Notes under the pieces: generated by a model | Databases searched by the model: none | Told to the model about the DNA's origin: nothing | What the model saw: the letters and a program-made list of their open reading frames with translations, nothing else | Shown here: piece by piece, positions 1 through 56,551 of the stretch | Layout: the number at the start of each line of letters is the position of its first letter | How positions within the stretch are numbered: position 1 is the first letter of the stretch | Source: Paracoccaceae bacterium | GTDB taxonomy: Bacteria > Pseudomonadota > Alphaproteobacteria > Rhodobacterales > Rhodobacteraceae | NCBI GenBank assembly: GCA_014654775.1 | Contig: JACVZW010000035.1 | Span: forward strand, 1-56,551 | Direction: 5' to 3' | DNA length: 56,551 nucleotides | Position numbers and translations under genes: made by a program

Positions 1-104
1 GGGCCAAGGCCGCGCCGCAGACCGAAGGCGGGTTCGACTTCGATCTGGGCGGGGCATCGGATGATGATCTGGACGCGCGATTCAAGCGCCGCGATGCAGC
101 GTGA
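1..104 (+). CDS. C-terminal end of an unidentified protein (partial)
   Basis: The window opens inside an open frame that reads from base 3 to a TGA at 102-104. Its last 33 or so residues are hydrophilic: acidic and glycine-rich in the middle (GGFDFDLGGASDDD) and basic at the end (DARFKRRDAA). This looks like a flexible C-terminal tail rather than a folded domain. The start lies outside the window, so family and function cannot be named. A hairpin follows five bases after the stop and probably ends its transcript. That the frame is coding is inferred from its codon bias and from the terminator position. Confidence 0.5.
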   Translation, partial: AKAAPQTEGGFDFDLGGASDDDLDARFKRRDAA

Positions 105-108
105 CGGT

Positions 109-132
109 ATGCGGCCCGTGTCAGGGCCGCAT
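109..132 (+). terminator. Hairpin behind the first, partial gene
   Basis: A perfect 9-bp stem (ATGCGGCCC at 109-117 with GGGCCGCAT at 124-132) and a 6-base loop begin five bases after the TGA at 104. There is no T-run, so it would be a factor-assisted or weak intrinsic terminator. Confidence 0.5.
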
Positions 133-395
133 GCCGCTCTCTTGCCGGCAGCGAGCGCTGAGGAGGGCGTCCTTGTTCCTGCCTGAGACGGGGTGCCGCC
201 GGCTGCTAAGTCGGCGGCTCATGCTGCCGCAAAACTCACTGAGGGCTGTCGTTCGTTCTGTGCGGGGCGAACGGCTGCCCTCAGCCCCGTTCAGACACTT
301 CTCGGCGCCAAAGCCATTGCCCAACTCCAAGCCCGAGGCGCTGCACGCCTTGGCAGGCAAGTCGGCACAGAGGCGGTCGGCAGTCTCGGTGTCGC
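133..395. other. Gene-free stretch with a large imperfect hairpin
   Basis: I see no convincing gene in this 263-base stretch. The short frames crossing it have no ribosome site and no recognisable domain. It contains one long stem: CTGAGGGC (239-246) pairs with GCCCTCAG (277-284), and inside it CGTTCG (250-255) pairs with CGAACG (268-273) across a 3x3 internal loop. It lies downstream of both flanking genes (the plus-strand tail and the minus-strand lactonase stop at 396), so it could be a shared termination or stability element or a small RNA. Confidence 0.3.
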
Positions 396-1283
396 CTATC
401 CCATCCAATCAGGGGCAAGCGATGGTTCTTCAATCCCCCGCGTGGTGGCAGTGAAGGCAAGAAGATCGCCATTCCAAGGCAGATCCGCTTGGTCTGTCTG
501 ACCGGGGAAGAGGCTTCCCGTCGTGACCATCACGCGCCGCAGGTCCGTTCCTCCGAAGGCGAGGGATGTCACGTTCCGTGCCGGGATCGACACATCCTGC
601 AGCCTTGCACCTGTGGGGGACCATCGGCTGATCCGTCCGCCGTCCCAATGGCCGACGTAGAGCGTGCCGTCGCGATCCACCGTCATCCCATCGGGATAGC
701 CCTCTGCCGGGTCTATCGTGGCAAGGACGGCCTGCGCCACAGGCGCGCCCGTCGCATCAAGGTCGAACCGCAACAGGCGTCGCCCGAAGGTATCGGCGAA
801 ATAGGCCGTGCGGCCGTCCGGTGCAAAGGCGGGGCCGTTCGAGACGGTGAAGCCAGCGGCCACCTCGGTCACCTTGCCCTGCGCAATGCGCCACAGCCGC
901 CCAATCGGCGCCGACTCGCCCGCATCCGACGACCCCAGCCAGAGCGCCCCATGCCGATCCACCTTGCCATCGTTGAAGATCGTCCCCTCGGGTAGGTCGA
1001 TCAGAGAGGGCAGGGGGCTGACCTCCCCAGTTGCCAGCGACAGCCGGTGAAATCCCCGCACGGATACCAGCAGCGCCGTCCCGTCCGTCCAACGCGCGAG
1101 ACATGCGAGGTCCTCGGCAAACCCCTCGGCGATAACCGAATTGAGTCCCGTTTGGGGGTCATGGCAATGCACCTGCCGCCCCTGCAGATCCAGCCAGAGC
1201 CACAGGTCCCGCCCGGGCAGCCAAAGCGGGGATTCCCCCACCCGCGCGCCTGCTGCCGCAAGCCGTTCCACCCGCCCACTCAT
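396..1283 (-). CDS. SMP-30/gluconolactonase (LRE) family sugar lactonase
   Basis: This 295-residue six-bladed beta-propeller of the SMP-30/gluconolactonase/luciferin-regenerating family hydrolyses sugar-acid lactones to the open aldonic acid with a single bound divalent metal. The family marks are present: the metal-binding Glu17 in GESPLW, the FNDGK segment, the Asn in VSNGPAFAPDG, and the Asp in YPDGMTVD followed by GTLYVGHWDGG. There is no signal peptide, so it is cytoplasmic. It is the last gene of a leftward catabolic operon and its ATG overlaps the stop of the upstream dehydratase by 4 bases. In this context it would act between a sugar 1-dehydrogenase (SDR) and the enolase-superfamily dehydratase. 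The exact sugar is unknown. Confidence 0.9.
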   Translation of the reverse strand: MSGRVERLAAAGARVGESPLWLPGRDLWLWLDLQGRQVHCHDPQTGLNSVIAEGFAEDLACLARWTDGTALLVSVRGFHRLSLATGEVSPLPSLIDLPEGTIFNDGKVDRHGALWLGSSDAGESAPIGRLWRIAQGKVTEVAAGFTVSNGPAFAPDGRTAYFADTFGRRLLRFDLDATGAPVAQAVLATIDPAEGYPDGMTVDRDGTLYVGHWDGGRISRWSPTGARLQDVSIPARNVTSLAFGGTDLRRVMVTTGSLFPGQTDQADLPWNGDLLAFTATTRGIEEPSLAPDWMG

Positions 1284-2449
1284 GGCTTGGCCGAGGCGAA
1301 GAGCACCCGCCCCCCCACCTTGATCTCCACCTCTACCGCATAGCGGCGCAGCGCCTCGGGGTTCACCTCCACCCCAAGCCCCGGCCCCTCGGGCAGGCGG
1401 ATCAGCCCGTCCGCCCCCGGTTCGATCCGTGTCAAGGTGAGGTCGCGGGCCAAGGGTTGGAGGCCGGTCGGGAATTCGCAGATGCGGTGATGTTCAAGCC
1501 CGACATAGGGTTGCAGGGAGGCCGAGAGGGCGAGGTTCGAGGTGAAAGTGTGGTTCACATAGGTCACGCCCGCAGCCGCCGCACGTTCCGCCACGCGCCG
1601 CGCGGGCGCAAGGCCACCGACCCGCCCGGTATCGATCTGTACGAAACCGGCATGGCCGAACTCGATGAGATGCTCGGCCATGGATGCGTTATGCGCGGCT
1701 TCCCCGCCGGCCAGCGGCACCTTCGACCGGGCCGCCAGCGCGGCATAGGCCCCTAGGGCCGACCCGCCGAAGGGCTCTTCCAGCCATGCCGCGCGGGCGG
1801 CCTCCAGCGCGGGAAGCCGCAGGGCGGCGGCCTCCACGTCCTCGCCGAAGATCTGGCCCGCATCGATCAGCAGGACGCCGTCCTCGCCCAGCCCGGCCCG
1901 CGCCGCCTCCAGATGCCGGATATCCTCGGCCAGATCGAGGCCGAAGGGCGTCCAGCCGAACTTTGCTGCCGTGAACCCCGCCGCCCGGATGGCCTGCGCG
2001 CGCGCGCCCGTTTCTTCCGGGGTGGTGCCAAAGAGGACCGAGGCATAGGGGAGTTTTGGATGCGCCCGCTCCTGCCCCAGCAGTTTCCACGCCGGTTCCC
2101 CGCGCGCCTTGCCCAGGGCATCCCACAGCGCGATCTCAACCCCTGACCAGGTGTGAGAGGCTTGCAGCAGGTCCATGCTGTTATAAGCCACATCCGCCGC
2201 CATCGCGGCGATGTCCTCTGGCCCGTTCAGGGCGCGCCCAAGGACGGACTCCCCCACCGGCCGGCAGGCCCCGTGCGACATGGGCGCGACCCATGCTGCG
2301 ATTGAGGGCAACGGTGACGCCTCGCATTCGCCCCAGCCGACATGGCCACCCGCGCTGACCCGGACGACAAGCGCATCCTGGCTGCCATCGGCGGCGGTCG
2401 TCACCTCGGGCATGGAGAGGTAGAAGAAATCAACGGCGTCGATGCGCAT
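1280..2449 (-). CDS. Mandelate racemase/muconate lactonizing enzyme family sugar-acid dehydratase
   Basis: A 389-residue enolase-superfamily protein with the N-terminal capping domain (1-125) and a C-terminal TIM barrel. Visible active-site elements are Lys163 in AAKFGW, metal ligands Asp196 (LLIDAGQ), Glu224/225 (WLEEPF) and Glu250 (AGGEAAHN), and the His-Asp dyad Asp273 (QIDTGRVGG) and His300 (VNHTF), which put it in the mandelate racemase subgroup. Members mostly dehydrate aldonic acids to 2-keto-3-deoxy acids. Linked to a lactonase, SDRs, an aldose epimerase and a sugar ABC importer, it is most likely the dehydratase of a non-phosphorylative deoxysugar or pentose route of the rhamnonate or fuconate type. 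Substrate assignment is inference. Its start lies 17 bases inside the preceding epimerase gene. Confidence 0.9.
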   Translation of the reverse strand: MRIDAVDFFYLSMPEVTTAADGSQDALVVRVSAGGHVGWGECEASPLPSIAAWVAPMSHGACRPVGESVLGRALNGPEDIAAMAADVAYNSMDLLQASHTWSGVEIALWDALGKARGEPAWKLLGQERAHPKLPYASVLFGTTPEETGARAQAIRAAGFTAAKFGWTPFGLDLAEDIRHLEAARAGLGEDGVLLIDAGQIFGEDVEAAALRLPALEAARAAWLEEPFGGSALGAYAALAARSKVPLAGGEAAHNASMAEHLIEFGHAGFVQIDTGRVGGLAPARRVAERAAAAGVTYVNHTFTSNLALSASLQPYVGLEHHRICEFPTGLQPLARDLTLTRIEPGADGLIRLPEGPGLGVEVNPEALRRYAVEVEIKVGGRVLFASAKP

Positions 2450-3404
2450 GGGGTCCTCGGTCTTTGCTGTCTGGAGTCTCGATGGTCAGGGAGAGGTCGC
2501 TGTGGCGCGTCTCGCCTGAGGTAAGGTCGATCACATGCCCCCCCGCCGCGCGGGCGGCGGCAAGGCCGGTGGCGGGCCATGTGCTGCAAGGCTCGATCCC
2601 GATCATCCGCGCCTGCCCATTCCACGGCGCTTCCGGGGTTCCCCCCGTCTCCACCCAGAACCAGGCCAGCGGCCATGGATCGGCACGCCAGTCCAGCCGC
2701 ACCGCCAGCGAGCCATCCGCTCGTGCAAGCCGCGCCCAAGGGCCCCCCGCGAAATCCGTCAGACAGGCCAGCAGCGCCGCGCCCTCGGGCGGGGCGGACA
2801 TATCCACCCGCCCCGCCTTTCCAGACAGATGCGGCCAGTCCCCCGCCGCGCCGGGGATCAACGGATTTGCCGCCGGATCATAGGTCGCACAGGCCCGCAG
2901 CCCGCGCGCCCCGGTCTCCACCCGCACCGGCCCTGCCAAAAGATCGCCCCCAAGCGTCACATGCTGACCCCAGACGACGCGGCAGGCTCCCTCTGCGCGC
3001 ACAGTCTCGTGCAGATCCAACCGCGCCCCCACCAGCGTGAAGCGCCGAGTCATCACCACCGGCACGGCCTCATAGCGCCGCGTCAGGATCAGTTCGGCAC
3101 CGTCCCGGTCCATCTCCCAAGGCGTCACCGATCCCTCGCCGTGAAACCCGTGCCGCGCGTCCCCGTCAGTGCAGGCATCGCCAGCATTTGGAAACATCAC
3201 GGGCCACCCTCCGCCCCAGCGCGACAGCCATTCCGCCTCATCCCCCGCGCCCACCGGAAGCGGGCCGCCCTTCCCCTGCCAAGGTGGCCGCGCCAGCACC
3301 TCCGCCCCCGAAGGCAGATGCCGCAGGCTGGTGACCGTGCCCCCCATCCCCGGCGTGATCTCTGCCCGAAGCGTGCCGTTCTGCAGGACCACGGTCGTGG
3401 TCAT
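2430..3404 (-). CDS. Aldose 1-epimerase (galactose mutarotase-like)
   Basis: A 324-residue galactose-mutarotase superfamily protein that interconverts alpha and beta anomers of aldoses in the cytoplasm. The start MTTTVVLQNG is chosen at 3404 because its ATG overlaps the TGA of the upstream permease (ATGA); the open frame extends further only as a shadow of that permease. Family-typical features are the early glycine-rich GMGGTVTSL strand, the NAGDAC/RHGFHGEGSVTPW segment carrying the catalytic His region, and the late region with WAR, LDWRADPWPLAWFWVETGG and MIGIEPCSTWP. It sits between the transporter genes and the dehydratase, so it probably supplies the correct anomer to the sugar 1-dehydrogenase. 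Confidence 0.85.
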   Translation of the reverse strand: MTTTVVLQNGTLRAEITPGMGGTVTSLRHLPSGAEVLARPPWQGKGGPLPVGAGDEAEWLSRWGGGWPVMFPNAGDACTDGDARHGFHGEGSVTPWEMDRDGAELILTRRYEAVPVVMTRRFTLVGARLDLHETVRAEGACRVVWGQHVTLGGDLLAGPVRVETGARGLRACATYDPAANPLIPGAAGDWPHLSGKAGRVDMSAPPEGAALLACLTDFAGGPWARLARADGSLAVRLDWRADPWPLAWFWVETGGTPEAPWNGQARMIGIEPCSTWPATGLAAARAAGGHVIDLTSGETRHSDLSLTIETPDSKDRGPHAHRRR

Positions 3405-4213
3405 TTGACCGCCCCTGCCATCAGCCCGCGCACGAAATGCCGCTGGAAGGTGAGGTAGAGGATCAGCATCGGCGCCGCCGCCACGGCCATGCCCGCCATG
3501 GTTAGCGGAATCTGGTTGTTGTAGCGCCCCTGAAAGACCGCGATCCCGGCCATTACCGTCTTCTTCGCATCGTCCTGCAGAAAGATCACCGCCATCAGCA
3601 GATCGTTCCACACGAACAGCGCATTGACGATCACCAAAGTCAGCAAGGGCGCCAGCGACAGGGGCAGGACCACCCGCGTCAATATCTGCAGATGCGATGC
3701 CCCGTCCATCACCGCCGCATCGATCAGTTCCTGCGGCAGCGATCTGAAGAAGGTGACCAGCAGATAGACGGAAAACGGCGTGATCAACCCAGCATAGATG
3801 ATGATCGCGCCGCCATAAGTGCTGATCAACCCAAGCCGCGTGTAAAGCACAAAGAGCGGCACGATCAGAACGACTGGTGGCACCGCCATCAGGGCGGTGG
3901 AGATCGCAAGCAGCGCATCCTTTCCCCTGAACTCCATCCGCGCGATGGCGTAGGCGGCAAGGCAGGCCACGATGAGCGACAGCCCCACAGACCCGACGAC
4001 AAGGATCAGGCTGTTGGCCATCCAGAGGAAGATCGGCGTTTCGAACAGGATCTGACGGAAATGGTCGAAGACGAAGGCATCGGGCCAGCCCGTTTTGTTG
4101 GCCTGATACTCCTCCTGCGCCTTCAGCGCGGTCACCAGCATGAAGACGGTGGGGATCAGCGCGATGAGGGAGGCCACACCAAGCGCCAGATGGGGCAGGG
4201 GGCGGGACCGCAT
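3401..4213 (-). CDS. Carbohydrate ABC transporter permease (MalG type)
   Basis: A 270-residue inner-membrane permease of the carbohydrate-uptake-1 family with about six membrane segments. The start MRSRPLPHLALG is chosen because its ATG overlaps the stop of the partner permease. The EAA loop that docks the ATPase is recognisable near residues 175-195 (ELIDAAVMDGASHLQILTRVVLPL), followed by two further membrane segments. It pairs with the MalF-type permease at 4213-5082 and the binding protein at 5138-6496. No ATPase gene is found in this cluster, so the energising subunit must be encoded elsewhere, as for multi-use MalK/UgpC/MsiK-type ATPases. Confidence 0.92.
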   Translation of the reverse strand: MRSRPLPHLALGVASLIALIPTVFMLVTALKAQEEYQANKTGWPDAFVFDHFRQILFETPIFLWMANSLILVVGSVGLSLIVACLAAYAIARMEFRGKDALLAISTALMAVPPVVLIVPLFVLYTRLGLISTYGGAIIIYAGLITPFSVYLLVTFFRSLPQELIDAAVMDGASHLQILTRVVLPLSLAPLLTLVIVNALFVWNDLLMAVIFLQDDAKKTVMAGIAVFQGRYNNQIPLTMAGMAVAAAPMLILYLTFQRHFVRGLMAGAVK

Positions 4214-5082
4214 CACTCCGCCTCCCGCCGCCGCACGCGGAACAAGGCCCAGATCAGCAGCAGCGACACGGCAAACAGCATCACGCTCACCGCCGCCGCT
4301 ATGCCGGGAAGGCTGGTGCGGATCAGCGCGTTGAAGATGTAAAGCTCGATCACCATCGTGGCCGTCCCGGGCCCACCCCGCCCGCCGCCGATCACATAGA
4401 CATAGGCAAAGACCGCCGACAGCATTGTGATCGCACTGATCACCACGAAAAACTCGATCACCCCTCGCATCTGCGGGATCAGCACGAACCACGCCCGCTG
4501 CCGCCAACTTGCGCCGTCCAGCCGCGCTGCCTCGATCAGGCTTTCGTCCAGCGCCATGAGCCGGGACAGGAACAGGATCACCCCCAGCGCCGTCTCGCGC
4601 CAGACGATCAGCCCCATCACCGTCCACAGCGCGACATCGGCAGACCCGATCCAGTCCAGCACCATGAAATCCAGTGAGAGCGCCGTCAGGATGGCGTTCA
4701 CGGGACCCGAGAATTGGAACATCTCCTTCATCACCACGGCGATGATCGGGATGGCAAGGATATAGGGCAGGAACAGGATCGTGCGGTGGATGCGCCATCC
4801 CGGCAGCCGCTCGTACAGCAGCAGGGCCAGCGTCAACGCAACCAGGACCATCACGGGAATGGTCATAAACAACTTAAGGTTATGACCGACGCTTTCCCAG
4901 AACAGCGGCTGGTTCAGCACCAGTTCGTAATTCCGCAGGCCGATCCAAGGCCCGTCGATGCCCCGCACCTGCTTGAAGCTGAACTCCACCAGCCGGATCA
5001 GCGACAGGCCGAAGACGAAGGCCAGCAGGCAGATCAGCGGCAGGACGAAGAGATAGGGGACAAGCGGGCTGTTGCGGCGCAT
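4213..5082 (-). CDS. Carbohydrate ABC transporter permease (MalF type)
   Basis: A 289-residue permease. MRRNSPLVPYLFVLPL is the natural start: a short basic N-terminus directly before the first membrane segment. Around six hydrophobic segments can be read, and the EAA motif appears as ESLIEAARLDGASWRQRAWFVLIPQMRG. It overlaps the start of the MalG-type partner by 4 bases (translational coupling) and follows the binding-protein gene after a 55-base gap that contains a strong hairpin. Together the two permeases form the membrane channel of a sugar importer. The substrate is not predictable from sequence; the catabolic genes alongside suggest a deoxy-sugar, pentose or related acid. Confidence 0.92.
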   Translation of the reverse strand: MRRNSPLVPYLFVLPLICLLAFVFGLSLIRLVEFSFKQVRGIDGPWIGLRNYELVLNQPLFWESVGHNLKLFMTIPVMVLVALTLALLLYERLPGWRIHRTILFLPYILAIPIIAVVMKEMFQFSGPVNAILTALSLDFMVLDWIGSADVALWTVMGLIVWRETALGVILFLSRLMALDESLIEAARLDGASWRQRAWFVLIPQMRGVIEFFVVISAITMLSAVFAYVYVIGGGRGGPGTATMVIELYIFNALIRTSLPGIAAAVSVMLFAVSLLLIWALFRVRRREAE

Positions 5083-5105
5083 CCGGGGGTGTTCCAAGAA
5101 GGGGT

Positions 5106-5129
5106 GGGGCGGCCCGATCCGGCCGCCCC
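5106..5129 (-). terminator. Hairpin between binding-protein gene and permease genes
   Basis: A perfect 9-bp GC stem (5106-5114 with 5121-5129, 6-base loop) starts nine bases after the binding-protein stop. No T-run follows on the minus strand. In sugar ABC operons such hairpins stabilise the binding-protein mRNA and reduce expression of the downstream permeases; that role is inferred here. Confidence 0.6.
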
Positions 5130-5137
5130 GCCGAAGA

Positions 5138-6496
5138 TCAGCCAGCCGACAGGTCGCTCGCCCACTTCTGGTACTTTTCGACAAGGTCAGGGTTGAAGTC
5201 GCGCCATTCCTGCGCCACCCGAGCAGCCAAATCACCCGCCTCCTCGCCCGACATTCCTGCTGTGATGATGTTCTGCCCCGTCGGAATCGCCGCCTGTTCG
5301 TAGAACTGGCCGGGCATCAGGTTGGTGATGTTGGTGATGTTGTTGCCCTTGCCCCAGCGCGTCCACAGGTCCTTGACCGACGGGTCCGAGATCACGCTGT
5401 CGTCAAAGCCCGAGGCGGCGGGAATCCAGCCCGTCGCGTCCCAGAAGCTTGCCAACTGCTCGGGTGCGTTCAGGAATTCCATGAACCGGGCCGCCGCCTC
5501 TTTCTGCTCCGACCCTGCGGCGATGCCCATGCCCTGCATGTCGACCACCGGGCGGCCCGCCAGCGCGCCCTGCCCGAAGACCGGCAGCGCCATGCAGCCG
5601 ATCCGGCCATTCGTCGCCTTGGCATCGGCCGGCAAGCGCGTGCCGATGGACGAACAAATGCCCAACTGCCCATTCACGCACAGATCGATCCCCGGATAGA
5701 GGCCCAGCGACGCCATGTCCTTGTTCAGGAAGCCCGCATCGCGCAGTTCTTGCAGCTTCACCCAATGCTGGTGATAGCGCGGCTCGCGGAAATCCAGATC
5801 GCCGATGAACAGGTTGACCGCATCCCCCACGCTGTCGAGGTTCTGCGACAGCCCATGCGTGATGTACCATTCCGCCCAGTACCCGTCCTGCACCCCGCCG
5901 CCGAAGGGTTCCACCCCGGCGGTCTTCAGCGCCTCGCAGGCGGCCAGCAATTCCTCCCACGTCGCAGGCGGCGCGTCGGCGTTCAGGCCCGCTTTGTCGA
6001 ACAGGTCCTTGTTGTAATACCAGGGCATCGGCAGAGGATACCACCCCATCCGCCAGACATGTCCGTCGAAACGCGACAGCGGCCCGTGGTTCGACGCGGC
6101 CAGAAGATCGGCATCCATCAGCCCGTCCAGATGCGCCAGATAGCCCAGCCAGACGCTTTCCATATGGTAGATGCCGTTCCACAGATACTGCAGGTCGGGC
6201 GGATCGCCCGCCGCTGCCGCCGTCTGGAACTGCGAGATCACCACGGCAGTGTCCTGCAGCATGGGCTTGACCTGCGCCTCGGTGAAGGCCGCGATGGCCT
6301 TGTCGAGATAGGCCTGCAGGCCGGGCAGTTCTTGTTCGCCCCACCACCACATGTCCAGCGTCGGTGTCTGCGCCAGTGCGCGGCCCGCCAACCCCCCGGT
6401 CAGCGTCAGCGCCCCTAGCCCGGCCCCCGCCTGCAGCAGACGGCGTCGATCCATCAGGCCGGCACCAGTGGGCGAGCGTCTTGCGGTCGTCGTCAT
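5138..6496 (-). CDS. Extracellular sugar-binding protein of the ABC importer (Tat-type signal)
   Basis: A 452-residue family-1 extracellular solute-binding protein that captures sugar in the periplasm and delivers it to the two permeases encoded downstream. The start MTTTARRSPTG is preferred because AGGGAG lies about 7 bases upstream; an upstream ATG at 6532 has no such site. The N-terminus carries a twin-arginine-like signal (MDRRRLLQAGAGLGALTLTG, residues 15-34) ending in ALAQT, a likely signal-peptidase I site. The mature part starts with LDMWWWGEQE, typical of this family, and has the FMEFLNAPEQ segment near the C-terminus. A 36-base gap separates it from the upstream SDR gene, so the two are probably co-transcribed. 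Confidence 0.92.
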   Translation of the reverse strand: MTTTARRSPTGAGLMDRRRLLQAGAGLGALTLTGGLAGRALAQTPTLDMWWWGEQELPGLQAYLDKAIAAFTEAQVKPMLQDTAVVISQFQTAAAAGDPPDLQYLWNGIYHMESVWLGYLAHLDGLMDADLLAASNHGPLSRFDGHVWRMGWYPLPMPWYYNKDLFDKAGLNADAPPATWEELLAACEALKTAGVEPFGGGVQDGYWAEWYITHGLSQNLDSVGDAVNLFIGDLDFREPRYHQHWVKLQELRDAGFLNKDMASLGLYPGIDLCVNGQLGICSSIGTRLPADAKATNGRIGCMALPVFGQGALAGRPVVDMQGMGIAAGSEQKEAAARFMEFLNAPEQLASFWDATGWIPAASGFDDSVISDPSVKDLWTRWGKGNNITNITNLMPGQFYEQAAIPTGQNIITAGMSGEEAGDLAARVAQEWRDFNPDLVEKYQKWASDLSAG

Positions 6497-6532
6497 GTCG
6501 TTCTCCCTGTTTCGTCTTGTTGCTTTGTTCAC

Positions 6533-7309
6533 TCAGAAAGTCGCGGTCATTCCCCCGTCGACCACCAGCACCTGACCCGTCATCCAGCGGCAGAGCGGGG
6601 AGGCGAGGAACACCACCGTCCCGGCAACGTCCTCTGGCTCACCCGCCCGTCGCAGGGGGATACGCCCCTGTCCGACATACCAGTCGCGAAAGACGGGCGT
6701 TTCCGTCTCGTCCACCCCATCGACCACCGCCATGGGCGTGCGCAGGAAACCCGGGGCCACCGCGTTGACGAGGATGCCATGCGGGGCGAGTTCCACCGCC
6801 ATGGATTTCGTCAGACCGATTACCCCGCCTTTGGCCGCGTTGTAGGACCCGCAGAGCCCGCTTGAGACGAAGCCCTGGACCGAAGAGATGTGGATGATCC
6901 GCCCCCGCCCTGCTTTGACCATATGCGGCGCAACCAACTTCGATCCGCGCCACACGGCCTCAAGGTTCACGGCGAGGGTGCGGTCCCAATCTTGCTGCGT
7001 GTCATCAAGGATGCTGCGCGGCGGCGGGTTGATGCCCGCATTGTTCACCAGTACGTCGATCCCCCGCCGCGCGGCCAGATCCGCCACCAGCGCGGCATAG
7101 CCCGTGCCATCCGTCACATCCAGCGCATGCGCCTCTGCCGATCCTCCGACCGCGCGGATCACCTCCGCCGCCGTGGCCACCGTGTCGGGGTTGCGGTCGA
7201 TCAGCGCCACATGCGCGCCTTGCGCCGCCATCTCGGCGGCGATGCCCTCACCCAGACCTTGGCCTGCGCCCGTCACAAGGCATGTGAGTCCGGCAAGCAG
7301 CCCGCTCAC
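6533..7309 (-). CDS. SDR-family NAD(P)-dependent oxidoreductase
   Basis: A 258-residue classical short-chain dehydrogenase. It has the Rossmann motif TGAGQGLG (14-20), an Asp at the end of strand 2 (LIDRN, Asp38) that favours NAD over NADP, NNAG (89-92), catalytic Ser142/143, and Tyr156 with Lys160 (SYNAAK). It ends with the usual PEDVAGTVVFLASPLCRWMTGQVLVVDGG. As the first gene of the leftward sugar operon, directly downstream of the tandem palindromes at 7374-7409, it is a good candidate for the sugar 1-dehydrogenase feeding the lactonase. A keto-deoxy-acid dehydrogenase role is the alternative. Confidence 0.9.
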   Translation of the reverse strand: MSGLLAGLTCLVTGAGQGLGEGIAAEMAAQGAHVALIDRNPDTVATAAEVIRAVGGSAEAHALDVTDGTGYAALVADLAARRGIDVLVNNAGINPPPRSILDDTQQDWDRTLAVNLEAVWRGSKLVAPHMVKAGRGRIIHISSVQGFVSSGLCGSYNAAKGGVIGLTKSMAVELAPHGILVNAVAPGFLRTPMAVVDGVDETETPVFRDWYVGQGRIPLRRAGEPEDVAGTVVFLASPLCRWMTGQVLVVDGGMTATF

Positions 7310-7373
7310 GCGCGGCCTCGGCAGGGTCTGTCGGAAAGGGTCAAGCGCGACATCCGTTCCTCCCTGTCCCGTT

Positions 7374-7409
7374 TTCCGAAATTTCGGAATTGCATCCGGG
7401 ATTTCGAAC
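7374..7409. promoter_or_regulatory. Two tandem palindromic operators in the divergent promoter region
   Basis: A perfect 16-bp palindrome TTCCGAAATTTCGGAA occupies 7374-7389. A second copy, matching at 11 of 16 positions, lies at 7394-7409. The centres are exactly 20 bp apart (two helical turns), so two dimers would bind the same face. The site lies in the 158-bp region between the divergent SDR genes and one gene away from the IclR regulator, whose family binds such palindromes. It most likely controls both operons. Regulator identity is inferred from position. Confidence 0.65.
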
Positions 7410-7467
7410 AGCGTAAGGTGGACCTAAGCCATGAGTCAAGCAGCGCGACAGGCGCGGGAGGGGACGG

Positions 7468-8208
7468 ATGGACGACAGGGGTCTTGCAGGGCGCGTGGCC
7501 GTGGTGACGGGGGGCGCACAGGGCATCGGCCTCGCCGTCGCCGAACGCTTGGCGCAGGCGGGGGCAAAGCTCGCGATCTGGGACATGGATGCCACGCTGG
7601 CCGAGGCCGAGGCCGCCCGGCTCGGCGGGCGGGCCTTCGCACTCGACGTCTCCGACACCGAAGCCACCGCCCGCGCCGCCGCCGCGACCGAGGCGGCGCT
7701 AGGTCCTGCCGCGATCCTTGTCACCTCGGCGGGCATCGCAGGCTCCAACGGCCCGGTCGTGGCCTATGACCCCGCCGAATGGCGGCGCATCCTCGACATC
7801 AACCTTACCGGCACCTTCAACTGCTGCCGCGCCTTGATCCCGCAGATGCGGGCGCAGGGCTATGGCCGCGTCGTCACCATCGCCTCTATCGCCGGGAAAG
7901 AAGGCAACCCCAATGCCGCAGCCTATTCTGCCTCGAAGGCCGGGGTGATCGCTCTGACAAAATCGCTGGGCAAGGAACATGCGGGCGAAAACATCGCCGT
8001 GAACTGCGTCACCCCCGCCGCCGCCCGCACCCGCATCTTCGACCAGATGAAGCAGGAACACATCGACTATATGCTCTCCAAGATCCCGCGCGGCCGCTTC
8101 CTTCTGGTCGAAGAAGCCGCCGCCATGATCCTTTGGCTTGCCTCTGCCGAGAACAGCTTCACCACTGGCGCGGTCTTCGACCTGTCGGGTGGGCGGGCGA
8201 CATATTGA
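7468..8208 (+). CDS. SDR-family oxidoreductase, similar to 2-keto-3-deoxy-sugar-acid 4-dehydrogenases
   Basis: A 246-residue short-chain dehydrogenase: TGGAQGIG (14-21), strand-2 Asp39 (AIWDMD) suggesting NAD preference, Ser140, and Tyr153 with Lys157 (YSASK). The usual NNAG is replaced by TSAG (86-89). The segment NPNAAAYSASKAGVIALTKSLGKE is reminiscent of dehydrogenases oxidising 2-keto-3-deoxy-L-rhamnonate or -fuconate in the diketo-hydrolase pathway; I rate that as plausible, not shown. The gene diverges from the sugar operon and is followed by an IclR regulator whose ATG overlaps its stop (TGATG), so enzyme and regulator are translationally coupled. No hydrolase or aldolase for the final cleavage step is visible nearby. 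Confidence 0.88.
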   Translation: MDDRGLAGRVAVVTGGAQGIGLAVAERLAQAGAKLAIWDMDATLAEAEAARLGGRAFALDVSDTEATARAAAATEAALGPAAILVTSAGIAGSNGPVVAYDPAEWRRILDINLTGTFNCCRALIPQMRAQGYGRVVTIASIAGKEGNPNAAAYSASKAGVIALTKSLGKEHAGENIAVNCVTPAAARTRIFDQMKQEHIDYMLSKIPRGRFLLVEEAAAMILWLASAENSFTTGAVFDLSGGRATY

Positions 8209-9005
8209 TGGGCCGCCCCCAGACCTTGCCTCTTCAACGCGCCGAGCCGTCAGGGTCGGGCGCGCGCAGCCTGCGCCGCGCCGTGGGGATGCTCTCGCTG
8301 ATCCGCAGCCGGGGCGAGGCCCTGACCGTGGCCGAGATGGCCGCCAACCTGTCGATCCCGAAATCCACTGCCTATGACCTTGTCCATGCGATGCTGGACG
8401 AAGGCCTGCTTACACCCGTGGATGGCGCGCGCTTCGCGCTTGGGCATCTGCTGCACGAACTCGGCATGGGTTACCGCGCACAGGTGGACATCCTGCGCGA
8501 AGGCACGAAGGTCGTGCAGGCCCTGCGCGACGAAACGGGCGAGACGGTCCAGCTTTCGGCCATGGACGGCCCCATGATGCATGTGCTGGTGAAGCAGGAA
8601 GGGTTCCGCGCCGTCCGCATCATCTCCAACACCGGGTCGCGCGTGCCGGTCAACTGGGCTGCTGCCGGGCGGCTTCTTGTCTCCGATCTTGATGATCCGG
8701 CGTTGCGACGGCTGCTTTCCGCGACCGTTGCGCCGTCGCCCACCGGGCGGGCGGAGACGGATGTCGACCGCCTTGTCGCCCAGATACGGGCTTTCCGCGC
8801 AGCCGGCCACGCGATCGAGATCGGCGAGACGAATGAACATGCGGGCTGCGTCGCAGCCCCCGTCTTCGATGCGCAAGGTCAGGTCGTTGCGGCGCTCAGC
8901 CTTGCCGCGCCCGAACAGAGACTGAACTCTCCCGACCGGGCGATGCTGATCGCTGCGGTCACCCGCGCCGCGGCAGAGCTTGGCGCGGCGCTGGCCCGGG
9001 GATAG
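8208..9005 (+). CDS. IclR-family transcriptional regulator
   Basis: A 265-residue IclR-type regulator with an N-terminal winged helix (about 20-85: SLRRAVGMLSLI, ALTVAEMAANLSIPKSTAYDLVHAML) and a C-terminal effector-binding domain (about 90-260: DETGETVQLS, TGSRVPVNWAAAGRLL, IGETNEHAGCVAAPVFD). Its ATG overlaps the SDR stop by one base. It is the obvious regulator of both divergent sugar operons through the 20-bp-spaced palindromes upstream. The effector would be a pathway sugar acid or keto acid, by analogy with other members. After its stop comes a 115-base gap to the convergent transglutaminase gene. Confidence 0.92.
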   Translation: MGRPQTLPLQRAEPSGSGARSLRRAVGMLSLIRSRGEALTVAEMAANLSIPKSTAYDLVHAMLDEGLLTPVDGARFALGHLLHELGMGYRAQVDILREGTKVVQALRDETGETVQLSAMDGPMMHVLVKQEGFRAVRIISNTGSRVPVNWAAAGRLLVSDLDDPALRRLLSATVAPSPTGRAETDVDRLVAQIRAFRAAGHAIEIGETNEHAGCVAAPVFDAQGQVVAALSLAAPEQRLNSPDRAMLIAAVTRAAAELGAALARG

Positions 9006-9120
9006 TGCAGACTGGATTGCGTGGTCGACGTGAATGCCGTCGGTGGCGCGGGGGCCGGGCGGATCATCCGAATGCCGCGTGTCATGCGGGGCAGCGGCGG
9101 TACGACCGGAATGGCTGCGC

Positions 9121-10011
9121 TCAGGTACTGCGCGCGATTTCGACCAGATCGACGCTGTGCCCGCCCGTCTGCCCGCCACCGAGCCGCAACATTCCGGCCA
9201 CCGGGGCCACGTCTCCGTAATCGCGGCCAAAGCCGATGCGGATATGGCCGTCGCCCGCAAGGCAGGCATTCGTCGGATCGTAGTCCAGCCAGCCGCCGTC
9301 CAGACCTGTCCAGGCCTGTACCCAGGCATGCATGGCATCCGCCCCGACGAGCCGGGATTGGCCGGGCGGGGGGGCCGTGCGCAGGTAGCCCGAGACATAG
9401 GCCGCCGGTATCCCCAGCGCGCGCAAGCCCGCGATCATGATTTGCGCGAAGTCCTGACAGACTCCGCGGCGCTGGGCGAAGGCGCGGTCCGGGCCGGTAT
9501 CGACATCCGTCGCCGCGCTGTCGAAGGCCATGTCCGCATGCAGCGCCTGACCCAAAGCCGCCACGGCGGCGCGCACCGTAGGGGCCCCGGCTGTGGCGTG
9601 ACGGGCGAAATCGGCGATGGCGGCATTTTGCGGGATGCGGGGCGAGGGGGGCAGGAAATGATGCGGCGAGGCCGCGTCGAGGCCGCCATGGGCAGCGATC
9701 TCGGCAGCAAGATCGGCTGGCGCAGGTGAGACGTCGAGGCCGGGTGCAGGAAAGCGGCGGTCCACTTCGGCCGTCAGGGTGAGGGCAAAATCGGTCAGAC
9801 CGGGCGCGAGGGCGATCTCGATCACCTTTGTGCCGAAGAAATCGGTGAAGTCGCGGCGATCCAGCGGCGATGGGGCAATGGCGAGGCGGGAGTTCCGCAC
9901 CTCCTGCTGCAGCGGCAGGGTGGCAGGAAGGATGCGCAAATGCTGCCGCCCGCCACCCGCTGGCGGCGAGAAACTGTAATGGATCTTCAGGGTCAGCGCG
10001 TAGGTCGTCAC
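9121..10011 (-). CDS. Transglutaminase-like family protein (peptidase-like), third gene of the amidoligase operon
   Basis: A 296-residue protein with a bacterial transglutaminase N-terminal region (1-90) and a transglutaminase-like cysteine-hydrolase core. The triad is visible: Cys185 in RRGVCQDFAQ, His228 in DAMHAWVQ, Asp245 in WLDYDPTN. Stand-alone bacterial members act as amide hydrolases or peptidases rather than cross-linkers. The start is a GTG at 10009-10011 overlapping the TGA of the upstream ATP-grasp/alpha-E gene (GTGA), so the two are translationally coupled. No signal peptide is seen, so it acts in the cytoplasm. Its likely job is to trim or cleave peptides made or attached by the ligases in the same operon. 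Confidence 0.9.
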   Translation of the reverse strand: MTTYALTLKIHYSFSPPAGGGRQHLRILPATLPLQQEVRNSRLAIAPSPLDRRDFTDFFGTKVIEIALAPGLTDFALTLTAEVDRRFPAPGLDVSPAPADLAAEIAAHGGLDAASPHHFLPPSPRIPQNAAIADFARHATAGAPTVRAAVAALGQALHADMAFDSAATDVDTGPDRAFAQRRGVCQDFAQIMIAGLRALGIPAAYVSGYLRTAPPPGQSRLVGADAMHAWVQAWTGLDGGWLDYDPTNACLAGDGHIRIGFGRDYGDVAPVAGMLRLGGGQTGGHSVDLVEIARST

Positions 10012-12416
10012 CGGAGATAGGTCTCCGTCAGCAGGTCAGAGAGCGCGGCCATCTCAGCCCGCAAGTCCAGCAATGCAGCGCTGTCCAAGGTTTCGGGCAG
10101 GCTGGTCGCGGCTTCGGTCTGCAGGCGCAGCATGGCGCGGGCAAGCGGCGACAGGACGCCCGCACGGCCTGCGCCGGGCAGCATTTCCACCTGTTCTGCC
10201 ATCCCGTCGATCTGGTTGCGCAGCGAGCGGGGGTTCATCGGATCGAGCGCGAGAAGGTCGATCACCGTCTCGCGTGAGGCGGCAACGGTGAAGCGGCGGC
10301 GATGGGTCAGGATGCTGTCGCCCAACTCGATGCAGAGGTCGAGCGCGCCGGGCGCTGCCTCTGGATCAGTAAGGTCGGCAAGGATGCCCGCAATCCCCAT
10401 GCCGCGCTCCAGCATTCGTCCCAGCGTGAGGAAGCGCCAGCCGAGAAAACGGTACATGTTTTCATGCACGAGGCCCGAGAAGCCAGCGAGCTTGCGCAGC
10501 AGGATAGAATGGGCGCGGGCGGCATCGTCGCCGGGCTGCAAATGCCCACCCATGCGGCGCATGGATTTCGACAGGTCCGAGAGCGCGTTCCAGCCATCGG
10601 GGGAGAAGCGGTCGCGCACCTGTGCCGCGCTGGCCACTGCGCTGTCGAGGACGGAGAGCAAGCCCTGCGGGATGCCTTGCGCCGGGTCCACGTCATAAGA
10701 GGCGAGCAGCCTGTCCATGGCCACAAGAAGCGGGCGCGCGGCTTGTCCGCTTTCGGCCAGTCGCATGTTGCGGGCACGTAGCAGACGAACGATCACCTCG
10801 GTCCGTTCTACATAGCGACCCAGCCAGAACAGGTTGTCGGCGGCGCGCGAGGGCAGGGCGCCCGGTTCAGGGCGTGCATAGGCCCCGGCGCGGGGTTCAA
10901 CCAGCGTGTCGAGCGCCACTTCGCGCGGGCTGACGATCCAAACATCCGCTGCGCTGCCGCCGCGCTGCATGGCGAGCGCGGTGGGGTCCTGCGATGCGCC
11001 GATGCGGGCGAATCCGCCGGGCATGGCCTGCCAGCCCTGCGCGGTGCGGGCAAGGAAGACGCGCAGCGACAGAGGCCGAGCTTCCAGCCGACCCTTCACA
11101 AGCGCGGGCGTGGTGGAAAGCGACACCACCTCCTGCGCGACATGGTCGGCCCCCTGTGCCGCAAGGATGTGGGCAAGGTCTTCGGGGGCAAGCTGCGCGG
11201 CCAGAACGGGGTCTTCCTGCCTGTCAAAGGGCAGTCCCGTGCCAAGCGCGGCGCTGAGAACCAAGCCCGAGGGATCGGCCAGAACCTGCGCCCGCTCGGC
11301 CGCGCCGCCGCACCACCAAGTTGCTATGTTGGGCATCAGCAGCTCCGCACCCAAGAGGCGCAGCGCAAGCTTCGGCATGAAGGCCATCAGCGCCCGCGTC
11401 TCTAGGACGCCGGAGCCGAGGGCGTTGACCATCGTCAGACCCTGATCGCGCAGCGCCGAGACCATACCCGGCGTGCCGATCCGGCTGGCGGGGTTGAGTT
11501 CGAGCGGGTCGGCATAGCCCGAATCCAGCCTGCGCCAGAGCACATCGACCGAGCGCAACCCCGAGACGGTGCGCACCATCAGCCGCCCGTCGCTGACCAC
11601 CAGATCCTCGCCCTGCACCAGCGTGAAGCCGAGATAGCGGGCGATCCAAGCCTGTTCGTAATAGGTCTCGTTCAACGGGCCGGGGGTGAGGATCGCCACC
11701 CGCCCGCTTGGATCGGGCCGCAGATCGAGAAGGGCGTCGCGGAACAGACGGAAGAAGCCTGCAAGGCGGTGGATGTTGAGGTTCTGATAGACATCGGCGA
11801 AGGCGCGGCTGGTGGCGACGCGGTTTTCAAGAGCGAAGCCCGCGCCGGACGGAGCCTGCGTCCGGTCGGCCAGCACCCACCATTTGCCGTCAGGTCCGCG
11901 CCCGATCTCGAAGGCAAGGAAGTGGAGGAAATGGCCGGACCGGGGCTGGATACCCACCATCGGGCGCAGCCATTCGGGATTGGCGGCAATCAGGGCGGCG
12001 GGCAGATGGCCTTCGGCGACAAGGCGGTTGGGGCCATAGAGATCGGCCATCAGCCGTTCAAGCAGATCGGCGCGCTGGGTCAGGGCGGCGCAGATGCCGT
12101 TCCATTCGCTTTCTGCGATAAGGACGGGCATGTGCGACAGCGGCCAAGCCCGTTCGGTGGATTGGCCCGCGCCATATTGGCGGTAGAAGACGCCGGAGTC
12201 CCTAAGATATTGATCGGCGCGCGACAGGGCGTGGATACGCGCCTCGTCCGTCATCTCTTGCAGATGGGCGAGGAGGGGTTCCCAGAGCGGGCGGATGCGG
12301 CCTTGCGCATCCATCATCTCGTCCTGCAAACCCTTTGGCGGCGCATAGGAGCCAAGCCCGAGCGCGCCGGCGGTCGGGGGGCTGCCTGCCTGTGGCTGTG
12401 CCGGGCTGCGGTCCAT
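10008..12416 (-). CDS. Circularly permuted ATP-grasp / alpha-E fusion protein
   Basis: An 802-residue two-domain protein. Residues of about 75-470 match the circularly permuted ATP-grasp type (ESEWNGICAALTQRA, DLYGPNRLVAEGHLP, ILTPGPLNETYYEQAWIARYLGF, ELNPASRIGTPGMVSA). Residues from about 520 to the end match the all-helical alpha-E domain (ADNLFWLGRYVERTEVIVRLLRAR). In many genomes these are separate neighbouring genes; here they are fused. Permuted ATP-grasps are predicted carboxylate-amine ligases, and alpha-E is a partner of unknown function. The ATG at 12416 is chosen as the first ATG after the upstream stop (12424); only a TTG extension precedes it. It is the middle gene of a tightly packed operon. 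Confidence 0.88.
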   Translation of the reverse strand: MDRSPAQPQAGSPPTAGALGLGSYAPPKGLQDEMMDAQGRIRPLWEPLLAHLQEMTDEARIHALSRADQYLRDSGVFYRQYGAGQSTERAWPLSHMPVLIAESEWNGICAALTQRADLLERLMADLYGPNRLVAEGHLPAALIAANPEWLRPMVGIQPRSGHFLHFLAFEIGRGPDGKWWVLADRTQAPSGAGFALENRVATSRAFADVYQNLNIHRLAGFFRLFRDALLDLRPDPSGRVAILTPGPLNETYYEQAWIARYLGFTLVQGEDLVVSDGRLMVRTVSGLRSVDVLWRRLDSGYADPLELNPASRIGTPGMVSALRDQGLTMVNALGSGVLETRALMAFMPKLALRLLGAELLMPNIATWWCGGAAERAQVLADPSGLVLSAALGTGLPFDRQEDPVLAAQLAPEDLAHILAAQGADHVAQEVVSLSTTPALVKGRLEARPLSLRVFLARTAQGWQAMPGGFARIGASQDPTALAMQRGGSAADVWIVSPREVALDTLVEPRAGAYARPEPGALPSRAADNLFWLGRYVERTEVIVRLLRARNMRLAESGQAARPLLVAMDRLLASYDVDPAQGIPQGLLSVLDSAVASAAQVRDRFSPDGWNALSDLSKSMRRMGGHLQPGDDAARAHSILLRKLAGFSGLVHENMYRFLGWRFLTLGRMLERGMGIAGILADLTDPEAAPGALDLCIELGDSILTHRRRFTVAASRETVIDLLALDPMNPRSLRNQIDGMAEQVEMLPGAGRAGVLSPLARAMLRLQTEAATSLPETLDSAALLDLRAEMAALSDLLTETYLR

Positions 12417-12423
12417 CCCCCGA

Positions 12424-15400
12424 CTAGAGGCCGACGGGGCGGCGCAGGTCAAGCGTCATCGGGAATTCAGCCGACATGGCCTCGGGTAGCGGGGCAAGGC
12501 CCTGCGCGGGGCCATAGCCGAATGGCTGGAACCGTGCCAGACGCCGCGCTTCGGCTTCGTTTCCGTTGACGGGGAAGGTGTCGTAGTTGCGCCCGCCCGG
12601 ATGGGCGACGTGATAGACGCAGCCCCCCAGCGCCCGGTTCGACCAAGTGTCAAAGATCGAAAAGGTCAGTGGGGCCTGCACTGGGATCGCCGGATGTATG
12701 GCAGAGGCTGGTTGCCACGCCTTGTAGCGCACCCCAGCCACGGCGGCCCCGCCCCCGATCGGCACTAGCGGGGCTGTCCGGCCGTTGCAAAGGATGTGGT
12801 AGCGGGCCGGATCGGCGGCGGTCAGCTTTACCTGCAGCCGTTCCGTGGAACTGTCTGTGTAACGCACGGTGCCGCCGATGGCCCCCGTCTCGCCCAGCAC
12901 ATGCCAAGGTTCCAGCGCCTGCCGCAGTTCCAGATGGGCGCCTTCTACCTCCACCTCGCCGCAGAACGGGAAACGGAATTCGGCCTGCGCTGTGAACCAT
13001 TCCTCGCGCAGGTCAAAGCCATGAAGGCGCAGATCGGTCAGCACGTCGCGGAAATCCTGCCAGACCATGTCGGGCAGCATGAAGCGATCATGCAGCGCGG
13101 TGCCCCAGCGGGTAAGGGGGCCCTGCGCCGGGTTGATCCAGAACCGCGCGATCAGGGCCCGGATCAAGAGTTGCTGGGCAAGGCTCATCCGCGCGTCGGG
13201 GGGCATCTCGAAGCCGCGGAATTCGACCAGACCCAGCCGCCCGGTGGGGCCGTCGGGGGAATAGAGCTTGTCGATGCAGATTTCCGCCCGATGGGTGTTG
13301 CCGGTCACGTCGGTCAGCATGTTGCGCAAGAGCCTATCCAACAGCCAAGGCTGCGGCGGCATGTCCGGCCCCGGCGGGGGGATTTGGGCCAGCGCGATCT
13401 CCAGCTCATAAAGCGCGTCGTGTCGGGCCTCGTCGATGCGGGGGGCCTGGCTCGTGGGGCCGATGAAAAGACCGGAAAAGAGGTAGGACAGCGACGGATG
13501 CCGGTTCCAGTGCAGGATGAGGCTGGCCAGAAGGTCAGGACGCCGCAGGAAGGGGCTGTCCAGCGTGGTGCGCCCGCCCACGACAACATGGTTGCCCCCG
13601 CCCGTGCCGCAATGCTTGCCGTCGATCATGAATTTGTCGGCGCCAAGGCGGGTCAGGCGCGCCTCTTCGTAGACGCCTGTGGTGATCGAAACGCAGTCGT
13701 CCCAGCTTGCGGCCGGGTGGACGTTCACCTCGATCACACCAGGATCAGGGGCGACGCGGATCACGTTCAGGCGCGGGTCATGCGGGGGGGCGTAACCTTC
13801 GATGTGCAGTTTCAGGCCCAGCCGCAGCGCCGCCGCCTCGGCCACATGGATCAGGTCGAGGTAGTCTTCCAGCGCCGACATAGGTGGCATGAAAACGCAA
13901 AGCCGCCCGTCGCGCGCCTCGACCGAAAGGGCAGTGCGGACATGGCCGTCGATTTCCGTCGTGATCTGTTCCACCCGCGATTGGGCTGCGCCATCGGCCA
14001 CGAAACTGGCCCGCGCCTGCGCCTTGGGGACGGGGTCAAGCGGAGGGGGTTCTGGCAGCGGCGCCCGGTCGAGGGTCGGGTCCATCGGGTTGACATAGGG
14101 GTATTGTGCAGGCGTCAGATAGGGCAGGCTGGCCAAGGGCAGGCGATAGCCCACCGGGCTGTCACCGGGCACGAGGAGCAGCTTGCCGCGCCGAAGACGC
14201 CAGCGTTCGGAATTCCACTTCCGTCGCCCGCCCTTCCCCTGCCATGGCTGCACGGGCAGCACATAACCCACCGGCTTCGTCAGCCCGCGCGCGAAGACCT
14301 GCGCGATGCGGTGGCGGGCCTCGGGGTCTTCGAGTTCCGAGTTTTCGGGGGTGACATTGGCAGGAAGGTTGGCTTCCTTCACCAGCCATTCGGCGGGGTC
14401 CTCGAAGGCGGGCAGGACGTGGTCGGCGGGAATCTCAAGCTCTGCTGCGATTTCCTGCATCAGGGCCTCGGCCTGCGCGGCCGTCGCGCCCTGATCGACG
14501 CCCTCTTCCGCGATCAGGTCAGGGTTTTGCCAGATCGGCTGGCTGTCGGTCCGCCAGTAGAGCGAGAAGGTCCAGCGTGGCAGCGTCTCGCCCGGATACC
14601 ATTTACCCTGCCCGTAATGCAGGAACCCCCCCGGCGCGAAGCGGCGTCGCAGCCGCCGGATCAGGCGGTCTGCCAGCGTGCGCTTGGTCGGCCCCACGGC
14701 GGCGGTGTTCCATTCGGCGCTTTCGAAATCGTCGATGGAGACGAAGGTTGGCTCCCCCCCCATCGTCAGGCGCACGTCGTTTTCGGCCAGCACGCGATCC
14801 ACCTTGCGTCCAAGGGCATCGAGCGCCTGCCAGCTTTCCTCGGAAAAGGGTTTGGTGATGCGGGGGTGTTCCGACACACGGGCGACCTGCATGTCGAAGC
14901 GGAACTCGACCTCCGGCACGCCAGCGGCGGAAAAGCCCCCGGCGATGGGGGCGGCGTGGCGGTAATGGGGCGTGGCGGCCAGCGGGATGTGGCTTTCCCC
15001 GGTCAGAAGGCCGGATGTCGGATCAAGCCCGATCCAGCCCGCGCCGGGGATGTAGACCTCGCACCAGGCATGCAGGTCGGTGAAATCCACCTCCGTTCCG
15101 GTCGGTCCATCGAGCGCCTTGAGATCAGGCTTCAACTGGATCAGGTAACCCGACACGAAGCGTGCGGCAAAGCCGAAATGGCGCAGCGCCTGCACCAGAA
15201 GCCACGAGGAATCGCGGCAGGACCCTATCGCCTTGCCCAACGTTTCCTCCGGCGTCTGCACGCCGGGTTCCATGCGGATCGTATAGCCCACTTCGCGCGC
15301 GATACGGGCGTTTAGGGCGACGACGAAATCCACCGTTCGGATGCGGTCGCGCGGGGTGTTGTCTAGGAAGGCCTGCAAAAGCGGCCCCACCGGATCTGCG

Positions 15401-15756
15401 CGGCGATAGATCACAAGGTCATCCACCAGATCGGCGGGATAGTCGAAGGGCCATGTCTCGGCGCTGTCTTCGACGAAGAAGTCGAAGGGGTTGTAGACCG
15501 TCATGTCGGCGACAAGATCGATCTCGATCTTCAGTTCCGTCACCGGTTCGGGAAAGACGAAGCGCGCCAGCCAGTTGCCGTAGGGATCCTGCTGGAGGTT
15601 CACGAAGTGGTTCGACGGATGGACCTTCAGCGAATGGGACAGAACCCGCGTCCGGCTGTGCGGGGCGGGGCGCAGACGGATGATCTGGGGGCCCAGCGTG
15701 ACCGGGCGGTCATAGATGTAATGGGTGAGGTGGTGGATGCTGGCCTTGATCGACAT
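12424..15756 (-). CDS. Transglutaminase fused to DUF2126 putative amidoligase
   Basis: A 1110-residue protein. The N-terminus (1-300) has the bacterial transglutaminase N-domain ([18 protein letters not shown]) and a core with Cys180 ([10 protein letters not shown]), His229 (DLHAWCEV) and Asp245 (GLDPTSG). The large C-terminal part (about 310-1110) is DUF2126, described in Pfam as a putative amidoligase of the glutamine-synthetase-like fold. Marks there are [28 protein letters not shown] and [16 protein letters not shown]. The start is set by AGGAG five bases upstream of ATG at 15756. It heads the operon with the ATP-grasp/alpha-E and second transglutaminase genes, combining ATP-dependent amide formation with a papain-like hydrolase in one chain. 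The substrate is unknown. Confidence 0.9.
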
Positions 15757-15891
15757 TGAGGCTCCTTCGTTGGGACCAGCACTAGCAGGCCAAGGCAGGG
15801 CTGCAAACGAAAGCGGCGGGGATGAAGGGGCAAGCTTCGTAGCCCACGCCCCTTTTCCCGCCATTCTGCCTGTTTTTCGATCAGGTCGCTG

Positions 15892-16629
15892 TCAACGCCC
15901 CAGCGCCTGCAACACCAGTTCGGCCGCCGCCGCGCCGGAATACTGCTGCTGACCGGTGATCAGGTTGCCGTCGCGCAGGGCGAAGGGCTTGAACATGCCG
16001 GAGGTCACGAAGTTGGTCCCGTCGATCTTTTCTGACTCTTCCTCGATCCAGAAGGGCTGGATGCGCTTGCCCACAAAGGCATCTGCGAAGGCCTCTTCGG
16101 AATTGGCGAAACCGGTCCACGTCTTGCCCTTCACCAGCAGGTCACCGTTGGAAAGCCGCGTCTTCAGCAGCACGCAGGTGCCGTGGCACACGATGGCGAC
16201 GATCTTGCCTGCCTCATAGGCGCGGGCGACGAAGGCGTGAAGGTCGGTGTCGTCGATCATCGTCACCATCGGCGACTGCCCGCCCGCGACGAAAACCGCG
16301 TCATAGCCCGCGACATCCACCTCGGTGACGGATTTGGTTCCTTTCAGCAGCGCTGCATGGCTTTGAGACTTTTTGAACCCGAGCGAGAGAAAATCATGGG
16401 CGGAATAGCCGCTGGCATCCTCGGGGTCGGAATAGCCGTCCGCGATCAGGTCGCCGCCTTTGGGGCTGATGATGTCGATGGCATACCCAGCCTCGGCGAA
16501 GGTCCAGTAGGGATGGGTCAGTTCCGCCCACCAAAAGCCGATCGGCCAGCCGGTGGTGGGCGAGGTGCCGGGATTGGCCGCGATGATCAGCACTTTCTTC
16601 TTGCCGTGGATGTCGAGGGATGCGGACAT
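15892..16629 (-). CDS. DJ-1/PfpI family protein (type 1 glutamine amidotransferase-like, Hsp31-like)
   Basis: A 245-residue class-I glutamine-amidotransferase-like protein of the large DJ-1/PfpI type. Nucleophile Cys148 lies in the elbow IVCHGTC next to His149, and Glu36 in WWAELTHPYW fits the acidic residue of Hsp31-type glyoxalase III/deglycase enzymes. The N-terminal strand KKVLIIAANPGTSPTTGWPIGFW is typical. Such proteins detoxify reactive carbonyls (methylglyoxal) or act as chaperones. It is the last gene of a four-gene operon with an ABM protein, a GFA zinc protein and a Rossmann reductase, which supports an aldehyde or electrophile detoxification theme; that link is inference. Confidence 0.88.
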   Translation of the reverse strand: MSASLDIHGKKKVLIIAANPGTSPTTGWPIGFWWAELTHPYWTFAEAGYAIDIISPKGGDLIADGYSDPEDASGYSAHDFLSLGFKKSQSHAALLKGTKSVTEVDVAGYDAVFVAGGQSPMVTMIDDTDLHAFVARAYEAGKIVAIVCHGTCVLLKTRLSNGDLLVKGKTWTGFANSEEAFADAFVGKRIQPFWIEEESEKIDGTNFVTSGMFKPFALRDGNLITGQQQYSGAAAAELVLQALGR

Positions 16630-16641
16630 TGTGTCAACCTT

Positions 16642-17196
16642 TCAATGGATTGTGGATTTGGGGTAGATGAAGCGAGCGATCCGGGGCGTGAGGCGGGGCA
16701 TGATGACATAGGTCATCAGACCGACTTGAACTGTGACGGTGGCCAGCGCGCGCAGGGGCAAAGGCCAGCCCGTCAGCAGGGGCCCGAGAGTCAGGTTCAG
16801 GATCAGGACCAGCGTGAAGACCACCGCTACCAGAACAAGCGCCATGCGATGCGGGCTGGGCTGCGGCACCTTTGTCCCCTTGGGCGGATCAAACCAGAAC
16901 TCAAGTCCGGTCATGCGGTCCCAGATGGCATCGGCGGCGAAAAGATCGGCCCCCTCTTCCAGCATCCGGGCGCGGAAAGCCGACGTTTCGAAGGCCTCCA
17001 GATGGGCGAGGCTGTCGAAACGAAAGAGGCTGCGATAGGCCTCTCCCGGCGCTGCGGGTCGGTGGAATTCCGCCCCGAGATAGCCGGGGAAATCGCGCGC
17101 AGCACCCTCGGTCAGACGGGAAAGCCAGGATTCGTAATCCGCTTCGCGCCCCGGCTTGACGCGTCGGCGGACAAGGATCGTGACGGCCTCTGTCAT
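16642..17196 (-). CDS. ABM-domain protein with C-terminal membrane anchor
   Basis: A 184-residue protein. Residues 1-100 form an antibiotic-biosynthesis-monooxygenase-like ferredoxin fold (TILVRRRVKPGREADYESWLSRL, FPGYLGAEFHRP, YRSLFRFDSLAHLEAF). Residues of about 118-175 hold two hydrophobic helices (MALVLVAVVFTLVLILNL, and the stretch ending VGLMTYVIM), so the domain is tethered to the inner membrane. Its ATG at 17196 overlaps the stop of the GFA gene by 4 bases. ABM domains are cofactor-free oxygenases or small-molecule binders; this membrane-tailed type has no defined reaction that I can state. Confidence 0.82.
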   Translation of the reverse strand: MTEAVTILVRRRVKPGREADYESWLSRLTEGAARDFPGYLGAEFHRPAAPGEAYRSLFRFDSLAHLEAFETSAFRARMLEEGADLFAADAIWDRMTGLEFWFDPPKGTKVPQPSPHRMALVLVAVVFTLVLILNLTLGPLLTGWPLPLRALATVTVQVGLMTYVIMPRLTPRIARFIYPKSTIH

Positions 17197-17570
17197 GCGG
17201 GAACCTGCGGCAGGTCGTACCAATCGGGCTTGGACTGCTCCCACAGGTTTTTCAGGATGCGCTTGCCGGTGGGGCCATCCACCAGCCCGGCAGAGATCAA
17301 CCAGCGCCCGGCGGTGGTCACCTCTTTCAGCACGCGCGCGCCGCAAGTGCCGCAGAAGGCGCGGCGCGAGGCATCCGAGGATTGGTACCAGACCAACGCC
17401 TCGGCCCCGGATAGGGTGATGTCGGCGATGGGTGCGGCGAAGAAGGCGTTGAAATTGCCGTGCATCTTCTGGCAGTCGCCGCAATGGCATGCCAAAACTC
17501 CGGCCGAAGCGGCGGGAAAGTCCATCTGAACCTTGCCGCAATGGCAGGAGGCGTGAAGCGTTTCGGTCAT
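17193..17570 (-). CDS. GFA/CENP-V family zinc protein (glutathione-dependent formaldehyde-activating type)
   Basis: A 125-residue beta-tent zinc protein of the Gfa family. The cysteine pattern is complete: SCHCGKV (Cys9, Cys11), ACHCGDCQK (Cys28, Cys30, Cys33) and FCGTCGARV with two more. The founding member was reported to speed conjugation of formaldehyde with glutathione; most members are unassigned. It lies second in the operon, 18 bases after the Rossmann reductase and overlapping the ABM gene by 4 bases. With a DJ-1 protein in the same operon, a role in handling aldehydes or glutathione adducts is reasonable but inferred. Confidence 0.88.
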   Translation of the reverse strand: MTETLHASCHCGKVQMDFPAASAGVLACHCGDCQKMHGNFNAFFAAPIADITLSGAEALVWYQSSDASRRAFCGTCGARVLKEVTTAGRWLISAGLVDGPTGKRILKNLWEQSKPDWYDLPQVPA

Positions 17571-17588
17571 GGCATTGTCCTTTCGGGG

Positions 17589-18230
17589 TCAGGCTTGGGA
17601 GGCGGTCACAGCGGCGAAAGCCCAATCGCGGCCCTTGCCGCGCAGGAGGGCCTGATTGATCCAGACCATGGCGAAGGGCTCCAGAAGTCGCGCCTTGGTC
17701 AGATCGCCCGCATCCAGCGGATCAAAGCCCAGATCGCGCAGAAGTTCCGCCGCCATGGCCTTGGCCGCGCCATCGTCTCCAGCCATGAACTGCACAGGGC
17801 GATGGGAAAGCTGGGCGTTGCGGGCCATGATCTCGGCGCCCACCTGATTGAGCGTCTTGACCACCCGCGCCTGCCGAAGAAGGGACTGCACCACCTCGGC
17901 CCCGCTGGTGGTGTGGCCGATCATCAGACCGAGTGCGCCATCAACCATGCCGAGCGGGTTCATGCAGTCGATCACCACCTTGTTCGGAAGTGGCCCAAGA
18001 TCCGCGATTGCGGCGGGTGCCACAGCCCATGGCAAGGCGAGGATGACGAGATCGGCCGCCTCGGCTGCGGCGCGGGGGATAGCGCGGCTGGCCCCGGTTT
18101 CGGTGGCAAGGCGGGTGACCTCTGCCGCGTCGGGGTCGCGAGCGCCAAGGGTCACGTGGTGACCCTTGCCCGCAAGGCCCCGCGCGATGGCCGAACCAAC
18201 ATTGCCTGTTCCGATGATGGCGATCTTCAT
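17589..18230 (-). CDS. NAD(P)-binding reductase of the F420-dependent NADP reductase-like family
   Basis: A 213-residue Rossmann protein starting MKIAIIGTGNVGSAIARGLAGKGHHVTLGARDP. It has the GxGxxG dinucleotide site and a strand-2 Arg (GARDP) favouring NADP. The middle and end (PLPNKVVIDCMNPLG, VKTLNQVGAEIMA, FMAGDDGAAKAMAAELLRDLGFDPLDAGDL) are typical of proteins annotated as NADPH-dependent F420 reductase-like. Cofactor F420 is not expected in this lineage, so it more likely reduces another substrate. The start is placed at 18230 because the Rossmann strand begins there; the longer frame is the intergenic leader. It heads the operon and diverges from a LysR regulator. Confidence 0.85.
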   Translation of the reverse strand: MKIAIIGTGNVGSAIARGLAGKGHHVTLGARDPDAAEVTRLATETGASRAIPRAAAEAADLVILALPWAVAPAAIADLGPLPNKVVIDCMNPLGMVDGALGLMIGHTTSGAEVVQSLLRQARVVKTLNQVGAEIMARNAQLSHRPVQFMAGDDGAAKAMAAELLRDLGFDPLDAGDLTKARLLEPFAMVWINQALLRGKGRDWAFAAVTASQA

Positions 18231-18281
18231 GCGCGTCTTTCCCTTGCGGATGGCGTGATCCAAGGGATAGGCAGAGCATGA
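18231..18281. promoter_or_regulatory. Divergent LysR/reductase promoter region
   Basis: A short region between divergent start codons, AT-richer towards the LysR side. By the rule for LysR regulators it should hold the operator (a T-N11-A dyad) and both promoters, possibly extending into 18305 if LysR starts at 18306. I cannot single out one unambiguous dyad by eye. Confidence 0.35.
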
Positions 18282-19226
18282 ATGAAACAAAAACGAATAA
18301 GTCTAATGTCTGAGTTAAGTCAAAATGAACTCCGTCGGTTGGACCTGACCTTGCTTCTGGTCTTTCTGGGCCTCTTGCGGCATCGCAAGGCCACCACGGT
18401 GGCGGGCGAGCTGGGCCTGACGCAATCGGCCATCAGCCAAGCCTTGCGTCGGCTGCGTGAGGTGTTCGGGGACGAGCTGTTCTTGCGCCGCCCGCATGGG
18501 ATGGAACCGACAGCGGCGGCACTGGCGCTGGAAGCGCCGGTGGGGCAGGCGGTGGAGATGCTGCGGGGAGCCTTGGGGGCGGTGCGGGCCTTCGATCCGG
18601 CGCAGGCGCAGGGGGTGTTACGCATCGCTGCGCTGGATGCCGAACAGGCGGCGCTGGTGCCCCGGCTGGCAGGGCATCTGCGGCAGGCCGCGCCGGGGCT
18701 GACGCTGTCAGTCCTGCCCTTGGGACGGGCGGCGGCGGTAGAGGCAATGACCGAGGGGCGGGTCGATCTGGCCTTCGGGTTGATCCCCGATCCGCCCGAG
18801 GCGATTTCGCGGCAGGTGCTTTATGACGAGGGATATCTTGTGGCGGGCCTGCCCGCAGCCCTACCCCATGCGCCTCTCATCGCGCTGGAGCCCTATTGCT
18901 CCGCCGATCACATCCTCGTCTCACCGGGGGGCCATCTGCGCGGCGTGGTGGATGAACAATTGGAGCGGATGGGTCGGCAGCGGCGCATCATCCTTGGTCT
19001 GCCCGCCTTCCTACCCGCGCTGGCGGCGGTGGCGCAGTCGGGCGCGCTGGTCACATTGCCTGCGCGCATCGCTTCGGCCTTCGCGCCCGGCTTCGGCCTG
19101 CATCTGGCCGAACCGCCCTTGCCCATCCGCCGCTTTGCCGTCTCGGCCTATTGGCACCGGCGTGATGACGGGGATGCGCGTCGGCGCTGGCTGACGGATC
19201 AGGTGGCGGCTCTGGCTAAGGGTTAG
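18282..19226 (+). CDS. LysR-family transcriptional regulator
   Basis: A 314-residue LysR regulator. The N-terminal helix-turn-helix spans about residues 17-75 (LRRLDLTLLLVFLGLLRHRKATTVAGELGLTQSAISQALRRLREVFGDELFLRRPHGMEPT), followed by the periplasmic-binding-protein-like effector domain (GVLRIAALDAEQA, VDLAFGLIPDPPE). Alternative start: ATG at 18306 (MSELSQ), which would lengthen the divergent promoter region to 75 bp and fits the usual domain position about as well. It diverges from the reductase/GFA/ABM/DJ-1 operon across only 51-75 AT-rich bases and is very probably its regulator. The effector is unknown. Confidence 0.9.
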   Translation: MKQKRISLMSELSQNELRRLDLTLLLVFLGLLRHRKATTVAGELGLTQSAISQALRRLREVFGDELFLRRPHGMEPTAAALALEAPVGQAVEMLRGALGAVRAFDPAQAQGVLRIAALDAEQAALVPRLAGHLRQAAPGLTLSVLPLGRAAAVEAMTEGRVDLAFGLIPDPPEAISRQVLYDEGYLVAGLPAALPHAPLIALEPYCSADHILVSPGGHLRGVVDEQLERMGRQRRIILGLPAFLPALAAVAQSGALVTLPARIASAFAPGFGLHLAEPPLPIRRFAVSAYWHRRDDGDARRRWLTDQVAALAKG

Positions 19227-19320
19227 CAGCCGCCGATGGCCGCGCGGTTGCCGGATGGTTGCCATGACTTCGCCCTGATCGGGAAGGATCGTCGGGCCCC
19301 GTGCCCCTGCTGCGAAGACC

Positions 19321-19905
19321 ATGCTGACCCCGTTCCTTTTGCTTTTGCTGAGCCTGCTCGTCACCCTCGCCCTTCGTCCCCTGCCCGGCGAGACGGCCGC
19401 GCCTCTGTTCCTGCTCTCTGCCGTGATGGCATCTGCGGCACTGATCCTGCTCTTGCGCGCCATGATCGGCCCAAGGCGCAAGGTTGTGCCTGCAAGACGG
19501 CAAGACTGGGTCGTGATCGACGGGTCGAACATGATGTTCTGGCAAGAGGGGGTGCCCCGTCTGGCCACCGTCGCCGCCGTGGTGGGTGAGGTAAAGCGGG
19601 CGGGTCTGAAACCCATCGTCTGGTTCGATGCCAATGTGGGCTATCGCGTTGCCGATCGTCACATGGGCCCGCGCGACCTGTCGCGCGCCTTGGGTCTGCC
19701 GCGCGCACAGGTCCGCATCGCGCCCTCGGGCACGCCAGCCGACCCGCTGCTTCTGCAAGAAGCGGCGGCGCTGGGCACGGGGGTGATCACCAATGACCTC
19801 TACCGCGATTGGGTTGGCACTTTCCCCGCCGTCCGGGTGCCAGGGGTTCTGGTGCCCGGAAGGGTGACCGAGGATGGTGAGACCCGGCTCGACTGGGCGG
19901 CCTAG
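19321..19905 (+). CDS. Membrane-anchored NYN/Zc3h12a-like ribonuclease domain protein
   Basis: A 194-residue protein with two N-terminal hydrophobic helices (about 3-19 and 28-47) followed by RR/RK-rich positive charge, so the remainder faces the cytoplasm. The soluble part is a PIN-like NYN domain of the Zc3h12a/N4BP1 type: [12 protein letters not shown] (Asp67, Asn70), [11 protein letters not shown] (Asp103), Asp141, and [10 protein letters not shown] (Asn158, Asp159, Asp163). These acidic residues form the metal site of the eukaryotic RNases. It follows the LysR gene after 94 bases and converges on uvrB, the two stops overlapping at CTAG. Membrane-tethered RNA cleavage is a structural inference; the target is unknown. 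Confidence 0.82.
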
Positions 19906-22079
19906 CGGCGCCGTTTGTTCCCGCCGCGCTGCCCCGCGCGCCCAGCGGTGGAGCGTCCAGACATCTTGACCGCCGCTTCCGCCGCCTCTTCCACCGCCGA
20001 CTGGCGGGCAAGCGGATCGTCGGCCACGGCCAGTTCGACCGCTTCCAGCCGCTTCACCTCGTCCCGCAGGCGCGCTGCCTCTTCGAATTCAAGGTTCTCT
20101 GCCGCCTTACGCATCTGGGCGCGCAGCGCATCCAGATGGGCGGCGAGGTTCTGCCCCACCATCGGCTTGTCGACCTTGGCGGTGACGCGGGACTGGTCGG
20201 TGTCGCCCTGCCAGAGGCCCGCCAGCACATCCTCGACATTCTTCTTCACCGTGGTTGGGGTGATGCCATGCTCGAGGTTGTAGGCCACCTGTTTCTCGCG
20301 GCGGCGGTTGGTTTCGGCCATCGCGCGTTCCATCGATCCGGTGATGCGGTCGGCATACATGATGACGCGACCTTCCGAGTTCCGCGCCGCCCGCCCGATC
20401 GTCTGGATGAGCGAGGTTTCGGACCGCAAGAAGCCCTCCTTATCCGCATCTAGGATGGCGACAAGCCCGCATTCGGGGATATCCAGCCCCTCACGCAAGA
20501 GGTTGATCCCCACCAGCACGTCGAAGGCGCCAAGGCGCAGGTCGCGCAGGATTTCGATCCGTTCGATCGTGTCGATATCGCTGTGCATATAACGCACGCG
20601 CACGCCCTGTTCATGCAGGTATTCGGTCAGGTCTTCGGCCATCCGTTTGGTCAGCGTGGTCACAAGCGTGCGGAAGCCTGCGGCAGAAACGCGCCGCACC
20701 TCGTCAAGCAGGTCGTCGACCTGCATTTCGACGGGGCGGATTTCCACCTGCGGGTCGATCAGGCCCGTGGGGCGGATGACCTGTTCGGTGAAGACGCCAC
20801 CCGTCTGTTCCAGTTCCCACGCGGCGGGGGTGGCGCTGACGAAGACGGATTGGGGGCGCATCGCATCCCATTCCTCGAATTTCAGAGGGCGGTTGTCCAT
20901 GCAGGAGGGCAGGCGGAACCCGTGTTCAGCGAGCGTGAACTTGCGCCGATAGTCGCCGCGATACATGCCGCCGATCTGGGGAACGGAGACATGGGATTCA
21001 TCCGCGAAGACGATGGCATTGTCGGGGATGAATTCGAACAGCGTCGGCGGCGGTTCGCCCGGGGCGCGACCGGTCAGATAGCGTGAATAGTTCTCGATCC
21101 CGTTGCAGACCCCCGTCGCCTCCAGCATCTCAAGATCGAACTGCGTGCGCTGTTCCAGACGCTGCGCCTCAAGCAGCTTGCCCTCCTTCACCAGCTGGTC
21201 GAGGCGGACCGCAAGCTCCGCCTTTATCCCTTTGATCGCCTGCTGCATCGTGGGCCGCGGCGTCACGTAATGGCTGTTGGCATAGATGCGGATCTGCTTG
21301 AACGTATCGGTCTTGGCCCCTGTCAGCGGGTCGAATTCGGTGATCGCCTCCAACTCCTCGCCGAAGAAGGAAAAGCGCCACGCCCGGTCTTCAAGGTGGG
21401 CGGGCCAAATCTCGAGACTGTCGCCACGCACACGAAAGGACCCGCGCGCGAAGGCCTGATCGTTGCGGCGGTACTGCTGCGCCACAAGCTCGGCCATCAC
21501 CTTGCGCTGGTCATACATCTGCCCGGTGACCAGATCCTGCGTCATCGCGGAATAGGTTTCCACCGACCCGATGCCATAGATGCAAGAGACCGAGGCGATG
21601 ATGATCACATCATCCCGTTCCAAGAGCGACCGGGTGGCCGAGTGGCGCATCCGGTCGATCTGTTCGTTGATCTGGGATTCCTTCTCGATATAGGTGTCGG
21701 TGCGGGCGACATAGGCCTCGGGCTGGTAATAGTCATAGTAGCTGACGAAGTATTCGACCGAGTTGTCCGGAAAGAACCCCTTGAATTCGCCGTATAATTG
21801 GGCAGCCAGCGTCTTGTTGGGCGCAAGGATGATGGCGGGGCGCTGGGTTTCCTCGATCACCTTGGCCATGGTGAAGGTCTTACCCGTGCCCGTGGCCCCC
21901 AGCAGCACCTGATCGCGTTCGCCTGACAGGATGCCCGACGTAAGCTCCTTGATCGCTGTCGGCTGGTCGCCCGCCGGTTTGAACGGCGTCTGCATGACAA
22001 AGCGGCGCCCGCCTTCCAGCTTGGGGCGCGTCAGGACGTCAGGGCGTTCCGTCAGGGCATTGGCGTTGTTGTGGGGCAT
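19902..22079 (-). CDS. uvrB: Excinuclease ABC subunit B
   Basis: UvrB, the damage-verifying helicase-like subunit of nucleotide excision repair, which receives DNA from UvrA and recruits UvrC. It has 725 residues, slightly longer than the usual 670-680. Visible are [16 protein letters not shown], Walker A GATGTGKT (61-68), the beta-hairpin [36 protein letters not shown], the helicase motifs ending [10 protein letters not shown], and a C-terminal UVR motif ([18 protein letters not shown]). A basic, glycine-rich tail ([13 protein letters not shown]) follows. The ATG at 22079 is preferred because GAGGGA lies about 7 bases upstream. It stands alone on the minus strand. Confidence 0.97.
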
Positions 22080-22174
22080 CGTGATTCCCTCGCGGCCGGG
22101 CTGGCCTGACAGATTTGATCCGTTTTTGTTCCCCTGCAAGAAGCCTGCGGGAAAGATTGCTGGAAGGTGAAGAT

Positions 22175-22203
22175 AGCCCGATCAATTTTCCGGGCTTTTC
22201 TTG
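22175..22203 (+). terminator. Orphan plus-strand intrinsic terminator
   Basis: AGCCCG (22175-22180) pairs with CGGGCT (22191-22196), followed by TTTTCTT. This is a textbook intrinsic terminator reading rightward, yet no plus-strand gene precedes it: uvrB is on the minus strand and starts at 22079. It may end a small RNA or a transcript antisense to the uvrB start. Confidence 0.4.
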
Positions 22204-22232
22204 AAAAATACGCACCCTTGGATTGCATGTCA

Positions 22233-22241
22233 TGCGATAAT
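22233..22241 (+). promoter_or_regulatory. Candidate extended -10 promoter of the complex I subunit gene
   Basis: TGCGATAAT at 22234-22241 matches an extended -10 element. It lies in the AT-richer part of the gap and would give a leader of about 165 bases before the start at 22414. That leader carries a direct repeat of GGCCGGTCG. No clear -35 is visible. Confidence 0.3.
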
Positions 22242-22413
22242 GGTGGAGGATGGTCGGGCAAGCAGCAAGGCTGTCGGCCGGTCGCACACACCCCACCCAC
22301 ACTCCCCGTGGCCGGTCGACAGTTCCTTGATCCCGAAGGGGATGGGGCAACCTGCCGCTTGCATCCGCCCCGCCTTTTCGCCACAACACGCCTGCACGAT
22401 CAGGAGGTTGTCC

Positions 22414-22725
22414 ATGCGCGCCCGTATCTATCAGCCCGCGAAGACCGCCATGCAGTCCGGCACGGCCAAGGCCAAGGGCTGGGTTCTGGAATTCGCTCCC
22501 GCCTCGGCCCGTGAGGTGGACCCGCTCATGGGCTGGACGTCGAGCGATGACACGCAGGCGCAGGTCAAGCTGCGCTTCGACACGCGCGAGGCAGCAGAGG
22601 CTTATGCGGCCTCCAAGGGCATCGAATTCGAGGTGATTGAACCGAAGTCGCGCAAGCCGGTGATCCGCCCGCGCGGCTATGGCGAGAATTTCGCAACCGA
22701 TCGCCGCGGGGCCTGGACCCACTGA
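22414..22725 (+). CDS. NADH dehydrogenase (complex I) NDUFS4-type accessory subunit
   Basis: A 103-residue protein of the ETC complex I subunit family, the alphaproteobacterial counterpart of mitochondrial NDUFS4 (18 kDa/AQDQ subunit). Key segments are [27 protein letters not shown], the tryptophan-containing [36 protein letters not shown], and the basic C-terminus [23 protein letters not shown]. It binds the peripheral arm of complex I and supports assembly. A perfect AGGAGG stands seven bases before the ATG. It lies apart from any nuo operon, which is normal for this subunit. A GNAT gene follows 13 bases later. Confidence 0.92.
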
Positions 22726-22738
22726 CGAGCTGTTGGGC

Positions 22739-23200
22739 ATGTCGATCACCATCACCGAGGAAAGCCCCACGGGGACGGACTTGAAGCTGCTGTTCGAACG
22801 CCACACGGCGGACATGCATGCCGACACGCCACCCGAATCGATCCACATGATGGACGCATCTGAACTGGCGATCCCGGCGGTTCGGTTCTTCGTGATGCGC
22901 GATGTGGGGATGCCCGTGGGCATGGGGGCCTTCAAGCGGATCGATGACACCCATGCTGAGATCAAGTCGATGCATGTGCTGGTCGAACGGCGCGGACGGG
23001 GCCTGTCGCGCCAGATGCTGGACCATCTGGTGGACGAGGCGCGCGTGATGGGGTATCGCCGCCTGAGCCTTGAGACGGGCGTGCAGCCCACCTTCATCGC
23101 GGCCCGCGCGCTTTATGCCAAGGCGGGCTTCACGGAATGCCCGCCGTTTGAAGGGTATTGGGAAGACCCCAATTCCGTCTTCATGACCAAGGCGCTGTGA
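22739..23200 (+). CDS. GNAT-family N-acetyltransferase
   Basis: A 153-residue acyl-CoA-dependent acetyltransferase fold. The acetyl-CoA binding motif A is readable as AEIKSMHVLVERRGRGLSRQMLDHLVDEA, with the R/QxxGxG/A loop as RRGRGLS. Motif B follows as YRRLSLETG, then FIAARALYAKAGFTEC and a C-terminal YWEDPNSVFMTKAL. The start ATG at 22739 follows the complex I subunit stop by 13 bases, suggesting co-transcription. The acceptor substrate cannot be predicted. tRNA-Arg follows 41 bases downstream. Confidence 0.87.
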   Translation: MSITITEESPTGTDLKLLFERHTADMHADTPPESIHMMDASELAIPAVRFFVMRDVGMPVGMGAFKRIDDTHAEIKSMHVLVERRGRGLSRQMLDHLVDEARVMGYRRLSLETGVQPTFIAARALYAKAGFTECPPFEGYWEDPNSVFMTKAL

Positions 23201-23241
23201 AGGCTTGCCTGACACCGCGCGGTCGGCCAAAAGGGGGCAAC

Positions 23242-23318
23242 GGTCCCGTAGCTCAGCTGGATAGAGCAGCCGCCTTCTAAGCGGCGGGTCGGGGGTTCGA
23301 GTCCTCCCGGGATCGCCA
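23242..23318 (+). tRNA. tRNA-Arg (anticodon TCT)
   Basis: A 77-base tRNA with encoded CCA. The acceptor stem GGTCCCG pairs with CGGGATC (one G-U), the D-loop contains AGCTCAGCTGG, and the anticodon arm GCCGC-CTTCTAA-GCGGC carries anticodon TCT. The T-arm has GGTTCGAGTCC. It reads AGA/AGG arginine codons, which are rare in a genome this GC-rich. Confidence 0.97.
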
Positions 23319-23335
23319 TACCCCCGCGCCGATCG

Positions 23336-23689
23336 TCATTTCAACTTGATGCAGAAATGCTTGCGGACGGGTTTCTCGATCTTCCATGTCCCGGCAAAGC
23401 CCGGTTCGACCACAAAGCCGTCACCAGGATGCAGGGTGACCGGGGCTGCGCCATCGGGGGTGATGGTGATCTGGCCGTCGATCAGATGGACGAATTCGTA
23501 GAATTTGTAGGTGGCATGCCACGTTCCGGGCGTCGCCTCCCACGTCCCGCTGATCACGCTGCCGTCGATCGAGCTGTGCTGCACCCAGGTTTTCATCGTG
23601 GGGTGACCCTCGACCTTCACCCAGCCGTCGAGATCGGTCACCATCGGTTCGGGGCCGGGGGCGGGGAAACGGAAAACCATGTCGGGCAT
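23336..23689 (-). CDS. Cupin-domain protein (DUF861-like)
   Basis: A 117-residue single cupin. The two conserved motifs are degenerate: TWHATYKFYEFVHLIDGQITITPDG and HPGDGFVVEPGFAGTWKIEKPVRKHFCIKL. The pattern with PGDGFVVEPGFAGTW fits the (S)-ureidoglycine aminohydrolase-like/DUF861 branch. Metal-binding histidines are mostly absent (Glu and Tyr/Phe replace them in motif 1), so it may be a binding or structural protein rather than an enzyme. It is a single gene on the minus strand just after the tRNA. Function not assignable. Confidence 0.8.
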   Translation of the reverse strand: MPDMVFRFPAPGPEPMVTDLDGWVKVEGHPTMKTWVQHSSIDGSVISGTWEATPGTWHATYKFYEFVHLIDGQITITPDGAAPVTLHPGDGFVVEPGFAGTWKIEKPVRKHFCIKLK

Positions 23690-23832
23690 GTCGGTCGCTC
23701 CAGCTGTCTGTCCGGGCTTCAGTGGTAGGGTCCGGCTGACGGGCTGGCAAGCGGGAAAGGCGTTGCGGGGCTTGCCTCACACCCATGGATGCGCCAGTGG
23801 GTGGGGCAGGGCAGAAGCGGGGAAGGGTGAAG

Positions 23833-24405
23833 ATGCTGATCCGGGGCGCGACGGCGGCGGATGCCACACATCTGGTGCGGTTCATCAACATGGCGGCGGA
23901 TGATCTGCCGCTGCATTTCTGGAAGAAGTCGGTCGGGCCGGAGGGTGACCCCTGGGCCTATGGTCTGGAACGGGCGGCACGGGAAACCGGCGGCTTTTCC
24001 TACCGTAATGCGTGGCTCGCCGAGGTGGAGGGGCAGGTCGCAGCCTGTCTTCTGGGCTATCCGGCCGAGGATGAACCTGCGCCGATCGACCCTGACACGC
24101 CGCCGATCTTCGTGCCGCTGCTGGAACTGGAGGCGCTGGCCCCGGGATCATGGTACCTGAACGTGCTGGCAACCTATGCTGCCTTTCGCGGGCAGGGCTG
24201 CGGATCGGCCTTGCTGGCCTATGCGGAAGAAATCACGCGGGAGCTCGGGCGCAAGACCATCAGCCTGATCGCCGAGGACACGCATCACGACGCGCTGCGC
24301 CTCTATGCCGCCAAGGGCTACCGCGAGGTGGCTCGCCGCCCGGTGGTCAAGGGCGATTGGGCGGTCGATGCACGGGAGTGGATCCTGTTCCTCAAGCCGC
24401 TTTGA
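23833..24405 (+). CDS. GNAT-family N-acetyltransferase
   Basis: A 190-residue acetyltransferase. MLIRGATAADATHLVRFINMAADDLP is a usual GNAT opening. The CoA-binding motif is SWYLNVLATYAAFRGQGCGSALLAYAEEITRELG (RGQGCG loop), then KTISLIAEDTHHDALRLYAAKGYREVARRPVVKG. The start at 23833 is set by GGAAGGG five to six bases upstream; an upstream in-frame ATG at 23785 lacks a site. It is followed by a strong hairpin and the convergent enolase-superfamily gene. The substrate is unknown. Confidence 0.87.
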   Translation: MLIRGATAADATHLVRFINMAADDLPLHFWKKSVGPEGDPWAYGLERAARETGGFSYRNAWLAEVEGQVAACLLGYPAEDEPAPIDPDTPPIFVPLLELEALAPGSWYLNVLATYAAFRGQGCGSALLAYAEEITRELGRKTISLIAEDTHHDALRLYAAKGYREVARRPVVKGDWAVDAREWILFLKPL

Positions 24406-24430
24406 CGACCGGGCAAGGCGGGCCGGGGGT

Positions 24431-24452
24431 CGCGGGGGCCGGGGCCCCCGCG
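24431..24452. terminator. Bidirectional hairpin between convergent genes
   Basis: Perfect 10-bp arms (CGCGGGGGCC at 24431-24440 with GGCCCCCGCG at 24443-24452) lie 25 bases after the GNAT stop and just after the convergent gene's stop at 24458. No T-run on either strand; likely a shared factor-assisted terminator. Confidence 0.5.
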
Positions 24453-24457
24453 CTGGG

Positions 24458-25705
24458 TCAGGTCTTGTGCGGAAGGGTGGAGGGCGCACCGCCTTCGAAC
24501 CGGTTGCCGTGGCGATAGTCGCAAGGGGCTTCCTGCATCTGCAAATGCAGTCCCGTCCCGTTGAAAGGATGGGCTCGCGCGACATCCTCGTCGAACTCGA
24601 TCCCCAAACCCGGCGCTTCGGGCGGCAGGATGTAGCCGTCCTCCCACTTGATCGAATTCTTGATCAGTTTCTGGTGGAAGGCCCCGCCGGTTTCGATGGT
24701 TTCCGCAATCAGCAGGTTGGGAATGGAGGCCGCGAAATGCACATTCGCCGCCCATTCCACCGGGCCTGCGTAAAGATGCGGCGCCATCTCGGCGTTGAAG
24801 ATCTCGGCCATGGCAGCGATCTTCTTTGCCTCCCAAATTCCTCCAACGCGGCCCAAGGCGGGTTGCAGGATCTTCACCCCGCCCGCGCGCAGCAGGGTGC
24901 CAAATTCGGCCTTGGTCGTCATCCGTTCGCCGGTGGCGAGGGGGACGCGCACGGATTTCGCCACTTCGGCGAATTCCAGCAGGTTGTCCGGCGGGATCGG
25001 CTCTTCGTACCAGAGCGGGTTGTAGGGCTCCAACTCCCGCCCCATGCGGATCGCGCCGGGGGTGGTAAACTGGCCATGCGTGCCGAAAAGAAGATCGGCC
25101 CGGTCGCCCACCGCCGCGCGGATCGCCTTGCAGAAGGCGACCGAGCGGGTGATGTCAGACATCGCGGGTTCATGCCCGCCCCGGATCGTGTAGGGGCCTG
25201 CCGGATCGAACTTCACAGCCGTGAAGCCCATGTTGACAAAGCGCAGCGCGGCCTCGGCCGCGGCATCCGGGTCCACCCAGAACTCGGCGCTTTCCTTGCC
25301 GGGTTCGGGATAGAGATAGGTGTAGCTGCGGATGCGGTCATTCATCTTGCCGCCGAGAAGGGCATAGACGGGGCGGTTCCGCGCTTTGCCTAGGATGTCC
25401 CAGCAGGCGATCTCCAGCCCCGCGAAGGCGCCCATCACGGTGGGATCAGGGCGCTGGGTGAAGCCTGCGGAATAGGCGCGGCGGAACATCAGTTCGATGT
25501 TTTCGGGGTTCTCGCCCTGCATGTGGCGGCTGAACACATCCTCGATCACCGCCTTCATAGCGGTGGGCCCGACAGTGGAGGCATAGCATTCGCCATAGCC
25601 CACGATGCCGTTGTCCGTGGTGAGCTTGGGGAATATCCAGTAGCGCCCGCCCCAGCCGGGGAAAGGCGGCGCCACGACGAAGATTTCCAGATCCTTAAGC
25701 TTCAT
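24458..25705 (-). CDS. Enolase-superfamily (mandelate racemase/galactonate dehydratase-like) enzyme
   Basis: A 415-residue enolase-superfamily protein, a second one distinct from that at 1280. The capping domain contains GGRYWIFPKLTTDNGIVGYGECY; the barrel has FTAVKFDPAGPY, LLFGTHGQFT, WYEEPIPPDN (Glu ligand), ATGERMTTK (Glu ligand), LQPALGRVGG and MAPHLYAGPVEWAANVH (catalytic His). The GTHG stretch replaces the DFHG of galactonate dehydratase, so the first metal-ligand Asp is absent there. The start at 25705 (MKLKDLEIFVV) is a typical family N-terminus. It stands alone between the MFS pump and a GNAT. A sugar-acid dehydratase role is inferred; the substrate is unknown. Confidence 0.87.
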   Translation of the reverse strand: MKLKDLEIFVVAPPFPGWGGRYWIFPKLTTDNGIVGYGECYASTVGPTAMKAVIEDVFSRHMQGENPENIELMFRRAYSAGFTQRPDPTVMGAFAGLEIACWDILGKARNRPVYALLGGKMNDRIRSYTYLYPEPGKESAEFWVDPDAAAEAALRFVNMGFTAVKFDPAGPYTIRGGHEPAMSDITRSVAFCKAIRAAVGDRADLLFGTHGQFTTPGAIRMGRELEPYNPLWYEEPIPPDNLLEFAEVAKSVRVPLATGERMTTKAEFGTLLRAGGVKILQPALGRVGGIWEAKKIAAMAEIFNAEMAPHLYAGPVEWAANVHFAASIPNLLIAETIETGGAFHQKLIKNSIKWEDGYILPPEAPGLGIEFDEDVARAHPFNGTGLHLQMQEAPCDYRHGNRFEGGAPSTLPHKT

Positions 25706-25735
25706 TCCAGCCTCGCCTTGCTTGGCGCGGGCCGA

Positions 25736-25756
25736 CCGGGGGTTTTGCACCCCCGG
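25736..25756 (-). terminator. Hairpin downstream of the MFS gene
   Basis: CCGGGGGT (25736-25743) pairs with ACCCCCGG (25749-25756) around a 5-base loop, between the MFS stop (25836) and the next minus-strand gene (start 25705). No T-run on the minus strand. Confidence 0.45.
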
Positions 25757-25760
25757 ACCC

Positions 25761-25790
25761 CCGCAGAGTATTTGGGCCAAGATGAAGGGG
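25761..25790. repeat. Short intergenic repeat (AGAGTATTT..GGCCAAGATGAAG box), copy 1
   Basis: The block with core GGCCAAGATGAAGGGG, preceded by AGAGTATTT, recurs almost unchanged at 50359-50388. Both copies sit between genes just beyond GC-rich hairpins, so it looks like a dispersed intergenic element. Confidence 0.6.
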
Positions 25791-25835
25791 CGGTGCCGGC
25801 CTTGCCTGTGGGTTTGCGACCTGTCAGTGACGCTT

Positions 25836-27047
25836 TCAGGCCTTGGTCTTTCCTGTCACATGCAGGATCAGGCAGACCACCATCAGGGCGGAGGCCAGAA
25901 GGAAGGGCGCACCCGGCGAAAAGAGAGGGGCGTCGGGGGCGGTGAAATAGGCGAAGGTTGACGTCATCAGAAGGGGCGAGGAGATCATCGCGATGGCGTT
26001 GAGCGAGGCGAGGACACCCTGCAATTCGCCCTGCGCATCGGCCGGGGCGGCGCGGCTGGCCAGCGCCTGCAGGGCCGGAGTGACGACCCCGCCAAGTGCG
26101 GTGATCGGCGTGATCAGCAGCGCATGCGCGCCTTGGGTGACAAGGCCGAGCGCGGCCAGCGTGGTGACATCCACCCACATGCCGTAATGGACCGCCCGGT
26201 GTTCGCCGAACCGTTTGATCAGCGGCCCCACAAGAAGGGCCTGACCCACGGCGAAGCTGATCCCATAAAGCGCGAGTGACAGGCCCACCATTGTGCTGTC
26301 CCACCCAAAGCGGGCCTGCCCGTAATAGGCCCAGATTGCCGGATAGACGTTCATCGCGATGCCGAGGATCAGAAAGCAGGTCAGCACCCGCTTCAGCCCC
26401 GGCAGGCGCGAGACGGCGCGCAGCGCGCCAAGCGGATTGGCGCGGGCAAGGCTGAAGGGGCGGCGGGTGGCATCGGTCACCGTCTCGGGCAGAACGAAAT
26501 AGCCAAAGATCATGTTGGCGAGCGCCAGCGCGGCGGCGGCGTAGAAAGGGGCGTGCAGGTCGATCGCGGCCAAGAGGCCGCCGATCAGCGGGCCGGCGAC
26601 GAAGCCAATGCCGAAACAGGCTCCGATCAGGCCGAAGCGCGCGCCGCGATTCTCGGGCGGGGTGATGTCGGCGATATAGGCGGTGGCGGTTGAATAGGTG
26701 GCTGCCGTGATCCCGGCCACGATGCGCGCCATCAGCAGCAGCCAGATCGTGGGAGCCATGGCCATCACGAGGTAGTCGGCCGACATCACCAAAAGCGAGA
26801 TGAGCAGGATCGGGCGGCGACCAAATCGGTCGGAGAGCGAGCCGATGATGGGGCCGAACAGGAACTGCATCACTGCATAGGAGGTCGACAGGATACCGCC
26901 CCAGATGGCGGCCTGCGACAGGGTGCCGCCCGTCACGCTTTCGATCAGGTCCGGCATGACCGGGAAGATCAGGCCGATGCCGATGGCGTCGATCGTGATG
27001 GTGATCAGGATGAAGGCGAGGGCAAGCTTTTCGCGGCGATCGGACAT
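25836..27047 (-). CDS. MFS efflux transporter, TetA-like (DHA1 family)
   Basis: A 403-residue major-facilitator protein with about twelve membrane helices. Motif A between helices 2 and 3 reads GPIIGSLSDRFGRRP, helix 4 carries the ARIVAGITAATYSTATAYIAD segment, and helix 5 has the antiporter motif C region (GACFGIGFVAGPLIGGLLA). These match the tetracycline-type drug/proton antiporters, but many such genes in environmental bacteria do not confer tetracycline resistance. The ATG at 27047 is preferred because AAGGGA lies about 7 bases upstream, over an in-frame ATG at 27065. No TetR regulator is adjacent. Confidence 0.88.
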   Translation of the reverse strand: MSDRREKLALAFILITITIDAIGIGLIFPVMPDLIESVTGGTLSQAAIWGGILSTSYAVMQFLFGPIIGSLSDRFGRRPILLISLLVMSADYLVMAMAPTIWLLLMARIVAGITAATYSTATAYIADITPPENRGARFGLIGACFGIGFVAGPLIGGLLAAIDLHAPFYAAAALALANMIFGYFVLPETVTDATRRPFSLARANPLGALRAVSRLPGLKRVLTCFLILGIAMNVYPAIWAYYGQARFGWDSTMVGLSLALYGISFAVGQALLVGPLIKRFGEHRAVHYGMWVDVTTLAALGLVTQGAHALLITPITALGGVVTPALQALASRAAPADAQGELQGVLASLNAIAMISSPLLMTSTFAYFTAPDAPLFSPGAPFLLASALMVVCLILHVTGKTKA

Positions 27048-27079
27048 GCGGATTCCCTTGCCCATTGCATCGGGCGAGC

Positions 27080-27817
27080 CTAGCGGCTGTCAGGCAAAGT
27101 TGACAGGGGGCGCCGCGAGATCGCGTCGATCCGTTGCGCCAGTGCGTCTGGCGCGGCGAAGAAGGGGGAGTGGCCGCAGGGCAGGGTGCTGATGTGGTCG
27201 GGCGGCAGGCCAGCTGCCATGGTTTCCTGATAGTCGGGCGGGATCACGCGGTCATCGGTGCAGCGGATGTAGAAACGGGGCAGCGCTTCGGCCCGCGCGG
27301 TGTCGGGGATCGGTGTTTCCTGCGGGGCGATAGGCTGGCGGCAGAGGCGACGCTGCGCGAGGGCGAGGTCGTCAGCCGGGCAATCGTGGTAGAAGAGGGC
27401 GGTGGTTTTTGCAGGATCGAAGGTGAATGTCGTGCGGCTCTCGTCGATCCGGAAGGCCCCGGCGAGCGGTTGGCGCGGCCCGGCGCGGCGCATCTCGGCA
27501 AGGGTGTGTCCGGCTTTCGGCAGATAGGCGCAGACATAGATCAACGCGGCGATGCGGTCAGGTGCCGCTTGCGCGGCGGCGGTGATGGGAAAGCCGCCCA
27601 TGCTGTGGCCGACAAGGATGGTGGTGCTGTCGAGGGCCCGAAGGACCGCCTCCGCATAGCTGTCCAGCGTCACGGTCGCGGGATCGGTGCCGTCATCGCC
27701 GTGCGACGGCAGATCGATGGCGCGGGCGCGGTGGCCCATCGCCTGCAGGGCCGGGATCACCCTGTGCCAGCACCATGCCCCATGCGCCGCGCCATGGACG
27801 AGAAGGATGTCAGACAT
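27080..27817 (-). CDS. Alpha/beta hydrolase (EstC/hydroxynitrile-lyase-like esterase)
   Basis: A 245-residue alpha/beta hydrolase of the plant-esterase/EstC type. The N-terminus ILLVHGAAHGAWCWHRVIPALQAMGH is characteristic. Nucleophile Ser72 lies in VGHSMGG, the catalytic Asp in RCTDDRVIPPDYQ, and the His in LPCGHSPFF. Such enzymes cleave small esters; the substrate is unknown. Its ATG overlaps the end of the pcaD gene by 8 bases and the MFS gene follows 32 bases later, so the three may form one transcript. Confidence 0.87.
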   Translation of the reverse strand: MSDILLVHGAAHGAWCWHRVIPALQAMGHRARAIDLPSHGDDGTDPATVTLDSYAEAVLRALDSTTILVGHSMGGFPITAAAQAAPDRIAALIYVCAYLPKAGHTLAEMRRAGPRQPLAGAFRIDESRTTFTFDPAKTTALFYHDCPADDLALAQRRLCRQPIAPQETPIPDTARAEALPRFYIRCTDDRVIPPDYQETMAAGLPPDHISTLPCGHSPFFAAPDALAQRIDAISRRPLSTLPDSR

Positions 27818-28598
27818 GGCCGATCTCCGTCAGGAATTGGTTCAGCAAGGCGGCATATTCGGCGGGCTTTTCCACCATCGGCAGATGGCCTGCGCCGCGC
27901 ATGAGGGCAAAGCGGTGGCCGCGAATCAATTCGGCCGTCTCTCGCACCAGATCGGGCGGGGTGGCGCCGTCATTGGCCCCCGCGATGGCCAGCGTGGGAA
28001 GGGTGAGCGTGGCCGTCGTTTCGTAGAAATCCGTGCCCGCGATGGCGGCGGCGCAACCCATCCAGCCTTCGGGGGCGGTTGCGAGAAACCCTGAACTTAG
28101 GCGCGCAAGATGTTGGCTTTCTTTCCATTTCCGCCCCAGCCAGCGGTCCATCGTGGCATCGTGCAGGGCGGCCATCCCGCCTGCGCGCACGGCGGCGATC
28201 CGCTCGTGCCACTGTTCGGGGCGGCCGATCTTTGCGGCGGTGTTGGACAGGATCATCGCGCGGACAAGGTCGAGCCGTTTCACCGCGAGGCCCTGCGCCA
28301 CCAGACCGCCGATGGAGAGGCCAAGGACCACGGCCCCTGTCATCGCGAAATGATCCATCAGCCGTTCCACATCGCGGATCAGCGCGCCCATGGCATAGGG
28401 GCCGGGGGGCGTGTCGGATTGCCCATGCCCGCGCAGGTCAAGCCGCAGGATGCGTAGTCCGCGGGGCAGCAAAGGCAGAAGGTCATCCCAGATCGCAAGG
28501 CTGGTGCCCAAGGCATGGATCAGCACGAGCGGCGCGCCGCCCTGCGGACCGGTGACATCAGCATTCAGGCGCAGGTCAGGGAAGAAGATCGGGGTCAT
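27810..28598 (-). CDS. pcaD: 3-oxoadipate enol-lactonase
   Basis: A 262-residue alpha/beta hydrolase that fits PcaD, which opens beta-ketoadipate enol-lactone to beta-ketoadipate in the protocatechuate/catechol branch. It shows APLVLIHALGTSLAIWDDLLPLL, LDLRGHGQSDTPPGPY, nucleophile Ser95 in LGLSIGGLVAQ, the Asp in GANDGATPP and the His in GAGHLPMVEKP, all typical. No other pca genes (pcaB, pcaC, pcaGH) are adjacent, so the assignment rests on sequence alone; a related esterase is the alternative. It overlaps the next hydrolase gene by 8 bases. Confidence 0.8.
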   Translation of the reverse strand: MTPIFFPDLRLNADVTGPQGGAPLVLIHALGTSLAIWDDLLPLLPRGLRILRLDLRGHGQSDTPPGPYAMGALIRDVERLMDHFAMTGAVVLGLSIGGLVAQGLAVKRLDLVRAMILSNTAAKIGRPEQWHERIAAVRAGGMAALHDATMDRWLGRKWKESQHLARLSSGFLATAPEGWMGCAAAIAGTDFYETTATLTLPTLAIAGANDGATPPDLVRETAELIRGHRFALMRGAGHLPMVEKPAEYAALLNQFLTEIGHV

Positions 28599-28666
28599 GT
28601 TCGGAAAAGGAATCTCTCTGGCTGTTTTGGCGCAGGAAAACCGGGAAATAGGTTCGAAAGTGACAG

Positions 28667-29638
28667 TCAGTCAGAGAACCGATCCAGCGCCATGCGAAAG
28701 GTGGCCGGATCGACATTGCCGCCCGAGGCGGTGCAGATCACCGTTTCGGGCAGGTCGGAGGCGAAAAGCGCAGCGGCCAGCGCTACGGCCCCGCCCGGTT
28801 CCAGCACGATCCGCAGATGGGTGAAGGCCAGCGCCATTGCGCGCAGAGCCTGATCGTCGGTGGCGACAAGGCCGGGACCGCAGAGGCGGGCGAGGATCGG
28901 GAAGGTCAGCGCGCCGGGGGCAGGGGTCAGGATCGCGTCGCAGATCGATCCTGTCGCTGCCGCATTGCGTTCGATGCGGCCCGCGCGCAGCGACCGGGCC
29001 ACATCGTCGAAACCTTCGGGTTCGGCGGTGCGGACGGTCAGACCCGGCGCTTCGGCCTCCAGAGCCAGCGCGATGCCTGCCGAGAGGCCGCCGCCACCGC
29101 AGCAGGTGATGACGGTGGCCTCCGCCACCCCCTCTGCGCGGGCCTGTTCGGCGATCTCCAGCCCTGTCGTGCCCTGTCCGGCCACGACCTGCGGATCGTC
29201 GAAGGGCTTGATCAGCGTCAGCCCCCGTTCGGCCGTGAGCCGCGCGCCCAAGGCATCGCGGTCCTCGGTCGCGCGATCGTAAAGGATCACTTCTGCCCCA
29301 TAGGCGCGGGTATTGGCGATCTTCACGGCGGGCGCGTCCGAGGGCATCAGGATCACGGCAGGGCAACCATGCCGTGCCGCAGCCAGCGCCACGCCCTGCG
29401 CGTGGTTTCCCGAGGAATAGGCCATTACCCCTTTGGCCCGCGTCGCAGGATCAAGGGCCGAGATGGCGGACCAGCCGCCGCGAAACTTGAACGACCCCGT
29501 CAGTTGCAGGCATTCCGCCTTTACGAAGATCCGCCGCCCCGCCATCGCATCCAGAAGCGGCGCGTTGAGAAGCGGCGTCACGCGGGCATGGCCCGCCAGC
29601 CGCGCGGCAGCGGCTCGGATCATCGTGATGTCGGTCAT
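28667..29638 (-). CDS. Threonine/serine dehydratase-like PLP enzyme
   Basis: A 323-residue fold-type II PLP enzyme. The cofactor lysine lies in LTGSFKFRGG, substrate-loop SSGNHAQG follows, and the phosphate-binding glycine loop is CCGGGGLSAG. There is no C-terminal regulatory ACT domain, so it is the short catabolic type: serine/threonine dehydratase, threo-3-hydroxyaspartate dehydratase or serine racemase. Which of these cannot be decided by eye. It forms an operon with the upstream hydrolase (ATGA overlap at 29635-29638) and precedes pcaD after a 68-base gap. Confidence 0.87.
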   Translation of the reverse strand: MTDITMIRAAAARLAGHARVTPLLNAPLLDAMAGRRIFVKAECLQLTGSFKFRGGWSAISALDPATRAKGVMAYSSGNHAQGVALAAARHGCPAVILMPSDAPAVKIANTRAYGAEVILYDRATEDRDALGARLTAERGLTLIKPFDDPQVVAGQGTTGLEIAEQARAEGVAEATVITCCGGGGLSAGIALALEAEAPGLTVRTAEPEGFDDVARSLRAGRIERNAAATGSICDAILTPAPGALTFPILARLCGPGLVATDDQALRAMALAFTHLRIVLEPGGAVALAAALFASDLPETVICTASGGNVDPATFRMALDRFSD

Positions 29639-30459
29639 GCGCAGGCTTTCAGGAAGGCGTGGATCGCGGCGAGGCTTTCGCCCTCATCCAAGAAGGGGAT
29701 ATGGGCGCGGTCCGGCACTTCGGCAAAGATCAGGTCGGGGCGGCGGCGGCGCATCTCGGCCACGGTTTCCACCGTCAGCAGATCGGAATTCGCCCCCCGG
29801 ATCAGAGCCATCGGCAGCCCCGCGCAGGCATCGTAAAGCGGCCAGAGATCGGCAGGCGGCCCGTCGAAGGCGGCAAGGAAGGCATCCCGCAGCGCCGGGT
29901 CATAGGTGATCTTCAGCCCCGTCTCGGTCGCGCTGTAATGCAGCCGCGCCTCGGCCAGCCATCGGTCTGCCGGGACATGGGCGAAACCGGGCATATTGCG
30001 GGGCAGGGCTTCGGCCAGCGCCTCATGCGTTTTGGAGGCCGGATTGCGACCCACGTAATCGAATATGCGGGTCAGTCCGGGGCGGTGGATGTCCGGCCCG
30101 ATGTCGTTGAGGCAGAGGCCGAGCAGCCGATCCTTGGCCACGGCAGCCAGCAGCATGCCGATCAGCCCCCCGCGTGACGTGCCAAGGATCGCGGCCCGGT
30201 CCACCCGCAGATGATCCAGCAGGGCCAGAGCATCCTGCCCCTCTTGTGGGACGGTATAGGTGGCGGCTCCGGTCCAGTCACTTGCCCCCCGGCCGCGGTA
30301 ATCCATCCGGATCAGGCGGCAGGGCGGCAGATGGGGGCGGAGATAGTCGAAATCCGCCATCGTCCGGGTCAGGCCCGGCAGGCAAAGCAGCGGCAGCCCT
30401 TCGCCCTCGTCGGAATAAGCGAGGCGGGCGCCATCGCGGGCAATGAAGGTGGCCGTCAT
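29635..30459 (-). CDS. Alpha/beta hydrolase
   Basis: A 274-residue alpha/beta hydrolase. MTATFIARDGARLAYSDEGEGLPLLCLPGLTRTMADFDYLRPHL is a standard start. The nucleophile elbow is LGTSRGGLIGM, the acid probably lies in LIRGANSDLLTVETV, and the His in VPDRAHIPFLDE. It belongs to the 3-oxoadipate enol-lactonase/haloperoxidase-like group, with no assigned substrate. The start at 30459 is preferred; the frame continues upstream only through non-coding leader. Its stop overlaps the dehydratase ATG by 4 bases. Confidence 0.85.
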   Translation of the reverse strand: MTATFIARDGARLAYSDEGEGLPLLCLPGLTRTMADFDYLRPHLPPCRLIRMDYRGRGASDWTGAATYTVPQEGQDALALLDHLRVDRAAILGTSRGGLIGMLLAAVAKDRLLGLCLNDIGPDIHRPGLTRIFDYVGRNPASKTHEALAEALPRNMPGFAHVPADRWLAEARLHYSATETGLKITYDPALRDAFLAAFDGPPADLWPLYDACAGLPMALIRGANSDLLTVETVAEMRRRRPDLIFAEVPDRAHIPFLDEGESLAAIHAFLKACA

Positions 30460-30636
30460 GGGCGCGTCCGGGCAGTGGGCGAAGGGTGGGGCATCTGTCT
30501 TTGGGTCTTTGAGGCTGAGGGCCGGGAAAATCGGATCGGAGGCAGTCTGCGGCGGAAACTCTTTCCAATCTTCTGGCGTAGCGCACTGTGGCACAGCGGC
30601 GGGGCCGGAGTAAGGGGGGCGCGACCTTCGGGGCGC

Positions 30637-30665
30637 TTGCCGCCCGCGCTTACATTCCCTAAACC
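30637..30665 (+). promoter_or_regulatory. Candidate sigma-70 promoter of the ABC exporter
   Basis: TTGCCG (30637-30642) and TAAACC (30660-30665) are separated by 17 bases and lie 24 bases before the ABC exporter ATG at 30690, in the 230-base gap between divergent genes. The -35 is good and the -10 weak, as is usual for this group. Confidence 0.35.
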
Positions 30666-30689
30666 CGTCCCGCGCAACAGGGAAGAGAC

Positions 30690-32468
30690 ATGGCGAAGGA
30701 CGACACGGCAGAGGCCCGCGCAAGCTCTAAGAAAGTGGGTGCGCTGCGGGGGCTGGCCCCCTTTCTGCTCCCCTATCGGGGGATGACGCTGCTGGCGCTG
30801 GCGGCGCTGGTCATCACGGCAGGGATGAGCCTTCTTTTGCCGCTGGCCGTGCGCCGGGTGGTGGACGGATTCAACGAGGATGTGGCGATCCTCGACCAGT
30901 ATTTCGCGGCGGCGCTGGCCATTGCCGCGCTTCTCGCCATCGGGACGGGGGTGCGCTACTATTTCGTGACGAAACTGGGCGAGCGGGTGGTGGCCGATAT
31001 CCGCCGCGCTGTCTTTGACCGCGTCATGGGCATGAGCCCGGCCTTTTTCGAAAAGCTGATGACGGGCGAGGTGGTCAGCCGGATCACCACCGACACCACG
31101 TTGATCCTGTCATTGATCGGCTCGTCGGTTTCCGTCGCGCTACGCAACATCCTGATGCTGGCGGGCGGGCTTATCCTTTTGTCGCTGACCTCGCCCAAGC
31201 TGACGGGGCTGGTGCTCTTGATCGTGCCTGCCGTGGTCGTGCCGATCGTCATCCTTGGCCGCCGTCTGCGCGGGTTGAGCCGGGAATCGCAGGATTGGAT
31301 CGCCAATTCCTCGGGCGCGGCCTCCGAAGCGCTGGGGTCGGTGCAGACGGTGCAGGCCTTTACGCATGAGGGTCTGACGCGGGCGCAATTCGCGGATGTG
31401 ACCGAGAAATCCTTCCTCGTCGCCCAGACCCGCACGCGGGTGCGGGCGATGATGACCGTGATCGTCATTTTCCTTGTCTTCACCGGCATCGTGGGCGTGC
31501 TGTGGATCGGCGCGCGGGATGTGCGGGCGGGTGCGATGACGCCGGGCGAATTGGTGCAATTCGTGATCTATGCCGTGATGGTGGCGGGATCGGTCGGCGC
31601 GCTGTCGGAAATCTGGGGCGAATTGCAGCGCGCGGCGGGCGCGACGGAACGGCTGGTGGAGTTGTTGAACGCCGAGGATTCGGTGCGCGATGCGTCCCAG
31701 CCGAAGGCGCTGCCGCGCCCCGTGCGCGGTGAAGTCGTGTTCGACGATGTCACCTTCCGTTATCCGGCACGGCCTGAGGTATCGGCCCTGAACGGCGTTT
31801 CCCTGCATGTCTCGCCCGGCGAGACGGTGGCGCTCGTGGGTCCCTCGGGCGCGGGGAAGACGACGATCCTGCAGCTTCTGATGCGCTTCTACGACCCGCA
31901 ATCGGGCGTGGTGCGGCTGGATGGGGTGGACCTGCGCGACATGGCGCGGGCCGAGTTCCGACGCACCATCGCGCTGGTGCCGCAGGACCCGGTGATTTTC
32001 GCCACCTCGGCGCGGGAAAACATCCGCTTTGGCCGCCCGGATGCCACCGATGCCGAGGTGGAAGATGCGGCCCGCGCAGCGGCGGCGCATGACTTCCTGA
32101 CCGCACTGCCGCAGGGCTATGACACATGGCTTGGTGAGCGGGGGGTGATGCTGTCGGGTGGGCAGAAGCAGCGGGTGGCGATTGCCCGCGCCATCCTGCG
32201 CGATGCGCGCGTGCTGCTTTTGGACGAGGCGACCTCGGCCTTGGATGCGGAATCCGAACGCGCGGTGCAGGCGGCGGTGGAAAGCCTGTCGGAAGGGCGC
32301 AGTGTGCTGGTCGTGGCGCACCGTCTGGCGACGGTGAAGCGGGCGGATCGCATTGTGGTCTTTGATCAGGGCCGGATCGTAGCTGAGGGCACGCATGAGG
32401 CGCTGGTGGCCGAGGGCGGGCTTTATGCCCGGCTGGCGCGGCTGCAATTCACCGACGGGCAGGGCTGA
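30690..32468 (+). CDS. ABC transporter, fused permease/ATPase (MsbA/lipid exporter-like)
   Basis: A 592-residue half-transporter with a six-helix exporter domain (about 20-310) and a C-terminal ATPase (about 345-580). Motifs: Walker A GPSGAGKTT (about 384-392), Q-loop LVPQDP, signature LSGGQKQR (about 488), Walker B VLLLDEATSALD (about 508), and H-loop VVAHR. It works as a homodimer in the inner membrane and belongs to the group exporting lipids, lipid A precursors or drugs; this subtype is common in Rhodobacterales with no fixed substrate. An acyl-CoA synthetase follows 117 bases later on the same strand. Confidence 0.93.
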   Translation: MAKDDTAEARASSKKVGALRGLAPFLLPYRGMTLLALAALVITAGMSLLLPLAVRRVVDGFNEDVAILDQYFAAALAIAALLAIGTGVRYYFVTKLGERVVADIRRAVFDRVMGMSPAFFEKLMTGEVVSRITTDTTLILSLIGSSVSVALRNILMLAGGLILLSLTSPKLTGLVLLIVPAVVVPIVILGRRLRGLSRESQDWIANSSGAASEALGSVQTVQAFTHEGLTRAQFADVTEKSFLVAQTRTRVRAMMTVIVIFLVFTGIVGVLWIGARDVRAGAMTPGELVQFVIYAVMVAGSVGALSEIWGELQRAAGATERLVELLNAEDSVRDASQPKALPRPVRGEVVFDDVTFRYPARPEVSALNGVSLHVSPGETVALVGPSGAGKTTILQLLMRFYDPQSGVVRLDGVDLRDMARAEFRRTIALVPQDPVIFATSARENIRFGRPDATDAEVEDAARAAAAHDFLTALPQGYDTWLGERGVMLSGGQKQRVAIARAILRDARVLLLDEATSALDAESERAVQAAVESLSEGRSVLVVAHRLATVKRADRIVVFDQGRIVAEGTHEALVAEGGLYARLARLQFTDGQG

Positions 32469-32585
32469 GGCCCGGTCTGACGTTGCGTTTCACGAAGCTT
32501 GCTGCCTTGCTGCGAGCGGGGCGAGCCGTCACAGTCGCCTGAAGCCCCCGGGGAGGAACCAAAGGGGCGTGAAGGGGAGGATGCG

Positions 32586-34475
32586 ATGGGTGAATTCGCC
32601 AATCTTGCAGATGTGAAGGCCATTGAGGCCGAAATGCCCTGGGAAGCGCGCGGGGCCGCGCGCACGATGCACGAGTTTCTCAGCCGCGCGAAGGCCGCGC
32701 ATGGGACACGGCCCGCGATCAGCTATCAGATCCTGTCCGGCCCGAAGGAAAAGGCGGAGACCCTGACATGGAACGCGCTGCACGCCAAGGCGACGCAGGC
32801 GGCCAATCTGTTCCGCAGCCTCGGGATCGGCGAGACGGATGTGGTGGCCTATGTGCTGCCCAACAGCCTTGAAACCGCCATCACCCTGCTCGGCGGGGCC
32901 ATCGCGGGGATCGTGAACCCGATCAACCCTTTGCTGGAGCCCGAACAGATCAGCGCCATCCTGCGCGAGACGAAGGCGAAGGTCGTGGTCACGCTGAAGG
33001 CCTTTCCCAAGACCGACGTGCCGCAGAAGGTGGCCGAGGCGGTGAAGCACGCGCCCTCGGTCACGACGGTGCTGGAGGTGGATCTGGTCCGCTACCTTGC
33101 CCCGCCGAAGTCTTGGATCGTGCCGCTGATCCGACCGAAGAACCCGGTCACCCATACCGCCAACGTGAAAAGCTTCGCGACCGAACTGGCAAAGCATCCG
33201 GCGGATCGGCTGACCTTCGCGGATCGCCCCGAAGACCGGGTCGCGGCCTATTTCCATACGGGCGGGACGACGGGGATGCCCAAGGTGGCGCAGCACAAGG
33301 TTTCAGGCATGGTCTATAACGGCTGGCTGGGGCAGCGGCTTTTGTTCAAGGAAACCGATTGCGTGATGTGCCCGCTGCCGCTGTTCCATGTTTTTGCGGC
33401 CTATCCGATCCTGATGTCGATGATCGCCTCGGGCGCGCATGCCGTCTTTCCCACTCCCGCCGGATACCGTGGCGAGGGGGTCTTCGACAATCTCTGGAAG
33501 CTGATCGAACGCTGGCGCTGCACCTATCTGATCACCGTGCCCACCGCGCTGGCCGCGCTGATGCAGCGGCCGATCGATGCCGATATCTCCAGCCTGAAGA
33601 ACGCCTTTTCCGGATCGGCGCCCCTGCCGGTGGAGCTTTACAACCGCTTCTACAAGGCGACGGGGGTAGAGATCGTCGAAGGCTACGGCCTGACGGAATG
33701 CACCTGCCTTGTGTCGGTCAACCCGCCGGGGGGGACGAAGAAGATCGGGTCGGTGGGTCTGCCCTTCCCGCATACCCATGTGCGCATCCTGCAAAAGGCA
33801 GGCGACGGCTTTCGCGACTGCGCCGCCGATGAGGTGGGAGAGATCTGCGTCGCCAATCCCGGCGTGTTCAAGGGATCGACCTATACCGAGGTGGACAAGA
33901 ACAAGGACCTCTTCGCCGAGGGCCGTTTCCTGCGGACGGGCGATCTGGGGCGGATCGATGCGGATGGCTATCTGTTCATCACGGGGCGCGCGAAGGACCT
34001 GATCATTCGGGGCGGGCACAACATTGACCCTGCGGTGATCGAGGAAGGGCTGATGAAGCATGAGGCGGTGGCCTTTGTCGGCGCCATCGGCCAGCCAGAT
34101 GCCCATTCGGGCGAATTGCCTTGCGCCTATGTGGAACTGGTCAAGGGCAAGGAGATCGGGGTGGAAGAGTTGATCACCTACGCCCAGACCCATATCCACG
34201 AACGCGCCGCCGTGCCCAAATACATTGAAATCCTTCCGGAATTGCCCAAGACGGCGGTGGGTAAGGTGTTCAAGCCCGACCTGCGCCGCATGGCCATCTC
34301 TCGGGTCTATGACGCCGCGCTGGCCGAGGCGGGCATCCCCGCCTATGTGGCCGAGGTGGTGGAAGACAAAAAGCGCGGGCTGGTGGCGCAGCTTGTACGC
34401 AATGGCCCTGCCGATCAGGACAAGGTGCAGGCCGTGCTGGGCGGCTTCACCGGCGCGTGGGAATGGACGGACTGA
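32586..34475 (+). CDS. AMP-dependent acyl-CoA synthetase
   Basis: A 629-residue adenylate-forming enzyme that activates a carboxylic acid to acyl-AMP and then acyl-CoA. Motifs: the P-loop YFHTGGTTGMPKVAQHK (about 222-238), FSGSAPLPVELYNRF, the adenine motif VEGYGLTECTC, RTGDLGRIDADGYLFITGRAKDLIIRGGHNIDP (A8 hinge), and PKTAVGKVFKPDLRR with the catalytic C-terminal lysine. It is somewhat longer than typical FadD and resembles the acyl-CoA synthetases of alphaproteobacteria that carry an N-terminal extension. GGGGAGGA lies just upstream of the ATG at 32586. It converges on dtd seven bases away. Chain-length preference unknown. Confidence 0.92.
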   Translation: MGEFANLADVKAIEAEMPWEARGAARTMHEFLSRAKAAHGTRPAISYQILSGPKEKAETLTWNALHAKATQAANLFRSLGIGETDVVAYVLPNSLETAITLLGGAIAGIVNPINPLLEPEQISAILRETKAKVVVTLKAFPKTDVPQKVAEAVKHAPSVTTVLEVDLVRYLAPPKSWIVPLIRPKNPVTHTANVKSFATELAKHPADRLTFADRPEDRVAAYFHTGGTTGMPKVAQHKVSGMVYNGWLGQRLLFKETDCVMCPLPLFHVFAAYPILMSMIASGAHAVFPTPAGYRGEGVFDNLWKLIERWRCTYLITVPTALAALMQRPIDADISSLKNAFSGSAPLPVELYNRFYKATGVEIVEGYGLTECTCLVSVNPPGGTKKIGSVGLPFPHTHVRILQKAGDGFRDCAADEVGEICVANPGVFKGSTYTEVDKNKDLFAEGRFLRTGDLGRIDADGYLFITGRAKDLIIRGGHNIDPAVIEEGLMKHEAVAFVGAIGQPDAHSGELPCAYVELVKGKEIGVEELITYAQTHIHERAAVPKYIEILPELPKTAVGKVFKPDLRRMAISRVYDAALAEAGIPAYVAEVVEDKKRGLVAQLVRNGPADQDKVQAVLGGFTGAWEWTD

Positions 34476-34482
34476 CCGCGCG

Positions 34483-34917
34483 TCAGACGTCCATCCAGAT
34501 CGTCACGGGTCCGTCATTGTTCAGGCTGACATCCATATCGGCCCCGAAGATGCCATTGGCCGTGGCAATGCCTTCAGCCTGCACCTTGGCGGTGAAGTAT
34601 TCGTAGAGGCGCTTGCCCTCGTCCGGTTTGGCGGCGGTGGAAAAGCCGGGGCGGTTGCCGCGCAGATCGGCGGCGAGGGTGAACTGCGACACGATCAGGG
34701 CGCTGCCGCCGATATCGCGGATGGACAGGTTCATCTTGCCCTGTTCATCCTTGAAAATCCGCAGTTTGGCGATCTTGGCCGCCAGTTGATCCGCCTTGGC
34801 CTCGGTATCCCCCTCCATCGCGCAGACCAGGATCAGAAGGCCCGCGCCGATCTCTCCGGTCACCTGACCATCAACGGTGACGGAGGCGCGGCTAACGCGT
34901 TGGAGGACAGCCCTCAC
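34483..34917 (-). CDS. dtd: D-aminoacyl-tRNA deacylase
   Basis: A 144-residue Dtd, which removes D-amino acids (and glycine mischarged on tRNA-Ala) from tRNA. Signature segments: [17 protein letters not shown] at the start, the catalytic [20 protein letters not shown] (SQFTL motif), and the Gly-cisPro-type [11 protein letters not shown] near the end (GPVT). The start is set at the GTG 34915-34917: it gives the usual family N-terminus and overlaps the PfkB gene stop as GTGA. A GTG five codons earlier is less likely. It is translationally coupled to the upstream sugar kinase. Confidence 0.93.
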
Positions 34918-35837
34918 AATTCGTTCCGCCACGGCGGGTTGGCACCGGGGCGCGAGACGGTGACGGCGGCGGAGCGTGTGCCGAGCGTCAGGGCCGCGTC
35001 GAGCGTGGCGTCGGAGAGGCTGGCGAGGCCGGATTTCGTCAGCGCGCCCGCCTCGTGCAGGGCGGTCAGGGCCCCGGCGTTGAACGTGTCGCCCGCGCCG
35101 ACCGTATCAGCGACGGTCACGCGGGTGGCGGCGACAAAGCGGTTCTGCGTGGCGGTAATCGCCCGCGCCCCAGCCGCGCCTTCGGTGATGAAGACAAGCT
35201 TCGGCCCCTTTTCAAGCACCTGCCGCGCCAGCGCCGACACGTCGCCCGCGCCCAAGAGCCAGTGCAGGTCTTCATCCGACAGTTTCACAATATCGGCCCG
35301 CGCGATCATCCGTTCGATGCGGGCGCGATATGCGGCCTCTTTCCCGGCGATGAAACCGGGGCGGATATTGGGGTCGATCATGGTGACGCGGGTGGGGGCC
35401 TCGCGCGTCTGCAGCGCCTCGTAGGTGCTGGCGGCGGGGTCGTTCACCAGCGAGATGCCGCCGAAGAAGAGGGTGGATATATCGGCGGGCAGGGTGGGAA
35501 GCTGATCCTGCGACAAGAGGCGGCCCGCGGTATTCTCATCATAGAAGGCATAGGTCGCCTGACCATCGACCAGCTTGACGAATGCCACGGTCGTGGGCCG
35601 GTCGGAGCGGGCGCAATGGGCCGTGTCGACCTTGGATGCTTCGAGCGTTTCGGTCAGGATCTGGCCCAGCATGTCGTTGGAAATGCCCGAGAAAAACGCC
35701 GATGGCGCGCCAAGGCGGCCAAGGGCGATGGCGGTGTTGAACACCGCGCCCCCGGCATAGGGCGAAAAGGCGGGTTCGCCCAGCGTGGTGGTGCGGGGCA
35801 ACATGTCGATCAGGGCTTCGCCACAGCTGAGAATCAT
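34914..35837 (-). CDS. PfkB-family carbohydrate kinase (fructokinase-like)
   Basis: A 307-residue ribokinase/PfkB protein. The N-terminal GEALIDMLP and [16 protein letters not shown] segments match the first PfkB signature. The second signature is [21 protein letters not shown] with the catalytic Asp of GAGD. Gaps and length agree with bacterial fructokinases; ribokinase or 2-keto-3-deoxygluconate kinase cannot be excluded. It lies 58 bases downstream of purC on the same strand and overlaps dtd by 4 bases. Confidence 0.88.
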
Positions 35838-35895
35838 TCGGGCCTCCTATGCGTGGCGCGGACCATAGCGGATTGGGTTATGTTAGCGCAAACAA

Positions 35896-36855
35896 TCAGG
35901 CGGAAAACCATGGCGCGAGGTTGGTTCGGACGCGGGCGAGGGGGGTTTCACCTGAGGTGTCGGGGGCGAAGGTCCGGCCCGTGATCGCCTCATAGGCGTC
36001 GATATAGACCTGCGCTGTTTGCTGGATCATTTCCTGAGGGATTTCAGGGATTTCATCGGTATAGGGGTCGCAGCGGGCGGCGACCCAAGCGCGGATCACG
36101 TCCTTGTCGAAGGACGGCGGGCGGGTGCCGCTTTCGAAGGCCTGCGTGTAGCCGGAGGCGATCCAGTAGCGGCTGGAGTCCGGGGTATGGATTTCATCGG
36201 CAAGGAGGATTTTGCCCGCCGCATCGGTGCCGAATTCGTATTTCGTATCCACAAGGATCAGCCCGCGTTCGGCGGCCATCTGCTGGCCCCGCGCGAAGAG
36301 GGCGAGGGCCTTTGCAGACACCTCATCCCATTGCGCCTGCGTGAGAAGTCCTTGGGAAACAATATCTTGGGCGGTCAGCGGTTCATCATGGCCGCCGTCG
36401 AAGGCCTTTGACGTAGGGGTGATGATGGGCGCGGGCAGGGCCTGATTGTCGCGCAAGCCATCGGGCAGGGTGTGGCCATACATGGCCCTTTCGCCCTTCT
36501 TGTAGAGCGTGAGGATAGAGGTGCCGGTGGTCCCGGCCAGATAGCCGCGCACCACAATCTCCACGGGCAGGATCGTCAGACGCTTGCCGATCACCACATT
36601 CGGATCGGGGTAGGAGATCACGTGGTTGGGGCAGATGTCGTCGGTATGTTCGAACCAGAATTTCGCCGTCTGGGTAAGGACTTGGCCCTTGAACGGGATG
36701 GCGGCGAGGATGCGGTCGAAGGCGGAGATGCGGTCCGACGAGATCAGGATGCGCGTGCCATCGGGCAGGTCATAACAGTCGCGGACCTTGCCGAAATAGG
36801 GGTTGGGGAGTTCCGGAATCCGGGCCTCGGACAGGATGCGGGTGAGGTCGGTCAT
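35896..36855 (-). CDS. purC: Phosphoribosylaminoimidazole-succinocarboxamide synthase (SAICAR synthetase), long type
   Basis: A 319-residue PurC, which joins aspartate to CAIR in step 8 of purine synthesis with ATP. Motifs: [87 protein letters not shown] and [10 protein letters not shown]. At 319 residues it is close to the yeast Ade1 length and longer than the 230-255-residue bacterial type. Genomes of this group often hold a short purC as well, making this the second paralogue; that cannot be checked in the window. The start [11 protein letters not shown] at 36855 is preferred; MGAL at 36867 is an alternative. Confidence 0.95.
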
Positions 36856-37139
36856 CAAGGCCCCCATGGCAGCTATGGCGGGGTGATGGGGCGGGGGCGG
36901 GGTGGAGTCAAGCGGGGCTTTGCGCGGCGGGCTAAGGCCTTGCGAACGCTGGGTTAATTGGCGAGGAGGGGGCAAAACGGCTGTGCCCTGTTCTGTGCCG
37001 CCTTTTGTGCAGCAAACTGTGGCCACGCGCGCTGGGGTCGCGCGGGATTAACCTTTGGTGAGTCGACAACCCAACTCATGCGCGGCTTGTGCCGGATCGG
37101 ATGCCAAGGCCGGGGCGCAGACGGCACCCCGTTCCCCGG
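36856..37139. other. Intergenic region upstream of purC holding a 12-bp repeat array
   Basis: No gene is supported in this 284-base gap between purC and the zinc-ribbon gene, both on the minus strand. It must hold the purC promoter. Its main feature is the 12-bp-period array at 36981-37034, described separately. The plus-strand frame through it (start TTG at 36958) reads a cysteine-every-fourth-residue peptide, which I do not accept as a gene on present evidence. Confidence 0.4.
36981..37034. repeat. 12-bp iterated array, copy 1
   Basis: TGTG occurs at 36982, 36994, 37006 and 37018, exactly 12 bases apart, in units beginning TGTGCC/TGTGCA/TGTGGC. The whole block recurs at 43296-43355 with about 90 percent identity over the first 40 bases. 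It lies 126-179 bases upstream of the purC start. Confidence 0.75.
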
Positions 37140-38228
37140 TCAGCGTGATTGCGTCACCGCCAGCACGATGCCGCCCACGATCAGCGCGGCCAGCACGGCG
37201 AAGGCGATCTTCCACGCGCTCCACGGTCGTTCGCCCTGCACCTTGCCGGTCTGGCCATTGACCACGAAGCGATAGCTTTTGCCGTTGTACTTGTAGGCCG
37301 CCATCCAGATCGGCAGGAGGATGTGCTTGAAGGTCTCGTCCTTCCAGTCCGTCTCCACCCGATCGATCCGCTGTTCGTCGCCGCCGATATCGGCGCGGAC
37401 GTCCTGACGGATCACGCCTGCCATCACCTCGCGTCCCATGGCATGCCCGTCGGCCAGCACCACGGTGTACCCCTCGGCGGTGAAGCCTGCGAGGAAGTCG
37501 CTGCGGAAGGGTTGCAGCGCCGACAGATCCCACGGGGCGAGGTTGTCGGTATAGGCGCGCGGCAGGCTTTGGCTGGCAAGGATCAGCACATCGTCAAAGC
37601 GCCGTGCCACCCAGCCCGACCGGGCGGACCAGCGGGTGCGGCGGACCTGTTCCGTCTCGGTTCGCCCGTTGCGGGTGACGGTGCGGGTTTCGTAGTAATG
37701 ATCCCCCCGCGCGCCTGCGTAATGCGATCGGGTGGCGGCGTCGAAGGTCCAGTAGGGGACGTAGAGCCCGTTCATCGCGCGCCCCTTGCGGGCGTATTCC
37801 TGCAACCCGTTCGGCGCGAACCAGAGGCTGCCCAGCCAGGTCTTCATCGCATCCCGCGCCTGCCCTTCGTCCAGCACGAAGGGCAGCACCGCCTGCGGCT
37901 TGATCCTGCGTTCCTCGCCCGTGCCGATGGCGACGGGGGTGGCGCAGAAGGGGCATTCGGTGGCGTGGGTGGCCCCCTGAAATTCCACCTGCGCGCCGCA
38001 AGACGGGCAGGGCGTGATGCGGACCTCTTCCATCTGCGCTGCCGGAAGATCATCCGACAGGCCACGGTCAAGGTCGATCTCGTTCAGGGCACGGGTACGG
38101 GCCGCGGGGGCGTCAGGGATTGCTTGTCGCGCGCCGCAATGATCGCAGACCAGTTCGGTGGCACCGGGTGCATAGCGAAGGTCGGCCCCGCATTGATTGC
38201 AGGGCCAGTTCTGGCGGTCATCCGGCAT
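37140..38228 (-). CDS. Zinc-ribbon membrane-anchored protein (TFIIB-type ribbon) partnered with SPFH protein
   Basis: A 362-residue protein. Two zinc ribbons lie at the N-terminus: WPCNQCGADLRY..LVCDHCGARQ (about 9-35) and ITPCPSCGAQVEF..TECPFCATPV (about 71-97). A conserved region follows with LYVPYWTFDAATRSHYAGARGDHYYETRTV and LLPIWMAAYKYNGKSYRFVVNGQTGKVQGERPWS. One hydrophobic helix (about 340-357) ends the chain. These proteins are annotated as zinc-ribbon or primosomal-protein-N'-like and are usually next to an SPFH protein, as here (3-base gap). The ribbons would face the cytoplasm. Function unknown; it is the last gene of the TelA/SPFH operon. Confidence 0.85.
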   Translation of the reverse strand: MPDDRQNWPCNQCGADLRYAPGATELVCDHCGARQAIPDAPAARTRALNEIDLDRGLSDDLPAAQMEEVRITPCPSCGAQVEFQGATHATECPFCATPVAIGTGEERRIKPQAVLPFVLDEGQARDAMKTWLGSLWFAPNGLQEYARKGRAMNGLYVPYWTFDAATRSHYAGARGDHYYETRTVTRNGRTETEQVRRTRWSARSGWVARRFDDVLILASQSLPRAYTDNLAPWDLSALQPFRSDFLAGFTAEGYTVVLADGHAMGREVMAGVIRQDVRADIGGDEQRIDRVETDWKDETFKHILLPIWMAAYKYNGKSYRFVVNGQTGKVQGERPWSAWKIAFAVLAALIVGGIVLAVTQSR

Positions 38229-38231
38229 GGG

Positions 38232-39329
38232 TCAGGCCCCGGGCGGCGGGGGTGGAGGGACTTGCGCGAAAAGGCGCGAAAGCTCGGTCTCGGCGGCGGG
38301 CTTCCAGCCGTCCATCCCGGCTGACCAAACCTGCGTGGCGCGGGTCAGGCTGCCATTGGCCGCCATGGTGGCGAGGTCGGGTTCGGAAAAGGGACCCTTG
38401 GTTGCGCCGTTATCGGCCAGATGCCATTGCCTGCCCACAGGTGGTGGCGGGGGCGGGGGGGCGGCGGCAGACGGGGCCGTGTTCGCACCCCAAGGCCCCA
38501 TGTTCTGCGCCATGGCCATCCCCATGGCCGCGCCCATGCCTGCGGTCATCGCATCGCCCGCCGATCCGGGTTTCCCCATCGCCTCGGCTGCGGAAAACTG
38601 CATGTATTTGTTCAGATCGCCCGCGATGCCGACCGAGGTGCGCTTGTCCAGCGCCTTTTCCACCTCTTCGGGCAACGAGATGTTCTCGATATAGAATTCC
38701 GGCAGGGTCAGGCCGTATTCGCCCACCTGCGGTGCGATGGCGGTGGTGATCAGCTTGGCCAGATCGGCAGTGTTTGCTGCCATGTCGAGGACGGGGATGC
38801 CTGCGCTGGCGATCACACGGGAAAATTCCTGCACAATGATGTTGCGGATCTGGAAGCTGATCTCATCGGCCGTGAATTCGCCATCGGTGCCGACGATTTC
38901 CTGCATGAATTTTGCCGGGTCCGAAACGCGCATCGCATAGCTGCCGAAGGCGCGCAGGCGGACGGGGCCGAATTCCGGGTCGCGCGCCATGATGGGGTTC
39001 TTGGTCCCCCATTTCAGATCGTTGAACCGGGTGGTGGAGATGAAATAGACCTCGGCCTTGAAGGGCGAGTTGAAGCCGTGATCCCAGTGCTGCAGCGTGG
39101 TCATCACCGGCATGTTGTTGGTTTCCAGCATGTAGAGGCCGGGGCCGAAGACATCGGCCAATTGCCCCTCATGGATGAAAACCGCCGCCTGCCCTTCGCG
39201 GACGGTCAGCTTGGCGCCGTATTTGATCGCGTTGCCGCGCCGTTCGAAACGCCAGACCATCGTGTCGCGGGTGTCATCGGTCCAATCGATGACGTCGATG
39301 AATTCACCCTTGAGGAAATCGAAAACCAT
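38232..39329 (-). CDS. SPFH-domain protein with C-terminal GYF_2 domain (YdjI-like)
   Basis: A 365-residue SPFH (stomatin/prohibitin/flotillin/HflK-C) protein of the virion-core-protein/YdjI type. Residues of about 20-240 carry the SPFH fold (KLTVREGQAAVFIHEGQLADVFGPGLYML, FGSYAMRVSDPAKFM, EFSRVIASAGIPVLDMAANTADLAKLI), then LNKYMQFSAAEAMGKPGSAGDAMTAGMGAAMGMAMAQNMGP, a flexible proline linker and a GYF_2-type domain (about 300-350: QWHLADNGATKGPFSEPDLATMAANGSLT). No membrane helix is evident, so membrane association would be peripheral. GGAGG precedes the ATG by about 7 bases. It forms an operon with TelA, a lipoprotein and the zinc-ribbon protein. Confidence 0.88.
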   Translation of the reverse strand: MVFDFLKGEFIDVIDWTDDTRDTMVWRFERRGNAIKYGAKLTVREGQAAVFIHEGQLADVFGPGLYMLETNNMPVMTTLQHWDHGFNSPFKAEVYFISTTRFNDLKWGTKNPIMARDPEFGPVRLRAFGSYAMRVSDPAKFMQEIVGTDGEFTADEISFQIRNIIVQEFSRVIASAGIPVLDMAANTADLAKLITTAIAPQVGEYGLTLPEFYIENISLPEEVEKALDKRTSVGIAGDLNKYMQFSAAEAMGKPGSAGDAMTAGMGAAMGMAMAQNMGPWGANTAPSAAAPPPPPPPVGRQWHLADNGATKGPFSEPDLATMAANGSLTRATQVWSAGMDGWKPAAETELSRLFAQVPPPPPPGA

Positions 39330-39362
39330 GTCACAGCCTCCTTGTCGGTCACGCGACCGGTA

Positions 39363-40295
39363 TCAACTTTCACCGCCCAGAAGCCGGGTCGCAAGCGATT
39401 CCACGATCGGGCGCGCGGCGGTTTCCGTCATGCCCGGGCGCAGGGCGGGGGAATAGAGCATCTTCAGCATCAGCTCGTCCTGCCGGGTGAGGAGGGCGAA
39501 TTCCTCGTCATCGTTGAAGATCGAGGGGCGGGCCGAGGGGCTGTCATTGGCCAGCCCAAGGCCTTGGGTGATCTCTTCATGCAGGCAGGAGAGGCGCAAG
39601 AGATCGGGATGTTCAGCCCGGATCACCGCGAAGGCGCGGGTATAGGTCGCGCCATCGGCGGCGGACATCGCATAGACAAGGCAATAGGTGGAACGCGGCA
39701 TGTCGGTGATCGCCGCGACTTCCGAGCCAGAGAGGCCGGGAAGAGCGGCGCGGATCTGCGGCCCCAGCGCGCGGCGTTCGTCTTCGGACACGATCTGGAC
39801 GAAGAAGTTGGGCGCGCGGTCATCCAGCGCGATCGGATGGCCGGTGATCCCCGACAGGCGGCGCAGGAAGGACGCCACGCGGGCGGTATCGGCGGCGCGG
39901 CGGTCTGGCGGGACGGAGGCACCGAAGCGCAGGCCGACGCGGACGGGGCCCGCCCATTTGCGGAGGCGGCTTTCGGTCATGCGTTGCACCGGGCCGCTTG
40001 AGGTGCGGGTGTATTCGTCGAACAGCGCGATACGGATGAAGTTCTCGGCCAGCATCCGGTCGGTGAAGGGGGTATCTGGCCCGCCGCCATCGGTGCGCAG
40101 AAGGCCCTGCGTCAGAAGCTGCGACTGCACCCGTCCGTAATGGGCCGCCGCTGCCGCCGAAGCGGGGGAGGCTGCGCCGGGCGCGGTGACGCCGACCGGG
40201 GACGGGACCTGCGGAATTGGCCCCGGCGGCACGGTGGATGTGCAGGCGGTCAACCCTGCCAGCGCAAGCGCGGCGAGGGGCGTGAGGGTCTTCAT
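39363..40295 (-). CDS. DUF2927-domain lipoprotein
   Basis: A 310-residue predicted lipoprotein. Residues 1-18 form a signal with lipobox LTAC (Cys18), followed by a long Pro/Ala-rich linker. The body holds DUF2927: FIRIALFDEYTRTSS, RKWAGPVRVGLRFG, FFVQIVSEDERRALG and SCLHEEITQGLGLANDSPSARPSIFNDDEEFALLTRQDELMLKMLY. The HEEITQGLGL..SIFNDDEEFA part resembles a metallopeptidase-like helix and is the family hallmark, but no activity is established. It would sit in the periplasm, anchored to a membrane, and is encoded between TelA and the SPFH protein. Confidence 0.87.
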   Translation of the reverse strand: MKTLTPLAALALAGLTACTSTVPPGPIPQVPSPVGVTAPGAASPASAAAAAHYGRVQSQLLTQGLLRTDGGGPDTPFTDRMLAENFIRIALFDEYTRTSSGPVQRMTESRLRKWAGPVRVGLRFGASVPPDRRAADTARVASFLRRLSGITGHPIALDDRAPNFFVQIVSEDERRALGPQIRAALPGLSGSEVAAITDMPRSTYCLVYAMSAADGATYTRAFAVIRAEHPDLLRLSCLHEEITQGLGLANDSPSARPSIFNDDEEFALLTRQDELMLKMLYSPALRPGMTETAARPIVESLATRLLGGES

Positions 40296-40341
40296 GATGC
40301 GGGTTCGGGCTTCGTCTGGAGGGGAGGGGGTAGGGAAAGGG

Positions 40342-41514
40342 TCAGGGGGTGGAGGGCGCGCCCGTCGTACGGGCGCGGGCGGCAGAGAGGGTGTCGCGCA
40401 GGTCGCCTTCCATCTTCTTGAGTTCGGTTTCGGCAGTGGCGCGGCGCGCCTTGCCTTCGTCGGCGATGCGCAGGCTTTCCTCGATCGTGGCGATCAGCGT
40501 CTCGTTGGCGCTGCGCACCGACTCAATATCAAAGACGCCGCGCTCCATTTCCTCGCGCACCACGCGGTTGGCCTGCTGCAGGTTTTCCGCGTTGGATTTC
40601 AGAAGCTCGTTGGTCAGGTCATTCGCCTCGCGCACCGCCTCGGCGGCCTCGCGCGAGCGCTGGATGGTGACGGCCTGTGCCAGCTGGGTTTCCCAGAGCG
40701 GCACGGTGTTCACGAGGGTGGAGTTGATCTTGGTAACAAGGCTCTTGTCGTTTTCCTGAACCAGCCGGATCGAGGGCAGCGATTGCATCGTGACCTGACG
40801 CGTCAGCTTCAGGTCATGGACCCGGCGCTCCAGATCGTCGCGCGCGGCGCGCAGGTCGCGCAGTTCCTGCGCCCGCTTGACCTGATCGGCCTCGGGCGCG
40901 GCGGCGACCTCGGCCTCTTTGGCGGGGATGGTGGTCTGGTCGGTCTCGGCCAGCTTCGCCTCGCCCGCCGCGATGTAGAGGGCAAGCTCGTCGTAGAAGC
41001 GCAGGGTCTTTTCATAGAGCAGGTCGAGCGCCTTGATATCCTTCAAAAGCGCATGTTCGTGCTTCAGAAGGTTCTCGGTGATGCGGTCGATCTGGCCCTG
41101 CACCTCTTCGTAGCGGGCGACGAATTTGGCGATGGGGGCGGCCTGACCCGTCAGCTTGTCCCACCAGCTGCGTTCGCGGCCAAGGTCAAGCTCTTCCGAC
41201 GAAAAGCCACGGATGGTGGTCACGATCTCGCGCAGGGCATCGCCTGCGGGGCCGACATCCTTGTTCTTCACGCCCGCCAGCATATCCTGCGAGATGACCT
41301 GAAGTTCGGCCTGCGCGCCCGATCCGAAAGAGATGATCGATTGCGTGTTCGTCAGGTCAACCTCTTGCATCCGCTGGCGAATTTCGGCGGCGCGGTCGGC
41401 AGGAGCGGCGTCGAGCGCGACAATCTCACCCACTGGGACAGGCAGGAGCGCGGTGGTGACGGCCTCAACCTCGGCCAATGCCTTGGCGGCGTCTTCGCGA
41501 ACGGTTGTCGACAT
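40342..41514 (-). CDS. TelA/KlaA family toxic anion resistance protein
   Basis: A 390-residue all-helical TelA-family protein, rich in coiled coil (about 95-385: WWDKLTGQAAPIAKFVARYEEVQGQIDRI, LLKDIKALDLLYEKTLRFYDELALYIAAGEAKL, LTRQVTMQSLPSIRLVQENDKSLVTKINSTLVNTVPLWETQLAQAV). Founding members came from tellurite-resistance loci; the family is widespread in envelope-stress modules and its mechanism is unknown. Two ATGs (41520 and 41514) follow AGGAGG; the second has the better spacing (8 bases) and is chosen. It heads the operon TelA, DUF2927 lipoprotein, SPFH-GYF, zinc ribbon, with gaps of 46, 33 and 3 bases. Confidence 0.9.
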   Translation of the reverse strand: MSTTVREDAAKALAEVEAVTTALLPVPVGEIVALDAAPADRAAEIRQRMQEVDLTNTQSIISFGSGAQAELQVISQDMLAGVKNKDVGPAGDALREIVTTIRGFSSEELDLGRERSWWDKLTGQAAPIAKFVARYEEVQGQIDRITENLLKHEHALLKDIKALDLLYEKTLRFYDELALYIAAGEAKLAETDQTTIPAKEAEVAAAPEADQVKRAQELRDLRAARDDLERRVHDLKLTRQVTMQSLPSIRLVQENDKSLVTKINSTLVNTVPLWETQLAQAVTIQRSREAAEAVREANDLTNELLKSNAENLQQANRVVREEMERGVFDIESVRSANETLIATIEESLRIADEGKARRATAETELKKMEGDLRDTLSAARARTTGAPSTP

Positions 41515-41633
41515 GATCATACCCTCCTGCCGGGAAATTCCGGAACGTCTACTGATTGCGTCAGGTTATCAAATGGGCCCTGCCGCCCGGCTGCAGCCTG
41601 CGACAGGTTGGCGCGTTTTTCCAGTAACCTTTT

Positions 41634-41665
41634 GCGCCCCCGGCGGAGAAAAGCACCGGGGGCGC
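41634..41665 (-). terminator. Terminator hairpin behind rhlE
   Basis: A 10-bp perfect stem GCGCCCCCGG/CCGGGGGCGC (41634-41643 with 41656-41665, 12-base loop) begins 11 bases after the helicase stop at 41676. It separates rhlE from the TelA operon on the same strand. No T-run on the minus strand, so probably factor-assisted. Confidence 0.55.
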
Positions 41666-41675
41666 GAGAGGGGTG

Positions 41676-43088
41676 TCAGCCGGGGCGGCGGTTGCCTTGG
41701 CGCTGCGGCTTGCCCGTGCCGCCGGGGCGGGTGGGCGATTGGCCGCCGCCCATGGGGCGGGCGGGTTTGGCCCCCGTGCGGGGCTGCGGCTTGGGGGCTT
41801 GCGAGGCATGTTCGGGGCGGCCCTGCGGGCGGGGGGCTTGTGCCTTGCCTTGCGGCTTTCCCTGTGGCTTTCCCTGTCCGGGGCGACCGCCGCCCTGCCC
41901 GCCGGGGCGCTGGCCCCGGTTCTGGCCGGGCTTGGGCGCAGCGGCGACGACATCTGCGGCCCACGGCGCGCCACCGATCACCGGGATCGGCTTTTTCAGA
42001 ACCTTTTCAATGGCCTGCAATTCGCCCATCTCGGCAGGCGCACAGAAGGCCACGGCATTGCCTTCGGCCCCCGCACGGGCGGTGCGGCCGATGCGATGGA
42101 CGTAGTTCTCCGGCACATTGGGCAGGTCGTAGTTGTAGACATGGCGCACGCCGGGAATGTCGATCCCGCGGGCGGCGACGTCGGTTGCCACGAGCACATC
42201 CAACTCGCCGTTGCGGAATTCGGTCAACGTCCGGTCGCGCTGGTTCTGGCTTTTGTTGCCGTGGATGGAGCCGACTTTGAACCCCCAAGCCGCCAGCAAT
42301 TTGCACAGCTTTTCAGAGCCATGCTTGGTGCGGCCGAAGACCAGCGCCTGTTCCCCCGGGTGTTTCTTGAGATAGTCCTCAAGCAGCTTGGCCTTGTCGC
42401 CGTTCGGGATGAAATGCACGCCTTGGACGATCTTTTCGGCGGGCTTGCCCGGGGGGGCGACCTGCACGCGGACCGGGTCGCGCAGATAGGTTCCGGCGAT
42501 TTCCTCAATATCCTTGGGCATCGTGGCCGAGAAGAGAAGGGTCTGTCTTTTCAAGGGGATATGCTTGGCAATCTTACGCAGCGCGTGGATGAACCCCATG
42601 TCGAGCATGTGGTCCGCCTCGTCCAGAACGAGGTAACCCGTGGCCTGCAGCGAGACATCGCCGCGCTCCAAGAGGTCGATCAGGCGGCCGGGGGTGGCGA
42701 CAAGGACATCCGCCCCGCGCGCCAGCGCCATGGCCTGCCGGTTGAGCGAGGCGCCGCCCACGACGGTGAGCACCTTGACGGGGGTTCCTTTGGTGAAAAT
42801 CGTAAGGTTATCAGAGATTTGCGTCACCAGCTCGCGCGTGGGCGCAAGGATCAGGGCGCGCACGTTGCGCGGCCCCGGCGGGTGGCCGATATCGAGAAGG
42901 CGGTGCAGAAGCGGCAGGCCGAAGGCCGCCGTCTTGCCGGTGCCGGTCTGCGCCAGACCCATCAGGTCGCGCCCCTTCATGATGTGCGGGATGGCCTGCA
43001 CCTGAATGGGGGTAGGGTCCTTGAGGGTGGTTTTCTCAAGCGCTTTCAAAAGCTTGGGCGACAGGCCCAGGTCAGCAAAAGAAGTCAT
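41676..43088 (-). CDS. rhlE: DEAD-box RNA helicase, RhlE type
   Basis: A 470-residue DEAD-box ATPase that unwinds short RNA duplexes, typically in ribosome assembly, RNA decay or cold response. Motifs in order: Q-motif FADLGLSPKLLKALEKTTLKDPTPIQ, motif I AQTGTGKT (about 45-52), PTRELVTQ, TPGRLID, motif II DEAD (about 156), SAT (about 187), ATDVAARGIDI, and motif VI HRIGRTARAG (about 332). The C-terminal 80-90 residues are a low-complexity Gly/Gln/Pro/Arg/Lys tail with repeated GKPQ and RPGG units, usual for RNA-binding tails of this group. It is a single gene followed by a strong hairpin. Confidence 0.95.
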   Translation of the reverse strand: MTSFADLGLSPKLLKALEKTTLKDPTPIQVQAIPHIMKGRDLMGLAQTGTGKTAAFGLPLLHRLLDIGHPPGPRNVRALILAPTRELVTQISDNLTIFTKGTPVKVLTVVGGASLNRQAMALARGADVLVATPGRLIDLLERGDVSLQATGYLVLDEADHMLDMGFIHALRKIAKHIPLKRQTLLFSATMPKDIEEIAGTYLRDPVRVQVAPPGKPAEKIVQGVHFIPNGDKAKLLEDYLKKHPGEQALVFGRTKHGSEKLCKLLAAWGFKVGSIHGNKSQNQRDRTLTEFRNGELDVLVATDVAARGIDIPGVRHVYNYDLPNVPENYVHRIGRTARAGAEGNAVAFCAPAEMGELQAIEKVLKKPIPVIGGAPWAADVVAAAPKPGQNRGQRPGGQGGGRPGQGKPQGKPQGKAQAPRPQGRPEHASQAPKPQPRTGAKPARPMGGGQSPTRPGGTGKPQRQGNRRPG

Positions 43089-43416
43089 GTGTCGTGTCTT
43101 TCCGGCCTTGTCGAAAAGGCCAAAGGGGGCCGCGCCTTGGGGCGGCCGGTGGCAGTGGGTGCGCCGATTGCACGGCGCGGAACCCCTGCGTGAAGGTGGG
43201 AACCTGTGGCCCGGTCCGGCTCCCCTAAGGGCTGCTCACGCGGCAGCGGAGGGCGGGCGTAGGGGGGAGATGGGCCTTTCGGGGCACAAAGTCAACTGTG
43301 CCCTGTTTTGTGCCGCCTTTTGTGCCGCAACTTGTGGGCACGGAGCGCGCGCTGGCGAAAGGGGTTGGTAACGCGGTCGCGGCAGGGTTTCGCATGGTCT
43401 GGGCGCGGAGGGTGCG
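43089..43416. other. Divergent intergenic region with a 12-bp repeat array
   Basis: No gene is supported in this 328-base gap between rhlE (minus) and the BrnA-like gene (plus). It should hold both promoters. It carries the second copy of the 12-bp array (43296-43355). A short plus-strand frame from ATG 43270 to TAA about 43371 (33 residues, Cys every four) crosses the array but has no convincing ribosome site. Confidence 0.4.
43296..43355. repeat. 12-bp iterated array, copy 2
   Basis: TGTG occurs at 43297, 43309, 43321 and 43333, again exactly 12 bases apart. The flank GCGCGCTGG is shared with copy 1 after a 3-base insertion. It lies 61-120 bases upstream of the BrnA-like start and about 210 upstream of rhlE. 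Confidence 0.75.
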
Positions 43417-43893
43417 ATGGAACCGGGGCGGATGCGGGGGAAGACGGCGGCGCATTACCATTACATGGCCGATGCGATGCGGCGGCTGGAATGGGACCTG
43501 CACCACACAATCGAGGCGACCGGGCGCGTGCCCTTGGAATGGCACGAGATCGCGCAGGAGGAGCCGCGCGGCGGGACGGAGCGGGTGGCGATCCGGCTGG
43601 ACAAGGACGTGGTGAAGTTCTTCCGGTCGATGGGGCTGGGCTATGGTCCGCGCATCAACCGGGTGCTGCGCGTCTATATGCATGCGCGGCTGGCGGGGGT
43701 GATCCGAGGGCCAGAGACCGCGCCGCAATTCCGGGTGGCCTTGGCCGGGGAGCGGCCGCTGTGGGGAGAGACGGCGGCGAGTTTCGGGGCGGGCGAGGGG
43801 CCAGATGACGAGGAGCGCGAGGTGGAGGCGCGGGCGCGGGCGGAGGAGCGGGTGCGGGGGAGGGGGGTTAGTGTTGGGCGAGAACGAACCTGA
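43417..43893 (+). CDS. BrnA-like antitoxin-family protein (solitary)
   Basis: A 158-residue protein whose core (about 55-98: RVAIRLDKDVVKFFRSMGLGYGPRINRVLRVYMHARLAGVI) matches the ribbon-helix-helix region of BrnA antitoxins. The BrnT toxin gene, normally just upstream, is absent. The protein is also longer than classic BrnA (80-100 residues), with an N-terminal helix region (KTAAHYHYMADAMRRLEWDLHH) and an acidic/arginine-rich tail. It may therefore be an independent DNA-binding regulator. GGAGGG precedes the ATG. Its 3' end overlaps the convergent NYN gene by 26 bases. Confidence 0.8.
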   Translation: MEPGRMRGKTAAHYHYMADAMRRLEWDLHHTIEATGRVPLEWHEIAQEEPRGGTERVAIRLDKDVVKFFRSMGLGYGPRINRVLRVYMHARLAGVIRGPETAPQFRVALAGERPLWGETAASFGAGEGPDDEEREVEARARAEERVRGRGVSVGRERT

Positions 43894-44704
43894 AACGTGC
43901 GCGATACGACTTACGCTCGACCTCGGTTAGGTCGCGGCCAAGCGTGTTGCGGATACGGCCAAGGGTTGGGCGGTCGAGTTCGGAGGGAACAACACTCGGA
44001 TTGGCCCGGAATGCTGCAATGGCAACCTCGAGGACCCGTGTATCGACTGTGTTCAAGCAGTCGTTGATCGCTGTCTCGAAAATGGCCTCTAGTGTCAGTG
44101 CCGCCGGTGCGGCGGGGGCAGTTGCCGGCACGACCTTGCGATCTGTTTCTGGGTCGAAGTCCTGTTCAAGGATCGAGATTAGGGAATTCATCAGGTCTTC
44201 GGTCCATTCATGATGGGTGTCGGCCTCTTGTATGAGATCTGGGGATTGTGACCCCCGCGCGGGCTTTATGCCGAGGAGATGAACCTGGACCCCGAATGTC
44301 TGGGCGATCTGGACGCCGATGCGGATGTCTTCGTCACCGGACAGGACAAGGGCGCTGGTGACGGCGCGGTTTCGTGCCAGGTCGATGATGTCGGTGACGA
44401 TCAGCGAGTCGACGCCCTTCTGCTCGCCGTTGCTATTGATAACGCCGAGGCGGAGTTTCGTGTAGGGTGCGCTGGCGACCTGCTCCTGTTCAGAACTCAT
44501 GCGGCCACTTCGAGGAAGCCCGTCATACCAGTAGATACGCAGCAAACGCTGGCCCGGTGCTACTTCGTTGCAGAGTTTACGCAATGCTGCCACCGTGGCC
44601 TCGACGTTGAGGATCACGAGGTTTCGTGGCTGCTTCTTACCAGCGAGTAGGGTCGAGCCTTGTGCGTAAAGATAGCCTGCATCCACGAATACTGCGACTT
44701 GCAC
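43868..44704 (-). CDS. NYN-domain (LabA/DUF88-like) protein of atypical composition
   Basis: A 278-residue protein. Residues of about 1-165 form a NYN/LabA-like PIN-fold nuclease domain: QVAVFVDAGYLYAQGST (Asp near residue 7), IYWYDGLPRSG, KGVDSLIVTDIIDLARNRAVTSALVLSGDEDIRIGVQIAQTFGVQVHLLG with the acidic metal site. The C-terminal part (about 200-278) is helical and may bind nucleic acid (OST-HTH-like position). The GTG at 44704 is chosen because GGAGG lies five bases before it. The gene is visibly lower in GC than its neighbours and uses A/T-ending codons freely, which suggests recent transfer. Targets unknown; stress-response or defence RNases are plausible. Confidence 0.83.
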   Translation of the reverse strand: MQVAVFVDAGYLYAQGSTLLAGKKQPRNLVILNVEATVAALRKLCNEVAPGQRLLRIYWYDGLPRSGRMSSEQEQVASAPYTKLRLGVINSNGEQKGVDSLIVTDIIDLARNRAVTSALVLSGDEDIRIGVQIAQTFGVQVHLLGIKPARGSQSPDLIQEADTHHEWTEDLMNSLISILEQDFDPETDRKVVPATAPAAPAALTLEAIFETAINDCLNTVDTRVLEVAIAAFRANPSVVPSELDRPTLGRIRNTLGRDLTEVERKSYRARFRFVLAQH

Positions 44705-44727
44705 GGCTACCTCCACGAACGCGGTTA

Positions 44728-44758
44728 CCAAAAAAGTAAAGGGCACCCGAGGGTGCCC
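44728..44758 (-). terminator. Intrinsic terminator of carB
   Basis: On the minus strand GGGCACC-CTCG-GGTGCCC (44741-44758) is followed by TTTACTTTTTTGG (44728-44740): a strong stem with tetraloop and U-run. It lies 83 bases after the carB stop (44841) and inside the leader of the downstream NYN gene (start 44704). Confidence 0.8.
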
Positions 44759-44840
44759 CTATATAGAAGCGGCCACCTTATGATAAGCCGCATCAAGAAA
44801 GTAGCAGTTCGCGGTTCGGGTTTCAACCCTTGACGGTCTC

Positions 44841-47800
44841 TTACCCCTGCAGCGTGCGGACCCCATACCCCTCGCCCCGTGCCTTCATCGCGGCCACGGC
44901 GGCAATCGACGCGGCGGCGGTGGTGAAGTACGGGATCTTGTCCATAAGGGCCACGCGGCGGATGTCGCGGCTGTCGGAGACGGCCTGCGTGCCTTCGGTC
45001 GTGTTCATCACCAGCGCAATGTCGCCGTTTTTCAGCCGGTCCACGATGTTCGGGCGGCCTTCATAGACCTTGTTGACGCTTTCCGCCTTCACACCCTGCG
45101 CCTTGAGCCAATCGGCGGTGCCTTTGGTGGCCACGATGTCGAACCCCATGGCGACGAGGTCGCGGGCGGCAGAGGCCAGCGCCGCCGTCTTGTCCATGTC
45201 CTTGACGGAGAGGAAGACATGGCCCGCCTCGGGCAGCATGGTGCCTGCGCCCATCTGGGCCTTGAGGAAGGCCAGCGGGAAGGTGCGGTCCCAACCCATC
45301 ACCTCACCCGTTGAGCGCATTTCGGGGCCGAGGAGGGGGTCCACGCCGGGGAAGCGGGCGAAGGGCAGCACGGCCTCTTTCACGCTGAACCACGGGGTGA
45401 TGGGGTTGGCGAGCGTCAGCGGATCGGCCAGCGGCAGGTCGGTGTCCGGTCCCACGCCCGCCGGATAGGGCGCGCGGTGGGGGAAAGTGGAGAGGGGCTC
45501 GCCCGCCATCAGGCGCGCGGCGATGGAGGCGATGGCGCTGTCGGTGGCCTTGGCGACGAAGGGCACGGTGCGGGACGCGCGGGGGTTCACCTCCAGCACG
45601 TAGATCACGCCGTCCTTGATGGCGAATTGCACGTTCATCAGGCCCACCACGTTCAGGGCGCGGGCCATGATGACGGTCTGACGCTTTAACTCTTCCACCG
45701 TTTCGGGGGAAAGCTGGTGCGGGGGGAGGCAGCAGGCAGAATCGCCGGAATGGACGCCCGCCTCTTCGATATGTTCCATGATGCCCGCGACATGGACCTC
45801 TCTGCCGTCCGACAGCGCATCAACGTCCACTTCCACCGCGCCGGAAAGATAGCTGTCGAGCAGGACGGGCGAAGTGCCCGAGACCTGCACGGCGGTGGTG
45901 ATGTAGCGTTCCAGCTGTTCGTCGGAGCGCACGATTTCCATCGCGCGGCCGCCAAGGACGTAAGAGGGGCGGATGACCAGCGGGTAGCCCACTTGGGCGG
46001 CGATGGCGAAGGCCTCGTCGCGGGAATGCGCGATGCCGTTTTCGGGCTGTTTCAGGCCAAGGTCGTGCAGCAGGTGCTGGAAGCGTTCGCGGTCTTCGGC
46101 AAGGTCGATGGCATCGGGTGTGGTGCCAAGGATCGGGATGCCCTCTTCATGCAGCGCATTGGCGAGTTTCAGGGGCGTCTGGCCGCCGAATTGCACGATC
46201 ACGCCGTGAAGGGTGCCGTTGTCCTGTTCCACCCGCAGGATTTCGAGGACGTGTTCGAGGGTCAGCGGTTCGAAGTAGAGGCGGTCGGAGGTGTCGTAGT
46301 CGGTCGACACGGTTTCGGGGTTGCAGTTGACCATGATCGTCTCATAGCCCGCGCCGGTCAGGGCATAGCAGGCATGGCAGCAGCAATAGTCGAACTCGAT
46401 CCCCTGACCGATGCGGTTCGGGCCGCCGCCGAGGATGACGACCTTCTTCGCGCCGGAGGGGCGCGCCTCGCATTCCACATCGCCCATGACGGGGGTTTCG
46501 TAGGTGGAATACATGTAGGGGGTCTGCGCCTCGAACTCGGCCGCGCAGGTGTCGATGCGTTTGAAGACGGCGGTGACGCCGAGGTTGCGGCGGGCGCGGC
46601 GGACCTGTGCCTCTTCCCGGCCCGTCAGCTTGGCCAGCCGGGCATCGGTGAAGCCGAGCATCTTGAGGCGGCGCAGGCCTGCGGCATCAAGGGGCAGGCC
46701 GTCCTTGCGGACCTGCGCCTCGGTGTCGATGATTTCGCGGATACGGGCGAGGAACCAAGGGTCGAAGGCGGTGGCGGCTTGAATGTCGTCGTCAGACAGG
46801 CCATGGCGCATGGCCTGCGCGATGACGCGGAGGCGGTCGGGGGTCTGTTGCGACAGGGCCTTGATGATGGCGGCCTTGTCCGGCGCGCCCGGGATCGCGA
46901 TTTCGTCAAAGCCCGTCAGGCCGGTTTCGAGGCTGGCCAGCGCCTTCTGCATGGATTCGTGGATGGTGCGGCCGATGGCCATCGCCTCTCCCACCGATTT
47001 CATCGCGGTGGTGAGGTTGGGTTCCGAGCCGGGGAATTTCTCAAAGGCGAAGCGCGGGATCTTGGTCACGACATAGTCGATGGAGGGTTCGAAACTGGCG
47101 GGCGTGACCTTGGCGATGTCGTTGTCCAGCTCGTCCAGCGTGTAGCCGACGGCCAGTTTTGCGGCGATTTTCGCAATCGGGAAACCCGTGGCCTTCGACG
47201 CCAGCGCCGAGGAGCGGCTGACGCGGGGATTCATCTCGATCACCACCATGCGGCCGTCTTCCGGGTTGATCGCCCATTGCACGTTGGACCCGCCGGTTTC
47301 CACGCCGATCTCGCGCAGCACGGCGATGGAGCCGTTGCGCATGATCTGGTATTCCTTGTCGGTCAGCGTCAGCGCCGGGGCGACGGTGATGCTGTCCCCC
47401 GTATGCACGCCCATCGGATCGACGTTTTCGATGGAGCAGACGATGATGGCGTTGTCGGCGCGGTCGCGCACCACCTCCATCTCGTATTCCTTCCAGCCGA
47501 GGAGGGATTCATCGACCAGAACCTGCGCGACGGGGCTGGCCTCCAGCCCCGATTTCACGATGGCCTCGTAATCGTCGCGGTTATAGGCCACGCCGCCGCC
47601 CGTGCCGCCCAAGGTGAAGGCGGGGCGGATGATGGCGGGCAGGCCCACATATTCCAGCGCGGCCATCGCCTCGGCCACACCGCTTGCAATGTCGTACTTG
47701 CCCGTGGGCAGTTTCGGGGCGGCCACGATGGTCGCCTTGGGGTTTTCCAGACCGATGCGATCCATCGCCTCGCGGAAGAGCTTGCGGTCTTCGGCCATTT

Positions 47801-48170
47801 CGATGGCCTGCCGGTTCGCGCCGATGAGTTCGACGCCGAATTTTTCCAGCACGCCCAAATCGGCCAAGGCCAGCGCGGTGTTCAGGCCCGTCTGCCCGCC
47901 CATCGTGGGCAGGAGTGCGTCGGGGCGTTCCTTTTCGATGATCTTGGCGACAACCTCGGGGGTGATCGGTTCGATATAGGTCGCGTCGGCCAGCCCCGGA
48001 TCGGTCATGATCGTCGCGGGGTTGGAGTTCACGAGGATGACGCGATAGCCTTCCTCGCGCAGGGCCTTGCAGGCCTGGGCGCCCGAGTAGTCGAATTCGC
48101 AGGCCTGCCCGATGATGATGGGACCCGCGCCGATGATCATGATGGAGGAGATATCGGTTCTTTTCGGCAT
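44841..48170 (-). CDS. carB: Carbamoyl-phosphate synthase large subunit
   Basis: A 1109-residue CarB, which makes carbamoyl phosphate from bicarbonate, ammonia (from CarA) and two ATP for pyrimidine and arginine synthesis. It opens [30 protein letters not shown] and contains both ATP-grasp halves: first [23 protein letters not shown] and [18 protein letters not shown]; second [36 protein letters not shown] and [20 protein letters not shown]-terminal MGS-like allosteric domain spans about 950-1109. It is 36 residues longer than the E. coli protein. The start at 48170 matches the family N-terminus; the frame upstream is the non-coding leader. Confidence 0.97.
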
Positions 48171-48524
48171 GGTCCTGTCCCGCATGTGCCATCCCGCCGC
48201 CCTTGGGCCTGCGGGTGGAGGATTCGTGTTCCGCGCAAATTGACGGGTCTTTAGGGGAGCGGGACGCGAGGCGCAAGGGATTGTGGGTGTCGGCGATTTC
48301 TGTCGCAGAAATCGCGCAAAATTCTGGCGCAGAATCTTGCGGCGGGCATCGGGTCTGCGGCGCGGGGGTGACAACTGCGTCAGATTTCGCGGGATTTTCT
48401 GCGTCAGAAAATGCAGGCCTTCGGGCACGCGCGGCGGTTCGGGGCGGCAGGGTGTCGCGCTTGGGCTGGTCGGGGGCGGGGGGCGGTGCTATTTCGGCCC
48501 CTCGGAAGGCTTGAGAGGCGGCGC
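48171..48524. other. carB-pabB divergent region with clustered CTGnnnCAG palindromes
   Basis: No gene is supported in this 354-base region. It must hold the carB leader and promoter (leftward) and the pabB promoter (rightward). Its main content is four related palindromes at 48293-48412, described separately. Confidence 0.6.
48293..48412. repeat. Four CTGnnnCAG palindromes in two pairs, 24 bp apart
   Basis: Unit 1 has 10-bp arms GCGATTTCTG/CAGAAATCGC (48293-48315, centre 48304). Unit 2 has arms ATTCTG/CAGAAT (centre 48328). Unit 3 has the core CTGCGTCAG only (centre 48379). Unit 4 has arms ATTTTCTG/CAGAAAAT (48394-48412, centre 48403). Centres within each pair are exactly 24 bp apart. It could be an operator array or a dispersed palindromic repeat. 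Confidence 0.6.
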
Positions 48525-49664
48525 GTGATCCTTTTCGAACATGGTCCGGGCGGGGTGCCCGCGCTTTTCGACCGGCCGCGCGAGGTGATCGTGGCGCGGC
48601 GGGCCGATCAGGTGCGGGCCGCGCTGGCGCGTGCGGACCGGGCGCGGGCGGCGGGGGGATGGATCGCGGGCCATGTCGCCTATGAGGCGGGCTATGCGCT
48701 GGAGCCGAAGCTGGCGCGGCTGATGCCGCGGCGGCGGCCCGGGCCGCTGGTGGCGCTGGGGGTGTTCGAGGGGCCCGGGGATGCGAGCGCGGTGCTTTCG
48801 CAGGCTGCGGCAGAGGCGGGGGCGGCGCGGCTGTCGCGGCTGCGCCGGGGCATCAGCCGCGCGGCCTATGGCGCGGCCTTCGCCAAGGTGGCCGATTACA
48901 TCGCGGCGGGTGACTGCTATCAGATCAACCTGACCTTTCCGCTGTCGGCGCGACTGGAGGCGGGCACGGCGCTGGGCCTTTATGGCGCGCTGCGCGCACG
49001 GCAGGCGGTGGGCTATGGCGTTTTCTGCGATCTGGGCGTCGGGCCAGTCGTCATGTCGCGCAGCCCGGAGTTGTTCTTTCGGGTGGAGGGGGGCGTCATC
49101 TCGGCCCGGCCCATGAAGGGGACCGCGCCACGCGATACGGACCCTGCGCGGGATGCGGAACTGGCGGCGGCGCTTTTCGCCTCGGACAAGGCGCGGGCCG
49201 AGAACTTGATGATCGTCGATCTGCTGCGCAACGATATCGCGCGCATTTCCGAAGTGGGATCGGTGAAGGTGCCGGAGCTTTATGCGGTGGAGCCTTTCGC
49301 GACAGTGCATCAGATGAGTTCGACGGTGCAGGGGCGGCTGGTCGCCGGGGCCGATCTGGCGGGGCTGATGGCGGCGCTTTTCCCCTGCGGGTCGATCACC
49401 GGGGCGCCGAAGATCCGGGCGATGGAGATCATCGCCGAGGTCGAGGGTCGGGCGCGCGGCGTCTATTGCGGCGCGATGGGCTGGATGGCGCCAACGGGCG
49501 ATGCGGTCTGGAACGTGGCGATCCGCACCCTGTCGCTGTTCGACGGGGGCCGCGTGGCGTTGAACGTGGGCGGCGGCGTGGTGCAGGATTCCACCGCAGA
49601 GGGTGAATGGGAGGAGGCGCTGTGGAAAGCGCGCTACGCGGAAGCGCTGGGGACGTCCGGCTGA
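48525..49664 (+). CDS. pabB: Aminodeoxychorismate synthase component I
   Basis: A 379-residue chorismate-utilising enzyme that aminates chorismate to 4-amino-4-deoxychorismate for folate. The C-terminal chorismate-binding domain is clear: DYIAAGDCYQINLTFPLSA, MSRSPELFFRVEGGVISARPMKGTAPR, MIVDLLRNDIARISEVGSVKVPELYAVEPFATVHQMSSTVQG, LFPCGSITGAPKIRAMEII and GVYCGAMGW. The PIKGT/MKGTAPR lysine and the SITGAPK motif separate it from salicylate synthases; the N-terminal domain is short. The GTG at 48525 is chosen (GAGAGG six bases upstream, short leader MILFEHGPGG). It overlaps the downstream pabC-like gene by 43 bases. Confidence 0.9.
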   Translation: MILFEHGPGGVPALFDRPREVIVARRADQVRAALARADRARAAGGWIAGHVAYEAGYALEPKLARLMPRRRPGPLVALGVFEGPGDASAVLSQAAAEAGAARLSRLRRGISRAAYGAAFAKVADYIAAGDCYQINLTFPLSARLEAGTALGLYGALRARQAVGYGVFCDLGVGPVVMSRSPELFFRVEGGVISARPMKGTAPRDTDPARDAELAAALFASDKARAENLMIVDLLRNDIARISEVGSVKVPELYAVEPFATVHQMSSTVQGRLVAGADLAGLMAALFPCGSITGAPKIRAMEIIAEVEGRARGVYCGAMGWMAPTGDAVWNVAIRTLSLFDGGRVALNVGGGVVQDSTAEGEWEEALWKARYAEALGTSG

Positions 49665-50245
49665 TCGAGACGCTTCTGTGGGATGGGGCGGGATTTCCCC
49701 GACTGCCGTTGCATCTGGCGCGGCTGGCGGCGGGGGCGGGGGCCTTGGGATTTCCCTGCGATCCGGCGGCGATACGGGCGGCGCTGACGGCGGCGGTCGG
49801 GGAGGGGCCGCTGCGGGTGCGCCTGACGCTGGGGCCTCGGGGTGATGTCGAGGTGACGGTGGCCGCCTTGCCTGCCGCCAAGGCGGACTGGCGGCTGGGG
49901 CTGGCGGCGGCGCGGCTGTCGTCGGAGGACCCGTGGCTGCGGGTGAAGTCGACGCGGCGCGCGGCCTATGATGCGGCGCGGGCGGCGCTGCCTGCGGGGA
50001 TCGACGAGGTGGTCTTCCTGAACGAACGGGGCGAGGTCTGCGACGGCACGATCACCACGCTCTTCTTCGACCGGGGGCAGGGGATGCGGACGCCGCCGCT
50101 TGCCTGCGGTCTGCTCCCGGGGGTTCTGCGCGCGGAACTGGCGCTGCCGGAAGAGGTGTTGCAGGCGGCGGACCTGCCGCGCGTGCGGCTGTGGGTTGGC
50201 AATGCGCTGCGCGGTCTGATCCCGGCGGTCTGGGCCGGAAGTTAA
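49622..50245 (+). CDS. Aminotransferase class IV, probable aminodeoxychorismate lyase
   Basis: A 207-residue class-IV PLP fold protein, short for the family. The cofactor lysine is in WLRVKSTRRAAYDAAR, followed by DEVVFLNERGEVCDGTITTLFF and PPLACGLLPGVLRAEL, the usual class-IV pattern. Placed directly after pabB with a 43-base overlap, it most likely acts as PabC, releasing pyruvate from aminodeoxychorismate to give 4-aminobenzoate. The GTG at 49622 is preferred since GGAGG lies about 7 bases upstream; ATG at 49607 has no site. A repeat element begins right after its stop. Confidence 0.85.
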   Translation: MESALRGSAGDVRLIETLLWDGAGFPRLPLHLARLAAGAGALGFPCDPAAIRAALTAAVGEGPLRVRLTLGPRGDVEVTVAALPAAKADWRLGLAAARLSSEDPWLRVKSTRRAAYDAARAALPAGIDEVVFLNERGEVCDGTITTLFFDRGQGMRTPPLACGLLPGVLRAELALPEEVLQAADLPRVRLWVGNALRGLIPAVWAGS

Positions 50246-50395
50246 GCGGAGCGGCGTGCGCCGCATTCCTTTCCTGTCGTCGGCGCCTGCGCGCCTCCTC
50301 CGGGTTTAGGGGGCCTTCTGCCCCCTCTTGTCCCGCCTTCGGCGTGACAATTCACCCCCGAGAGTATTTTTGGCCAAGATGAAGGGGGCGGGGCG
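50246..50395 (+). repeat. Intergenic repeat element, diverged copy A
   Basis: It begins at the stop codon of the pabC-like gene. A 37-39 base block starting at 50268 (core CTTTCCTGTCGTCGGCG) is identical to the reverse complement of copy B. The element continues through a CCCCCTCTTGTCC region and ATTCACCCCC to the AGAGTATTTTTGGCCAAGATGAAGG box at 50361-50386. It lies tail to tail with copy B. Confidence 0.75.
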
Positions 50396-50399
50396 TGCC

Positions 50400-50411
50400 G
50401 TTAAGGTTAAC
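50400..50411. repeat. GTTAAGGTTAAC palindrome at the axis between copies A and B
   Basis: Arms GTTAA/TTAAC around GG, at the centre of symmetry of the two tail-to-tail repeat copies. It may be a coincidence or the core of the joined structure. Confidence 0.35.
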
Positions 50412-50420
50412 GCGCTGTGT

Positions 50421-50567
50421 CCTATTCATCTTCTGTCTTCAAATATCCTCAAGGGGTGAATGGCCGCGCGGGCACCGCGCGGACAGAGGGGACGGAACGG
50501 CCCCTGAACCCGGAGGAGGCGCGCAGGCGCCGACGACAGGAAAGGCGTGCGCGTCAGCGCTCCATGT
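50421..50567 (-). repeat. Intergenic repeat element, copy B (inverted)
   Basis: The 111 bases at 50453-50563 are the reverse complement of 56441-56551 with only four mismatches. The minus-oriented tail at 50421-50452 has a degenerate version of the TATTT..AAGATGA box. The element starts about 20 bases after the DUF1467 stop (50586). Confidence 0.85.
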
Positions 50568-50585
50568 TCCTTTGCGGACGGCCTG

Positions 50586-50855
50586 TCAGTCGGCCATCAC
50601 GCCGCGCCAGTCGATGTCGCGCACCGAGATCAGGCCCGAGGTGATGATCCCCGCCAGCACCAGCCAGACCAGCGCCGCGATCCATGTCGTCATCTTGGCC
50701 TTGCGGGCCACGACATGGGTGGCCGGGGCCCCCGGCGGCGTGCCGGGCACCACGGCCCCCGCATCGCCCTGGCTGACAAAGCGGATGGGCAGCACGATGA
50801 AGAAGACCATGAACCAGCTGACGGCATAGAGGACGATGGCGGAGGTGATGCTCAT
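50586..50855 (-). CDS. DUF1467 family small membrane protein
   Basis: An 89-residue inner-membrane protein with two helices (about 4-22: ITSAIVLYAVSWFMVFFIVLP, and about 60-78: TTWIAALVWLVLAGIITSGLI) joined by a polar loop rich in Pro/Ala (GTPPGAPATHVVARKAKM). The opening with WFMVFFIVLPIRFVSQGD is the DUF1467 hallmark, a family confined largely to alphaproteobacteria. The start MSITSAIVLYAV at 50855 lies four bases after the mce stop, so it is co-transcribed with methylmalonyl-CoA epimerase. Function unknown. Confidence 0.9.
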   Translation of the reverse strand: MSITSAIVLYAVSWFMVFFIVLPIRFVSQGDAGAVVPGTPPGAPATHVVARKAKMTTWIAALVWLVLAGIITSGLISVRDIDWRGVMAD

Positions 50856-50859
50856 GGCG

Positions 50860-51264
50860 TCAGACCTGTTCCAGTTCGACGAGGCAGCCGTTGAAATCCT
50901 TGGGATGCAGGAAGAGCACGGGCTTGCCATGCGCGCCGATCTTCGGTTCTCCGGTTCCCAGCACCCGTGCGCCTGCGGCCTTCAGCCGGTCACGCGCGGC
51001 GATGATATCCTCCACCTCATAGCAGATGTGATGGATGCCGCCTGCGGGGTTCTTTTCCAGAAAACCTGCGATGGGGGAGGCCTCGCCCAAGGGATAGAGG
51101 AGTTCGATCTTCGTGTTCGGGAGTTCGATGAACACCACCGTCACCCCGTGATCGGGTTCGTCCTGTGGCGCGCCGACCTTTGCCCCCAGCGTGCCGCGAT
51201 ACTGATCCGCCGCCGCCGTCAGGTCCGGCACGGCGATGGCCACATGGTTCAGGCGTCCGATCAT
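50860..51264 (-). CDS. mce: Methylmalonyl-CoA epimerase
   Basis: A 134-residue VOC-fold enzyme that interconverts (2S)- and (2R)-methylmalonyl-CoA in propionyl-CoA assimilation and the ethylmalonyl-CoA pathway. It has the paired VOC metal ligands: His in RLNHVAIAVPDL, Glu in VFIELPNTKIELL, His in GGIHHICYEVEDI and Glu in GCLVELEQV. It ends with PVLFLHPKDFNGCLVELEQV, typical of Mce. GGAG precedes the ATG. DUF1467 follows four bases after, a pairing common in this bacterial group. Confidence 0.93.
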   Translation of the reverse strand: MIGRLNHVAIAVPDLTAAADQYRGTLGAKVGAPQDEPDHGVTVVFIELPNTKIELLYPLGEASPIAGFLEKNPAGGIHHICYEVEDIIAARDRLKAAGARVLGTGEPKIGAHGKPVLFLHPKDFNGCLVELEQV

Positions 51265-51312
51265 CTGTCACTCCCCCGCATCTGCGCTGCCGTCGGGTTA
51301 TGGGTGCGGCGG

Positions 51313-51332
51313 GCGCCCCTTGCAAGGGGCGC
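51313..51332. other. Perfect 20-bp palindrome upstream of mce
   Basis: Arms GCGCCCCTTG and CAAGGGGCGC join directly with no spacer. It lies about 50 bases upstream of the mce start, on the far side of the GNAT gene's 3' end. It could be an operator or a terminator hairpin; no T-run follows. Confidence 0.35.
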
Positions 51333-51415
51333 AGGGGTCGCAGGGGGGCATTTACCCGGCCTTAAGGGGGGGCCGCGCATCCTGCAAATCCGCGCCCCGC
51401 AGAAGGACCATTGCC

Positions 51416-51505
51416 ATGCAGAGCACTGCCGCCCCCGCCACCCCGCCGTCCCCGCCCTTGCGCGATGCGGTAAACCAGCGGCTCGTCACGCTCTATCCCG
51501 GCTGA
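51416..51505 (+). CDS. Possible small ORF (29 residues)
   Basis: A short plus-strand frame, ATG 51416 to TGA 51505, encodes a Pro/Ala/Thr-rich N-terminus and RDAVNQRLVTLYPG at the end. AGAAGGA lies about 8 bases upstream. It sits in the 248-base gap between two minus-strand genes. I recognise no family and include it only as a possibility. Confidence 0.22.
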   Translation: MQSTAAPATPPSPPLRDAVNQRLVTLYPG

Positions 51506-51512
51506 GGCAGGG

Positions 51513-52211
51513 TCAGAGCGCGGGGTCCTCGGCCACGCGGACCAGACGGGTCAGGTCGGACAGGCGTTCGCGTTGGCGCCCCGTCGCGTCGAAGTTGGCG
51601 GGCGCCAGCCAAGCGGCATAGGCCTCGCGCAGCGCGGGCCAGTCGGCATCGGTCATCGCGAACCAGGCGGAATCGCGGTTCCGGCCCTTGATCACCATGT
51701 GCTGGCGGAACACGCCTTCGTAGGAGAAGCCCAGCCTTTGTGCCGCCCGCCGCGAAGGCAGGTTCAGCGCGTTGCACTTCCATTCATAGCGGCGATAGCC
51801 ATGGGTAAAGGCCCAGTCCATCATCAGGAACATCGCCTCGGTCGCGGCGCGGGTCTGCTGCAGCGCAGGCGACAGGCAGATATGCCCCACCTCGATCGTC
51901 CCGTGATCAGGGGTGATCCGCAGGAAGGACGCCACGCCTGCCGGATGGGCCGCCCCTTCCGGCGTGATCGCCCAGAAGACCGGGTCGCGGCCCGCTGTCG
52001 CCTCCTTGGCCCAGCGGTGATAGGCGGCGGCAGAGTGAAACGGGCCATAGGGCATGTAGTCCCACAGCGCGTCCTGCCCGGCGAAGGCGGAAAAGAGATC
52101 GGCCGCATGAGCATCTGGATCCAGCCGGTCCAGCCGGACATGCCGCCCGATCAGGGGGGCCTCGCCCGGCCAATCGGCGGCTTTCCAGCCCAGAAGACTT
52201 TCGCCTCTCAT
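51513..52211 (-). CDS. GNAT-family acetyltransferase (RimJ/RimL-like)
   Basis: A 232-residue acetyltransferase of the RimJ/RimL type. It shows APLIGRHVRLDRLDPDAHAADLF, ALWDYMPYGPFHSAAAYHRWAKEA, DHGTIEVGHICLSPALQQTRAATEAMFLMMDWAFTHGYRRYEWKCNALNLPSRRAAQRLGFSYEGVFRQHMVIKGRNRDSAWFAMTD. The CoA-binding loop is degenerate (LQQTRAATEA), as is usual in this subgroup; the NALNLPSRRAAQRLGF segment is its hallmark. The start at 52211 is preferred. A single gene; substrate could be a protein N-terminus or a small molecule. Confidence 0.88.
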   Translation of the reverse strand: MRGESLLGWKAADWPGEAPLIGRHVRLDRLDPDAHAADLFSAFAGQDALWDYMPYGPFHSAAAYHRWAKEATAGRDPVFWAITPEGAAHPAGVASFLRITPDHGTIEVGHICLSPALQQTRAATEAMFLMMDWAFTHGYRRYEWKCNALNLPSRRAAQRLGFSYEGVFRQHMVIKGRNRDSAWFAMTDADWPALREAYAAWLAPANFDATGRQRERLSDLTRLVRVAEDPAL

Positions 52212-52266
52212 CACATGCCCCCCATCGTCGCGCCACCTTGCCCCGCGCAAAGGGCGGGCCGCAAGA

Positions 52267-52749
52267 TCAGAACGCAAAGCCGGGGGGATAGCGGTGAAAG
52301 CCGTCGAAATCGGCCTTGCCAAGGGGCAGGCCCGCCGCGCGCAGGGCGGCATAGCCCATGGTGACGTGGAAGAGGAAATTGGGCATCCCGTACAGGTGCA
52401 GGAAGCTGGCCCCGTCCTGTTCCAGATCGGCCTCGCCCGCGCGATGGGCGATCACCCGCGCCTCTGCCCCCGCAAATTCCTCGGGCCGCATCGCGCCCAG
52501 CGTGGCGCGCGCCACGGCGAGGCGGGGGCCCAATGCGGCGGGCAGGTCCGGCACCTCGCGCCCCGCCAGCGGACAGGCGATGCGCAGGGCAAAGCCTGCG
52601 GCGGTGGCGAACTGTTGGCGGGCGGGGAAACTGTCGGCGATGCGGTGATCCAGCGCCGCCCCCGCCCCCTCGGCCATCCGCGCCACCCGGTCAAGGTAAT
52701 GGCGAAAGACGGGGACCGAGGCGGTATAGAGCGGGGGATGGGGCGACAT
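52267..52749 (-). CDS. DUF1993 family protein
   Basis: A 160-residue protein matching DUF1993, a four-helix DinB-like family. It opens with LYTASVPVFRHYLDRVARMAEGAGAAL and contains FATAAGFALRIACPLAG, FLHLYGMPNFLFHVTMGYAALRAAGLPLGKADFDGF near the end. The HLYGMPNFLFHVTMGYAILR-type segment is the family signature. The ATG at 52749 has GAGG about 7 bases upstream; ATG 52761 is an alternative. Catalytic role unknown. It lies downstream of aspS, separated from it by an intrinsic terminator. Confidence 0.85.
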   Translation of the reverse strand: MSPHPPLYTASVPVFRHYLDRVARMAEGAGAALDHRIADSFPARQQFATAAGFALRIACPLAGREVPDLPAALGPRLAVARATLGAMRPEEFAGAEARVIAHRAGEADLEQDGASFLHLYGMPNFLFHVTMGYAALRAAGLPLGKADFDGFHRYPPGFAF

Positions 52750-52856
52750 CGGCAACCTCATGAGCGACGCAGGCCAGACTGGCAGGGAAAGGCGGGCTTG
52801 GCGAGGGCGGCGTGGGGCGGGGTGCGCCCATAGGGTGGGGTTCCACCCCACGACTG

Positions 52857-52887
52857 ACAAAAGCAAAGGGGCGCCCGCAGGCGCCCC
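52857..52887 (-). terminator. Intrinsic terminator of aspS
   Basis: On the minus strand GGGGCGCC-TGCG-GGCGCCCC (52868-52887) is followed by TTTGCTTTTGT (52857-52867). It begins 26 bases after the aspS stop (52913). Strong stem, tetraloop and U-rich tail. Confidence 0.8.
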
Positions 52888-52912
52888 CCCTCATCCCGCG
52901 ACGGCAAAGCCC

Positions 52913-54694
52913 TCACTGATCCTTCGGCACCACCCGCAGGCGCAGCTCGCGCAGCTGTTCGTTCAAAGGTTCGGACGGCGCGCCCATCAGCAGGTCTTCG
53001 GCACGCTGGTTCATCGGGAACATGATCACCTCGCGGATGTTCTGCTCATCTGCCAAGAGCATCACCGCCCGGTCGATCCCCATCGCACAGCCGCCATGCG
53101 GCGGGGCGCCGTATTTGAACGCCTTCACCATGCCGCCAAAGCGCTTGTCCACTTCCGAATTCGGATATCCGGCGAGTTCAAAGGCCTTGTACATGATCTC
53201 CGGCTTGTGGTTGCGGATGCCGCCCGAGATCAGCTCGTACCCGTTGCAGGCAAGGTCATACTGATAGGCATGCACCGTCAGCGGATCGCCCATCAGCGCC
53301 TCCATCCCGCCCTGCGGCATGGAGAAGGGGTTGTGGGAAAAGTCGATCTTCCCGTCATCGGTCTTTTCATACATCGGGAAGTCCACGATCCACGCGAAAC
53401 GGAAGGTGTCCGTCTCGGCCAGACCCAATTCGCGCCCGATCTCGTTCCGCGCGCGGCCTGCGAAGCTTTCGAACTGCTCGGGCTTGCCGCCAAGGAAGAA
53501 GGCCGCATCGCCAAGGCCAAGGCCAAGCTGCGCGCGGATGGCTTCTGTCCGTTCCGGCCCGATGTTCTTGGCCAGCGGCCCCGCCGCCTCCATCCCCGAC
53601 CCATCCTCGGCTTCGCGCCAGAAGATGTAACCCATCCCCGGCAGGCCCTCTTTCTGGGCATAGGCATTCATCCGGTCACAGAACTTGCGGCTGCCGCCCT
53701 TTGGCGCGGGAATGGCGCGGACCTCGGTCCCCGCATTCTCCAGAAGTTTCGCGAAGACGGCGAAACCTGAACCCTGGAAATGCTCGGACACGACCTGCAT
53801 CTTGATCGGGTTGCGCAGGTCCGGCTTGTCGGACCCGTACCACAGAAGCGCGTCCTTATAGGCGATGCGCGGCCAGTCCGACGGCACCTTGCAATCAGGG
53901 CGGAACTCTTCGAACAGCCCTTGGATCACGGGCTGGACGGCGGCGAAGACGTCCTCCTGCTCCACAAAGCTCATTTCCACGTCCAACTGGTAGAAGTCGG
54001 TGGGAGAGCGGTCGGCGCGCGGGTCTTCATCGCGGAAACAGGGCGCGATTTGGAAATAGCGGTCGAAGCCCGCCACCATGATCAATTGCTTGAACTGCTG
54101 CGGGGCCTGCGGCAGGGCGTAGAACTTCCCCGGATGCAGGCGCGACGGCACGAGGAAATCGCGCGCGCCTTCGGGAGAGGACGCCGTGATGATCGGCGTC
54201 TGAAACTCGTTGAAACCCTGCGCCCACATGCGGTTGCGCAAGCTGCGCACCACGTTCGACCGCAGCATCATGTTGCGATGCAGCTTTTCCCGCCGCAGGT
54301 CGAGGAAACGGTAGGTCAGGCGCGTCTCTTCGGGATAATCCACCTCGCCGAAGACGGGCATCGGCAGTTCTTCTGACGCGCCCAGCACCTCCAGCCCGGT
54401 GATATAGACCTCCACCTCCCCCGTCGGGATCTTGGGGTTGACCAGCGCGGCGTCGCGCGCCTTCACGCGGCCGTCGATGCGGATCACCCATTCGGCGCGC
54501 ACCTTCTCCACGGCGGCGAAGGCCGGGCTGTCGCTGTCGGCCAATACCTGCGTGATGCCGTAATGGTCGCGCAGGTCGATGAACAGCACGCCGCCATGGT
54601 CGCGCACGCGATGCACCCAGCCCGACAGGCGGACCGTCTGGCCCACATGGGCGGTATTCAACTCGGCGCAGGTGTGGCTGCGATAGGCGTGCAT
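52913..54694 (-). CDS. aspS: Aspartyl-tRNA synthetase
   Basis: A 593-residue class-II bacterial-type AspRS. The N-terminal OB-fold anticodon domain spans about 1-110 ([42 protein letters not shown]). Catalytic motifs follow: motif 1 around [28 protein letters not shown], motif 2 [24 protein letters not shown] (about 213-236), the inserted GAD domain (about 300-400), and motif 3 [13 protein letters not shown] (about 530-542). Species lacking AsnRS use a non-discriminating form; that cannot be decided here. ATG 54694 is chosen (AGGGG about 7-8 bases upstream), one codon after another ATG. An intrinsic terminator follows the stop. Confidence 0.97.
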
Positions 54695-54788
54695 CATGTG
54701 TCCCCTGACGAGGCTGAAAGGATCATCGCGCCGATACACCCCTTGGCGCGGGCGAAGTCAAGGCCCGCAGGGGGGCAGGCGCGCCTCC

Positions 54789-54857
54789 GTGCAGGATTGC
54801 ACAACAAACGCGCGCCGCTGCCCGCTTTCCACATCCGCGCACCTGCCCCATATGGGG
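54789..54857 (+). promoter_or_regulatory. Candidate operators of the dioxygenase/hydrolase operon
   Basis: Two dyads lie in the 196-base gap between aspS and the plus-strand operon. GTGCAGGATTGCAC (54789-54802) has 5-bp arms and CCCCATATGGGG (54846-54857) is perfect. The second ends 33 bases before the ATG at 54891, in reach of a repressor. MhqR/MarR-like control is possible by analogy. Confidence 0.35.
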
Positions 54858-54890
54858 GACAACGCGAACCATTCCCGGAAGGGCAATCCC

Positions 54891-55802
54891 ATGACCAAGA
54901 TCCCCGGCCTCCACCATGTCACCGCAATCTCTGGCCCGCCGCAAGAGAATGTGGATTTCTACGCAGGCCTTCTGAAGCAGCGCCTCGTGAAGAAGACGGT
55001 GAATTTCGACGCGCCCGACACCTATCACCTCTATTACGGCGACCGCGCGGGCAGCCCCGGCACGATCCTGACCTTCTTCCCCTTCGCCGAGGCAGGCCCC
55101 GGCCGCGCGGGGCCCGGCATGGCCTCGGCCTATGCCTATGCGATCCCGAAGGGCGAATTCGACGCCATGATCGACGAATTGGGCGCAGGCGACCGCCACA
55201 TCCCCGCCCCCGTCACCCGCTTCGGCCAGCGCGTGATCACCCTGCGCGACCCGGACGGCGCGCCGGTGGAAGTGATCGAGACGGAAGGGGCGACCGACCG
55301 CAACGGCTTTCATTCCGTCACGCTCTGGGAGCGTGATCCCGACCCGACCGCCCGCCTTCTGACCGAGGCCTTCGGATACGAAGCCGTGGGAACCGAGCGC
55401 GGCCATGGCGGCGAACGGCTGCGGCTGAAAGCGCCGGGCAACGACCGCGCCAATATCATCGACATCTGGCGCGCCGATGTCCCCGCCGTGCCGCGCCCCG
55501 GCAAGGGGACGATCCATCACATCGCGTTCCGGGCGAAAACGCAGGAGGATCAGCACCATTGGCAGGAAGCGCTGCTGACATTCGGCCACCGCACCACCCC
55601 GGTGATCGACCGGCAGTATTTCAACGCGATCTATTTCCGCGAACCCGGCGGCGTGCTGTTCGAGATCGCCACCGATCCGCCGGGCTTTGCCGTGGATGAA
55701 CCGGTGGAAACGATGGGATCGGCGCTCATGCTGCCCGCCCAGCACGAACGCCTGCGCGACCGGATCGAGGCAATCCTGCCCCCCCTGAAGGTACCGGCAT
55801 GA
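54891..55802 (+). CDS. VOC-family ring-cleaving dioxygenase (MhqO/MhqA-like)
   Basis: A 303-residue protein of two tandem glyoxalase/VOC modules (about 1-150 and 150-300). Likely metal ligands: His in GLHHVTAISG, His/Glu in RNGFHSVTLWERD and TIHHIAFRAKT, and Glu in GVLFEIATDPPGF. The LLKQRLVKKTVNFDAPDTYHLYYGD stretch is typical of proteins annotated as ring-cleaving dioxygenase and of the MhqO/MhqA group acting on hydroquinones. Its stop overlaps the start of an MhqD-like hydrolase (ATGA), the same pairing seen in quinone-resistance operons of Bacillus. The reaction here is inferred. Confidence 0.9.
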   Translation: MTKIPGLHHVTAISGPPQENVDFYAGLLKQRLVKKTVNFDAPDTYHLYYGDRAGSPGTILTFFPFAEAGPGRAGPGMASAYAYAIPKGEFDAMIDELGAGDRHIPAPVTRFGQRVITLRDPDGAPVEVIETEGATDRNGFHSVTLWERDPDPTARLLTEAFGYEAVGTERGHGGERLRLKAPGNDRANIIDIWRADVPAVPRPGKGTIHHIAFRAKTQEDQHHWQEALLTFGHRTTPVIDRQYFNAIYFREPGGVLFEIATDPPGFAVDEPVETMGSALMLPAQHERLRDRIEAILPPLKVPA

Positions 55803-56434
55803 AGCGCGCAGGTCCTGCCACCGGGGCCGCAACGGGCCTCGTGCTGCTGCATGGTCGCGGCGGCTCGGCTGCCGACATCCTGTCGCTGATGGCCCACGCC
55901 GCCCTGCCCGACATCGCCGCCATCGCGCCCGAAGCGGCGGGCAACAGCTGGTGGCCGACCAGTTTCCTCGCCCCGTCCGCACAGATGGAGCCCTTCGTCA
56001 CCGCCGCGCTGGCGCAGGTCGAACAGGCTGTCGCCATGCTGCAGGCCGACGGGATCCCGCCGGGGCGCATCTGGCTTGCGGGCTTTTCGCAAGGCGCCTG
56101 CCTTGCGGCCGAGGCCTATGCCCGGAAGGGCGCGGCTCTCGCCGGGCTCTTGGCCTTTTCCGGCGGCCTCGTCGGCACGCAGGACGCGGCAGGCGACCCG
56201 ACCGACGCCCTCTATGGCCACCGTCCCAAGCGCTTCGACTACGCAGGACAGCGTCCCGGCAGGGTCTGGCTCTCGGTCCATGACCGCGACCCGCATATCC
56301 CGCTCGCCCGCGTGCAAGAGACGGCGAGCACCCTCACCGCCCTTGGCGCAACGGTGGAGATGAAGGTCCATCCCGGCGCAGGCCATGGCGTGATGCGCGA
56401 CGACATCGCCGCCCTGCGCCGCCATCTCGCCTAA
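55799..56434 (+). CDS. Phospholipase/carboxylesterase family hydrolase (MhqD-like)
   Basis: A 211-residue alpha/beta hydrolase of the carboxylesterase/LYPLA type. TGLVLLHGRGGSAADILSLM gives the oxyanion-hole HGRGG. Nucleophile Ser lies in LAGFSQGACLA, the acid in SVHDRDPHIPLA and the His in HPGAGHGVMRDD. It is translationally coupled to the dioxygenase gene by a 4-base overlap; such pairs occur in quinone- and diamide-responsive operons. It would hydrolyse the ring-fission product or a conjugate; this is inference. Repeat copy C starts seven bases after the stop. Confidence 0.9.
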   Translation: MKRAGPATGAATGLVLLHGRGGSAADILSLMAHAALPDIAAIAPEAAGNSWWPTSFLAPSAQMEPFVTAALAQVEQAVAMLQADGIPPGRIWLAGFSQGACLAAEAYARKGAALAGLLAFSGGLVGTQDAAGDPTDALYGHRPKRFDYAGQRPGRVWLSVHDRDPHIPLARVQETASTLTALGATVEMKVHPGAGHGVMRDDIAALRRHLA

Positions 56435-56440
56435 CGAAAC

Positions 56441-56551
56441 GGAGCGCTGACGCGCAAGCCTTTCCTGTCGTCGGCGCATTCGCGCCTCCTCCGGGATCAG
56501 GGGCCGTTCCGTCCCCTCTGTCCGCGCGGTGCCCGCGCGGCCATTCACCCC
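56441..56551 (+). repeat. Intergenic repeat element, copy C (cut by the window edge)
   Basis: The last 111 bases match the reverse complement of 50453-50563 with four mismatches and no gaps. The element probably continues past the window with the AGAGTATTT box found in copy A. Confidence 0.85.

Follow-up and report, generated by a model that had tools for sequence, protein, structure and literature searches.

The DUF2126 amidoligase system was reportedly predicted by Iyer et al. in 2009. The partners in that system, ATP-grasp, alpha-E and transglutaminase (TG) proteins, are also those of the locus described here, and Pfam calls DUF2126 (PF09899) a 'putative amidoligase enzyme'; the gene set thus belongs to an already predicted kind. 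Anbu received its name in 2008, yet the available portions of the literature continue to describe its function as unknown. In the Yersinia Anbu operon, according to the accessible text of that study, the ATP-grasp released phosphate from ATP, whereas Anbu displayed no peptidase activity (PMC6376114). A further described system, RloABC, comprises a retropepsin, an inactive 7-TM transglutaminase and an ATP-grasp, as set out in the accessible text (PMC12239564). Here we analyse a three-gene operon in a window of 56,551 nucleotides, the whole stretch of DNA examined, which corresponds to contig C35 in a Paracoccaceae genome of 4.5 Mb. The two-module view developed below, the division of the ATP-grasps into two groups and a sigma-54 survey of these operons were not found in the searchable literature, which excludes most subscription papers, including that of Iyer et al.

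Organization and predicted folds of the operon

All three genes lie on the reverse strand, and all three components of the alpha-E/circularly permuted ATP-grasp/transglutaminase system are present. Gene 1 (12424..15756; 1110 aa) encodes a TG-DUF2126 fusion in which profile searches identified Bact_transglu_N (residues 6-83; 15508..15741), Transglut_core (residues 143-246; 15019..15330), which carries Cys180/His229/Asp245, and DUF2126 (residues 282-1105; 12442..14913; 1292.9 bits). Gene 2 (10008..12416; 802 aa), which is 7 bp from gene 1, encodes a fusion of a circularly permuted ATP-grasp (CP_ATPgrasp_2, PF14403; residues 97-472; 11001..12128; 424.9 bits) to an alpha-E domain (PF04168; residues 521-801; 10014..10856; 182.2 bits). 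Gene 3 (9121..10011) encodes a stand-alone transglutaminase-like enzyme of 296 aa, with Bact_transglu_N at residues 4-83, Transglut_core at residues 134-246 and the triad Cys185/His228/Asp245, and overlaps gene 2 by the four bases of a GTGA start/stop (10008..10011). The mechanical open reading frames of genes 1 and 2 begin further upstream, at 15864 and 12452, respectively; the gene 1 start used agrees with the alignment of homologues, while for gene 2 we chose the first ATG (12416). Upstream of the operon, beyond an intergenic stretch at 15757..15891 (135 bp), is a DJ-1/PfpI gene on the same strand (15892-16629); downstream, a convergent open frame with IclR domains ends at 9005. The closest named relative of gene 1, among the matches listed, is from Tabrizicola sp. 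TH137 (97%). The coordinates, strand, domains and GTGA overlap in an initial annotation of this DNA were all reproduced by the open reading frame list and the profile searches; the searches for PF09899, CP_ATPgrasp and Alpha-E that it had proposed each returned a match, and the domain scores are far above chance level. Searches of NCBIfam gave no match to genes 1-3.

The annotation had also held that both transglutaminase-type enzymes retain an intact triad, and the alignments bear this out. Cys180/His229/Asp245 is invariant in all 120 aligned gene 1 sequences and Cys185/His228/Asp245 in all 87 aligned gene 3 sequences (the window included, and the remaining sequences dropped by length filters). 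The further suggestion that the operon encodes two kinds of predicted amide-forming enzyme was supported by structure prediction of the gene 1 fusion and by the solved structure nearest to gene 2. In the predicted structure, residues ~297-945 of gene 1 match glutamine synthetases (GS), a prediction that supports a GS fold for DUF2126, and are followed by a strand-rich C-terminal part. The likeness to GS lies in this predicted fold; gene 1 differs in adding the strand-rich C-terminus and the N-terminal transglutaminase-type domain, and in having no sequence similarity to GS detectable by profile alignment, which gave no signal. Conserved E, H and E-x-R motifs are evident among the DUF2126 sequences. 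Alignment A2 was assembled from the window, four family loci and 84 of 100 listed domains (filtered from 118). A search by sequence for relatives of gene 1 in the PDB gave a single row at chance level (E 0.68), and a first AlphaFold model (12 sequences, pLDDT 62), whose Foldseek hits included several chance rows with probabilities close to zero, was replaced.

The nearest solved structure to the gene 2 ATP-grasp is PDB 3n6x (E 2.5e-64), annotated as a putative glutathionylspermidine synthase, and the GS-fold matches of the DUF2126 model include gamma-glutamylmethylamide synthetase. It could be argued from these two matches that the operon makes and breaks gamma-glutamyl or glutathionyl conjugates of polyamines or other amines, which would serve as a nitrogen source. 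It should be emphasized, however, that the name of 3n6x is an annotation rather than a demonstrated activity, and we regard such conjugate metabolism as improbable.

Distribution of the gene set and its neighbours

PF09899 was present in 84 of the 299 proteobacterial genomes drawn and in 22 of 61 genomes of the same family. (Three 299-genome draws were made, for PF09899, Anbu and alpha-E; their listed handles agree and those not listed were assumed to be identical.) The arrangement was surveyed at 121 loci. These are the window itself, the 80 best of 593 gene 1 matches, which are near relatives in which alphaproteobacteria predominate, and 40 loci from the 84 PF09899 genomes, hand-picked at about one per genus; some of the contigs are incomplete. 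Domains were assigned by phmmer with ten query domains of our own at E 1e-5. The order [TG-DUF2126] > [ATP-grasp-alpha-E] > [TG] on one strand was found, among the families searched, at 103 of these loci, in which the gaps between open frames are at most 581 bp; the other 18 have a divided or rearranged unit, one into which Anbu is inserted, or one truncated at the end of a contig. Sinorhizobium fredii USDA 205 (L077) is among the bacteria that carry the three-gene operon. In 49 of the 103 comparable loci, genes 2 and 3 are coupled by ATGA or GTGA. The fusions and coupling that had been singled out as peculiar to this operon are thus typical, as is the gene order, and the survey rules out a reading based on unusual fusions.

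The annotation had pointed to a conserved small substrate protein as something to look for near the operon. No small gene near the block is widely conserved; within 1.5 kb, the most frequent recurring family of short open reading frames is present at only 13 of the 121 loci. This finding bears on the possibility, already raised in the annotation, of a reversible protein tag, in which the ligases would attach peptides or amino acids to proteins and the transglutaminases or Anbu would remove them. Such a tag is consistent with the occurrence of ligase and hydrolase domains together, also within one chain, and tagging is one of the hypotheses that the accessible text of PMC6376114 puts forward for the Anbu operon. 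With so restricted a small-gene family beside the operon, however, we consider a protein tag unlikely. A conserved extra partner gene next to the operon was likewise rejected; the largest recurring neighbour family, which two representatives indicate to be ABC transporter ATPases, occurs at 37 loci and lies within 3 kb of gene 1 at only six. The next families are aldehyde dehydrogenases (19 loci), GlgB (17 loci) and glycogen phosphorylase (among those with 15 loci). These neighbour families were named from six representatives only; a part in the use of amines, as the amine-conjugate explanation would have it, is conceivable for the ABC transporter and aldehyde dehydrogenase genes.

A second operon and probable nitrogen control in relatives

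The same genome contains, on contig C7 (L011), a row of four genes encoding an ATP-grasp (479 aa), an alpha-E protein (316 aa), a transglutaminase (270 aa) and an Anbu-like protein (240 aa) that matches PF00227 at 37.5 bits. The two PF00227 matches in the genome are on contigs C7 and C75, with none on the window contig C35. The initial annotation noted as a peculiarity that no Anbu gene is adjacent to the operon, which holds for the window; the comparison does not support its being unusual, and at the level of the genome, absence of Anbu is refuted by the Anbu-like gene on C7. Neither this operon nor the link of relatives to nitrogen and sigma-54 had featured in that annotation.

Several observations connect the two operons. 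In Pseudooceanicola pacificus (L080) the Anbu-type operon is divergent from the DUF2126 operon. Of the 70 genomes that have both, 20 carry Anbu no more than 15 kb from DUF2126, and in four of these the distance is 158-235 bp. Among the 299 genomes 51 have both, 33 DUF2126 only, 51 Anbu only and 164 neither (odds ratio 5.0, p 2.9e-9, with relatedness ignored); the corresponding numbers for 61 genomes of the same family are 20, 2, 24 and 15 (p 0.018, again ignoring relatedness). At least two alpha-E matches occur in 76 of 84 DUF2126 genomes, as against 11 of 72 alpha-E genomes that lack DUF2126. Eight DUF2126 genomes fall short of two; three of them (G036, G064 and G212) have Anbu 191-235 bp from DUF2126, and two (G097 and G153) are 84% and 76% complete. 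In a tree of 37 of the 110 fused ATP-grasp domains and all 21 stand-alone ones, the two kinds form separate groups with support of 1.0, which suggests that they are two long-separated enzymes. On an Enterobacter roggenkampii plasmid a five-gene block consists of ATP-grasp, alpha-E, [TG-DUF2126], [ATP-grasp-alpha-E] and TG; transposase genes flank both sides of the 21-kb stretch that holds it, which yielded no Anbu. The steadier partner of the DUF2126 operon thus looks to be a second ATP-grasp/alpha-E pair rather than Anbu.

Nitrogen control was examined upstream of gene 1 in 120 of the 121 stretches. Sigma-54-like -24/-12 sites that reach the score threshold occur in the 130 bp 5' of gene 1 at 11 of 24 non-alphaproteobacterial loci (same phylum, other class; shuffled control 5%, reverse strand 0/24) and in only 8 of 96 alphaproteobacterial upstreams (control 6%, reverse strand 8/96). 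At a stricter threshold of 13 the counts are 5/24 (control 0.7%) and 0/96 (control 1%), respectively. Sites of the same type precede 12 of 20 alphaproteobacterial Anbu-type ATP-grasp genes (control 4.75%, reverse strand 2/20), with 14/20 at threshold 12 (control 10%) and 9/20 at threshold 13 (control 2%); these 20 genomes were hand-picked, several are closely related, and the start codons were placed by alignment. Thus, non-alphaproteobacterial DUF2126 operons and many alphaproteobacterial Anbu-type operons look to be under sigma-54 control, judged from their upstream sequences. These sites are a feature of relatives and not of the operon in the window, where 15757..15891 contains no sigma-70-like site and a best sigma-54-like score of 10.5 of 15, below threshold. 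The best score in 300 bp upstream of the genome's own Anbu-type operon, 12.5, is attainable by chance. The full NtrC palindrome consensus was absent from the upstreams searched, and an exact relaxed NtrC core in 6 of 96 alphaproteobacterial upstreams (0.6% expected) is a weak lead.

Published data on other bacteria, in the accessible parts of the studies cited, point in the same direction. In Burkholderia cenocepacia, I35_5080-83 (DUF404/407, DUF403, a transglutaminase and a 'large' transglutaminase protein) belong to the targets shared by NtrC and sigma-54, and the table for the ntrC mutant gives values of -6.0 to -9.4 (PMC5491218). A B. cenocepacia replicon in our survey (L196) carries, on one strand, ATP-grasp, alpha-E, TG, [TG-DUF2126], [ATP-grasp-alpha-E] and TG, and we infer that I35_5083 is the TG-DUF2126 protein, through gene order only because the replicon is from a different strain. 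In Pseudomonas putida, PP_2685-2688 show a response to the source of nitrogen or to its limitation (PMC8050072, PMC7801951), a Bradyrhizobium CP_ATPgrasp gene carries the site TGGCCCGGCCCTTGC (PMC13207237), whose letters are identical in two of the upstreams examined here (L214 and L215), and a metagenome study tied these domains to urea metabolism (PMC3597751).

The sigma-54/NtrC control of relatives would also be expected if the transglutaminase-type enzymes deamidate the glutamine of proteins or peptides and the GS-like domain recaptures the ammonia or amines, and protein degradation feeding an ammonia-releasing transglutaminase is raised as a possibility in the accessible text of PMC6376114. 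Such nitrogen salvage, however, needs neither two ATP-grasp ligases nor the alpha-E domains that recur in DUF2126 genomes, and the present genome already has 10 PF00120 places; we therefore doubt that salvage is the function of the system. Given the sigma-54-like control in relatives, the pathway most likely serves nitrogen limitation. The explanation that we narrowly favour is a bipartite pathway of amide-bond ligation and hydrolysis with a role in nitrogen limitation, of which the operon would be one module, that of DUF2126, and the C7 Anbu-like operon the other. In ligases of these folds the carboxylate is converted into an acyl phosphate, which is then attacked by an amine. The two distinct ATP-grasps, each helped by an alpha-E domain, and the GS-like DUF2126 ligase would each use this chemistry, presumably in the cytoplasm, to generate a short peptide or amide conjugate. 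The transglutaminase-type enzymes, one of them fused to DUF2126, and Anbu would then trim or hydrolyse the product such that amino acids are recovered. Three types of ligase, several hydrolases and nitrogen control in relatives fit the building and recycling of a small amide or peptide. The proposal builds on the observed domain content, the intact triads, the co-occurrence of the modules, the split of the ATP-grasps into two groups and the sigma-54-like sites of relatives; the substrates, direction, product, step order and location, and the role of alpha-E, are inferred.

Comparison with known systems

A more far-reaching possibility, which we advance tentatively and with some doubt, is that the DUF2126 operon supplies the half that the Anbu system lacks. 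Three different ligases, from two ATP-grasp groups and the GS-fold type, would then act with as many as four hydrolases in a single nitrogen-starvation pathway that makes and recycles an amide metabolite or tag. If this is true, the missing DUF2126 partner module could explain the inactivity of Anbu when tested alone, and if the DUF2126 operon is a frequent partner of Anbu, assays of Anbu alone were incomplete. The operon thus provides a testable link to the question of Anbu's function. As DUF2126 is common in proteobacterial genomes, a metabolite or protein modification linked to nitrogen may be widespread.

With RloABC the operon shares the theme of an ATP-grasp, a transglutaminase-type domain and a peptidase. 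In contrast to that system its transglutaminase triads are intact, and scans of nine proteins in and beside the operon gave no match to a retropepsin family at E <= 0.001. The accessible text on RloABC names neither alpha-E nor DUF2126 (PMC12239564). The Anbu operon differs from the operon in the window, which lacks an Anbu gene, has a second transglutaminase fused to DUF2126 and contains a fused ATP-grasp-alpha-E from a separate ATP-grasp group. The likeness to the Anbu operon lies in the ATP-grasp, alpha-E and transglutaminase families and in the peptide synthesis proposed for it in the accessible texts (PMC5666114, PMC6376114), and extends to nitrogen, to which the P. putida Anbu operon responds (PMC8050072, PMC7801951, in the parts available).

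Upstream region and base composition

The operon is preceded, 135 bp upstream and on the same (minus) strand, by a DJ-1/PfpI-type gene at window positions 15892-16629. Among the 96 alphaproteobacterial stretches sampled upstream of the first gene, which encodes the transglutaminase-DUF2126 fusion, the palindrome GCAC-N7-GTGC was present in exact form in six, against an expected frequency of 0.6%; these palindromes are possibly NtrC-like sites. The GC skew of the window, in 2-kb steps, is negative from 1 to 8000, positive from 8001 to 52000 and negative again from 52001 to 56000.

Related families elsewhere in the genome

Contig C30 (326341-326631) holds a solitary gene for a transglutaminase-like protein of some 290 aa, which belongs to neither the DUF2126 nor the Anbu-type module, and a weak transglutaminase match on contig C18 (41118-41399) contains an in-frame TGA and is possibly a decayed gene. 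The glutamine-synthetase family (PF00120) occurs at ten places in the genome, on contigs C7, C9, C14, C30, C71 and C87.

Plasmid-borne relatives

On a Caballeronia plasmid (NZ_CP071132.1) the two modules are separated by a putative zinc-binding metallopeptidase gene (7814-8875) on the opposite strand. An Enterobacter roggenkampii plasmid (NZ_CP116251.1, 6603-15794) carries a five-gene block comprising ATP-grasp, alpha-E, transglutaminase-DUF2126, ATP-grasp-alpha-E and transglutaminase genes, and transposase genes flank the plasmid stretch that holds it on both sides. Plasmids can therefore be a vehicle of the transglutaminase-DUF2126/ATP-grasp-alpha-E system.
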